Below, in pieces: positions 1-41,111 of a stretch of DNA of 41,111 bases; position 1 is the stretch's first letter; each line of letters opens with the position of its first letter. Below the pieces are notes generated by a model. It made no database searches and was not told the DNA's origin. It was given only the letters and a program-made list of their open reading frames with translations. A program made the translations under genes and the position numbers. The stretch comes from Candidatus Fibrimonas termitidis (GTDB lineage: Bacteria; Fibrobacterota; Fibrobacteria; Fibrobacterales; Fibrobacteraceae): assembly GCA_001462245.1 (NCBI GenBank), contig LIUG01000107.1:1-41111 (forward strand), in the 5' to 3' direction.

Positions 1-306
1 AAAAATCTATCTGGCCTCAAAACAGAAGGTTTGATAGAACGCATTGGACCAGATAAAGGCGGATACTGGAAGATTGAGGCCCCCTATAATTTTTCTGAAA
101 GTTCGGAGAAGAGTTCGGAGAAGAGTTCGGAGAAAAGTTCGGAGAAAATAGTAAATATTATAAGAAATAATCCTTTCGTTACAATAGAAGAGCTATCCGT
201 TTTGTTGAATAAAACAACAAGAGCTATAGAAAAAAATCTATCTGGCCTCAAAACAAAAGGTTTGATAGAACGTATTGGACCAGATAAAGGTGGATATTGG
301 AAGATT
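1..306 (+). repeat. 75-bp direct repeat (1-75 and 232-306) encoding the winged-helix end
   Basis: Bases 1-75 and 232-306 are the same except for four substitutions, three of them synonymous third-position changes. The spacing is 231 bp, exactly 77 codons, so the duplication keeps frame and doubles the C-terminal winged helix. The first copy starts at the window edge and may extend further left. Confidence 0.9.
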
Positions 307-312
307 GTTTAG
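1..312 (+). CDS. C-terminal part of a winged-helix DNA-binding protein (5' end outside window)
   Basis: The reading frame is open from base 1 and ends at TAG 310-312, so only about 103 C-terminal residues are seen. They contain one full winged-helix unit (about residues 50-100, with a VTIEELSVLL helix and a GLIERIGPDKGGYWKI wing) and the end of a preceding, almost identical unit. Between them is a hydrophilic linker of four SSEK repeats. Such tandem winged helices ending in IGPDKGGYWKI are known at the C-terminus of AlbA/Schlafen-type ATP-binding regulators (often annotated RecG-like); that family is an inference because the N-terminal domain is missing. The stop overlaps the end of the convergent downstream gene by 4 bp. 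Confidence 0.7.
   Translation, partial: KNLSGLKTEGLIERIGPDKGGYWKIEAPYNFSESSEKSSEKSSEKSSEKIVNIIRNNPFVTIEELSVLLNKTTRAIEKNLSGLKTKGLIERIGPDKGGYWKIV
100..147 (+). repeat. Four tandem 12-bp repeats encoding SSEK
   Basis: The unit AGTTCGGAGAAG occurs four times in a row (100-111, 112-123, 124-135, 136-147; the last two end in AAA). It encodes a charged linker of SSEK repeats between two winged helices. Because the unit is 12 bp, copy-number changes would keep the frame and only alter linker length. Confidence 0.9.
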
Positions 313-1946
313 TAACCCTCACACCCCAACTTCTTCTCCAACTCCAAAGTCCAGGCATCGCTAAAATGGGCTATGGGAAACCTCGCCGCCTCACACGCCC
401 TTTCCAAATCCCCCATCTCGAAATAAATCTCCGCACGCCCTTGGCTAACAGGCCATGAATAACCGGCAATCTCCTCTATCGCATCCATAGCTTTCAAGGC
501 GTCTTCATAGTTTTTTTGCCGCAAATGCAATTGAGCGAGATACCAAAGCACAGCCGAATTTTTTGGATATATTTCAAAGGCTCTGTTGATGGGTTCTAGA
601 TTTAAGAACAATTCTTCACGGTCGGAAAAATGCCCGTATTCCAGACGGGTAAGGTGCATTGAATACAACTGCTTGCCTCTGTCCCAAAGCAAAAAAGAGA
701 GCAGGGGAATTAAGATTATGAAAAACAGATTGCGTGCCAAGCCTTTGATAGCAAAACTGCGTTCGGTTTGCAACGGCAGAAGGGCTTTCACGCAGTAAAG
801 CAAAAATATCCAATGGATTATTTGTATGAAAGCGAACATGGATATTGCCTCGGCTACTTCCATAACGGAAAGCATGGAGGCGAGCATTCCCGCTATGAAT
901 AGAAAATGAGGCTTGCCGGTTTTGAGATAGCGGAAAATGGATACGAACCAAGGTATTGCGAATAAGGCACAGTAGTAGAAAAATCCGGGCCAGCCTATTT
1001 CCGTCAGAATTTGGAGGTATTGGTTGTGTGTGCTGGTGTAAACCGTTGCTCCGTGTTTCAGATAGGCTTCTTCTATGGTCGGCCAGTGCTGCATGGAGTT
1101 TGCGCCGTATGCGCCGAAGCCAACGCCGAGAGGCTTTTCCTTGATCAGGTTCCAAGCGGCTTTCCAGTTGTCCAGCCTGCTTGTCGCTTCCGGCGGGGAG
1201 TCTGAGTTGAAAAAATTGGAGTTGACGGCGATTATGGAGGAGAACATCAGTGCTAAGAATATCAGGGCGGCGAGGGATATTCCGAGGTTTTTGGGTAGGT
1301 TGAATTTTTTCCAGAGGAATAGAGCGGTGGTGAATATAATTCCGCATCCAAGTCCGAGCCATATTCCAAGGGCGTCTTCACTACTGATTTTGAGTATTTT
1401 TGTGTAGATGTCATCTCCTACCACAAGGGAGATAGAAGCTAAGGCTCCGATTGCTACGGCATATATTCTCCAAAAAATATTATTGTCTTTGCGGTAGATG
1501 ATAATTGAGCAAAACATTAGGAGCATGTAGAAGAACATTATTTCGTTTGCTAAGGGGAAAATGCTTCTTATTGCTACTGTTTCGTTGTTTATGATTGTTC
1601 CGAAAATCTGCATAATCAAGTGCATATTTCCGCAGACAATCACGCTTCTGAAAATCCATTTGCTGTAGATTTCTTTTTGGGAGAATACGAGCAGTGTTGC
1701 TGCGAACATTGAGAAGCATAGTATCATGTCGTCTGAGGCGAATTCAAGTTTTTCGTTTATGCTTGCGAAGAGGATTATGGGCATTGCGAGGTATGGGAGT
1801 GTTTCTATGGGGATTTTCAGTTGGTTTTTGAAGGCTGTTGTGATGAGGGTTATGAGCAGTATGATTGCTATCACGGAGCTTTGGGGCGCAAGGGGCTGTC
1901 TAAGAGAATAGACGATTACAAAAGAGACGAAAGGGATCAGGAACAT
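309..1946 (-). CDS. O-antigen ligase/polymerase-like polytopic membrane protein with C-terminal TPR-like tail
   Basis: A 545-aa protein with about ten to twelve hydrophobic segments over the first ~430 residues. In the middle is the signature of the Wzy_C/O-antigen ligase family: a KEKPLGVGFGAYG stretch followed by a periplasmic loop with STHNQYLQILTEIGWPG, where the HNxxLQ and GxxG residues are conserved. The last ~100 residues are soluble and TPR-like (LWYLAQLHLRQKNYEDALKA). The family transfers or polymerises lipid-linked glycans at the periplasmic face of the inner membrane; ligase and polymerase cannot be told apart by sequence. The start is preceded by GGAG eight bases upstream. It is convergent with the regulator fragment, with a 4-bp overlap, and lies downstream of the pilin gene on the same strand. 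Confidence 0.85.
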   Translation of the reverse strand: MFLIPFVSFVIVYSLRQPLAPQSSVIAIILLITLITTAFKNQLKIPIETLPYLAMPIILFASINEKLEFASDDMILCFSMFAATLLVFSQKEIYSKWIFRSVIVCGNMHLIMQIFGTIINNETVAIRSIFPLANEIMFFYMLLMFCSIIIYRKDNNIFWRIYAVAIGALASISLVVGDDIYTKILKISSEDALGIWLGLGCGIIFTTALFLWKKFNLPKNLGISLAALIFLALMFSSIIAVNSNFFNSDSPPEATSRLDNWKAAWNLIKEKPLGVGFGAYGANSMQHWPTIEEAYLKHGATVYTSTHNQYLQILTEIGWPGFFYYCALFAIPWFVSIFRYLKTGKPHFLFIAGMLASMLSVMEVAEAISMFAFIQIIHWIFLLYCVKALLPLQTERSFAIKGLARNLFFIILIPLLSFLLWDRGKQLYSMHLTRLEYGHFSDREELFLNLEPINRAFEIYPKNSAVLWYLAQLHLRQKNYEDALKAMDAIEEIAGYSWPVSQGRAEIYFEMGDLERACEAARFPIAHFSDAWTLELEKKLGCEGY

Positions 1947-2146
1947 TTATTGTTCTCCATGGGCACCCCCGCCCTTCTCACCCCAAACCTCGCACCGTAA
2001 AGTGACGAGGTGATAAACGTTTGGGCTTAAGAGGGCTGGGGCGCATCCCCGCAGAGCGAGGACACCAAGCAACCTTTGCTACGCTGGGCAACTAAGAATA
2101 AGGAAACTTCGTTGTTTGCGTGGTGGGGGCTGGCTGGTCTTTAATT
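1947..2146 (-). other. Intergenic region with strong inverted repeats between pilin and ligase-like gene
   Basis: This 200-bp gap has no convincing gene. It holds a nested hairpin at 1982-2025: outer arms CCCAAAC (1982-1988) and GTTTGGG (2019-2025), with an inner CTCG/CGAG stem. A smaller GCAA/TTGC hairpin lies near 2070-2085. The outer hairpin is not followed by a T-run on either strand, so it does not look like a simple terminator. It may be a structured leader of the membrane-protein gene or a degraded element. Confidence 0.4.
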
Positions 2147-2608
2147 TCAATTTCCTATCTTTCCGAAACTTGGAGTTAAAGTAAAACATCCATTTGTCGG
2201 TGTTCCGAATGCGCCTGAGCTGGCAGTTATACTCCACCTTCCTCCGGAGGCACTCCCGCAATTGATGCTAGCAGCTTTAAACCAATCCCCAGCCGATGCC
2301 TCCCAACTAGGCTTGCTCCCCTCAGTGTATGTGAAATTACTGGTTTTACTTCCACTTTTACCATTATCGCCAGGAGCGGTATATCCAATATCGTCCCATC
2401 CTCCTCCACTGGATATATCAGGAGCTTCCATAGTCCAAGCTGTATACAGCTTTGTCCAAGTTCCGGCTGCTGGGCCAACCTCGCTTGCTTTTGCCTTTGC
2501 GCTCATGCCAAACAGTTTTGGGATGGCGATGGCTGCTAAAATACCGATGATCACTATAACAACCATCAGCTCGATAAGGGTAAAACCCCGCTTTTTCTGA
2601 GTAGACAT
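2147..2608 (-). CDS. Type IV pilin-like / GspG-like prepilin
   Basis: A 153-aa protein with a textbook class III signal: short basic leader MSTQKKRG, cleavage after Gly8, then FTLIELMVVIVIIGILAAIA with Glu at +5 of the mature protein. The rest is a small Gly/Ser-rich globular head with two cysteines near the C-terminus (NCGSAS and NGCF) that may form a D-loop disulfide. The family is processed by a prepilin peptidase (PilD) and assembled into type IV pili or type II secretion pseudopili; which of the two cannot be decided here, because no assembly genes are in the window. The ribosome site AGGAGG sits six bases before ATG. The promoter region upstream is bounded by the palindrome at 2664-2697. 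Confidence 0.9.
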   Translation of the reverse strand: MSTQKKRGFTLIELMVVIVIIGILAAIAIPKLFGMSAKAKASEVGPAAGTWTKLYTAWTMEAPDISSGGGWDDIGYTAPGDNGKSGSKTSNFTYTEGSKPSWEASAGDWFKAASINCGSASGGRWSITASSGAFGTPTNGCFTLTPSFGKIGN

Positions 2609-2663
2609 AATTTCCTCCTGTCTCTAAACAAGCCTACTCTTTTCAACGATTTTCAGCTTCCTC

Positions 2664-2697
2664 GTGTCCACTTTAAACCATGGTTTAAAGTGGACAC
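2664..2697. repeat. Perfect 34-bp palindrome, copy 1 (candidate recombinase/operator site)
   Basis: The left half GTGTCCACTTTAAACCA is followed directly by its exact reverse complement. It sits 56 bp upstream of the pilin start codon. The same palindrome recurs, slightly degenerate, at 2788-2821 next to the serine recombinase gene. The size fits a dimer site of a serine recombinase (two ~12-bp arms round a crossover) or an operator; function is inference. Confidence 0.8.
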
Positions 2698-2760
2698 TTT
2701 TTTCCAAAAAAATGACTGGGAAATGATAAAAAATTGACAGAAAAATAAAAAAAACACCGC

Positions 2761-2789
2761 TTTTTCAAAAAATTATGTATATTTATAGT
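2761..2789 (+). promoter_or_regulatory. Weak candidate promoter of the recombinase gene
   Basis: TATAGT at 2784-2789 is a reasonable -10, and TTTTTC at 2761-2766 is a poor -35 at 17 bp. The -10 runs into the palindrome that starts at 2788, so a protein bound to the palindrome would block this promoter. A separate TTGACA at 2734-2739 has no good -10 partner on the + strand. Confidence 0.3.
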
Positions 2790-2821
2790 GTACACTTTAA
2801 ACCATCGTTTAAAGTGGACAC
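2788..2821. repeat. 34-bp palindrome, copy 2
   Basis: The left arm GTGTACACTTTAAACCA and right arm TCGTTTAAAGTGGACAC are reverse complements except at two positions. Apart from those changes it equals the perfect palindrome at 2664-2697. It ends 23 bp before the recombinase ATG. The two copies bracket a 90-bp AT-rich segment (2698-2787). Confidence 0.8.
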
Positions 2822-2844
2822 CCCTTTTTTCTAAAATAAAGCTT

Positions 2845-3432
2845 ATGATATATGGTTATGTAAGGGTTTCAACAACCCATCAAAATGTTGAAAATGGAAC
2901 TTTCGAAATAGCGAAATTCGCTCAAAAAAGCGGTTTTTCTGTTGACAAATGGGTGGTTGAACAAATTTCTTCCTTAGAAGGGCTGTCCAGGCGCAAGCTT
3001 GGGGCATTGATAAGAAAACTCAAAAAAGGCGATATTTTAATCGCCACGGAAATTTCCCGGCTGGGCCGGAATTTGCTCGAAGTAATGGATATCCTGCATC
3101 TCTGCCTCAAAAAAAACTGCCAAGTTTGGACAATCAAAGAAAACTATCGCCTCGGCAGAGACATTCAAAGCAAAGTAATGGCCTTCACATTTGGAATTTC
3201 CGCAGAAATAGAACGAAGTCTCATCTCCGCACGAACCCGTGAAGCCCTGCAAAGGGTCAAAGCAAATGGCAAAAAACTGGGAAGGCCCACCGGATTTAAA
3301 AAAGATGTCCTAAAACTCGATCCAAGAAGATTGGAAATAAAAGGTTTACTAAGAAAAGGCTTCAAAAAGCGAGAAATAGCAAAACAAATTGGAGTAAGCC
3401 ACACCACGCTGTATAGGCATTTGAAGAAATAA
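2845..3432 (+). CDS. Serine recombinase, DNA-invertase (Mpi/Hin) type
   Basis: A 195-aa small serine recombinase. It starts with MIYGYVRVST, giving the nucleophile Ser9; the resolvase core follows (LEGLSRRKLGAL, EISRLGRN, with the catalytic arginines of the SRLGRN and GISAEIERSLISARTREAL helices). The C-terminus is a helix-turn-helix (GFKKREIAKQIGVSHTTLYRHL). Length and the TVEN-like 'NVENGTFEIAKFA' region resemble the Bacteroidetes master invertase Mpi group, which inverts promoters of surface genes. The frame is open further upstream, but the upstream part crosses the palindrome and the ATG at 2845 gives the canonical N-terminus. It stands next to a pilin gene on the opposite strand, which makes phase variation of the pilin worth considering. 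Confidence 0.9.
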   Translation: MIYGYVRVSTTHQNVENGTFEIAKFAQKSGFSVDKWVVEQISSLEGLSRRKLGALIRKLKKGDILIATEISRLGRNLLEVMDILHLCLKKNCQVWTIKENYRLGRDIQSKVMAFTFGISAEIERSLISARTREALQRVKANGKKLGRPTGFKKDVLKLDPRRLEIKGLLRKGFKKREIAKQIGVSHTTLYRHLKK

Positions 3433-3543
3433 ATGTATGGGGGGGATATGGTAAGAATTTCATCTGCATTTTTCTATATTCCAACCCCTGATGAAGACCA
3501 TGAAATTTGAAATTGAGCTTATAGATAAAGCTCATGGGGTAAA

Positions 3544-4677
3544 ATGCAACCGAATTTCGAAGCCATAATAGTTAGCAAACTAGCGGAGAAACAAAAGCAA
3601 GGGCTTTTGCGCTCCTTAAGCCTACCCTCAGGTGTTGACTTTTCAAATAACGACTATTTAGGACTGGCCGGCCACTTTGAAATAGCAAAGACCGCCGCAG
3701 ACGCATACGTAAAACTCGGAGCCGGCAGCAAAGGCTCCCGGCTTTTGGGCGGAAACAATAAAATTTTTGAAGAAACCGAAAAATGGTTCGCAAATTGGAA
3801 AGGCACGGAAGCCGCTTTGATTTTCAACTGCGGATATAGCGCGAATTTAGGCATTATTTCCGCTTTTTGCGGCATAAAAACACATCTGTTTTGCGACAGG
3901 CTAAGCCATGCCAGCATTCTGGACGGCTATGCTATGAGCAACGGAAAATTGCACCGCTTTAAGCACAATAATCCGGCAGACTTGGAAAACGCCCTGCAAA
4001 AAGCAGAGGCGGATAGCTTTAAGCTAATAGCCGTTGAAGCCGTTTACAGCATGGATGGCGATGTTGCGCCGCTCAAAGAATACGCAGACCTAGCGGAAAA
4101 ATACGGTGCCATGCTCTATGTTGACGAAGCCCACAGCGACGGGGTTTTAGGTCCTGGAGGCAAGGGTCTGGTTGCGCAGCTCGGCTTGGAAAACAGGATC
4201 CATTTATCGCTCACAACATTCGGCAAGGCCTATGGAACTATGGGAGCCTGTGTCTTTGGCTCTAAGCTCCTAATTGATTACCTGCAGAACCACGCTCGCA
4301 GCTTTATTTATTCCACGGCAATTTCGCCCGGTGCCGTTGTAGCCATGCAAAAGGCGGTTGAAGTAGCCACAAGGGAGAGTTTCCGCAGGGAAAGCGTGTT
4401 AAAAATGTCTGCGAATTTCAGGCAGAAAATCACCGAAGCGGGGTACGATTGCCTGCAAAGCGAAACGCAAATAGTGCCGATTGTGCTGGGAACTGTGGAA
4501 AAAACCAAAAAATGCCACGCTTTTTTGCTTGAAAACGGATTTTATGCCGCTTGCATTCGCCCGCCAACAGTACCGAACGGAACTGCGAGGCTAAGGATAA
4601 ACATAACAGCAGCCCACAAAGAAACGGATATTGAAAGCTTGGCAGAAACTTTAATTTTATATATTCACTCTCTATGA
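3544..4677 (+). CDS. bioF: 8-amino-7-oxononanoate synthase (BioF), alpha-oxoamine synthase family
   Basis: A 377-aa PLP enzyme of fold type I. Seen motifs: FSNNDYLGLAG near the N-terminus, the GSRLLGGN substrate loop, YVDEAHSDGVLG with the PLP-binding Asp, and TTFGKAYG with the Schiff-base Lys228. BioF joins pimeloyl-ACP (or -CoA) and L-alanine to make KAPA in biotin synthesis. No other bio gene is in the window, and sister enzymes (2-amino-3-ketobutyrate CoA ligase, serine palmitoyltransferase) share these motifs, but length and N-terminus fit BioF best. GGGG lies shortly before the ATG. Its stop overlaps the next gene by 4 bp, so it begins the long overlapping + strand run. Confidence 0.85.
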   Translation: MQPNFEAIIVSKLAEKQKQGLLRSLSLPSGVDFSNNDYLGLAGHFEIAKTAADAYVKLGAGSKGSRLLGGNNKIFEETEKWFANWKGTEAALIFNCGYSANLGIISAFCGIKTHLFCDRLSHASILDGYAMSNGKLHRFKHNNPADLENALQKAEADSFKLIAVEAVYSMDGDVAPLKEYADLAEKYGAMLYVDEAHSDGVLGPGGKGLVAQLGLENRIHLSLTTFGKAYGTMGACVFGSKLLIDYLQNHARSFIYSTAISPGAVVAMQKAVEVATRESFRRESVLKMSANFRQKITEAGYDCLQSETQIVPIVLGTVEKTKKCHAFLLENGFYAACIRPPTVPNGTARLRINITAAHKETDIESLAETLILYIHSL

Positions 4678-6299
4678 GCAAACTATATATCGCAATATTG
4701 TGCTTCGCTTTGCTCGCCCTGGTGGCTTGCAGCGATAATCTGTTCGGCAGCAGCAGCGAAAGCAATTGCGGCAATGATGTTAAATGCTGGCGCCTGAAGG
4801 CGGAGAATGAATTTAGGGACGGCAATTACGAAGCCTCTTATAAATCCTACGGCGAAATACTGAAGCTGGATTCGACAGCCTCCATAGGCTATTTCGGAAT
4901 GGCGAAGGCAGGCCTGTGGATGAAGGGCATAAATCCTTTTGATGTATTCCGATATGTTGATACCGACGATGACAAAATTCCCTTTATAAGCGATTCTATA
5001 GTAACGCAGAACAGATATTTGCAGGGAATGAGAATCGCTGCCATACCATTATCCAAATTAAAGACACGCGATAGCCTGACCACTCTTTATGAACTTCACC
5101 AAAAAAACGACCCTGCCAATCAGAGCGATAGCCTCTCCAAATTTAGAGAAGATTTTTGCGGCAACTCCAAGACCGGAGCTTGCTACGATAACTCAAAAAA
5201 CCCTCGCGAACCTTTTCCCCTAAGCGATATGGAATACAAATACAATTCCTACTATGGCGGCTTATTGATTTCTATCATGGCAAAAACCCTGCTGGAGTTT
5301 TTTGATACAAACGAGGATGGTTGCATAACAAGAAGAGGGGGCATACCAAAGGTAGATAACCCGGGCGATGAAAAAGACACAAAGGCATGGGAAAAATGGG
5401 GCTGCGAAAAAAAAGGCGATAGATTCGGCTATGATTTGCCCGTAAAATTAGTGAAGGATTCCACCGGAAATTTTTCGGTTGATCTGAGCCAAACTCTTGA
5501 AAGTATTGAGATCGATTATCAATATTATTTAGATCACCCTGATGAGCCGCTGCCGCAAGAGATTGATGACATCAACAAAAAAATAGATGATTTCAACGGC
5601 AATATGAACGATGTAATAGACATATTAAATGTGAGCGGCGGCGAATCAGAAGACTCCTGGCAAGAGGAGATGAACAAATATAAAGATTTTGCTGCGTTTT
5701 ATAGGGTATCAACCCGCATTGATGAAGACGGAGATGGTTGCATAGACGAAGAACTTTTGAACGGACAGGATAATGACGGCGATGGCATTAAGGGTGAAAA
5801 CTCCAGATTGGCCTCCCTTGATCCGGACAGCCCTATCTTCGGCAAAACAGGCATAAACCACAGTATGATTGGGACTAATCCCGAAGACCCGGCAAGCATT
5901 AATAATTCGATAAACCTGCCTGTGGTACTGGGATATGTTGATATTAGTGTTCCGCCGGAAGATAGAACAACGCCATATTATATATGCAATACGTCGGATT
6001 GCTCTGCTCAAACTCCCCTATGGGGAGATAGCACCGGACTTGTTACCGCTGTAGGATTCACCCAGGAACCCGGCTACTGGATTACGGATGACCTTGAACT
6101 AAAACTCAAAGTTGCGCAAGACACTGCATGCCCGCCGCAGTATGACCTTGACTTCAGAAAAATCAACGTAGGCGGTTGCTGGCAATATTATGATAATGAA
6201 AAATTTGTGAATTATTGGTTAAAGAGAAAGTTAGCGCGCGATAAAAAGCGCATTCACCCCACTTGTGAGGCATGTACATCCACAGCATGTTTGCAATAA
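4674..6299 (+). CDS. Asp-rich lipoprotein with TPR-like N-terminus and calcium-loop motifs
   Basis: A 541-aa protein with a lipoprotein signal (LLALVAC, Cys19). Residues ~40-80 look like a TPR (AENEFRDGNYEASYKSYGEILKL). Further on are Asp/Asn-rich loops typical of EF-hand or thrombospondin type-3 calcium repeats: DTNEDGCITRR, IDEDGDGCIDEE and GQDNDGDGIKGE. Several cysteine pairs near the C-terminus suggest disulfides outside the cytoplasm. I do not recognise a named family. It overlaps bioF by 4 bp and is followed after 2 bp by the PorV-like gene, so an outer-membrane-associated role with that protein is plausible but unproven. Confidence 0.75.
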   Translation: MSKLYIAILCFALLALVACSDNLFGSSSESNCGNDVKCWRLKAENEFRDGNYEASYKSYGEILKLDSTASIGYFGMAKAGLWMKGINPFDVFRYVDTDDDKIPFISDSIVTQNRYLQGMRIAAIPLSKLKTRDSLTTLYELHQKNDPANQSDSLSKFREDFCGNSKTGACYDNSKNPREPFPLSDMEYKYNSYYGGLLISIMAKTLLEFFDTNEDGCITRRGGIPKVDNPGDEKDTKAWEKWGCEKKGDRFGYDLPVKLVKDSTGNFSVDLSQTLESIEIDYQYYLDHPDEPLPQEIDDINKKIDDFNGNMNDVIDILNVSGGESEDSWQEEMNKYKDFAAFYRVSTRIDEDGDGCIDEELLNGQDNDGDGIKGENSRLASLDPDSPIFGKTGINHSMIGTNPEDPASINNSINLPVVLGYVDISVPPEDRTTPYYICNTSDCSAQTPLWGDSTGLVTAVGFTQEPGYWITDDLELKLKVAQDTACPPQYDLDFRKINVGGCWQYYDNEKFVNYWLKRKLARDKKRIHPTCEACTSTACLQ

Positions 6300-6301
6300 C
6301 C

Positions 6302-7594
6302 ATGATAAAAAAACTAACTTTTATACTGCTTTGCAGCTTTGCATTTGCAAGTGCCGCTAAGGGGCCGCAATACCGCTCTCTGAGAGTGCATGGCATGGGC
6401 GGCGCTTTTGTTGCTGTTGCCGATAATAAAGACGCTCTCTACTATAACCCCGCAGGCTTAAATCTGATGAACCGCCTAGGAAATTATGAAGAAAATCCGG
6501 ATATGGGCTATATGCCTAGAAAACGCTTTGAATTCCGGCTGATAACCGTATCCGGCTCGCTTCCCGGAAACACAATTACGGATGCCATTGATCTTTGCGG
6601 AGCGCCGAGTATTGGCAAAATTGTGAAGAAAGCTTTATTCTTCGATTTTGGCTATTTTGGTGATGCTAAATGGTGCCCGATATATGAGAACATAATTCCC
6701 GATGATAAGAGTGATTTGCCCGATTCTCTGCAACATAATCAGGATTTGGCAAATAGATTAACTCGGTTTGATAGACAACCGATTGAAATAGGGACGCAAA
6801 TCAGCGTTTTGGAATTTGCCATGCACAATTTCGGTCTTTCGGTGTGGGCAAACACTTCAGTCGCTCCATATGTAGATATGGGTATTTTTGTGCCTTCTTT
6901 TGGCCATGAGCCTGTGCAGGTTGATTTTGCCGCGCAAACAGCATTTGCATTTTCTCCTGTGGATAAATGGTCTGTTGGAATGGGATTAAAAGCCGCAAAA
7001 AGAAGTACGCTGCCGGGGTACGAGTTTTACCCCGAATACAGTCTTGACAGCGTGAACTACGAGAAGGCTTTGGATACTTTGGAAAACCGCTGGGAAGATT
7101 TTGCAGATGACTTGCGCAAATTCAAAGACTTTAATTTTGCCCTTGACTTTGGCGTGCTTTACCAGATAACTCGTGAAATACGCTTGGGAACATCGCTTCG
7201 CAATGTATTTTTCAGCAAACTCGCCGACGAATCCATAACCCCGAATTGGTCTATTGGAGCGATGGCAAGCCCCATGATTTTGCAAAGCAATAGCTGGTGG
7301 GGGCGCAAAGTGAATTTTGCAATGGACTATGTTGATATTTTAGACGGCACCGTAGGCGATATGTTTTTGGCGCATTGGAATTTTGGCGCAGAAGTTGAAC
7401 AAGTAGTAATACCGTTTTTGCTAAAAGTTTCCCTTGGCGGTGGTTTTGAGGGCGGTTATTATGCTTGGAACACCGGTGTTGGCATTGGCGATGCGGTTAC
7501 CATGCGCTTTGGTTCCTATGCGGAAGAAAGAGGTGTAAGAACAGGGCAAAAAGAGCATAGATTTTGGACCGGGGAACTGAGCGTAGGTTTTTGA
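6302..7594 (+). CDS. PorV/FadL-like outer-membrane beta-barrel protein
   Basis: About 430 aa with a signal peptide (MIKKLTFILLCSFAFASAA). It starts its mature part with RSLRVHGMGGAFVAVADNKDALYYNPAGL, the hallmark of the PorV/UPF0164/FadL-related group: a conserved GMGGAFVA turn followed by NPAGL. The remainder alternates hydrophobic beta strands and ends in an aromatic residue (ELSVGF), as outer-membrane barrels do. PorV proteins act as shuttles in type IX secretion and FadL proteins as transporters; the exact role here is not determined. The ATG at 6302 is chosen because it starts the signal peptide; an in-frame ATG at 6287 is the alternative. Its stop overlaps the aroC start (TGATG). Confidence 0.75.
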   Translation: MIKKLTFILLCSFAFASAAKGPQYRSLRVHGMGGAFVAVADNKDALYYNPAGLNLMNRLGNYEENPDMGYMPRKRFEFRLITVSGSLPGNTITDAIDLCGAPSIGKIVKKALFFDFGYFGDAKWCPIYENIIPDDKSDLPDSLQHNQDLANRLTRFDRQPIEIGTQISVLEFAMHNFGLSVWANTSVAPYVDMGIFVPSFGHEPVQVDFAAQTAFAFSPVDKWSVGMGLKAAKRSTLPGYEFYPEYSLDSVNYEKALDTLENRWEDFADDLRKFKDFNFALDFGVLYQITREIRLGTSLRNVFFSKLADESITPNWSIGAMASPMILQSNSWWGRKVNFAMDYVDILDGTVGDMFLAHWNFGAEVEQVVIPFLLKVSLGGGFEGGYYAWNTGVGIGDAVTMRFGSYAEERGVRTGQKEHRFWTGELSVGF

Positions 7595-8538
7595 TGTCCA
7601 GTATTTTTGGAAAATTATTTACAGTTAGTACTTGGGGAGAATCGCACGGAGAGGCTATAGGCGCAGTTGTGGACGGTTGCCCTGCCGGGTTGGAAATCAG
7701 CGAAGAATATATTCAAATTTTTTTAGATCGCCGCCGCCCTGGGCAAAGCGCATTGACAACTCAAAGAAAAGAAGGCGATGCCGTTAAAATTTTGAGCGGA
7801 GTATTTGAGGGCAAAACCACAGGCACCCCCATATCCTTAATCATCAAAAACACAGACCAGCACAGTGCAGACTACGAACAGATAAAAGATTGGTACAGAC
7901 CCGGCCACGCAGACGAAGTTTATGATTCCAAATACGGATTCAGGGACTACCGAGGCGGAGGCAGAAGTTCAGCACGAGAAACAGCAACAAGAGTAGCAGC
8001 CGGTTCCATAGCCAGAAAATTTTTAAACGAAAAATGCGGAACGGAATTCACCGCAATAGTCTGCGGGGAAATTGAAACAGCAATCGAAACGGCTCGCAAA
8101 AACAATGACAGCATTGGCGGCATAATAAATTTAACCATAAAAAATCCGCCGAAAAATTTGGGCGAACCCGTATTTGATCGCACAGAGGCCTTGCTCGCAA
8201 TGGCTATGATGAGCATTCCTGCGACAAAAGGTTTTGAGATAGGCGAAGGTTTTAACGCTGCAAAAATGCTTGGCAGCGAACACAACAAATTAGGCGAAAA
8301 CCACGCAGGCGGAGTTTACGGCGGCATAACGAGCGGCGAGGATATTTTTTGCAGAATTGCATTCAAGCCAACCCCCTCAATTTCAAAGCCGCAAAGAGCG
8401 AAAAACAAAAACGGCGAAATCGGCGAAATATCGATAAAAGGCAGGCACGACCCATGCGTAGCCCTGCGTGCTCCGGTAATTGTGGAAAGCATGGCAGCAT
8501 TGGTTTTAATGGATTTGTGGTTATGTCAGAGCAAATAG
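7594..8538 (+). CDS. aroC: Chorismate synthase (AroC)
   Basis: A 314-aa chorismate synthase, which converts EPSP to chorismate with reduced FMN, the last step of the shikimate pathway. Visible family motifs: FGKLFTVSTWGESHGEAIG at the N-terminus, RRRPGQSALTTQRKEGD, RPGHAD, the FMN site GGGRSSARET, and RHDPCVALRAPVIVES near the end. It is shorter than the usual ~350-360 aa, mainly in the middle and at the C-terminus, but no core motif is missing. The start ATG at 7594 overlaps the stop of the preceding gene by one base. It overlaps scpB by 16 bp. Confidence 0.95.
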   Translation: MSSIFGKLFTVSTWGESHGEAIGAVVDGCPAGLEISEEYIQIFLDRRRPGQSALTTQRKEGDAVKILSGVFEGKTTGTPISLIIKNTDQHSADYEQIKDWYRPGHADEVYDSKYGFRDYRGGGRSSARETATRVAAGSIARKFLNEKCGTEFTAIVCGEIETAIETARKNNDSIGGIINLTIKNPPKNLGEPVFDRTEALLAMAMMSIPATKGFEIGEGFNAAKMLGSEHNKLGENHAGGVYGGITSGEDIFCRIAFKPTPSISKPQRAKNKNGEIGEISIKGRHDPCVALRAPVIVESMAALVLMDLWLCQSK

Positions 8539-9221
8539 AAGAAGAACAGCCGCTTGCAGCAGACCTTCCCCCTATTGAGAGCGTGGAAGAGCTTTCTTGT
8601 ATTGTGCAGGCATTGGTGTTTGCCTCAACCGAGGTTGTTACATTAAAAAAATTAAAAGAGATACTGGGAGATTTTTTAGACCAAAGCCAGGTTTCCGGTG
8701 CGCTCAGGCACGCAAATGAACAACTGCTGAAAATAAAATCGCCTTTTGAAATTGTGGAAGTCGCAGGCGGTTATCGCTTTAGAACAAAAAACGCATATTA
8801 CCCATATATCCGCAAACTTTTTCCGGACAACAACCGCCGCAAACTCACTCACGCTGCTCTGGAAACCCTTGCTATTATAGCCTACAAACAACCCATAACA
8901 AAGGCCGGCATAGAAGCCGTCCGTGGAGTTTCCTGCGATGGACCTATTCACAGTCTTTTGGACAAAAAATTTATCGCTTTGGGGCACCGCGCAGACTCTA
9001 TCGGCAACCCCTATACTTACGTAACCACCGAAGAGTTTTTAAAATACTTCGGCATAAATCGCATTCCCGACGACCTCCCCCGCCTCACGGAGTTCAGCGA
9101 TATTCTGAACAGCGATTTCTTAATTCCGCAATATCCATTGCAACAAAAACAAAACCAGCCCGAACCGGCTCCAACGCAAGAAGCAACCGAGCAGTTGGAA
9201 ATACCATTGGAAGAAGCATGA
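8523..9221 (+). CDS. scpB: Segregation and condensation protein B (ScpB)
   Basis: A 232-aa winged-helix protein. The core reads EELSCIVQALVFAS (first helix), RKLTHAALETLAIIAYKQPITKAGIE and the VSCDGPIHSLLDKKFI recognition region, all typical of ScpB. ScpB dimers bind the kleisin ScpA and, with SMC, form the bacterial condensin. scpA is not in the window. The C-terminal ~40 residues are a Gln/Pro/Glu-rich tail. The ATG at 8523 lies inside the end of aroC; the next gene, mutS, overlaps its stop by 4 bp. Confidence 0.92.
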   Translation: MSEQIEEEQPLAADLPPIESVEELSCIVQALVFASTEVVTLKKLKEILGDFLDQSQVSGALRHANEQLLKIKSPFEIVEVAGGYRFRTKNAYYPYIRKLFPDNNRRKLTHAALETLAIIAYKQPITKAGIEAVRGVSCDGPIHSLLDKKFIALGHRADSIGNPYTYVTTEEFLKYFGINRIPDDLPRLTEFSDILNSDFLIPQYPLQQKQNQPEPAPTQEATEQLEIPLEEA

Positions 9222-11788
9222 CCCCCCTGATGCGTCAATACAACGATGTAAAAGCGGCTAACCCCGGCTGCATACTGTTTTTCAGGATGGGAGATTTTTA
9301 CGAACTCTTTGAAGACGATGCAATTATAGCATCAAAGGTTTTGGGCTTAACCCTAACGACCCGCAACAACGGCGGTGCAAAAGAATCCCCCTTATGCGGA
9401 TTTCCCCACCACGCCGCAGAGCGATATGTCCCAAAAATGCTCGCCGCAGGTCACCGAGTTGCGATTTGCGAACAATTGGAAGACCCAAAACTCGCTAAAG
9501 GCATAGTCAAAAGAGATGTGATAGAAGTAATTTCCGCCGGAACAAGTTTTTCCGAAAATAATCTGGATGCAAAGCAATCATCTTATATATGCGCATTCTT
9601 AAAAAGCAAAGACGGAGCGGTTCTCGCCATAGCGGATATAAGCACAGGATATTTTGCAGTCGGTGAGTCCATAGCTGCGAATGTGGAAAGCGAAATAGAA
9701 AGGCGAAGCCCAAAGGAAATTTTAGTGCAAAGCGGAGAAATCCCGGAGAACGTTCAAGGCATAGTGCGCAGAAACAGAATTATGCTAACAGAAATTCCGG
9801 AGCAGCAATTTGAATTTGATTTTTGCAAAAATGTTTTGAAAGGGCATTTTGGCAGTTTTGATTTGCAAAATGATTTTTTGATAAGGGCGGCGGGTGCCCT
9901 TCTTTTTTATATTTTGGAGCAAAAAAAATCGGGACTCAGCCACATAATAAAAATAAACTCCATTCCTTGGAGCGATTACATGGCATTGGACCCGGCAACG
10001 CAACGCAACTTGGAACTAACGGCCCCCCTCCACCCCGAGGACTCAAACTCTACTCTGCTCTCCATTATGGATTTCACAAAAACCGCAATGGGTGCCAGAT
10101 GTTTAAGGGAATGGATTTCCCATCCTTTGGTTTCTTTCGAGAGCATTTCAAACAGGCTCTCCTGCGTGGAAGAATTGGTTGGCAATTCCATGTTTTTAGA
10201 CGACATTGCAGAGGCTATGAAACCCATTCCAGATATGGAACGTGCTATGGGGCGTGTGGGGAGCGGAAGGGCGAATGCCCGTGATGTGCAGAGTTTGGGG
10301 AAATCTCTTTTGCAAGCAGAACGGATAATAGGATGTTTGCAAAATTTGAAGCAGAAAAAATTCGGTGAAATTGCGGAGAAACTCTCCTTAGCAAAGGGCA
10401 AGGGGAAGGAAATTTGTGCTCTCTTAAAAGACGAGTTGCCGCTAACAGTGAGAGAAGGAAATTTAATTCGCCAAGGAGCGAGTGAGGAAATTGAAAATTT
10501 CAGAGAAGAAATTCAGGAAAAAAAGGACTGGATTGCGAATTTGGAAACTCGTGAAAGAGGGCGGCTCGGCATTCCGTCTTTAAAAGTTGGCTATAACAAG
10601 GTTTTCGGTTATTACATAGAGATAACGGCCAGCCATGCACATAAAAAAGTTCCCGATGAATATATCCGCAAGCAAACCTTAACCACCGGTGAACGCTATA
10701 TTACACCGGAGATGAAGGATGTGGAGTCTTTTATTTTGAATGCGGAAAGCAGGCTTTTTGAGAAGGAATACAAGGTTTTCTGCGAGTTGCGAAACAAAGT
10801 GCATGAATGGCGTGCGGATTTGCAAACAATAGCAAATGCCGTATCGGAACTGGACTGCCTTTGCTCCCTAGCCCTAGCCTCACGCAGATATGGGCTTACC
10901 AAGCCCATAGTGAACAATGGCGACAGAATAAAGATAGCAGGTGGCAGGCATCCGGTGATTTCCACTCAGCCCGACATTCAATTTATCCCAAACGAGATAG
11001 ATATTTCAAACAGCGAAACTCGTTTTATGCTAATTACCGGTCCGAACATGGCAGGTAAATCCACATATTTGCGGCAAACAGCCTTAATCACCCTGCTCGC
11101 CCAAATAGGTTCTTATGTGCCCGCAGATTTGGCGGAGATAGGCATTGTGGATAAAATTTTCACAAGAGTCGGGGCAAGCGACAGGCTTGCAAGGGGGCTC
11201 TCAACCTTTATGCTTGAAATGACCGAAACCGCAAATATTTTGCAAAATGCCACCCCAAAAAGTTTGATTCTTTTAGATGAAATCGGGCGAGGCACAAGCA
11301 CCTTTGACGGGCTTTCCATAGCGTGGGCCATAACAGAATTTCTGCACGACACCCCCGAAAAAGCGGCAAAAACCATTTTTGCAACCCATTACCACGAACT
11401 GACAAATCTCATAGAAAACTTAGAACACGCAAAGAATTTTCAAATAGCGGTAAAGGAGAACAACGGAAAGCTTCTATTTCTGAGAAAAGTTTTAGAGGGT
11501 GCCTGTGACTCCAGCTATGGCATTCATGTAGCGGAAATGGCCGGAGTTCCCGACGATGTTGTTCGCCGAGCAAAGCGAATTTTGCTGCGTTTGGAAAAGG
11601 AAAAAATAGACCCAAGCGACGGCGCCCACAAACCAAAAGAAGCTCAACTCTCCTTCTTTGAACCGCCCCCGATGAGCGAAAACACCGAGCTTTTGCTAAA
11701 GGAATTGAAGGCGGTGAACCCGGAAGAGATGACGCCGATACAGGCGTTGCAGTTTTTGGGGAAGATTAGGGAGAATTATGTTGTCTAA
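9218..11788 (+). CDS. mutS: DNA mismatch repair protein MutS
   Basis: An 856-aa MutS with all domains. The mismatch-reading motif is FFRMGDFYELFEDDA (Phe-x-Glu) at the N-terminus. The ATPase has Walker A GPNMAGKST at residues 608-616 and Walker B LILLDEIGRGTSTFDG with Asp687. The dimerisation helix-turn-helix (SYGIHVAEMAGVP) follows. Near the C-terminus, QLSFF at residues 810-814 resembles the beta-clamp-binding motif of E. coli MutS. MutS detects mismatches and recruits MutL. Translation is probably coupled to scpB through the ATGA overlap. Confidence 0.97.
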   Translation: MTPLMRQYNDVKAANPGCILFFRMGDFYELFEDDAIIASKVLGLTLTTRNNGGAKESPLCGFPHHAAERYVPKMLAAGHRVAICEQLEDPKLAKGIVKRDVIEVISAGTSFSENNLDAKQSSYICAFLKSKDGAVLAIADISTGYFAVGESIAANVESEIERRSPKEILVQSGEIPENVQGIVRRNRIMLTEIPEQQFEFDFCKNVLKGHFGSFDLQNDFLIRAAGALLFYILEQKKSGLSHIIKINSIPWSDYMALDPATQRNLELTAPLHPEDSNSTLLSIMDFTKTAMGARCLREWISHPLVSFESISNRLSCVEELVGNSMFLDDIAEAMKPIPDMERAMGRVGSGRANARDVQSLGKSLLQAERIIGCLQNLKQKKFGEIAEKLSLAKGKGKEICALLKDELPLTVREGNLIRQGASEEIENFREEIQEKKDWIANLETRERGRLGIPSLKVGYNKVFGYYIEITASHAHKKVPDEYIRKQTLTTGERYITPEMKDVESFILNAESRLFEKEYKVFCELRNKVHEWRADLQTIANAVSELDCLCSLALASRRYGLTKPIVNNGDRIKIAGGRHPVISTQPDIQFIPNEIDISNSETRFMLITGPNMAGKSTYLRQTALITLLAQIGSYVPADLAEIGIVDKIFTRVGASDRLARGLSTFMLEMTETANILQNATPKSLILLDEIGRGTSTFDGLSIAWAITEFLHDTPEKAAKTIFATHYHELTNLIENLEHAKNFQIAVKENNGKLLFLRKVLEGACDSSYGIHVAEMAGVPDDVVRRAKRILLRLEKEKIDPSDGAHKPKEAQLSFFEPPPMSENTELLLKELKAVNPEEMTPIQALQFLGKIRENYVV

Positions 11789-11907
11789 CCCCCCACCATA
11801 ACCATAATATAATCTTGGTCAGGGACGCAAAGACCGGTTACATTAAATCTGCGCATATTGAGGGAAGGTAGAAAATCAAGGCTGTGCGTTTTCTACATTA
11901 CCTCACG
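11789..11907 (+). other. Gap between mutS and pheA with a GEMM-like core motif
   Basis: No gene is seen. GGGACGCAAAG at 11822-11832 is the signature core of class I cyclic-di-GMP (GEMM) riboswitches, and it is framed by GGTC and GACC arms that could pair. The 5' CAAA element and the second helix with its conserved 3' strand cannot be recognised, so this may be chance or a remnant. Confidence 0.2.
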
Positions 11908-12750
11908 ATGAGAATAGCATTCCAAGGCAGGCATGGGGCGTATAGCGAGAGCGCAGCGCTTCATTTGTTTGGGAAAAATATGGAAACCGTTCCTATTGAT
12001 ACCTTTGGAGAACTGCACAAAATGGTGCAGAATGCCGAGGTGGATTACGCTGTTATTCCAATGGAAAATTCCACGGCCGGCTCGGTTTGGGAAAATTACG
12101 ATTTATTGTTAAGATACAGGTTGCCCATAATAGGCGAAATTAAAATTCAAATAGACCACTGCCTAATAGCTTTAAAAGGCGAAAAAATTGAAACCTTGAC
12201 TAAGGTCATTTCTCACCCTCAAGCCCTGGAACAATGCTCAGGATTTTTTGAAAAAAATCCGCAGATAGAGAAAAAACCTTTTTTTGATACAGCCGGTTCC
12301 GTTGAAAGAATTGCGAGAAAACAGTTAAAAGGCGTGGGTGGAATAGCCTCTGCTTTTGCGGCGGAATTTTACGGGCTGGAAGTTCTGAAAAGTCCGCTCG
12401 CGAATTTTCCGGGCGCAAATTCAACGAGATTTTTTGCCATTCAGAAAGAACCGGTTCCGATTGACCGGGCTTTGCACACAAAAACTTCAATAGCATTTAT
12501 TGCGGGAAAAAATGTGCCGGGTGCTTTACATGCCTGTCTCGGCTGTTTTGCAAAACATGATGTGGATTTAATTCGCATAGAAAGCCGCCCAAAAAGCGGC
12601 AGCCCTTGGGAATATGTTTTTTATGCGGATTTCGCAGGCAACCCTTTGCAGAAAAATGTGGAGCAGGCTCTGCAAGAATTGAAAACAATGGCAGAGGTAA
12701 TTTTGCTGGGGAGCTATGCAAGGGGAGAAAACAAAGGAGTAGAATTTTGA
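11908..12750 (+). CDS. pheA: Prephenate dehydratase with ACT domain (PheA)
   Basis: A 280-aa monofunctional prephenate dehydratase, converting prephenate to phenylpyruvate in phenylalanine synthesis. The catalytic domain starts MRIAFQGRHGAYSESAA and contains the essential NSTRFFAI (TRF) motif. The C-terminal ~80 residues are an ACT domain with IESRP, the phenylalanine-binding motif used in feedback inhibition. There is no chorismate mutase domain. ATG at 11908 is chosen because it begins the conserved N-terminus; the longer frame adds only unrelated residues. It leads directly into ribBA, with the two genes sharing four bases. Confidence 0.93.
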   Translation: MRIAFQGRHGAYSESAALHLFGKNMETVPIDTFGELHKMVQNAEVDYAVIPMENSTAGSVWENYDLLLRYRLPIIGEIKIQIDHCLIALKGEKIETLTKVISHPQALEQCSGFFEKNPQIEKKPFFDTAGSVERIARKQLKGVGGIASAFAAEFYGLEVLKSPLANFPGANSTRFFAIQKEPVPIDRALHTKTSIAFIAGKNVPGALHACLGCFAKHDVDLIRIESRPKSGSPWEYVFYADFAGNPLQKNVEQALQELKTMAEVILLGSYARGENKGVEF

Positions 12751-13940
12751 ACAGCATTTCAGAAGCATTATCCGAATTTAAGAAAGGCAAAATTTTAATC
12801 ATTGCCGATAATGAAAACCGTGAGAGCGAGGGAGATTTTGTTTGCGCAGCCTCGCTTTGCACAGAGGAGCATATAAACTTCATGGTGACGCATGGCAGAG
12901 GTCTTGTATGCGCCCCATTAAGCGAAGAGCGGGTTGAGCAGTTGTGCTTGCCCATGCAAACAATGCGCAACACAAGCCGCTTTGAAACAGCCTTTACCGT
13001 TTCGGTTGAAGCACGTGACGGCACCACAACGGGAATTTCCACCGCCGAACGTGCCTTAACCTGCCGTACGCTTGCGGATTTTTCAAAAAATGCAAACGAT
13101 TTTGTCTCTCCCGGCCATGTGTTCCCGTTAAAAGCGAAGAAGGGCGGATCCATGGAACGGGAGGGGCACACTGAGGCTGTGATAGACCTTTGCCGTATGG
13201 CAAAACTGCCGCAAGCCGGTGTTTTATGCGAAATTCTAAATCCGGACGGCACAATGGCGAGAATGCCGCAGTTGAAGAAAATTGCAAAAAAACACAAATT
13301 GACTTTGATAACCGTTCAAGAGATAATAGATTGGCGTTTGGCAAACGAAAAACTTGTGGAACGTGTTGCCGCACCAATGGTTCCAACAAAATACGGGGAT
13401 TTTCGGGCGTTTGCGTATAAGAACAGGATTAATGGGGAGGAATATGTTGCGTTAACGGCGGGGGTCGGCAAAAATGTTCGCATCCACAGCGAATGCCTTA
13501 CCGGCGATGTGTTCCATTCTTTAAAATGCGATTGCGGCGAGCAGTTGGAATTTTCAATGAAGTACATAGCCAAGCACGGCGGGGTTTTAATTTATATGCG
13601 TGGGCATGAGGGTAGGGGGATAGGGCTTGCGAACAAGTTAAAAGCTTATGAATTGCAAGAGCAGGGATTGGATACAGTGGATTCCAACTTAAAACTGGGT
13701 TTTGCCGCAGACCACAGAAACTACGCTTTTGCAGCGCAAATTCTCAAAGACTTAGACATAAAAGCTGTGAATTTACTCACCAATAATCCTCAAAAAATAT
13801 CCGAGCTGGAATTTTACGGAGTTAAAGTTTCAAAAAGAATTCCCATTGAAATAGAGCCTAATTCCTTTAATAGAAAATATCTAAAAGCGAAAAAGGAAAA
13901 AATGGGGCATATTTTGATTTCTACCTTACTACCTCAATGA
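12747..13940 (+). CDS. ribBA: Bifunctional DHBP synthase / GTP cyclohydrolase II (RibBA), TTG start
   Basis: A 397-aa two-domain riboflavin enzyme. The N-terminal half is DHBP synthase (DNENRESEGDFV, the acidic active-site loop, and HTEAVIDLCRMA). The C-terminal half is GTP cyclohydrolase II, with zinc ligands in SLKCDCGEQLEF and the RGHEGRGIGL motif. The start is TTG at 12747: AAGGAG lies seven bases upstream and the first residues match the family N-terminus, while no ATG fits. In-frame sequence upstream of it only duplicates the end of pheA in another frame. It overlaps both neighbours by 4 bp. Confidence 0.93.
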   Translation: MNSISEALSEFKKGKILIIADNENRESEGDFVCAASLCTEEHINFMVTHGRGLVCAPLSEERVEQLCLPMQTMRNTSRFETAFTVSVEARDGTTTGISTAERALTCRTLADFSKNANDFVSPGHVFPLKAKKGGSMEREGHTEAVIDLCRMAKLPQAGVLCEILNPDGTMARMPQLKKIAKKHKLTLITVQEIIDWRLANEKLVERVAAPMVPTKYGDFRAFAYKNRINGEEYVALTAGVGKNVRIHSECLTGDVFHSLKCDCGEQLEFSMKYIAKHGGVLIYMRGHEGRGIGLANKLKAYELQEQGLDTVDSNLKLGFAADHRNYAFAAQILKDLDIKAVNLLTNNPQKISELEFYGVKVSKRIPIEIEPNSFNRKYLKAKKEKMGHILISTLLPQ

Positions 13941-15304
13941 ATCCCCCAAACAAACCGCTGAACGGAGGCGATACTCGCCCCCCCATAGAAGGACGGACGA
14001 TAACCTCTGTATTCAAGCCTATGAAACAAGGGCCGCATTACCCTCCCGGAAACGTGCGAACCACCAAACTTTTAACACGAATGTTCTTGCAACTTTTTAT
14101 AAACATGATTGCTATTCTAAAATTACGGCGAATATATGCCAAACAAAGGGCAAATAGAAAAGAAGAAGATTTTTCCGTGATTTTCTACTCCGACAACCTA
14201 GACGAGATAAACGGCATAGCAAATAGTTTGCGCTCCGTTGTGCCATACTTAAAATCAAAAGGAAGAAAAGTACAGCTTTGGGGCAGCGCATTCCACACAC
14301 GCACAAACGGAGTAGTTGAAGACAGCTTTGTAGTTTTATTCCCCCGTGCCGTGAGCATGGAGCAACTCGGATACGCAGACTCCGAACTCGCTTCTCCCTA
14401 CCTCGCGCCGATTCTGAAAATGCTCAAACGCTACCCCGCAGATTTAATAGAGCTTGAAACCCCAAGCCCCGGCGCATGGCTGGTTGGCATTACTGGTAAA
14501 ATACTGGGCATAAAAGTTTTGAGCCACTACCGCACCGATGTCCCAAGTTACACCCGCTCGCTCGTGAAAGAGGCATGGATGCGCCGCTACGTGCTTTGGC
14601 TGATGCGAGTGTTTTACCAAAACACCACCCCCGTAATAAGCCCCTGCGAGGCCTACCGCAAAATCCTGGAAACGGAGATAAAGGTAAAACCCAAACACAT
14701 AAAGATTTTACCCAGAGGAATTCCTTTGGAAAATTTTTCGCCAACATACAGAAAAGAATCTACGCTCATACGCTTTATATACGTGGGCCGCATTTCCTCC
14801 GAAAAAGACATTCCTTTTTTGGAAATTTTGTGGAAAGAATTTTGCAAAGAAAACCAAAATGCGGAACTGACTTTTGTGGGTGGCGGCTGGTACTTAGATA
14901 CCTTAAAAGAAAACATGAAAGATTATAAGAATGTAAACTTTGCCGGAATAAAAGCGGGCAAAGAACTTGCGCAGTACTACGCCAATGCGGATTTCTTTTT
15001 ATTCCCAAGCGCAACGGATACCTTTGGAAATGTGATTGTTGAATCTCTCGCTAGCGGGACCCCTGCGCTCGTAACCGATAAAGGCGGGCCTCAAGACATA
15101 ATCAGAAGCGCAAAAGAAAAATGCGGATGGGTTCTGCCTTTCAGGGATTTGGAAATTTGGAATGCGCAATTAAAACAATGCTGCGAAATGCTTAAAACGC
15201 CCGAATACAAACAAATGCGAAACTTTTGCACAGAACACAGCAAGAACTACACGCTGGAAAAAATGACAAATGCCCAATGGGAGTTTTATAAATCCATATT
15301 CTGA
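13937..15304 (+). CDS. Glycosyltransferase family 4 (mannosyltransferase-like)
   Basis: A 455-aa GT-B glycosyltransferase. The acceptor half includes PDLIE-like ADLIELETPSPGAWLVG and LSHYRTDVPSY, a pattern found in MgtA/SqdX-type transferases that act on lipids. The donor half has FIYVGRISSEKD and the E-x7-E region FPSATDTFGNVIVESLASGTP. The first ~60 residues are a Pro-rich extension and a short hydrophobic segment (LFINMIAIL), possibly membrane-associating. Donor and acceptor cannot be named from sequence. Its start overlaps ribBA (ATGA) and its end overlaps argC on the other strand by 19 bp. Confidence 0.85.
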   Translation: MNPPNKPLNGGDTRPPIEGRTITSVFKPMKQGPHYPPGNVRTTKLLTRMFLQLFINMIAILKLRRIYAKQRANRKEEDFSVIFYSDNLDEINGIANSLRSVVPYLKSKGRKVQLWGSAFHTRTNGVVEDSFVVLFPRAVSMEQLGYADSELASPYLAPILKMLKRYPADLIELETPSPGAWLVGITGKILGIKVLSHYRTDVPSYTRSLVKEAWMRRYVLWLMRVFYQNTTPVISPCEAYRKILETEIKVKPKHIKILPRGIPLENFSPTYRKESTLIRFIYVGRISSEKDIPFLEILWKEFCKENQNAELTFVGGGWYLDTLKENMKDYKNVNFAGIKAGKELAQYYANADFFLFPSATDTFGNVIVESLASGTPALVTDKGGPQDIIRSAKEKCGWVLPFRDLEIWNAQLKQCCEMLKTPEYKQMRNFCTEHSKNYTLEKMTNAQWEFYKSIF

Positions 15305-16200
15305 AGGGCTGCGCCGCTGGCTCCCTTGCCTAGGTTATCTAAAACCACGGTGATTTGCCCATGAACTTCGTGCCCGAACACAAAAATTTTCGCATTATTT
15401 GTTCCGTTGCAAATTGTGGGATCCAGCATGGCAGGGTTCTCGCTTGCAGGAACAACGCTCACAAATTCGCAACCTTTATAATAATCCGTTAAAAATTCTC
15501 TCAGTTCATCAAAGGAGTTTAAGCCTTTCAGCATACTGGGAAACAGGCTTACAGTTACCGCCATTCCTTGGCAGTACGGCCCGATAATCGGGTTGAATAA
15601 AGGCGGTTTTGAAAGCCCGGCATTTTTTTGCATCTCCGGCAAATGCTTGTGGCGAAGCCCTAAAGCATAAGGTTTTGAAGCCAAAACAGATTCGGATTCA
15701 AATTTAATGTGCTTAAAATTTTCCTGATATTCGGCTATTATTTTTTTTCCTGCGCCGCTATAGCCTGTTAAACTATAGCAACTCAAATTTTCATCCGTTT
15801 TCACTATGCTACGTGTCACGAGCGGATGGACTGCGAGCAAAAAACCCGTTGCATGGCAGCCCGGATTTGCTATTCTTTTTGAATTTTTGATTTTTTCCCT
15901 GTGCTGCAAAGAGAGTTCCGGCAAGCCATAGGCCCAAGCATCATTTGTGCGATGTGCCGTGCTTGTGTCTATTACAATGGTATTTGGATTGTTTACAAGC
16001 GAAGCGGCTTCCTTTGCGGCTTCGTCGGGCAGGCATAAAAAAGCGACATCGGCTGCGTTCAAAAGCTCGGCTTTGCGTGCAGGGTCTTTGCGAAGCTCCG
16101 GTTCAATTTCCAAAATCTCCACATCTTTGCGGGCTTGCAGTTTTTCCATTATCTGCAAACCCGTTGTGCCTTCCCTGCCGTCAACGAAGACTTTTTTCAA
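15286..16200 (-). CDS. argC: N-acetyl-gamma-glutamyl-phosphate reductase, type 2 (ArgC), TTG start
   Basis: A 304-aa NADPH-dependent reductase of arginine synthesis. The N-terminus KVFVDGREGTTGLQI is the type 2 form of the nucleotide-binding loop; the catalytic cysteine is in ANPGCHATG, and GHEVHGQITVVLDNL lies near the end. The start codon is TTG at 16198-16200, three bases after the rplI stop; an AGG about ten bases upstream can serve as a weak ribosome site. Being so close, it is probably cotranscribed with the ribosomal protein genes, which is an unusual partner for argC. Confidence 0.93.
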   Translation of the reverse strand: MKKVFVDGREGTTGLQIMEKLQARKDVEILEIEPELRKDPARKAELLNAADVAFLCLPDEAAKEAASLVNNPNTIVIDTSTAHRTNDAWAYGLPELSLQHREKIKNSKRIANPGCHATGFLLAVHPLVTRSIVKTDENLSCYSLTGYSGAGKKIIAEYQENFKHIKFESESVLASKPYALGLRHKHLPEMQKNAGLSKPPLFNPIIGPYCQGMAVTVSLFPSMLKGLNSFDELREFLTDYYKGCEFVSVVPASENPAMLDPTICNGTNNAKIFVFGHEVHGQITVVLDNLGKGASGAALQNMDL

Positions 16201-16203
16201 AAG

Positions 16204-16653
16204 CTATTTCGCCTTATTCGTAACCCAAACGGAAACGGTGGCTTCCACACCGGAAAATACTTTAACCGGAACCGAGTAATTGCCGAGCTGCTTTATAGGC
16301 TCCTGCAAGGCAACTTGCCTCTTTGCTACGTTAAAGCCCAAAGCTTTAAGAGCAGCGGCAATATCGGAGGCAGAAACCGAGCCGTAAAGCCTTTCGTTTT
16401 CCACAACGCTGCGCTCTATGGTTATCTGCGTAGCGGAAATTCTTGTGGCAACGTCTTCGGAGGCGGCAAGTTCTTTGCGGAACAAGGCTTCCATAGCGGC
16501 ACGGTTCTTTTCCAGAGAGTGCTTTGCCTCTTTGGTAGCCAGCACTGCAAGGTTGCGGGGGAGCAGGTAATTGCGGGCAAAGCCGTTTTTAACCTGAACC
16601 ACATCGAGCAGTTTTCCCAAATGCGGGACTTCTGTTTTAAGAATAACTTCCAT
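16204..16653 (-). CDS. rplI: 50S ribosomal protein L9 (bL9)
   Basis: A 149-aa bL9. The N-terminal rRNA-binding domain carries GKLLDVVQVKNGFARNYLLPR, followed by the long connecting helix (AVLATKEAKHSLEKNRAAME) and the C-terminal domain (LYGSVSASDIAAAL). Length is normal. The ribosome site GGAGG lies four bases before the ATG. It is third in the classical rpsF-rpsR-rplI operon. Confidence 0.98.
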   Translation of the reverse strand: MEVILKTEVPHLGKLLDVVQVKNGFARNYLLPRNLAVLATKEAKHSLEKNRAAMEALFRKELAASEDVATRISATQITIERSVVENERLYGSVSASDIAAALKALGFNVAKRQVALQEPIKQLGNYSVPVKVFSGVEATVSVWVTNKAK

Positions 16654-16663
16654 GGTTCCTCCC

Positions 16664-16918
16664 TTACCTCAAAGAATCCGCTACGAATGGAAGCAACGCC
16701 ACGTGACGGGCACGTTTAATGGCTTCAACAAGCTCACGTTGATGTTTTGCGCACGTTCCGGACAAACGGCGGGGCAGAATTTTGCCACGGTCTGAGAGAA
16801 AACGGCGGAGCATCGCTTCGTCTTTGTAATCTATAAAGCTGATTTTATTCTCAGAGAACCAGCAGTTTTTTTTGCGCGGAACGTTGTTGCGTTCGTTCTT
16901 TTTTTCTTCAAAGTTCAT
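16664..16918 (-). CDS. rpsR: 30S ribosomal protein S18 (bS18)
   Basis: An 84-aa bS18 with the conserved core [24 protein letters not shown] and [20 protein letters not shown]. Its partner on the 30S platform is bS6, encoded just upstream. The ATG shares one base with the rpsF stop. There is no ssb gene between rpsF and rpsR, unlike many other phyla. Confidence 0.98.
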
Positions 16919-17295
16919 CAGTCTGCATCTCCATAGTCAAGGTCAAAGCCAACAGTGTCTTCTGTACTGCTCACATGGTCTTGGTTGTAAATTATCTCGG
17001 TAAGCGGATAATCGGCAAGCGTTAAAAAGCGCAGGATATTTGTGTTTATGTTAAAACCGCGCTCCAAATCCAAAACAATGCCGCTATCTGCTTTGTAATA
17101 GAATATCACATAAAAGCCGTGCGTTTGTTTGCGGATTGCATAAGCTAGCTTGCGCTTGCCCCATTTGTCGCATCTCTTGACTTCTCCTGAGTGCGCCAGT
17201 ATCTTTTTTTCAACAGAGGCTATTTCCGACTCTATTGCCTCATCGGAAATCATGGCGTCTATAACAACCATGGTTTCGTAATCTTTTATACCCAT
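16918..17295 (-). CDS. rpsF: 30S ribosomal protein S6 (bS6)
   Basis: A 125-aa bS6 with typical [14 protein letters not shown], the [10 protein letters not shown] strand and [12 protein letters not shown]. The C-terminal 25 residues are acidic ([13 protein letters not shown]), as often seen. GGGAG precedes the ATG. It opens the ribosomal operon, driven by the promoter at 17370-17398 and preceded by a structured leader. Confidence 0.98.
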
Positions 17296-17368
17296 AAATG
17301 TTCTCCCTATGGACTTAGCCCGCCCCCAACATTAGGAGCGGAAGGTACCTGTTTTTTGCAGGTAAGGC
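17296..17368 (-). promoter_or_regulatory. Structured leader of the rpsF operon (candidate S6:S18 autoregulatory site)
   Basis: Between the -10 box and rpsF, the minus-strand RNA can form two hairpins: ACCTG/CAGGT (17347-17363) and CCGCTCC/GGGGCGG with one G-U pair (17320-17341). The second contains the CCG trinucleotide expected of the S6:S18-binding leader known in front of rpsF in many bacteria. The match to that Rfam-type motif is my inference from position and the CCG element. Confidence 0.4.
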
Positions 17369-17369
17369 A

Positions 17370-17398
17370 AATATAGAAATTTTTTTCGGATTTGTCAA
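17370..17398 (-). promoter_or_regulatory. Sigma70-type promoter of rpsF-rpsR-rplI
   Basis: On the minus strand TTGACA (17398-17393) and TATATT (17375-17370) are separated by exactly 17 bp. This is a near-consensus pair and fits a strong ribosomal promoter. Confidence 0.8.
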
Positions 17399-17403
17399 GA
17401 AAT

Positions 17404-17428
17404 TACTGCAGTAGAGATTACTGCAGTA
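17404..17428. promoter_or_regulatory. Two TACTGCAGTA palindromes between divergent promoters
   Basis: The 10-bp palindrome TACTGCAGTA occurs at 17404-17413 and 17419-17428, as part of a 13-bp direct repeat with 15-bp spacing. It lies just upstream of the rpsF -35 box on one side and of the lipoprotein promoter on the other. An operator for one or both promoters is plausible; no regulator is identified. Confidence 0.5.
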
Positions 17429-17451
17429 GGGTAGATTAGCAAAAATACCCC

Positions 17452-17480
17452 TTGACAAACCAGCAAAAATTTGCTAAATT
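17452..17480 (+). promoter_or_regulatory. Sigma70-type promoter of the lipoprotein cluster
   Basis: TTGACA at 17452-17457 and TAAATT at 17475-17480 are 17 bp apart. The first gene of the cluster starts at 17512. The same TAAATT -10 and 17-bp spacing appear in the CRISPR repeats. Confidence 0.75.
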
Positions 17481-17511
17481 TGCCACCGAAAACGAAAGAA
17501 GAGGCTTTTTG

Positions 17512-17691
17512 ATGAAAGCGTTTTTTGCTATAGTTTTTGCGTTGTTCCTCTGCTCCTGCAGCACGGGGCTGGGTGGAATGCCAAACAGGGATTTCCTTAG
17601 CAAGCGGGGAACGGGGTTTGTGGAGATAGCGCATTCAAAAGATTATGTATTAGATTACAAGGAGGAAATAAAACACGAGGGGAAACTATGA
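17512..17691 (+). CDS. Small lipoprotein, 59 aa
   Basis: Starts MKAFFAIVFALFLCSCSTGLGG, a lipoprotein signal with Cys16 as probable lipidation site. Only ~43 residues follow, with no recognisable domain. ATG 17512 is preceded by GAGG at eight bases and lies 32 bp after the -10 box at 17475-17480. The stop overlaps the next lipoprotein gene by 4 bp (ATGA), so the two are translationally coupled. Function unknown. Confidence 0.65.
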   Translation: MKAFFAIVFALFLCSCSTGLGGMPNRDFLSKRGTGFVEIAHSKDYVLDYKEEIKHEGKL

Positions 17692-18668
17692 AACAGAGCT
17701 TGCTTGCGGTTTTTTGCGTTGTTTTATTCGGGTGCGAGAATAACATTAACGGCATTGGCTATGACAGGGACGAGGCTGAGTATAAGTGGGGCGAATGGGC
17801 TGACCCTAGATTAATATCCATAGTGGACGATTCTTTGGCTGTTTTGGCGATTTATAAACCTTATTATAAAGAGTGGTATCAATGCGGTTTTGAGGGTTGC
17901 CGTATTGACGAGGAAGTTGCGAATTACCACGTTGGCTTGTTTGTGGTTAATTACAGAGAAAAACGAGAACCTGTGTGGGGAGATACTTTGGATTATGATT
18001 TAAGGATAGCTAAAGATTATTTCAGAGATTCTTCCGTGCTGGTATTTGACAGAAATCGTAATAAGTTCGGTTTTTGGAAAATAGGAACAAAGGAAGTAAA
18101 ATTTGTTGATTATAGCGGTCATGGATATAATGGTTATTTCAATACCAGACCTTTTCCAAACGGGAATGTGCTTTTAATTGGTAAACCGAGTTATATATTG
18201 GACACAGAAAACAGGCAGTTAAAGCAGTTTGAATTTTCCGGGGAATATGAATGGCTGTCTAAATGCGGAAATAGTCGGATTAAAAGAGAATGGGTGTATG
18301 ATGAGGAACAACAGCAAGGTTACTATGATTATAAATATGATTATATGAATATATCCTACATTGGAGGCGAATTGGTTTGCATTAAAGGCAATGAAACGGC
18401 AGATAATTTTGAATTAATCGTAAACAATGCTGTTAAAGATACAAGTAGCCTAAGCAATACTTTTTTGTATGAAAGTATAACAGGTTGGTACGGAATTTAC
18501 GCAAAGGATAAGTCAAATAGAATTCATAAAATTGACACGTTGAATTTCAAATTTGACAGAAATTATGTTCCTATGTATATCGGTGAAGATATTAGTACTT
18601 ATTTTTACGGAAATCAAGGTGGTTCAATGCGTTATTCAACACAGGATTTGCTCGGAGTTAACAATTAG
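17688..18668 (+). CDS. Lipoprotein of unknown function, paralogue A (326 aa)
   Basis: Begins MKQSLLAVFCVVLFGCENN (lipid Cys16). The mature part has many Tyr/Trp/Asp-rich short strands (KWGEWADPRLISIVDDSLAVL, VFDRNRNKFGFWKIG) that recall a beta-propeller or WD-like repeat fold, but no family is recognised. It is clearly homologous over its whole length to the gene at 22412-23377, including the end (STQDLLGVNN), so the two arose by local duplication. Two Cys in CGFEGC are conserved in both copies. Confidence 0.75.
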   Translation: MKQSLLAVFCVVLFGCENNINGIGYDRDEAEYKWGEWADPRLISIVDDSLAVLAIYKPYYKEWYQCGFEGCRIDEEVANYHVGLFVVNYREKREPVWGDTLDYDLRIAKDYFRDSSVLVFDRNRNKFGFWKIGTKEVKFVDYSGHGYNGYFNTRPFPNGNVLLIGKPSYILDTENRQLKQFEFSGEYEWLSKCGNSRIKREWVYDEEQQQGYYDYKYDYMNISYIGGELVCIKGNETADNFELIVNNAVKDTSSLSNTFLYESITGWYGIYAKDKSNRIHKIDTLNFKFDRNYVPMYIGEDISTYFYGNQGGSMRYSTQDLLGVNN

Positions 18669-18682
18669 TCAAGGAGACCCTC

Positions 18683-18733
18683 ATGAGAAAGTTCATCAGT
18701 TCAACAGTCATTCGTGCCTCCGTGCTCCTAAAA
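18683..18733 (+). pseudogene. Remnant of the PDZ-protein gene start
   Basis: After paralogue A the sequence AAGGAGACCC-TC-ATG and the first codons (RKFISST) match the ribosome site and start of the intact PDZ gene at 23392 (MKKFISSTTVIA). The match stops after about 30 bases; the following GCCTCCGTGCT resembles bases ~23519-23529 inside the PDZ gene, suggesting an internal deletion. The frame happens to stay open into the hydrolase gene, but the hydrolase has its own start at 18815. Confidence 0.6.
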
Positions 18734-18764
18734 ACATCCCTAAAAACATCCCTAAAAACATCCC
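18729..18764 (+). repeat. Three tandem 12-bp repeats touching a -35 box
   Basis: TAAAAACATCCC occurs three times head to tail (18729-18740, 18741-18752, 18753-18764) and is followed immediately by TTGACA of the hydrolase promoter. Confidence 0.9.
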
Positions 18765-18793
18765 TTGACAAAACTAAAGAATATTTCTACTTT
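18765..18793 (+). promoter_or_regulatory. Sigma70-type promoter of the secreted hydrolase gene
   Basis: TTGACA at 18765-18770 and TACTTT at 18788-18793 are 17 bp apart, 21 bp before the hydrolase ATG. It supports 18815 as the true start. Confidence 0.65.
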
Positions 18794-18814
18794 TTAGTTA
18801 ACGGAGAGGATTAT

Positions 18815-21800
18815 ATGAAAAACGCCAGAGTTGTATTTACGGTTGTGTTTTTTGTTTTTTTCCATGGCATATCACAAGCCATAAGCGAGAGCGATGCTAC
18901 AGATATTATAAATAGCATGAAAGCAGGCTACACAATCCTATCTTCGCCTTTGCCTTCACATAAAATCATTGCATGGCCATTCAAAGAACCCCACAATGAA
19001 GATTACGATTTTACTAAAAATTATTGCGTGAAGCCAAGAGATTTCAAAGTTACCGGCTTGGCTATGAAATTGCAATATGAATTTGTGGAATCAAGTCTTT
19101 TTGATGGGAGTCCATTAAGTCAATGGGATTGCCAATTCCATGTGGTAAAGGTTGATTACGAGATAACGTGCCTCAATAATCTTACATATGAAGGAACTCG
19201 GTATATTACAAGCAGCAGATCACTTATAGAACGTAATATTGGTGGTTATACACGAGGCAGGAGAATGGCGAGCGAGGCTTATGATTGGATACGAAATTTG
19301 TCACCTAATGAATATATCAATGCAAATGGCACCATAACTAAAGATGCCAAACACGGAATGTGGCAAGCTTATACAATCGCTAGATTGGATACTTCGGCAA
19401 TTTATAAAATGTGGGAAAGCCAAAAAGTGGCTATTCCTGACTATGAATATATGGGCGTTCCGGGCAAACTGCCCCGCCCCGTTCTGCTTATACATGGCCT
19501 AAACGATAATTATAAAGTTTGGGGAGTTAAGATAGAGACTTCTGGGTTTAAAGATGGCAAAGTGGAAAAATACGAAAATGGCAGTTTGCCAGATATACTC
19601 GCCCGTAGCAATAATTTGTATACAAAAAAAGAAGATAGCGTATTTAATGGCAAAGTGGTGCATAGTATAAACAGCAACGGCATCTATTTCTTCCAATCGC
19701 CCGGCGAAATGATACGAAACAATTGGGTAGACGCAAAACCGCATTGGGGAAATGATCCAAATTTGTCCCAGTCTCGCAGTCTTTACGAGAAAATAGAGGC
19801 GGTTATGGATGATTTTTATGGGAAATTAGGCGTGAATTGGAAATCAAGCGACAAATACCAAATAGATTTGGTCGGCCATAGCCAAGGAGGATTGGTTATC
19901 AGAGAGATGCTCAGAGGCTTGCGGGAAAATCCTGTAGGCCCGCAAGGAACCGAGAACGCAGCCAACCATATAAATCGCATAATAACCGTAAACACCCCGC
20001 ATTTCGGCAGCGCGCTTGCAACGAAAAGGGGAAATTTAAGCAAAATAGCACATGAATTTCCTGGGGTCGCTGTAATAATAAATGACATTGAAAACCCTGT
20101 TGACCATACCTTGGTAGAAGCCGATGTTGATGTGAGTTTTTGGGAAATATATAAGAATGTATATTGGCAAGCATTAACAATTCCTACAATTGCGGGAGCG
20201 GCTATTTTCGGAGAGGCAGGAGCCATTTTAGGGCTTGGAGTAGGAGCAATAGCAGGGCCAATAATAGCGGCAACAACGGATGTTTCACTTACGATAAAAG
20301 GTCCATACCTCGGTGCTTACAAACCGGAATTATTTTTGGATATTATTGGGCCATTCAACCAGACCATGAATTTAGGCAGCATTAAAATACCAGAGGGCTT
20401 TAAAGACAGGCTTGCCGAGCCTCGCAAATCAGGCAGTCATTTGGATAAAAGCGATGATTTTATGATGGACTTAAATGAACGCAATAAAGATGGATTATTT
20501 CCGCTACGTCCAAACGGCAGCAGGGTAACTTTACTTTCAATGTATTCGGATTCTGCACATAAGATATTGCCTGATCTCTTTGAGATGGCCGGCGAAAATG
20601 CTGACAAGTTTTGTGTTGCTGAGAATAAGGATCCGAATTGTTTTGCTGTGGGTGCAGTTTTGAGAAGATATGCATGGGAAATGAAAAAACAAAAAATTTC
20701 CAATATTGAATTTGACAGAGGGCTTTTGAATGCTTTAGTCAGCATTCAAAACGATTGGCTCAAGCATGGCGATGCTGTTGTGGAGGCAAGCAGCCAAAAG
20801 TTTATCAATAATGGCAACACGCCTGACAACGAACATTTTTTGGCTCCTCGCAATTACGTCATACACGACGCCCTTGCTCCTTGGGAGCCTGTGCTTCATG
20901 GCCCATTTGGAAATTACAGTGGTGCTCCCCAGCAAGGCTTAGACATTCTCTGCGCTTTATCCCCTGCTTGCGACAAGGCCTTCAGGGCAGCGAAGGAGGG
21001 AGGTCGCGATTCTGTTCTGAAGCTTTCGGGAACAATAGGGAAAGGCGGATTTAACGAAAGGTATTTGGATGTTGCAGGCGATTTTAACTTGGCTCCGGTT
21101 TACATATCAGAGGGCATACAGGCATTTTCTCTTTCTGCAAATGACGAAACTGTGCTTACCGCCACATACGAGCCCGGCAAAGGCTCTTCGATAACTTTGA
21201 AATATGGCGGAACGGAGAAAACCGAACTTTTGCTAGGCCCGGAATTTGTTATGCAACCCTCAATGACTCGCAAAGGCGATTCAATTTATGTTTCCTTTAC
21301 AAATTACTCAGGCAGAGCTTTGCAAAAAGGTTACTTTTTGCCGGAGCTTCCCGGCAGTTTGACGGCGACAGTCATAGCCAGCGGTTCAGCAATGTCTCCC
21401 GTGATAATAGGCAGCGCAACAGCAACAAACCCAGAAACCCAGAAACCCGCCACGCCTCCGCCCGGTCACAGGCTCGCCCCTGTCACGCTTGGAGTTTTGC
21501 ATCGCGAAGCAAGAGGGGAACACGAAAGCAATACTTCCAGGCCTCGTCTCTTGGTTTTCAACGTAACCGAAGACACTCTTGAATTTTCAAAAGTAGCCTA
21601 TTATTTTACCGCAGATCCGGCAAGAGTACCCAGGGTTGTGGTTGACTATCCCTATGTTCCTGTTTCCTTGGAAAACTTGGGTGGCGACCAGTGGCGTTTT
21701 GTGCTTGATGTCGGAAACCAGAAAATAGCCCCGAAGACTTTCTATCCCTCTGCGGACGGCTGGCAGATAAGGGTTCATTACTCTGATTGGTATGAGCAAG

Positions 21801-22399
21801 ACCATTTTGACGATTGGTCTGCGGACTACAGCCTTGGACTCGTGCAATTGAACCGCAAAATCGTTGTTTTCGACAAAAACGACAAAATAATTTGGGGCAG
21901 CGAGGCTCCGGGCTATGAGAGCGAAGACAATGGCATAATCCCAACGCCTAAGGGAACAATTGCGTGGAAAGACGATTCCCCGTGGGAAACCAATGCTTTC
22001 AAACCGAGAGTGACTGTCAAGAATACCGGCTCCGTGGCTCTTTCGGATTACCATGCCCAGCTTTGGTTCCGTGTCCCGCAAGGAAAAAATCTTGCCGTTC
22101 CATCTCCTGACGCATGGTATACGCCGGAATCCCAAGCCTCTGCCCAAAACATAAACGGCACTGTTTGGATGCTGGATATGCATTTTGACAGGCATATATT
22201 GTATCCGGGAGATTCCGTCAGCGAAGGCAATATTGGCTTGCATTTGACCGACTGGGGCTTGTTTGACAAAACTGTTTGCGGCATTGCTCTCAAAGATAAA
22301 GACGGGAATATATTGTTCGGCAGAGAGCCTAGTGTTGCGGAATGCGAAAGCTACAACGGCCCAAATCTTTTGCAGCCATTGTATTCCATAAAGGAATAA
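18815..22399 (+). CDS. Large secreted lipase/esterase-like alpha/beta-hydrolase (1194 aa)
   Basis: A signal peptide (MKNARVVFTVVFFVFFHGISQA) is followed by an alpha/beta-hydrolase domain. VLLIHGLNDNYKVWG (about residue 225) is the oxyanion-side HG motif, and DLVGHSQGGLVIREML carries the nucleophile Ser356 in GHSQG; TVNTPHFGSA follows as in triacylglycerol lipases. A hydrophobic, Gly-rich stretch near residues 450-490 may form a lid. The last ~300 residues contain two beta-sandwich-like modules rich in Trp/Tyr/Asp (DYSLGLVQLNRKIVVFDK and SDYHAQLWFRVPQGKN), possibly substrate-binding. Acid and His of the triad are not assigned. GGAGAGG precedes ATG 18815. It sits between two duplicated lipoprotein genes and probably forms one operon with the second. 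Substrate unknown. Confidence 0.8.
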   Translation: MKNARVVFTVVFFVFFHGISQAISESDATDIINSMKAGYTILSSPLPSHKIIAWPFKEPHNEDYDFTKNYCVKPRDFKVTGLAMKLQYEFVESSLFDGSPLSQWDCQFHVVKVDYEITCLNNLTYEGTRYITSSRSLIERNIGGYTRGRRMASEAYDWIRNLSPNEYINANGTITKDAKHGMWQAYTIARLDTSAIYKMWESQKVAIPDYEYMGVPGKLPRPVLLIHGLNDNYKVWGVKIETSGFKDGKVEKYENGSLPDILARSNNLYTKKEDSVFNGKVVHSINSNGIYFFQSPGEMIRNNWVDAKPHWGNDPNLSQSRSLYEKIEAVMDDFYGKLGVNWKSSDKYQIDLVGHSQGGLVIREMLRGLRENPVGPQGTENAANHINRIITVNTPHFGSALATKRGNLSKIAHEFPGVAVIINDIENPVDHTLVEADVDVSFWEIYKNVYWQALTIPTIAGAAIFGEAGAILGLGVGAIAGPIIAATTDVSLTIKGPYLGAYKPELFLDIIGPFNQTMNLGSIKIPEGFKDRLAEPRKSGSHLDKSDDFMMDLNERNKDGLFPLRPNGSRVTLLSMYSDSAHKILPDLFEMAGENADKFCVAENKDPNCFAVGAVLRRYAWEMKKQKISNIEFDRGLLNALVSIQNDWLKHGDAVVEASSQKFINNGNTPDNEHFLAPRNYVIHDALAPWEPVLHGPFGNYSGAPQQGLDILCALSPACDKAFRAAKEGGRDSVLKLSGTIGKGGFNERYLDVAGDFNLAPVYISEGIQAFSLSANDETVLTATYEPGKGSSITLKYGGTEKTELLLGPEFVMQPSMTRKGDSIYVSFTNYSGRALQKGYFLPELPGSLTATVIASGSAMSPVIIGSATATNPETQKPATPPPGHRLAPVTLGVLHREARGEHESNTSRPRLLVFNVTEDTLEFSKVAYYFTADPARVPRVVVDYPYVPVSLENLGGDQWRFVLDVGNQKIAPKTFYPSADGWQIRVHYSDWYEQDHFDDWSADYSLGLVQLNRKIVVFDKNDKIIWGSEAPGYESEDNGIIPTPKGTIAWKDDSPWETNAFKPRVTVKNTGSVALSDYHAQLWFRVPQGKNLAVPSPDAWYTPESQASAQNINGTVWMLDMHFDRHILYPGDSVSEGNIGLHLTDWGLFDKTVCGIALKDKDGNILFGREPSVAECESYNGPNLLQPLYSIKE

Positions 22400-22411
22400 A
22401 AAGAGGCAATT

Positions 22412-23377
22412 ATGAAACGGAGTTTGCTTGCGGTTTTGTGCGTTGTTTTATTGGGATGTGTGAGTATTGACGGCATTGGCTATGACAAAGACGAGGCTGA
22501 ATATAAGTGGGGGGAGTGGGATGACCCTAGAATAATATCCATAGTGGATGATTCTTTGGCTGTTTTGGCAATTTATAAAGCTTATTACAAAGAGTGGAAG
22601 GAATGCGGTTTTGAGGGGTGCCGTACTGAAAGAGAAATCGCAAATTTTCATGTTGGATTGTTTTTGGTTAACTATAGGGAAAAACAAGAACCTATATGGG
22701 GAGATACTTTGGATTATAATTTAAGGATAGTTAATGATTATTTTAAACACTCTTCCGTGCTAGTATTTGATAGAAATCATAATAAGTTCGGTTTTTGGAA
22801 AATAGGAACAAAGAAAGTGGAACTTATTGATTATAGCGGTAATGGGCGGTGGGATATAGCCAGACCTTTTACAAACGGAAATATACTTTTAATTGGCGAA
22901 CCGAGCTATATATTGGAAACAGAAAGCAGGCAGTTAAAACAATTTAATTTTTCCGGGGAATATGAATGGCTGTCTAAATGCGGAAATAGTCAGATGAAAA
23001 GAGAGTGGGTATATAATGAGGAACAACAACAAGGTTATTATGATTATAAATATGATTATGCGAATATATCTTATATTGGAGGCGAATTAGTTTGCATTAA
23101 AGGTAATGAAACAGCAAATAATTTTGAATTAACCGTAAACAATGTTGTTAAAGATACAAGCAGCCTAGGCAGACATATCTATGAACGTATAACAAGATGG
23201 AACGTGAATTATGTAATGGATGCGAGAAATAAAATTTATAAAATTGACACTTTGAATTTCAAATTTGACAGCACATACGCCTCTATGTATATCAGTGAGT
23301 ATAGTGCTTATTTTGACGATTTCCAAGGTACTTCGGTACGTTATTCTACACAAGATTTGCTTGGAGTTAACAATTAG
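22412..23377 (+). CDS. Lipoprotein of unknown function, paralogue B (321 aa)
   Basis: Begins MKRSLLAVLCVVLLGCVS (lipid Cys16) and aligns along its full length with the protein at 17688-18668. Differences are concentrated in the second half of the mature part. The shared CGFEGC pair, the KFGFWKIGTK block and the QDLLGVNN end are kept. AGAGG precedes the ATG, 12 bp after the hydrolase stop. The gene is followed by the intact version of the PDZ gene, so this looks like the complete unit of the duplication. Confidence 0.75.
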   Translation: MKRSLLAVLCVVLLGCVSIDGIGYDKDEAEYKWGEWDDPRIISIVDDSLAVLAIYKAYYKEWKECGFEGCRTEREIANFHVGLFLVNYREKQEPIWGDTLDYNLRIVNDYFKHSSVLVFDRNHNKFGFWKIGTKKVELIDYSGNGRWDIARPFTNGNILLIGEPSYILETESRQLKQFNFSGEYEWLSKCGNSQMKREWVYNEEQQQGYYDYKYDYANISYIGGELVCIKGNETANNFELTVNNVVKDTSSLGRHIYERITRWNVNYVMDARNKIYKIDTLNFKFDSTYASMYISEYSAYFDDFQGTSVRYSTQDLLGVNN

Positions 23378-23391
23378 TTAAGGAGACCCTT

Positions 23392-24201
23392 ATGAAAAAG
23401 TTCATCAGTTCAACAACAGTCATTGCCGCATTATGCACGGTAGCTATCACCCAAGCATCCGAATCATTCGGCGGCTTTGGCATTTCCGTTTATCCGGGCA
23501 AAAACGGGGCGAGCATTGCCTCCGTGCTGCCCAACTCGCCAGCCGCCCAAGCAGGGCTGCAAGCGGGGGACGTGATAATTTCCGTGAACGGAACGCTTCT
23601 ATCTTCCGTGGTTCCTGAAAAACAGATTTCTCTGCTCAGAGGGAATTCAGGCTCTTCCGTTGATTTGAAAGTCAGCAGAAGCGGGGAAAGCATAAGCATT
23701 TTCGCAAAACGAGCTTTGATTTCCGTTCAGGATATTGAAAATCAAGACATTTCCGCATGGCTTGGCAAAAGCAAGAACCTGAACGTGGAAGACCTTAATT
23801 ACTTGGCCTCGCAAAAAATAGGCGATGGCTATGAGTTTCTGGGGCTTATGCAGAAAGGGCTGCTCATAAGCTCCAATATGGAAAGTTTGAATCCCAAGCA
23901 GATTCATCAAATTTCTTTGAAAAAAGAATCCCCGGCCAATGTCCAGTCCACGCCAGCAGCCAATGCGTTGAATTTCGCTAACTTTAGCACAATTTCCTTT
24001 TCCCTTGCCAATGAAGCAAAAAACTCAAGGATTGCGGTTTTGAATGTCAAGGGGTCAACTGTTTGGCAGAAGAATTTAGGGAAACTGCCAGCCGGTGCCA
24101 ATAACATTGATTGGAGCGGGGCAAGCCTCCCCGCCGGTTCTTACCATTTAGTGCTGGAAACTGACGGCAAGGCTTTGTCTTATAAGTTTGATTTGAGGTG
24201 A
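23392..24201 (+). CDS. Secreted PDZ-domain protein with C-terminal sorting-like beta domain
   Basis: A 269-aa protein with signal peptide (MKKFISSTTVIAALCTVA, then ITQASE). Residues ~25-105 form a PDZ domain: FGISVYPGKNGASIASVLP, NSPAAQAGLQAGDVIISVNG, then a beta hairpin. The last ~75 residues (SRIAVLNVKGSTVWQKNL, LPAGSYHLVLETDGKAL) resemble the C-terminal domains of type IX secretion cargo or FlgD-like Ig folds common in FCB-group secreted proteins. No protease catalytic domain is present, so a scaffold or adaptor is more likely. AAGGAG sits seven bases before ATG. Confidence 0.8.
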   Translation: MKKFISSTTVIAALCTVAITQASESFGGFGISVYPGKNGASIASVLPNSPAAQAGLQAGDVIISVNGTLLSSVVPEKQISLLRGNSGSSVDLKVSRSGESISIFAKRALISVQDIENQDISAWLGKSKNLNVEDLNYLASQKIGDGYEFLGLMQKGLLISSNMESLNPKQIHQISLKKESPANVQSTPAANALNFANFSTISFSLANEAKNSRIAVLNVKGSTVWQKNLGKLPAGANNIDWSGASLPAGSYHLVLETDGKALSYKFDLR

Positions 24202-24260
24202 TAAACATACAGTCGGCCCAATATATGGCTCCTTTTATGAGAGGTTTCTATCTTCCCCCC

Positions 24261-26537
24261 ATGCCCTTTTGTAAAGCATTCAAAAAAACAACGATTTTTG
24301 CTGTTTTATTGCTTGAAATTGCAATTTTTGCAAAGTCACCGCAGCAAAACGTGCTTATATTACACTCTTACAATCAAAATTTTCCATGGGCAGATCAAAT
24401 CATTCAAAGCATACAAGATGTTTTAACGGAAAGCAGCAATGTGAAAATTCATATTGAATACATAAATATTATAGCAACGTCTGAATTGGAAATTTTGGAA
24501 GTTTACAAGACGCTTGAAAGCAAGTACAGAGACTTTAAATTTGATGCGGTGATAACTGTTGATTACCCGGCTTTTGATTTTGCAAAACGGTTCAAAAAAC
24601 GGTTATGGGAAGAAATCCCCATTGTGTCTTGCGCAATAAGCCGAACTCAAGCTAAGACCGTGGATTCCGCTAATTCCTTGTGGTCGGGTGTTTATGAATA
24701 TTATGATGTAGCTGCGCAAATAGATTTTATAAATCGTATGCAGAATAAAATTGAAAGGATTATATTCATAACCGATAATACCCAAGCCGGGCAAGATATA
24801 AGGGAACAACTCAATACGGATTCGTATATTAATCAAAGAGAGATAAATTTGGAAGTATGGAAAGAGCCGGTATGGGCGAGTATTCCTAAATTTCTTTCGT
24901 TACTCGATTCCACACGGGACGCAGTTGTACTTGCCGGTACAAATCTTAGCGATTCTGCTAATGTTTCGCATAACTTATGGCAAGTATTAACCGAATACGT
25001 GAACGAGCATAGCAATGCCCCCGTATATTCCTTTTGGGACGTAGGGGTACAAAACGGAGTGGTTGGCGGCAATGTGATTTTTGCCCCCTTAATGGGAAAA
25101 AATACAGGATTAATCGCTGCGGCTATCCTAGCCAGCAATGGCAGCTACAGACCGGGTTTTCAAAGAAATGCAAATATACCCATGCTTGACGATAAAGCTG
25201 CGCTCAGCAGACATCTGAGTTTTGACAAACTTCCACAAGAAACAATCAGGCTCAATAAAACGGATTCTAAGGCGGATTCATGGCTGGCTAACGCATATCT
25301 GGGATATCAGGGTTATGTATCTAACATGATGAATGTAATAATTGCAGAGTCTGTTATCATAGTGCTATTAGGTTTTGCTTTTTATGCGTATTTCAAACGC
25401 TCAAACAGAAAACTGTTGAAGGAAATAAACACTGTTAAGGAAGCGAATAAGGCAAAAAGTTTGTTTTTGGCAAACATGAGCCATGAGATAAGAACGCCTC
25501 TTAATTCAATACTGGGATTTTCCGAACTGCTTTTGAGCAAAAGCACAAATTTGAGCGATGAGCAAATGGAATGGTGCAAAACCATAGAAACATCCTCCTA
25601 TCATTTGCGCGATACATTTAACAATATAATGGATTTTTCAAAAATTGAAGCCGGAACCCTTGAAATTAAGGAAGAGTGGGTTAACATATTTTCCTTGCTT
25701 GACGATTTGATAAGTGTTTGCAGGCATTATTTGCTTTACAAGAATATCAAGATTTCCAGGGAGCCTATCAGGTTTTATGTTCTGCCGTCTATTAAAATCC
25801 CTAGATTTATAAAAACAGACCCGGTCAAGTTAAAGCAGGTTCTGGTAAATTTGGTGAGCAATGCGCTCAAATTCACAAACAAAGGCACGGTAAAATTAAT
25901 TGCCAGCCATATACCCTATGAAGACGGTTGCAAAATTCTTTTTGAAATAAAAGATACTGGCATTGGCATTTCAAAAGAGAATATCGAAAAAATATTCAAA
26001 CCTTTTGAACAGGTAGATAAGGGACGTTCCAGAAAATACGAAGGCTCCGGATTAGGGCTTTCAATATCGCAAGACATTTTGAAGGCCATGGGTTCTAATT
26101 TAGAGGTTAAAAGCAATAATCACGGCAGTTGCTTTTATTTTACTCTATTTGTAAAAACAAAAGAAGAATCTTTTTACAAGAGGTTTTTTAACAAGGAAAA
26201 TCAAAGAGTTGCCGTTCACAACCAAAGCAAGGAAGTATTGAAATTCATGAGCGATGGCATTAAAACCATTAATGGAATTCCAACTGAATCTACCGACATA
26301 GAAGTTCTTTTGAGCTTAAGCAATCATGATTTGCTGATAGCCGAAGCAGACCGCTTTACGAGTACTCAAATACAGAGAATAGCTACCCTGTATCCCAAGG
26401 TTATACTTATATTTTACAAAGAAAGCGACAGAGTAGAAAAAATAAAGCATGATTTCCCAAAATTTGAATGTATTTTATCCCCCATCAAAAGCGGAGACAT
26501 TACGAATGCGGTGCGGAAGCTGTACGCCACGGATTAG
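24261..26537 (+). CDS. Hybrid-like sensor histidine kinase with periplasmic substrate-binding-like sensor
   Basis: About 758 aa from this start. Order: signal/anchor (MPFCKAFKKTT + IFAVLLLEIAIFA), a ~330-residue periplasmic domain beginning NVLILHSYNQNFPWADQI, which resembles ABC-transporter substrate-binding domains fused to kinases, then a membrane segment (about 357-380), HisKA (SHEIRTPLNSILGF, His408), and HATPase with NLVSNALKF, DTGIGI and GSGLGLSI. The last ~110 residues look like a degenerate receiver domain without a clear acidic phosphosite. The frame is open to a GTG at 24198 and ATGs at 24225 and 24237; none has a good ribosome site. 24261 is preferred because a signal peptide then starts at residue 1. 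Confidence 0.8.
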   Translation: MPFCKAFKKTTIFAVLLLEIAIFAKSPQQNVLILHSYNQNFPWADQIIQSIQDVLTESSNVKIHIEYINIIATSELEILEVYKTLESKYRDFKFDAVITVDYPAFDFAKRFKKRLWEEIPIVSCAISRTQAKTVDSANSLWSGVYEYYDVAAQIDFINRMQNKIERIIFITDNTQAGQDIREQLNTDSYINQREINLEVWKEPVWASIPKFLSLLDSTRDAVVLAGTNLSDSANVSHNLWQVLTEYVNEHSNAPVYSFWDVGVQNGVVGGNVIFAPLMGKNTGLIAAAILASNGSYRPGFQRNANIPMLDDKAALSRHLSFDKLPQETIRLNKTDSKADSWLANAYLGYQGYVSNMMNVIIAESVIIVLLGFAFYAYFKRSNRKLLKEINTVKEANKAKSLFLANMSHEIRTPLNSILGFSELLLSKSTNLSDEQMEWCKTIETSSYHLRDTFNNIMDFSKIEAGTLEIKEEWVNIFSLLDDLISVCRHYLLYKNIKISREPIRFYVLPSIKIPRFIKTDPVKLKQVLVNLVSNALKFTNKGTVKLIASHIPYEDGCKILFEIKDTGIGISKENIEKIFKPFEQVDKGRSRKYEGSGLGLSISQDILKAMGSNLEVKSNNHGSCFYFTLFVKTKEESFYKRFFNKENQRVAVHNQSKEVLKFMSDGIKTINGIPTESTDIEVLLSLSNHDLLIAEADRFTSTQIQRIATLYPKVILIFYKESDRVEKIKHDFPKFECILSPIKSGDITNAVRKLYATD

Positions 26538-26581
26538 TTTACTATATTGAAAGTTCCTAATAATTGAGGAGATTTAGACAA

Positions 26582-28735
26582 ATGAAACTCAAAGCCAAAT
26601 TAAGCCTACTTGTAACAGCCATTTTAGTGGTTGTAGTGACCGGAATCGCCGTATTGCTGGTCAATGAAATGTCTAGCATGAGCCGCAATCTCAGCATCCA
26701 GGGGATTAGATATCTTGCAACCGACCAGGCTACATATTGGAAAGGGCGGCAAGATACCCGTTTGCAAGCGCTGCACATTCTCGCAGAGGTAATGGGGGAA
26801 TATGAGAATATGCCGGCGGAAACCAGACGGGACCGCCTTGATGATATGATGAAGGGAGTCATAACTGCCGACCCCTATATTCTTCAATTATACTCCGTTT
26901 GGAAACCCAACGCCGTAGATGGCATGGACGCCGAATACATAGGCAGGCCCGGCTCTACCCCCACCGGTCAATATGCCACAACTTATACTAGGGAATCAGG
27001 AAGTCTGCAAGTTCGCACTACCGGAGATGTTGCCCCTTCAATGGCTTATATCAACGGTACCAATTCAAAGAATGATAGAGTAGAGCAGCCCATTATCAGG
27101 AATATGGGTGGAAAAGACTTTCTTTTGCTCAGATTGATGGTTCCTATAATCAATCCTCGCACTAAAGAAACGGTAGGCGGTGTTGGCTATCTTTTGGACT
27201 TATCGGTGATACAGCCCGCAGTTCAGCAAGTGATGAAAGAGAATCCGGAAATTGCCGCTTTAACAATTTTTGCCAGCAACGGGTTTATTTTGGGGCACAA
27301 GGTGCCGGAGCGGGTTGGCAAAACGCTAAAAGAAGCGGAAACAATATTCGGCGAACATGCTGATGCCGCTAATCTTGCCGTTAAGGAAGGGCGAGAATAC
27401 CAGTTAAATACATATTCACCCGTGCTGAGTTCAAAAGTAGAGCTTGTTGTTTTGCCTTTCACCCTCGGCACTTCCGGTACTACATGGTCGGTAATGGTGG
27501 TTATATCCGAAGATCATATTTTGACCCCAATACGATCTGCAACCAGAAATGCCGTTATCATTGCGGTGCTTGCCATAATTGTATCTTCAATAATCCTTTT
27601 TGTTGTCCTGAGCGGCGTGGTTAAACCCATCGTTAAGGTAACAGAAACCCTAAAAGACATTTCCGAGGGCGAAGGCGACCTCACGCAGAGCATCAAGGTT
27701 CAATCTAAAGATGAAATCGGGGATTTAGCCCGCTACTTCAACAAACTTATGGAGGCTCTAAGAATCCCCATTGGCGAGGTGAAAAAGATAGTGGTTTCCT
27801 TAGCCTCTGTTTCCGAGGAATTATCCGCCGTTAGCAAGCAGTTAGCGAGCGGCTCGGAAAAGGCCGTGACTCAAAGCAATACTGTTGCAAGCACAACGGA
27901 GCAGATGGCGGTGAACATAAACGCAATGGCAAGCGGCGCAGAAGAGGCTTCTGTCAACGCTAATGAGGTGGCCGGCGCCGCAGAGCAGATGAGCACAAAT
28001 ATGAATACAATAGCCAGTGCTGTTGAAGAGATGAGCGCAAGCATAAGCCAAATAGCGAGCAATGCCGGCGAAGCCCGCAAAGTAGCGGGAGATGCAACGG
28101 CAAAATCCAACGATGCAACCGATGTGATGAGCAAACTAGGTACTGCGGCAAAGGAAATCGGCAAGGTTACCGATGTAATCAAAAGCATAGCGGACAAAAC
28201 AAATTTGCTTGCACTTAATGCAACCATTGAGGCGGCGAGCGCAGGCGAAGCCGGCAAGGGTTTTGCAGTTGTAGCCGGTGAGATCAAGGAACTTGCAAAC
28301 CAAAGCGCTCAAAGCGCAGACGATATCGCACGCAGAATAGACGGCATTCAGCAAGGAACCGGGACTGCGGTTAAGGTTATCAGCGATGTATCTGATATTA
28401 TCATTAAGATTAACCAATCTATTGAATCCATAGCCGGCTATGTTGACCAGCAAACCAAGGCCAGCAACGAGATAGCGAGCAATGTAGCGCAGGCGAACAC
28501 GGGCGCAAAGCGTGTGGCCAGCGCTATAGGCGAGGTAGCGCACGGCGCAAACGATGTTAGCCGCAATGCGGGAGAAGCAGCAAAGGGCGCAAGCAATGTA
28601 AGCCATAATGTTGTTGGCATGAGCCAAGCGGCAAAGGAGAATTCGCAAGGAGCTTTGCAAGTGAATCAAAGCGCAGATGATTTATTCAAAATGTCCGAAC
28701 AGTTGCGGATGGCTATGGATAAGTTCAAGGTATGA
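26582..28735 (+). CDS. Methyl-accepting chemotaxis protein
   Basis: A 717-aa receptor. TM1 is at about residues 7-28; a periplasmic dCache-like sensor follows (LYSVWKPNAVDGMDAEYIG, then YLLDLSVIQPAVQQV). TM2 is at about 323-346, then a HAMP domain (VVKPIVKVTETLKDISEGEGD) and a long coiled-coil signalling domain. The hairpin tip reads AGEAGKGFAVVAGEIKELA, the CheA/CheW contact; the canonical arginine and glutamine positions are changed, as in several non-proteobacterial receptors. No CheR-binding pentapeptide is seen at the C-terminus. GGAG lies before ATG 26582. It follows the sensor kinase by 44 bp, probably in one operon. Confidence 0.92.
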   Translation: MKLKAKLSLLVTAILVVVVTGIAVLLVNEMSSMSRNLSIQGIRYLATDQATYWKGRQDTRLQALHILAEVMGEYENMPAETRRDRLDDMMKGVITADPYILQLYSVWKPNAVDGMDAEYIGRPGSTPTGQYATTYTRESGSLQVRTTGDVAPSMAYINGTNSKNDRVEQPIIRNMGGKDFLLLRLMVPIINPRTKETVGGVGYLLDLSVIQPAVQQVMKENPEIAALTIFASNGFILGHKVPERVGKTLKEAETIFGEHADAANLAVKEGREYQLNTYSPVLSSKVELVVLPFTLGTSGTTWSVMVVISEDHILTPIRSATRNAVIIAVLAIIVSSIILFVVLSGVVKPIVKVTETLKDISEGEGDLTQSIKVQSKDEIGDLARYFNKLMEALRIPIGEVKKIVVSLASVSEELSAVSKQLASGSEKAVTQSNTVASTTEQMAVNINAMASGAEEASVNANEVAGAAEQMSTNMNTIASAVEEMSASISQIASNAGEARKVAGDATAKSNDATDVMSKLGTAAKEIGKVTDVIKSIADKTNLLALNATIEAASAGEAGKGFAVVAGEIKELANQSAQSADDIARRIDGIQQGTGTAVKVISDVSDIIIKINQSIESIAGYVDQQTKASNEIASNVAQANTGAKRVASAIGEVAHGANDVSRNAGEAAKGASNVSHNVVGMSQAAKENSQGALQVNQSADDLFKMSEQLRMAMDKFKV

Positions 28736-30020
28736 GATACGCCACTGCCCCCGCCGCATAACCCAAAGCGGCTAGTGGGGTTATTCTTTTAAGGTACCAA
28801 CCAAAAGTCAAATTTTTATCCATGCCCATAGCCGCAACTCCTGCTGCAGAACCTATGACTAGCATACTTCCGCCTGTGCCGGCACAATAGGATACAAACC
28901 CCCAAAACAAGCCGTCTTCTCTGAAAATATCCGAAGCGTTATCTATGACATACATTTTCATTGTTGCGGCAACGAGCGGAACATTATCAACAATAGCGGA
29001 AAGAGTGCCAATGGCAAGAGTTATTATGCGGATATCGCCAATGTTCTCATCCAATATTTTTGCCAAAGCTGCAAGCTGGCCCGTTGAACCCAAACATCCT
29101 ACGGCAAGCATAATGCCGGCAAAAAACAAAACACTTGACATATCAATTTCTTTAAGAGCATGAAAAATACTCAGACGATCTACATCGTAAGCATATTTGC
29201 GCCCCAAAAGTTCAGTGACAATCCATAGAACACCCAAAACAAAAAACATGGCAATATACGGCGGAACATGGAAAAAAGTTTTAATTACCGGTACCATTAA
29301 AAGGCCGCCGATACCGACAGTGAAAAGTGTATTTTTCTCATACGAAGACGGTTTTTGCGTTACTAATTCTGCCTGTGCCGATTTCGAGCGAACTTTGCCC
29401 TTAACAATGAAACTGACAATTATAACGGGGACTAAGAGACAAATTATGCTTGGCAAAAATAAGGATTCTATAATGCCTACTGCGGAAATCTGTTTGCCAA
29501 TCCAAAGCATAGTTGTGGTCACATCACCAATTGGGCTCCATGCGCCGCCGGCGTTTGCCGCTATAACTATTAAGCCGGTAAAAAATAGCCTGTCCTTTGT
29601 ATCATCAACCATTTTGCGGCAGAGAGTCACCATGACTATGGTTGTTGTTAAATTATCCAAAACTGCGCTCAAAAAGAAAGTTATAAATGAGATTATCCAC
29701 ATTAGAGTTTTTGCATTATCGGTTTTTATGCGAGAAGTTATCAATGAAAAACCATCGTTTGCATCTATTACAGCCACTATAGTCATAGCACCCATTAAAA
29801 AGAATAAAATTTGAGACAAATCGCCAAAGGTATCAAACAACTGATGAGAAACGAGTTCCAAACCGTCTCCATGAGGAGATCCTTGAAATCTAAACCATAC
29901 CAGCCAAAGCGCCGCTCCCAAAAAAAGCGCGCTTGCGGATTTATTTACCTTGATATAATGTTCAAGGGCAATAGCTAAATATCCGAGTACAAAAATGATT
30001 GCAATGGCGGTTAGAATCAT
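28725..30020 (-). CDS. nhaD: Na+/H+ antiporter, NhaD family
   Basis: A 431-aa polytopic inner-membrane protein with about 11-12 helices. NhaD marks seen: SAVLDNLTTTIVMVTLCRKM, NAGGAWSPIGDVTTTMLWIG, LSAIVDNVPLVAA and GTGGSMLVIGSAAGVAAMG. NhaD exchanges cytoplasmic Na+ for H+ and belongs to the ion transporter superfamily. It is convergent with the chemotaxis receptor, overlapping by 11 bp, and no terminator separates them. Confidence 0.93.
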   Translation of the reverse strand: MILTAIAIIFVLGYLAIALEHYIKVNKSASALFLGAALWLVWFRFQGSPHGDGLELVSHQLFDTFGDLSQILFFLMGAMTIVAVIDANDGFSLITSRIKTDNAKTLMWIISFITFFLSAVLDNLTTTIVMVTLCRKMVDDTKDRLFFTGLIVIAANAGGAWSPIGDVTTTMLWIGKQISAVGIIESLFLPSIICLLVPVIIVSFIVKGKVRSKSAQAELVTQKPSSYEKNTLFTVGIGGLLMVPVIKTFFHVPPYIAMFFVLGVLWIVTELLGRKYAYDVDRLSIFHALKEIDMSSVLFFAGIMLAVGCLGSTGQLAALAKILDENIGDIRIITLAIGTLSAIVDNVPLVAATMKMYVIDNASDIFREDGLFWGFVSYCAGTGGSMLVIGSAAGVAAMGMDKNLTFGWYLKRITPLAALGYAAGAVAYLIP

Positions 30021-30036
30021 AGCATAATAAATTTAG

Positions 30037-30276
30037 TTTCTGTTATTTGGTAAAGGGGTTAATGATTGGGAAATTGGGAGTGAAGGTGGGGATTTTTGGG
30101 ATGAATGGTGTTTCCGAGGCGTGATGCTAATAGGGACAATGGAAGTTTTGGACGATAAAAAGACGAAAAAAGAAATCTGGAAGGATGAATATGAAATGTA
30201 TTACAAAGGCGGCAGAGATGCGGAAAACGGTAGATATTATAGTAATTTTCGTTCGGAGGATTTTGGGGTGGAATGA
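30037..30276 (+). pseudogene. 3' remnant of a flavin split-barrel (PNPOx-like) gene
   Basis: An open frame from 30037 to TGA 30274-30276 encodes about 79 residues. Its second half (MLIGTMEVLDDKKTKKEIW, DEYEMYYKGGRDAENGRY) resembles the end of pyridoxamine-phosphate-oxidase-like general stress proteins, where a GxMEVLDD strand is followed by a helix and MYYPGG. The N-terminal half of such a protein is missing and there is no sensible start, so it is read as a decayed remnant left between nhaD and cas9. Family assignment is moderate. Confidence 0.4.
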
Positions 30277-30315
30277 AAGAGATAGAAAAATATGCGATTA
30301 TATTTGCTATTTTAC

Positions 30316-30321
30316 TATATT
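30316..30321 (+). promoter_or_regulatory. Candidate -10 box of cas9
   Basis: TATATT at 30316-30321 lies seven bases before the cas9 ATG, with no recognisable -35 at 16-18 bp. If used, the transcript would begin at or next to the start codon. A second TATATT at 30299-30304 is an alternative. Confidence 0.3.
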
Positions 30322-30328
30322 ATCCTAT

Positions 30329-33300
30329 ATGAAAAAAATACTCGGTTTGGATTTGGGAACCAGCAGCATTGGCTGGGCGTTGGTGAACGAAGCGGAAAAT
30401 GATGAGGAAAGCTCTTCAATTGTTCTGTTGGGAGTCAGAATTATTAATTATGATAATTTTGTCAGCACAAAAACAGGGAAGGAATCAAAGGAGCCGGAAA
30501 AAGATTTCGCAGGCGGTAAAGGAATTTCTCCTAATGCAGGAAGAACTCTCAAGCGTAGTATGCGCCGTAATTTGCAACGGTATAAACTTCGCCGTGAAAA
30601 TTTGATAGAAATCTTGAAAGAATACAAATTTATTTCTAACGAAAGCATTTTGTCTGAAAATGGCAATAGAACTACTTTTGAAACATACCGTCTAAGAGCC
30701 AAAGCGGCTAAAGAAGAAATTTCGCTGGAGCAATTTGCCCGCGTGTTACTGATGATAAATAAAAAACGTGGTTATAAAAGTAGTCGCAAGGCAAAAAATA
30801 CTGAAGAAGGAACTTTAATAGACGGAATTGAAATAGCAGAAGAATTGTACGATAGAAATTTAACTCCCGGAGAATATTGTTTGGAACTTTTACGGAAAAA
30901 TACAAAAGCATTGTTACCTGATTTTTACCGCTCTGATCTACAAACAGAATTTAATAGAATTTGGGAAAAACAAAAGGAATTTTATCCTGACATATTGATT
31001 GTGCAATTAAAAGAAAATTTACAAGGTAAAAATGAAAAACAAACTTGGGCTATTTGTAGAGAACCTTTTGGTATAGTTGGTGCTAAAAGAAATGGAGATA
31101 AAGGAGAACAAGAAAAAGAAAATTATGAATGGCGAGCAAAAGCCTTAAATGAAAAAATAGATTTAGAATATTTAGCTATAGTTTTACAAAAGATAAATTC
31201 GCAAATAAATGGTAGTAGTGGTTATTTGGGCAAAATCAGCGATAGAAGCAAAGAACTTTATTTTAATAAACAAACTGTTGGGCAATACCTAATGGCAATT
31301 TTAGATAAAAATTCAAATACAAGTTTACGAAATATGATATTTTATCGTCAGGATTATTTAGATGAATTCGAAACTTTGTGGAGCAAACAAGCAGAATTTC
31401 ACATAGAATTGACAGAAACTTTAAAAAAAGAAATTAGAGATGTAGTAATCTTCTACCAACGTAAATTAAAAAGTCAAAAAAATTTAATAAGTTTCTGCGA
31501 ATTTGAAAATCGTAAAATTGAAGTTGAAATTGACGGGAAAAAAAAGATAAAAATCATTGGAAACCGTGTTATTCCTCGTTCTTCACCTTTATTTCAAGAA
31601 TTTAAAATTTGGCAAATTTTAAACAACATTGAAGTTACAGATAAAAATTCAGGTGAGATTACACTTTTAAGTAAAGAAGAAAAGGAAAAATTATTTGCTG
31701 AATTACAAAAAGCAGAGAGTTTAAGCACAAAAAAAGCATTGGAAATTTTATTTGAAAAAAGAGCAAAAAATTATTCAATAGAGAATTATAAAGAAAAAAT
31801 AGAAGGCAATAAAACAAGAGCGAAAATTTGCGAAATTTTGAACAAAACTTTAGCAGACGAGAAACTAAATGAACTTTGGCATTTGCTCTATTCTTGGGAA
31901 AGTGAAAATTCAAATTTGGCTGAAAAACTAGAAAAAAAATATGTTTATCCATCAGACATTGCAAAGAAACTTTCCAATATAACTTTTTTGGATGATTATG
32001 GGAATCTATCTGCAAGGGCAATTAAAAAAATCTTACCTCATCTAAAAAATGGTAAACAATATAACGAAGCGTGTGAACTTGCGGGTTATGCATTCTCTAA
32101 AAGTTCTTTAACAAAAGAACAAATTGAAAATAAAATACTCAAAAATAGATTGGAAATTTTGCCAAAAAACTCTTTGCGAAATCCAGTTGTGGAAAAAATT
32201 CTTAATCAAATGGTAAATGTTATAAATTCCATAATTGATATTTATGGCAAACCTGATGAGATTAGAATAGAATTAGCAAGAGAATTAAAAAAGGGGGCAA
32301 AAGAAAGAGAGGAAATGGCTGCCAGCATAGCATATGCAACAAAAGAAAATGAAAGAATAAAAAAACTTTTGCAGTCTGCTCCATTTAACATTGCAAATAC
32401 AAGTAAAAACGATATTATTCGTTATAAATTGTACGAAGAACTCGCAAGCAATAGCTATCGTACTCTGTATTCAAATACTTATATACCTCAAGAAAGCTTA
32501 TTTACCAAAGATTTTGATATTGAGCATATAATTCCGCAATCTCGGCTTTTTGATGATTCTTTTAGTAATAAAACTCTAGAAAAAAGGCAAGAAAATATAG
32601 AAAAAGGAAATTCTACTGCCTATGATTGGATGGCTAAAAAAGGCGAAAAAGAATTAGCAGATTATGAAATAAAAATTAAAAATCTTTTTGACCAAGAAAA
32701 AATTTCACGTGCAAAATATAACAACCTTAAAAGGAGAGAAAAGGATATTCCTGATGATTTTATTGATAGGGATATTAGAGATACTCAGTACATAGCAAAA
32801 AAGGCACGAGAAATGTTACAGGAGTTAGTCAGAGTTGTTGTACCTACAACTGGTTCGGTCACGGCTCATTTGCGTGAAGATTGGCAGTTGGTAAATGTTA
32901 TGCAAGAATTAAATTTTCCAAAATATGAAAGACTTGGACTTGTAGAAGAAATAGAAAACAAAGATGGACAAAAAATTAAGAGAATAAAAGAATGGACAAA
33001 ACGAAATGATCACCGACATCATGCAATGGACGCACTAACAGTTGCTTTTACAAAATATGCTCATATTCAATTTTTTAATCATATAAATTCACATTATGAT
33101 TCTACAAGTGAAATTTATGGTATAAAACAAAAATATTTTACTAATGACAATAAAGCATTACCGCCAATCCCATTAAAAAATTTTAGAGTAGAAGCAAAAA
33201 AACAATTGGAAAAGATTTTGGTTTCTATTAAGGCAAAAAATAAAGTTGTCACTACAAATATAAATAAGGTAAATAATCAAAAAACATTAACACCAAGAGG

Positions 33301-34306
33301 ACAATTACATAATGAAACTATTTATGGTAGCCAAAAACAAAATGTAGTAAAAGAAGAAGCTATAAATGCAAAATTTAATGAAGCGAAAATTTTGACAGTA
33401 ACCAAACTCGCATACAGAGAGGCATTATTAAAACGTTTACGAGAAAACGAAAATGATCCTAAAAAAGCGTTTACGGGGAAAAATAGTTTAGCCAAAAATC
33501 CGATTTATTTAGACAATATGCATACGAAACAGATGCCGGAAAAAGTGAAGACTGTTACATTTGAAATCGTTTATACAATTCGTAAACCAATAGATAAAGA
33601 TTTAAATGTAGAAAAAGTTGTTGATGTAAAAGTAAGAGAAATTTTGAAAGATAGATTGAATAAATACAATAATGATCCGAAAGAAGCGTTTGTCAATATA
33701 AAAGAAAATCCGATATGGCTGAATGAAAAAAAAAGGATTTCTATAAAGTATGTAACTATTTTCGGTGTAAGTAATGTCGAAGCATTACACGATAAGCATG
33801 ATAAGGACGGCAATAAACAGCCAGTTGGTTTTGTAAGTACCTCCAATAATCACCATGTAGCAATTTACCGTGATGAAGACGGAAATTTACAGGAGAATGT
33901 AGTATCGTTTTATGACACTGTTAAAAGAGCCAATGCGGGTTTACCTGTAATAGATAAGGAATATAAGCAAAGCGAGGGCTGGCAATTTCTTTTTACTATG
34001 AAACAAAACGAATATTTTGTTTTCTCGAATGAAAAAACAGGGTTTGACCCGAAAAAAGTTGATTTAATGAATCCTGAAAATTATCATTTGATTAGCCCAA
34101 ATCTATTTAGAGTACAAAAAATTGCCTCAAAAAATTATATGTTTAGACATCATTTAGAAACTAAAGTATCTTTTGAAACTAAGGAAATGGAAAAACAATT
34201 AAGAGGAATTGCTTGGGAGTTGTATCAAAGTACGGAAAAACTAAAATATATTGTAAAAATTCGTGTTAATCACATTGGGCAAATTATACAAGTTGGAGAA
34301 TACTGA
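30329..34306 (+). CDS. cas9: CRISPR-associated endonuclease Cas9, type II-C
   Basis: A 1325-aa Cas9. RuvC-I is ILGLDLGTSSIGWAL with Asp8; an Arg-rich bridge helix follows (RSMRRNLQRYKLRRENL). RuvC-II is EIRIELARELKKG with Glu648. HNH is FDIEHIIPQSRLFDDSFSNK with Asp730, His733 and Asn756. RuvC-III is DHRHHAMDALTVAF with His898 and Asp901. All nuclease residues are intact, so it should cut both strands. The C-terminal WED/PAM-interacting part contains two related modules (1029-1048 and 1102-1121). Absence of csn2 and cas4 and the cas9-cas1-cas2 order give type II-C. The frame is open to 30185, but the conserved N-terminus begins at ATG 30329, which has no ribosome site. The gene is visibly more AT-rich than the flanking housekeeping genes. 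Confidence 0.97.
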   Translation: MKKILGLDLGTSSIGWALVNEAENDEESSSIVLLGVRIINYDNFVSTKTGKESKEPEKDFAGGKGISPNAGRTLKRSMRRNLQRYKLRRENLIEILKEYKFISNESILSENGNRTTFETYRLRAKAAKEEISLEQFARVLLMINKKRGYKSSRKAKNTEEGTLIDGIEIAEELYDRNLTPGEYCLELLRKNTKALLPDFYRSDLQTEFNRIWEKQKEFYPDILIVQLKENLQGKNEKQTWAICREPFGIVGAKRNGDKGEQEKENYEWRAKALNEKIDLEYLAIVLQKINSQINGSSGYLGKISDRSKELYFNKQTVGQYLMAILDKNSNTSLRNMIFYRQDYLDEFETLWSKQAEFHIELTETLKKEIRDVVIFYQRKLKSQKNLISFCEFENRKIEVEIDGKKKIKIIGNRVIPRSSPLFQEFKIWQILNNIEVTDKNSGEITLLSKEEKEKLFAELQKAESLSTKKALEILFEKRAKNYSIENYKEKIEGNKTRAKICEILNKTLADEKLNELWHLLYSWESENSNLAEKLEKKYVYPSDIAKKLSNITFLDDYGNLSARAIKKILPHLKNGKQYNEACELAGYAFSKSSLTKEQIENKILKNRLEILPKNSLRNPVVEKILNQMVNVINSIIDIYGKPDEIRIELARELKKGAKEREEMAASIAYATKENERIKKLLQSAPFNIANTSKNDIIRYKLYEELASNSYRTLYSNTYIPQESLFTKDFDIEHIIPQSRLFDDSFSNKTLEKRQENIEKGNSTAYDWMAKKGEKELADYEIKIKNLFDQEKISRAKYNNLKRREKDIPDDFIDRDIRDTQYIAKKAREMLQELVRVVVPTTGSVTAHLREDWQLVNVMQELNFPKYERLGLVEEIENKDGQKIKRIKEWTKRNDHRHHAMDALTVAFTKYAHIQFFNHINSHYDSTSEIYGIKQKYFTNDNKALPPIPLKNFRVEAKKQLEKILVSIKAKNKVVTTNINKVNNQKTLTPRGQLHNETIYGSQKQNVVKEEAINAKFNEAKILTVTKLAYREALLKRLRENENDPKKAFTGKNSLAKNPIYLDNMHTKQMPEKVKTVTFEIVYTIRKPIDKDLNVEKVVDVKVREILKDRLNKYNNDPKEAFVNIKENPIWLNEKKRISIKYVTIFGVSNVEALHDKHDKDGNKQPVGFVSTSNNHHVAIYRDEDGNLQENVVSFYDTVKRANAGLPVIDKEYKQSEGWQFLFTMKQNEYFVFSNEKTGFDPKKVDLMNPENYHLISPNLFRVQKIASKNYMFRHHLETKVSFETKEMEKQLRGIAWELYQSTEKLKYIVKIRVNHIGQIIQVGEY

Positions 34307-34328
34307 ATAAATAAACCCGAAAACAGAT

Positions 34329-35231
34329 ATGATTAAACAAACACTTGATTTTTCCAATCCTGCTTATTTGAGCACTTCAAATGCTCAACTTGTAATCAAA
34401 ACATCGGAAAAAACGATAACCCGCCCAATAGAAGATATTGGTGTTGTAATATTAGATAATCAACAAATTACAATTACACAAAGTGCAATAGCGCTATTAC
34501 TGGAAAATAATGTGGCAATAATAACAACGAATTCAAAACATTTACCAGTTGGGATGTTTTTAAATTTAGACGGTAACACATTACAAAGCAATAGGTTTCA
34601 AAAACAAATAGAAGCGAGTGAACCGCTCAAAAAGTCGCTCTGGCAGCAAACTGTACATGCAAAAATTATAAATCAGGCTGCAGTTTTAAAACGACAAGGC
34701 AAAGATATCAAACGATTGGATTTTTTGGCAAATACCGTGAATAGTGGAGATACAAATAACTGTGAAGCACAGGCAGCATCTTATTATTGGAGTCTTGTTT
34801 TTGAAAATTATATTCAAAATTTCTCTCGTTCACCAGAAGGTGAGCCGCCAAATAATCTGCTTAACTATGGATATGCGATAGTCAGAGCTGCAATTGCCCG
34901 TGCCTTAGTTGGTTCCGGGCTTTTGCCAACATTTGGAATTTTCCATAAAAATCAATACAATGCATACTGCTTAGCAGATGATATTATGGAACCTTATCGT
35001 CCTTATGTGGATTTAGCAGTACTTGGTTTACTTGGAGATTTATCCTTGGAACTAACTTCTGAAATAAAAAAACATCTCTTAAATATTCTTGCCTGCGATT
35101 GTTTTTTTGAGCGAGAAAAAAGCCCTATGCTTGTGGCTTTAACTCGCACTACATCATCTCTTGTTGCGTGTTTTGAAGGAAAAAAGAAAAAGATACTATA
35201 TCCGAGAATTTATGAACCTAAGTGCTCTTAA
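34329..35231 (+). CDS. cas1: CRISPR-associated integrase Cas1
   Basis: A 300-aa type II Cas1. An N-terminal beta domain (LDFSNPAYLSTSNAQLVIK) is followed by the helical catalytic domain with the metal ligands Glu146 (NNCEAQAASYYW), His206 (GIFHKNQYNAYCLADD) and Glu221 (DIMEPYRP). With Cas2 it integrates new spacers at the leader-proximal repeat. It starts 23 bp after cas9 and overlaps cas2 by 20 bp, so the three genes form one operon. Confidence 0.97.
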   Translation: MIKQTLDFSNPAYLSTSNAQLVIKTSEKTITRPIEDIGVVILDNQQITITQSAIALLLENNVAIITTNSKHLPVGMFLNLDGNTLQSNRFQKQIEASEPLKKSLWQQTVHAKIINQAAVLKRQGKDIKRLDFLANTVNSGDTNNCEAQAASYYWSLVFENYIQNFSRSPEGEPPNNLLNYGYAIVRAAIARALVGSGLLPTFGIFHKNQYNAYCLADDIMEPYRPYVDLAVLGLLGDLSLELTSEIKKHLLNILACDCFFEREKSPMLVALTRTTSSLVACFEGKKKKILYPRIYEPKCS

Positions 35232-35550
35232 CCAATACCGTATTATGTGGATAATGGTATTTTTTGACTTGCCTACCGAAACCAAAGAGGATAAGCGGAG
35301 GCATGCTCAATTTCGGAAAGACCTTATAAAAGATGGTTTTGTTATGGGGCAACTTTCCGTTTATTGGCGACACTGTGCAAGCAAGGAAAATATGGAAGTT
35401 CATATTGAGCGTGTCAAAAAATTTTTACAACCAAATGGCAAAGTTTGCATTTTGCACTTAACAGACAAGCAGTTCGGTGATATGCAAATCTTTTATGGCA
35501 AAAAAGACAGCCTACCTCCGGTAGGTCCGGTACAGTTGGAGATGTTTTGA
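35212..35550 (+). CDS. cas2: CRISPR-associated protein Cas2
   Basis: A 112-aa Cas2 of the type II kind. The ferredoxin-like core begins MWIMVFFDLPTETKEDKR, with the conserved FDLP Asp, followed by FRKDLIKDGFVMGQLSVYWRH and VCILHLTDKQFGDM. ATG 35212 is inside the end of cas1; an upstream in-frame ATG would only add residues translated from the cas1 end. It is the structural partner of Cas1. Its last codons contain the presumed tracrRNA promoter. Confidence 0.95.
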   Translation: MNLSALNQYRIMWIMVFFDLPTETKEDKRRHAQFRKDLIKDGFVMGQLSVYWRHCASKENMEVHIERVKKFLQPNGKVCILHLTDKQFGDMQIFYGKKDSLPPVGPVQLEMF

Positions 35551-35563
35551 AATTTTGTATATT
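35536..35563 (+). promoter_or_regulatory. Candidate tracrRNA promoter
   Basis: TTGGAG at 35536-35541 and TATATT at 35558-35563 are 16 bp apart, overlapping the last codons of cas2. The predicted start, near 35570, falls exactly at the first base of the anti-repeat. Confidence 0.6.
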
Positions 35564-35569
35564 TATCGT

Positions 35570-35667
35570 TAATGAAACCAATTCACAATAAGGATTATTC
35601 CGTTGTGAAAACATTTAGTGCCTCGGCTATCTCTGGGGTGTGCCTCTCTGCAAAGAGAGGCATTTTT
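35570..35667 (+). ncRNA. tracrRNA
   Basis: The anti-repeat AATGAAACCAATTCACAA (35571-35588) is perfectly complementary to repeat positions 2-19 of the minus-strand repeat, and the next base allows a G-U pair. It is followed by AAGGATTATTCCGTT, a nexus-like hairpin region that parallels the AAGGCTAGTCCGTT of the well-known SpCas9 tracrRNA, then a TTGTG that can pair with CACAA. The RNA ends in a perfect 9-bp hairpin with a GCAA loop and five T's (35641-35667). Size is about 98 nt. The position between cas2 and array and the complementarity fix crRNA synthesis on the minus strand. Confidence 0.9.
35641..35667 (+). terminator. Intrinsic terminator of tracrRNA
   Basis: TGCCTCTCT, loop GCAA, AGAGAGGCA, then TTTTT. 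It is the strongest hairpin in this stretch and also forms the 3' end of the tracrRNA. Confidence 0.9.
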
Positions 35668-35748
35668 ATTTCAAATAAAGCTGATTATTAAAATTTAGGT
35701 TGTTTAGAGCCTCACTTGCAAGGTCTTTCAATGTTTTAAAATAAGAAA

Positions 35749-35783
35749 CGGATTCTAGATTTCCCTAAAATCCGCTCTTTTTT
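35749..35783. terminator. Second, probably bidirectional terminator before the array
   Basis: CGGATT (35749-35754) pairs with AATCCG (35769-35774), with three further inner pairs across one C-A mismatch, followed on the + strand by CTCTTTTTT. On the minus strand the same hairpin is followed by TTTCTTATTTT, so it can also end precursor crRNA transcripts coming out of the array. Confidence 0.65.
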
Positions 35784-35811
35784 GTATTTCTAAGAGCCTC
35801 CATAAGTGGCT

Positions 35812-35832
35812 CAAATTAGGAAAGTTACAAAC
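35812..35832 (-). repeat. Degenerate, inverted CRISPR-repeat fragment next to the array
   Basis: The + strand CAAATTAGGAAAGTTACAAAC resembles the minus-strand repeat part TAAATTAGGATTGTTCGCAAC (15 of 21 positions), so it is in inverted orientation relative to the neighbouring first repeat, seven bases away. It may be a decayed repeat or chance. Confidence 0.35.
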
Positions 35833-35838
35833 ACAAAG

Positions 35839-37004
35839 GTTGCGAACAATCCTAATTTAGAAAAAATGAAACCAATTCACAACCTGCGAACAGATGCGAA
35901 CGAACCTACGTAGTTGCGAACAATCCTAATTTAGAAAAAATGAAACCAATTCACAACTCAAGCACGATGCAAGGCACATTAGCCATCGTTGCGAACAATC
36001 CTAATTTAGAAAAAATGAAACCAATTCACAACCTATGATGACTGCGTAAAAGCACTTATGGGGTTGCGAACAATCCTAATTTAGAAAAAATGAAACCAAT
36101 TCACAACTAATTCGGATGCCGTGCTTAAAACTGAATGTTGCGAACAATCCTAATTTAGAAAAAATGAAACCAATTCACAACGGGTGGGAAGAGTTTATGA
36201 ATCTTATAATCGTTGCGAACAATCCTAATTTAGAAAAAATGAAACCAATTCACAACAATAGTTGAGGTAGTCGCGGATGCGATTGGTTGCGAACAATCCT
36301 AATTTAGAAAAAATGAAACCAATTCACAACCGACATTCCATATAATACTTGCAGAAAGCAGTTGCGAACAATCCTAATTTAGAAAAAATGAAACCAATTC
36401 ACAACGCAAATATCCGTATATCATTTTATCCCCCCGTTGCGAACAATCCTAATTTAGAAAAAATGAAACCAATTCACAACCAACTGGCCTGGGATTGTAT
36501 TTTCCGCAAGTTGCGAACAATCCTAATTTAGAAAAAATGAAACCAATTCACAACTGGTGTAAGTGGCGTAGGAATTTGGCAATTGTTGCGAACAATCCTA
36601 ATTTAGAAAAAATGAAACCAATTCACAACCTCAGGTCAAGGTGTATGTGCTCAGTTCCGGTTGCGAACAATCCTAATTTAGAAAAAATGAAACCAATTCA
36701 CAACGGCGCTGTCTACACTTTCTACAGAAACTTTGTTGCGAACAATCCTAATTTAGAAAAAATGAAACCAATTCACAACCTTCCTGCATTAGGATCCCAA
36801 ACTTTTTTTGTTGCGAACAATCCTAATTTAGAAAAAATGAAACCAATTCACAACAGAACAGGCTACGTATGGAAATGCGGGCATGTTGCGAACAATCCTA
36901 ATTTAGAAAAAATGAAACCAATTCACAACGGTATAAAGCCGATGATGGAGATGGAGACGGTTGCGAACAATCCTAATTTAGAAAAAATGAAACCAATTCA
37001 CAAC
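35839..37004 (-). CRISPR. CRISPR array, 16 repeats of 45 nt and 15 spacers of 29-30 nt
   Basis: Repeats read on the + strand from GTTGCGAACAATCCTAATTT to AAACCAATTCACAAC. All 16 appear identical, starting at 35839, 35913, 35988, 36063, 36137, 36212, 36286, 36361, 36436, 36510, 36585, 36660, 36735, 36810, 36885 and 36960. Eleven spacers are 30 nt and four are 29 nt. The tracrRNA shows that the functional strand is minus (repeat 5' end GTTGTGAATTGG), so transcription runs towards cas2. The repeat is longer than the common 36 nt; long repeats of ~45-48 nt are known in II-C systems of the Bacteroidetes side. There is no leader: the last repeat abuts phage-like coding DNA at 37005. Confidence 0.98.
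36975..37003 (-). promoter_or_regulatory. Promoter inside the CRISPR repeat (shown for the last repeat; present in all 16)
   Basis: On the minus strand each repeat holds TTGTGA (repeat positions 2-7) and TAAATT (positions 25-30), separated by exactly 17 bp. A start ~7 nt further would fall at about position 37, giving a transcript with the last few repeat bases, the spacer, and the next repeat. Repeat-embedded promoters are established for the type II-C array of Neisseria meningitidis. Confidence 0.6.
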
Positions 37005-38815
37005 GCGTTGGCTTGGCCTACTCCCCCAGCTATTGCGGGGTTGGGATTGATACTTTTGATTGTGCCGGGTCGCGCATTCTCAAGTTTTTTTACTGCGGAG
37101 GCTATCGTTCTTCCGGTCAAATTATCCGTAAGCGGTTTTCTTATTCCTTTTCCTGTAAAGAAATTATTGTCGCCCCTAAGCTGTTTAAATGTTTGTCCGT
37201 CAACGCTTTCCCCCAGATTGTTTGCTATGTTCATCCACTTTACGCGCTCGCTGAAATCTGTCCCAAATGCTTTGTCAAATTCTTTCAATTGCTCAAGCAA
37301 TTTTGTTTTGCGATTATTTCCTTCTATATTTTCAAGATTTTTGGCAAGTCTGTCCTGTGCTGTATTTTTGTTTTCCGGAACTCTCAAAGCGTCAAACAAA
37401 GCCTCTCTTGCGCCCAGCTTGCCCGCCATTGCTCTATACGCTTCTACCGCAGCCGTTTCGCCTTCGGTTTCCGCTATGTTCATAAGCTGGTTTCTTAGAT
37501 TGAAATAAGCGTCTTTGAGAGCCTTAACCTCGCCGTCCGGCCTTCCCATCTGCTCCCGCTTGAAATCATCTTCCAAAAGCTGGCCTATGCGCTGGCGGGC
37601 ATTGTTAAGCTCCTTTGCGGTCATTTCCCGTACTTTCCTAGGTGGGTTTTTGCTTCTTGCTATTTGCTGCCCCTCAGCATTGAATAAAACGGGCTTTTCC
37701 GTTTTAACCTCAAACACGCTTTCTGGAGCCGGAGCTTTGGGTTTCTGTTCGTAAAATATCTCCGCTTCTTTTGGCAGCCGTCTTTGTGTGGCTTCCTCTA
37801 TTGTTGTCAAACCGCCGCCACCCGCCTCTTCTAAAACACGCTTTTCATATTCGGTTAAATTCTTGACTGCAGCTTCCGGCTTTACCTTGGTTTGCGAGCG
37901 GTCTAAAAATTCTTGCACGGTTTTATTCTCTGGAAACTTCCCTTCGTCAAAATGCTTGTAATCTATAAGGTCTTCTGCAATCTGGGCTTGCGTTTTGTAA
38001 TTCTGCGGCATTTTCGCCCTGCCTTCCGGCGTGGCTGCCGCATTCAAAAATTCCGGCTTCACATTGTTTTTGTTTGCCAGCCTTAACAGCAGTTTGTCAA
38101 ACTCCGCTTGGCTTAAACCGCGGCCTAGCAGTTTAGCCGCTCCTTGCAGAACGGTATTTGTCGCCGCGCCCATAACAATATCTCTGTCTAATTGCATGTC
38201 GTCTGTTGTAACTACAGGTCTTGCTAATCCCATTGCCGCTCCGCCGGCTGCGCCTTCAACCGCGGGTTTTGCGACATTGTTCAGCAATACCGACGCCGCT
38301 TTATTTTTGATGGCGTTTCCTAAATTTCCAAGGCCCGGTATTTTAACCGGAATAGCTGCACCCGGTATAAGCAAAGGGTCTCTAATTACGCCTTGCGCTA
38401 TATCTCCCAGAGTGCTACGTTCCCTATCATTCGATTTGGCTTCGCCTAAGGATTGCATATAATCTTCATAAAAGCTATTGTCGCCCATCACCCCGTCAGC
38501 AATAGCACCAATTGACCTGCCGCCAAGGCTTAGCATATCGTCCGAACCGGATTTTGTTATGAAAGGCTTTTCGCTCTTTCTTGCGATTTCGTCCGCAGTT
38601 CTCGGAAAATATTTAGACAACAAGGGATTATCCGCCTCTATTTGTTTTTTGCGAGCTGCTTCTATTTCATGCTCTTGGTATTCTTGAGGAGTATAAATTT
38701 CAAACTCAGAAGGATCAAGTTCTGATTCCAACAGTAATTTAGTTACATCATTTTTGCTTTCTCGATCCCTTATTTCAATGCTACCATCAACTTTGTCAAT
38801 TATAAAGAACTTCAT
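36998..38815 (-). CDS. Phage-like structural/ejection protein, ending inside the CRISPR repeat
   Basis: A 605-aa protein. GGAGG lies six bases before the ATG. The first ~90 residues are acidic; a Gly/Ala-rich, partly hydrophobic region follows (LIPGAAIPVKIPGLGNLGNA, VEGAAGGAAMGLARPVV), then long charged helices (TAKELNNARQRIGQLLEDDF). Such composition is usual for phage internal virion or DNA-ejection proteins, but no family is recognised. The last codons read GQANA-Leu-stop, where Leu and TGA come from the first bases of CRISPR repeat 16. The native C-terminus may therefore be cut off or replaced. Confidence 0.6.
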   Translation of the reverse strand: MKFFIIDKVDGSIEIRDRESKNDVTKLLLESELDPSEFEIYTPQEYQEHEIEAARKKQIEADNPLLSKYFPRTADEIARKSEKPFITKSGSDDMLSLGGRSIGAIADGVMGDNSFYEDYMQSLGEAKSNDRERSTLGDIAQGVIRDPLLIPGAAIPVKIPGLGNLGNAIKNKAASVLLNNVAKPAVEGAAGGAAMGLARPVVTTDDMQLDRDIVMGAATNTVLQGAAKLLGRGLSQAEFDKLLLRLANKNNVKPEFLNAAATPEGRAKMPQNYKTQAQIAEDLIDYKHFDEGKFPENKTVQEFLDRSQTKVKPEAAVKNLTEYEKRVLEEAGGGGLTTIEEATQRRLPKEAEIFYEQKPKAPAPESVFEVKTEKPVLFNAEGQQIARSKNPPRKVREMTAKELNNARQRIGQLLEDDFKREQMGRPDGEVKALKDAYFNLRNQLMNIAETEGETAAVEAYRAMAGKLGAREALFDALRVPENKNTAQDRLAKNLENIEGNNRKTKLLEQLKEFDKAFGTDFSERVKWMNIANNLGESVDGQTFKQLRGDNNFFTGKGIRKPLTDNLTGRTIASAVKKLENARPGTIKSINPNPAIAGGVGQANAL

Positions 38816-38843
38816 GCTGCCTCCTTAAAGATTAGGGGAAATC

Positions 38844-39113
38844 TTATTTCTTTTTGTTTATTATTTTTTGGTCTATGAAGGCCAAGGATAAAATCCAAAC
38901 GCAGTAGAATAGGAATGCGCACATTCCGTGCCAAAGCGCCGGAACTCTTGCTATCGCACCTCCGCCCCCTACACCATCGGGAGGCGGTTGCTCCACAAGC
39001 AGGCTTAGCAAAATAGCGGGAATAATGCCCAGCAGATACAGCGATGTTTCCAACGCGCCTTTCTTGGCTTTGAAGTAATTTGCTATAACGCGCCTCATAT
39101 CTATAATATACAT
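38844..39113 (-). CDS. Small two-TM membrane protein, holin-like by context
   Basis: An 89-aa protein with a basic N-terminus (MRRVIANYFKAKKG), two hydrophobic segments (about 21-41, LYLLGIIPAILLSLL; about 58-80, CAFLFYCVWILSLAF), a Gly-rich loop (DGVGGGG) and a Lys-rich tail. This topology fits a class II holin or another small phage membrane protein; that is inference. Start choice is uncertain: the only ribosome site (GAGG) is five bases before an ATG in another frame (39123) and fifteen before ATG 39113; ATG 39098 is a further option. The other frame (38812-39123) shows no membrane or domain signal. Confidence 0.55.
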   Translation of the reverse strand: MYIIDMRRVIANYFKAKKGALETSLYLLGIIPAILLSLLVEQPPPDGVGGGGAIARVPALWHGMCAFLFYCVWILSLAFIDQKIINKKK

Positions 39114-39130
39114 TTTTTTTCATAAAAACC

Positions 39131-40537
39131 TCATTTTTTTAATTTGCTTAACCTTCTATCTACTTGCTTCTCTTCCGTATTAGGATAGCGATTTCTCAAA
39201 CGCTTTATAGCCGCGTCAAATTCCCTTTGTGCAAGTTTTTTATTTTGGCCGGTTATTATTTCCCAAATTCCCTTTGTGGTTGGATCTATGCCGGCTTTAT
39301 TCAAAATATCGTTGTAAGTTGGGTCCAGCTGCGCTATATCTGCCCCATTGTTTTCCAAATTGGGATTGTTCCATATAATGGATTTAATCAGGTTTATATC
39401 CGATAATTCGTTATTTTCTTTTCTCTCGGAGAACCCCGCCGATCTCTTAGCGGCTATAAGAGCTAACCGCTTCGTCTCTTCTTCTATTTCACGAATAGTT
39501 TTTCCTGAATTTTTAGCAATTTCGCCTTTCCATTGTTCTTGTGCCGTTTTCTTTTGATTGGGGTTAAGGTTATAACTATCGGCCCAAATTTCAAAATCAA
39601 CGGGAGAAAAATCTTTTGCATTGCCCACTGATTTTTTCAAATCAAGTTTTGCTTGGATGTCAAAATCTTTATAATCATCCGCCTCGAGCGTGTTGCTGGA
39701 CTTACTTGTTTGCATTGACTTGCCAGCATCACCCTTTTCGCCCATACCCGAAACGCCTATGAATGTACTACCTCTTATTTTCTGGTTACCCATCAGAGCG
39801 GTCAAATATTCGCGGGCTTGCTTTTCACGGTTGCTCTGGGCTTGGTACTGTCCTTGTAAATCGTTTATCTGTTCATCAAATTCAGATGCCGCCTGAATAG
39901 CCGCTTCTTCTCTAGTGTAATTACCACTCGCATACAATTGATTATAGCGACTTGTCCGGTTTGCCATAGCCGAGTTAAGACTTGCAAGGCTGCTCTGCTT
40001 CTTGCTCTCAGCTTCCCACAATAGCCTCTGGGCGTTGTTAGCGTCATCCTGCAATAATTTGTTCTCTGATAATTCTCTATTTAAATTCTGCTCTTCCAAT
40101 TTATACTCCCTGTTCGTCAAATCGGCAAGCGCCGTCTGGTCGTATGGCAAGCCCATCATCATGTTTTGGTACTGCTCAATCGCGAACTTTTCCCTGTCCC
40201 AGTCCTTCTTGTCCCAGTTGACGGCGTTTTTTCCGAAGTCGAGGAGCCTTCCGCCGCCGTCTTTGGCCAGCCCGAACGCTTTTGTGAAGAAACCCGGCTC
40301 CTTGGGCGGCTCCGCCGGCTTGGGCAATGCGGGCCGCGCCTCCGACGCAGGAGCGGGCATCCCAAACGGCGCGGGCCGGGTCGTTGCGGGCTCCCCCGAG
40401 GGAACTCCCCGGCCGCCCCCGAAACTCGTCATAATCTCTTTGTAAATGCCCGGCTCGTTCTGCTGCCCCCAGTGCATAGCCTCCAAAATATCTTCTTGGC
40501 TAAGTTGGTCAAATTTCGAAGTTCCGTAGTTTTCCAT
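39131..40537 (-). CDS. Phage-like coiled-coil protein with Pro/Ala-rich linker
   Basis: A 468-aa protein starting MENYGTSKFDQLSQEDILEA, with AGGAG nine bases before the ATG; the start lies 11 bp after the stop of the upstream gene. Residues ~45-85 form a Pro/Ala-rich linker encoded by unusually GC-rich DNA. The centre is helical and Gln/Asn/Glu-rich (LEEQNLNRELSENKLLQDD, QINDLQGQYQAQSNREKQAR) and the C-terminus is basic (RRLSKLKK). It looks like an internal virion or tail-associated protein, but no family is recognised. It contains a stretch nearly identical to part of the CRISPR repeat (39351-39371). Confidence 0.6.
   Translation of the reverse strand: MENYGTSKFDQLSQEDILEAMHWGQQNEPGIYKEIMTSFGGGRGVPSGEPATTRPAPFGMPAPASEARPALPKPAEPPKEPGFFTKAFGLAKDGGGRLLDFGKNAVNWDKKDWDREKFAIEQYQNMMMGLPYDQTALADLTNREYKLEEQNLNRELSENKLLQDDANNAQRLLWEAESKKQSSLASLNSAMANRTSRYNQLYASGNYTREEAAIQAASEFDEQINDLQGQYQAQSNREKQAREYLTALMGNQKIRGSTFIGVSGMGEKGDAGKSMQTSKSSNTLEADDYKDFDIQAKLDLKKSVGNAKDFSPVDFEIWADSYNLNPNQKKTAQEQWKGEIAKNSGKTIREIEEETKRLALIAAKRSAGFSERKENNELSDINLIKSIIWNNPNLENNGADIAQLDPTYNDILNKAGIDPTTKGIWEIITGQNKKLAQREFDAAIKRLRNRYPNTEEKQVDRRLSKLKK
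39351..39371 (+). repeat. CRISPR-repeat-like sequence inside a phage-like gene
   Basis: TTTTCCAAATTGGGATTGTTC matches positions 20-40 of the minus-strand CRISPR repeat (TTTTCTAAATTAGGATTGTTC) at 19 of 21 bases. Both differences are transitions and fall at third codon positions of the phage gene, which reads NNPNLE here, the same peptide the repeat would encode in that frame. Confidence 0.5.
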
Positions 40538-40548
40538 GCCTATTGCTC

Positions 40549-41001
40549 CTAATGCGATCTCTTTTCCTTGTCTTGCTCGAATGAAATGAATGTTTTGAAC
40601 GAGCCGCTCAGTTCCGAAACCTTGTCCGAAATATCTCCCAGCCTCTTCCCGAATGAGGCCAGCGAATCGAACATCTTCACGAAATTTTCGTCTATCCGCT
40701 TGAACTGGTTTTCGTAGTATTTGTCCATGTTGTTGTGAAGCTCCATGTGCGAATCCTGCCAAGCCTCGTTTTTGTCTTTGGATTTTGACCGCTCCTTGCG
40801 GTCAAGGTATATATAAGCCATTATTCCTACCACCAAAACAAAAAGCATTATGTGCAGAAAACCTTGGTTGCTGGCCTGCGCCACCACGCCTAAAATGCCC
40901 GTGGCGTCCGCCGTGCCTGCAATCGTTCCTGTTATGTCATTGTCCATGCTTGTAATTTTATCAGCCGAAAATGCTTTGGCTCGAGAACGTGGGTCTCCCA
41001 T
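40549..41001 (-). CDS. Single-TM protein with C-terminal coiled coil, phage-like
   Basis: A 150-aa protein. One membrane segment (FLHIMLFVLVVGIMAYIYL) is followed by a charged region and a long coiled coil (NMDKYYENQFKRIDENFVKM, FGKRLGDISDKVSELSGSF). The layout recalls BhlA-type holins or Rz-like lysis proteins, but homology is not clear. Starts at 41001 (MGDPRS) or 40947 (MDNDITG) are both possible; neither has a good ribosome site. The frame stays open, without another ATG, up to a stop near 41098, so a non-ATG start upstream cannot be excluded. Confidence 0.5.
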   Translation of the reverse strand: MGDPRSRAKAFSADKITSMDNDITGTIAGTADATGILGVVAQASNQGFLHIMLFVLVVGIMAYIYLDRKERSKSKDKNEAWQDSHMELHNNMDKYYENQFKRIDENFVKMFDSLASFGKRLGDISDKVSELSGSFKTFISFEQDKEKRSH

Positions 41002-41111
41002 TGAAAATTTTAGGAGCGATCTGAACGGGCTGCCTCCGCGGGGGCCGCTCGTAGCTTGCGGCGAGGCAAAGGGACTCCAAGCGGTCAGGGCTTCGCCCTA
41101 TCTTCTTCTTT
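41002..41111. other. Window end, GC-rich, no gene assigned
   Basis: These 110 bases are GC-rich. On the minus strand they are open in the frame of the downstream gene back to a TAG near 41098-41100 but lack an ATG. No promoter or terminator is recognised. Confidence 0.4.

Follow-up and report, generated by a model that had tools for sequence, protein, structure and literature searches.

Junction of a type II-C CRISPR array with a phage-type gene in a draft genome of Candidatus Fibrimonas termitidis: a probable assembly passage from spacer to protospacer

In a draft genome of Candidatus Fibrimonas termitidis a CRISPR array of perfect repeats passes directly into DNA of phage type, and a gene of that DNA finds its stop codon inside the last repeat. 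This raises the question of whether the junction records an event in the chromosome of the bacterium or was made during assembly. The window analyzed here is the whole of one contig (C107 of genome G000), 41111 bp in length, and the genome to which it belongs is a draft of 211 contigs, 93% complete and 4.6% contaminated. The initial annotation offered four options for the junction, namely phage integration, aberrant insertion of a long phage fragment as a giant spacer, deletion of the leader together with a prophage end, or a false assembly join. It is the last of these that we favor, with a real recombination or deletion less probable, and the argument turns on the polarity of the array, on its probable extent and on the exact base at which the foreign DNA begins.

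The locus has the anatomy of an ordinary type II-C system. The effector is a Cas9 with RuvC and HNH domains (30329..34306, plus strand; 1325 aa from the ATG at 30329, within a longer ORF that opens at 30185; TIGR01865 with 530 bits, PF18541 RuvC_III and PF13395 HNH_4), whose gene is preceded by that of a citrate transporter (PF03600) and followed directly by type II cas1 (34329..35231, plus strand; TIGR03639 with 302 bits, PADLOC Cas1_II with 379 bits) and cas2 (35245..35550, plus strand, in an ORF that opens at 35161; TIGR01573 with 66.5 bits, PADLOC Cas2_II). Besides cas9 these are the only cas genes, csn2 and cas4 being absent, and the interval between cas2 and the array holds no further cas ORF. 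It does hold a predicted tracrRNA (35561..35670, plus strand), with an anti-repeat at about 35561-35590 that matches the array repeat and a terminator hairpin at 35640-35663 that was recovered by a terminator scan. The array itself (35839..37004, with the crRNA on the minus strand) consists of 16 identical 45-nt copies of the repeat GTTGCGAACAATCCTAATTTAGAAAAAATGAAACCAATTCACAAC, the first starting at 35839 and the last occupying 36960-37004, and of 15 spacers of 29-30 nt.

Pairing of the plus-strand tracrRNA with the minus-strand repeat, in a duplex of -26.5 kcal/mol, indicates that crRNAs are made on the minus strand and run towards cas2, just as the initial annotation had it. From this direction it had taken the distal end of the array to be a leader end that had lost its leader. 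Nothing leader-like indeed follows 37004 up to the contig end, but a conserved leader is recognizable at the other end, beside cas2, in the sequence that separates the tracrRNA from repeat 1 (35671..35838), where conservation reaches right up to the repeat. Identity over this sequence amounts to 82-85% with the three sister genomes G007, G009 and G010 and to 80% with G107, which belongs to a different genus within the family, in alignments of 144-180 bp that include repeat 1, and the sequence is conserved among sister genomes that differ in their spacers. It contains a terminator-like hairpin on the minus strand (35746..35777), a 14-bp stem followed by a T-rich tail, which is retained in three sister genomes and shows pair changes in G007; reading against the direction of cas2, this hairpin would stop pre-crRNA leaving the array. 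By analogy with published systems the end beside cas2 would also be the one at which spacers are acquired, as a published account of type II-C systems places acquisition at the 3' end (PMC12638026). Position 37004 thus lies on the old, trailer side of the array, where the absence of a leader needs no explanation, and the proposal that the junction there is the site that Cas1-Cas2 attacks has to be given up.

Comparison with related genomes indicates that the array is incomplete in the assembly and that 37004 is not its natural end. The sister arrays are longer, with 41 full repeats in G010 and 79 + 26 on two contigs in G009, that is at least 105 over both. In G010 and G007 a degenerate terminal repeat lies 29-30 nt beyond the last full repeat, with 15/15 and 38/45 matching bases respectively, matches that were unequalled in 5000 random positions; these degenerate repeats at the far side and the conserved leader at the cas2 side both agree with acquisition beside cas2. 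In the window no degenerate terminal repeat is found beyond 37004 (P 0.25-0.87), nor any further repeat in the 4.1 kb up to the contig end. Continuation of the array on another contig of the same genome was considered and rejected, as there is no repeat start with up to 3 mismatches outside C107, and the exact repeat has no match in species-level contigs or in IMG/VR. Synteny likewise yields no true trailer: the distal flank of the G010 array is a DNA-repair-like gene pair (TIGR03915/TIGR03916), whose counterparts in the present genome lie on C6, C33 and C149, none of them adjoining an array. A second array of the genus is likewise broken by assembly, namely that of G009, the nearest named relative, a Candidatus Fibrimonadaceae metagenome-assembled genome with contig names of MEGAHIT style (k119_...); there the array is divided between a contig that ends inside a repeat (C108) and one that starts exactly on a repeat (C118). 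As a separate observation, the G010 array (L028, G010:C43) carries one spacer twice, at 6084-6113 and at 8181-8209, 28 units apart.

The contig C118 of G009 has the look of a second fusion of array and phage. After the perfect repeat that closes its array part (L130, 1-1915) come other DNA and, further on, a phage tail module. We rejected it as a parallel on the basis of a faint terminal repeat 31 nt after the last repeat (9/15, P 0.02; 12/20, P 0.006), of the roughly 1.2 kb of other sequence that separates the array from the module, of the decayed state of the module and of the TIGR03916 gene that follows, as it does in the G010 trailer; more likely, the contig preserves a true trailer that has a prophage remnant close by. 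The decayed module, recognizable by a tape measure protein (L130, 3111-6434), lies between the array trailer and TIGR03916 and interrupts TIGR03915, the partner gene, about 20 codons from its start. A repeat-like sequence at its phage/host edge, CGAACAATCC, was also set aside, being part of the decayed TIGR03915 gene.

Turning to the junction itself, the 605-aa ORF of phage type (36998..38815, minus strand) does end inside repeat 16, with its last sense codon TTG at 37001-37003 and its stop TGA at 36998-37000, and the coordinates given for it in the initial annotation are confirmed. That the last repeat supplies the stop is equally true, but there is nothing special in it: the repeat closes all three minus-strand frames (VVNWFHFF*, L* and CELVSFFLN*), so that any gene entering from the far side ends in the repeat and the stop is uninformative, the chance of the reported frame being about 1 in 3. 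The base at which the sequence changes is another matter. Repeat 16 is perfect up to its last base at 37004, and 37005 is already foreign DNA, which places the switch exactly at the boundary of repeat and spacer, whereas a random break would fall on that base in about 1/75 cases.

The C-terminus of the ORF was compared with its homologues, as had been suggested. These are found on C40 (61%) and C51 of the same genome and on C50 of G009 (46%), and are confined to this genus among the 113 genomes of the order that were searched. All three extend roughly 29-70 aa past the last shared block, and all retain a P-x-I/H-Y-x-R/N-P motif that the window protein does not reach. In this comparison of four sequences in total, the conserved tail of the three homologues is missing from the 605-aa protein; the junction therefore probably cuts the gene and leaves it truncated at the C-terminus, and a natural protein end at this residue is disfavored because all three homologues continue.

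Beyond the 605-aa ORF the segment encodes, on the same minus strand, proteins of 103 aa (38812..39123) and 543 aa (39131..40762), neither with a family match, and of 150 aa (40549..41001); the 543-aa and 150-aa proteins are 69% and 94% identical, respectively, to proteins at the end of C65 of the same genome. None of the family databases recognizes the 605-aa protein, and relatives of the phage genes of the window are absent from the annotated phage collection, PHROGs, Pfam and IMG/VR. A phage origin of the 605-aa family is supported by C51, where genes for a portal and a major head protein are likewise present. Related segments of phage type lie beside host genes on C65, next to rpsI/rplM at 19 kb into the contig, and on C40, which makes integration of such DNA in this genome plausible; on C40 and C51 the homologue of the 605-aa gene is not the terminal gene. 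On C65 the segment begins beside an apparent 5' half of a tRNA-Val(CAC), near rpsI/rplM (L031 ~6270-6340; contig 18270-18340), a possible attachment site, although the half was judged by eye and ARAGORN finds no complete tRNA there. The window at 40098-40961 and L031 at 9609-10487 consist of 93%-identical phage-type DNA, and once the two are aligned, C107 and C65, which are contigs of one draft genome, end no more than 150 bp apart, which suggests that the assembly forked there.

The phage family represented in the window is a CRISPR target in the genus: spacer 31 of G009 matches the phage contig C50 at 27/30 bases, 20 of them contiguous. Furthermore, exact pairs of spacer and target coexist within single draft genome bins. 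An example is spacer 1 of the window (35884-35912), leader-proximal and presumably the newest, which matches C137 of the same genome at 29/29 bases (L065, 2861-2889) and is either a self-targeting spacer or evidence of a foreign contig in the bin. Its target is a gene for an 881-aa nucleotidyltransferase-like protein on a 4-kb contig. Perfect or one-mismatch self-matches of spacers were also seen in sister genomes, at 6167 of L108 (G009:C7) and 6112 of L109 (G009:C116), and at 2262 and 9797 of L107 (G010:C5); the target site on C116 falls within DNA conserved across at least six further genomes of the genus. About 10 protospacers that were collected showed no clear PAM motif.

These observations suggest how the junction could have been formed. 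We consider it fairly probable that the assembly passed from the unfinished array into a phage that is identical to the next spacer over 30 bases. With the growing end of the array at the cas2 side, the contig would run through repeat 16 into a spacer of about 30 nt (37005-37034, minus strand) identical to a protospacer in a phage of the same sample; at that point the assembly would cross from spacer to protospacer and stay in the phage for the 4.1 kb that remain to the contig end at 41111. The true array would then continue from 37005-37034 into GTTGCGAACAATCC (repeat 17), and the apparent fusion of gene and array would be a phage gene cut exactly at the protospacer edge, with its PAM side replaced by the repeat. 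The putative spacer 16 comprises the 30 nt that directly follow a perfect repeat, the place at which the array calls for a spacer of 29-30 nt. Its start at the boundary, the targeting of this phage family by arrays of the genus and the coexistence of exact pairs in single bins are together the grounds for reading it as both spacer and protospacer, and a shared spacer requires the switch to follow the last base of a perfect repeat, which fits the boundary observed. As no phage copy running past 37005-37034 was found in the genome itself, in 11 genus mates or in IMG/VR, the copy in the window being the only one, we infer both the identity of these 30 nt as spacer and protospacer and the role of the assembly in making the junction. 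Against this proposal, contigs normally break where a shared 30-mer creates a branch, and joining needs the loss of two alternative edges. Spacer 1 and C137, which are identical over 29 nt and yet remain unjoined, make it clear that identity alone forces no chimera.

The same boundary could also have arisen in the cell. Here Cas9 guided by spacer 16 would have cleaved the phage within the protospacer, 3 bp from its edge, and the phage end would have recombined with spacer 16 over the roughly 27 nt of identity, the distal array and trailer being lost as the other end joined elsewhere. Such an event predicts both the exact repeat boundary and the polarity seen, with the PAM side lost and a repeat in its stead, but any contig that includes the leader side of the array must show this polarity, which hence does not discriminate. 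The intact phage ORFs of the window and the related segments integrated beside host genes on C65 and C40 are in its favor; the far side of the segment lies beyond the contig end, and we found no precedent in the open-access literature, of which our coverage was partial. We regard it as unlikely, and still greater reserve attaches to the view that Cas9-cleaved phage ends recombine with their own spacer, whereby spacers would serve as short homology landing pads that capture multi-kilobase phage DNA while the older array is lost. If instead a prophage integration or a deletion had brought phage DNA beside the array, the first 30 nt would be plain phage sequence with no spacer match. The C65 segment that ends near host genes, beside the apparent (by eye) tRNA-Val 5' half, and the decayed tail module 1.2 kb beyond the G009 array are in keeping with this. 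However, a random breakpoint would meet the exact repeat edge in only about 1/75 cases, no 11-mer that might form an attachment core is common to the window junction and the C65 boundary, the 605-aa gene appears cut, unlike a site-specific phage end, and its homologue is not terminal on C40 or C51; integration or deletion is accordingly quite improbable, and a prophage at a site-specific attachment site was rejected on the missing 11-mer and the probably truncated terminal gene.

An assembly chimera need not have involved a spacer at all, and a chance low-coverage join or a scaffolding error would be in keeping with a draft assembly of metagenome type with contamination and with a point 4.1 kb from a contig end. 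The exact repeat boundary would then be a coincidence, and there is no run of N in the sequence at the junction, so that we give this form of artefact little credence. Least probable by far is the giant spacer, that is the aberrant insertion by Cas1-Cas2 of a long phage fragment at the leader-repeat junction: a phage-type segment does abut a repeat, but the leader lies at the opposite end of the array, which removes this option along with any other that invokes Cas1-Cas2 at a leader junction, and no repeat is seen within 4.1 kb. Considered by kind, an artefact in one form or another is likely, and a real rearrangement of some kind rather unlikely.

If the junction is an artefact, then a draft contig in which a perfect CRISPR repeat gives way to phage genes, with no terminal repeat in between, should be suspected of a jump from spacer to protospacer. 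Such jumps would simulate phage integration and wrongly assign a phage to a host bin, and they also name a host-phage pair. If the junction is real, it would represent a new route for phage DNA into a bacterial chromosome. The anatomy of this type II-C locus further shows that the direction of the crRNA gives no clue to the location of the leader, which here lies beside cas2, with pre-crRNA predicted to read out through the conserved terminator within it.

Known systems offer parallels both for the error and for the anatomy. CRISPR repeats give collapsed, fragmented or chimeric contigs in short-read metagenome assemblies (PMC6617893); the passage proposed here belongs to the same class of error, those chimeras being driven by repeats and the present junction, in our reading, running via a spacer and its protospacer. 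The type II-C locus of Riemerella anatipestifer CH-2, like that of the window, has cas9-cas1-cas2 only, with repeats of 45-47 bp and spacers of about 30 bp, and new spacers have been shown by experiment to enter it at the cas2 side, where in the window acquisition is predicted; the tracrRNA lies upstream of cas9 in that organism and between cas2 and the leader in the window (PMC6008519). The II-C array of Flavobacterium columnare belongs to a different phylum and has repeats of 36 bp as against 45 bp, but it is transcribed towards its leader, and it resembles the arrays considered here in having the terminal repeat at the leader-distal end and a repeat that begins with GTTGT at its leader-distal edge (PMC8092290).
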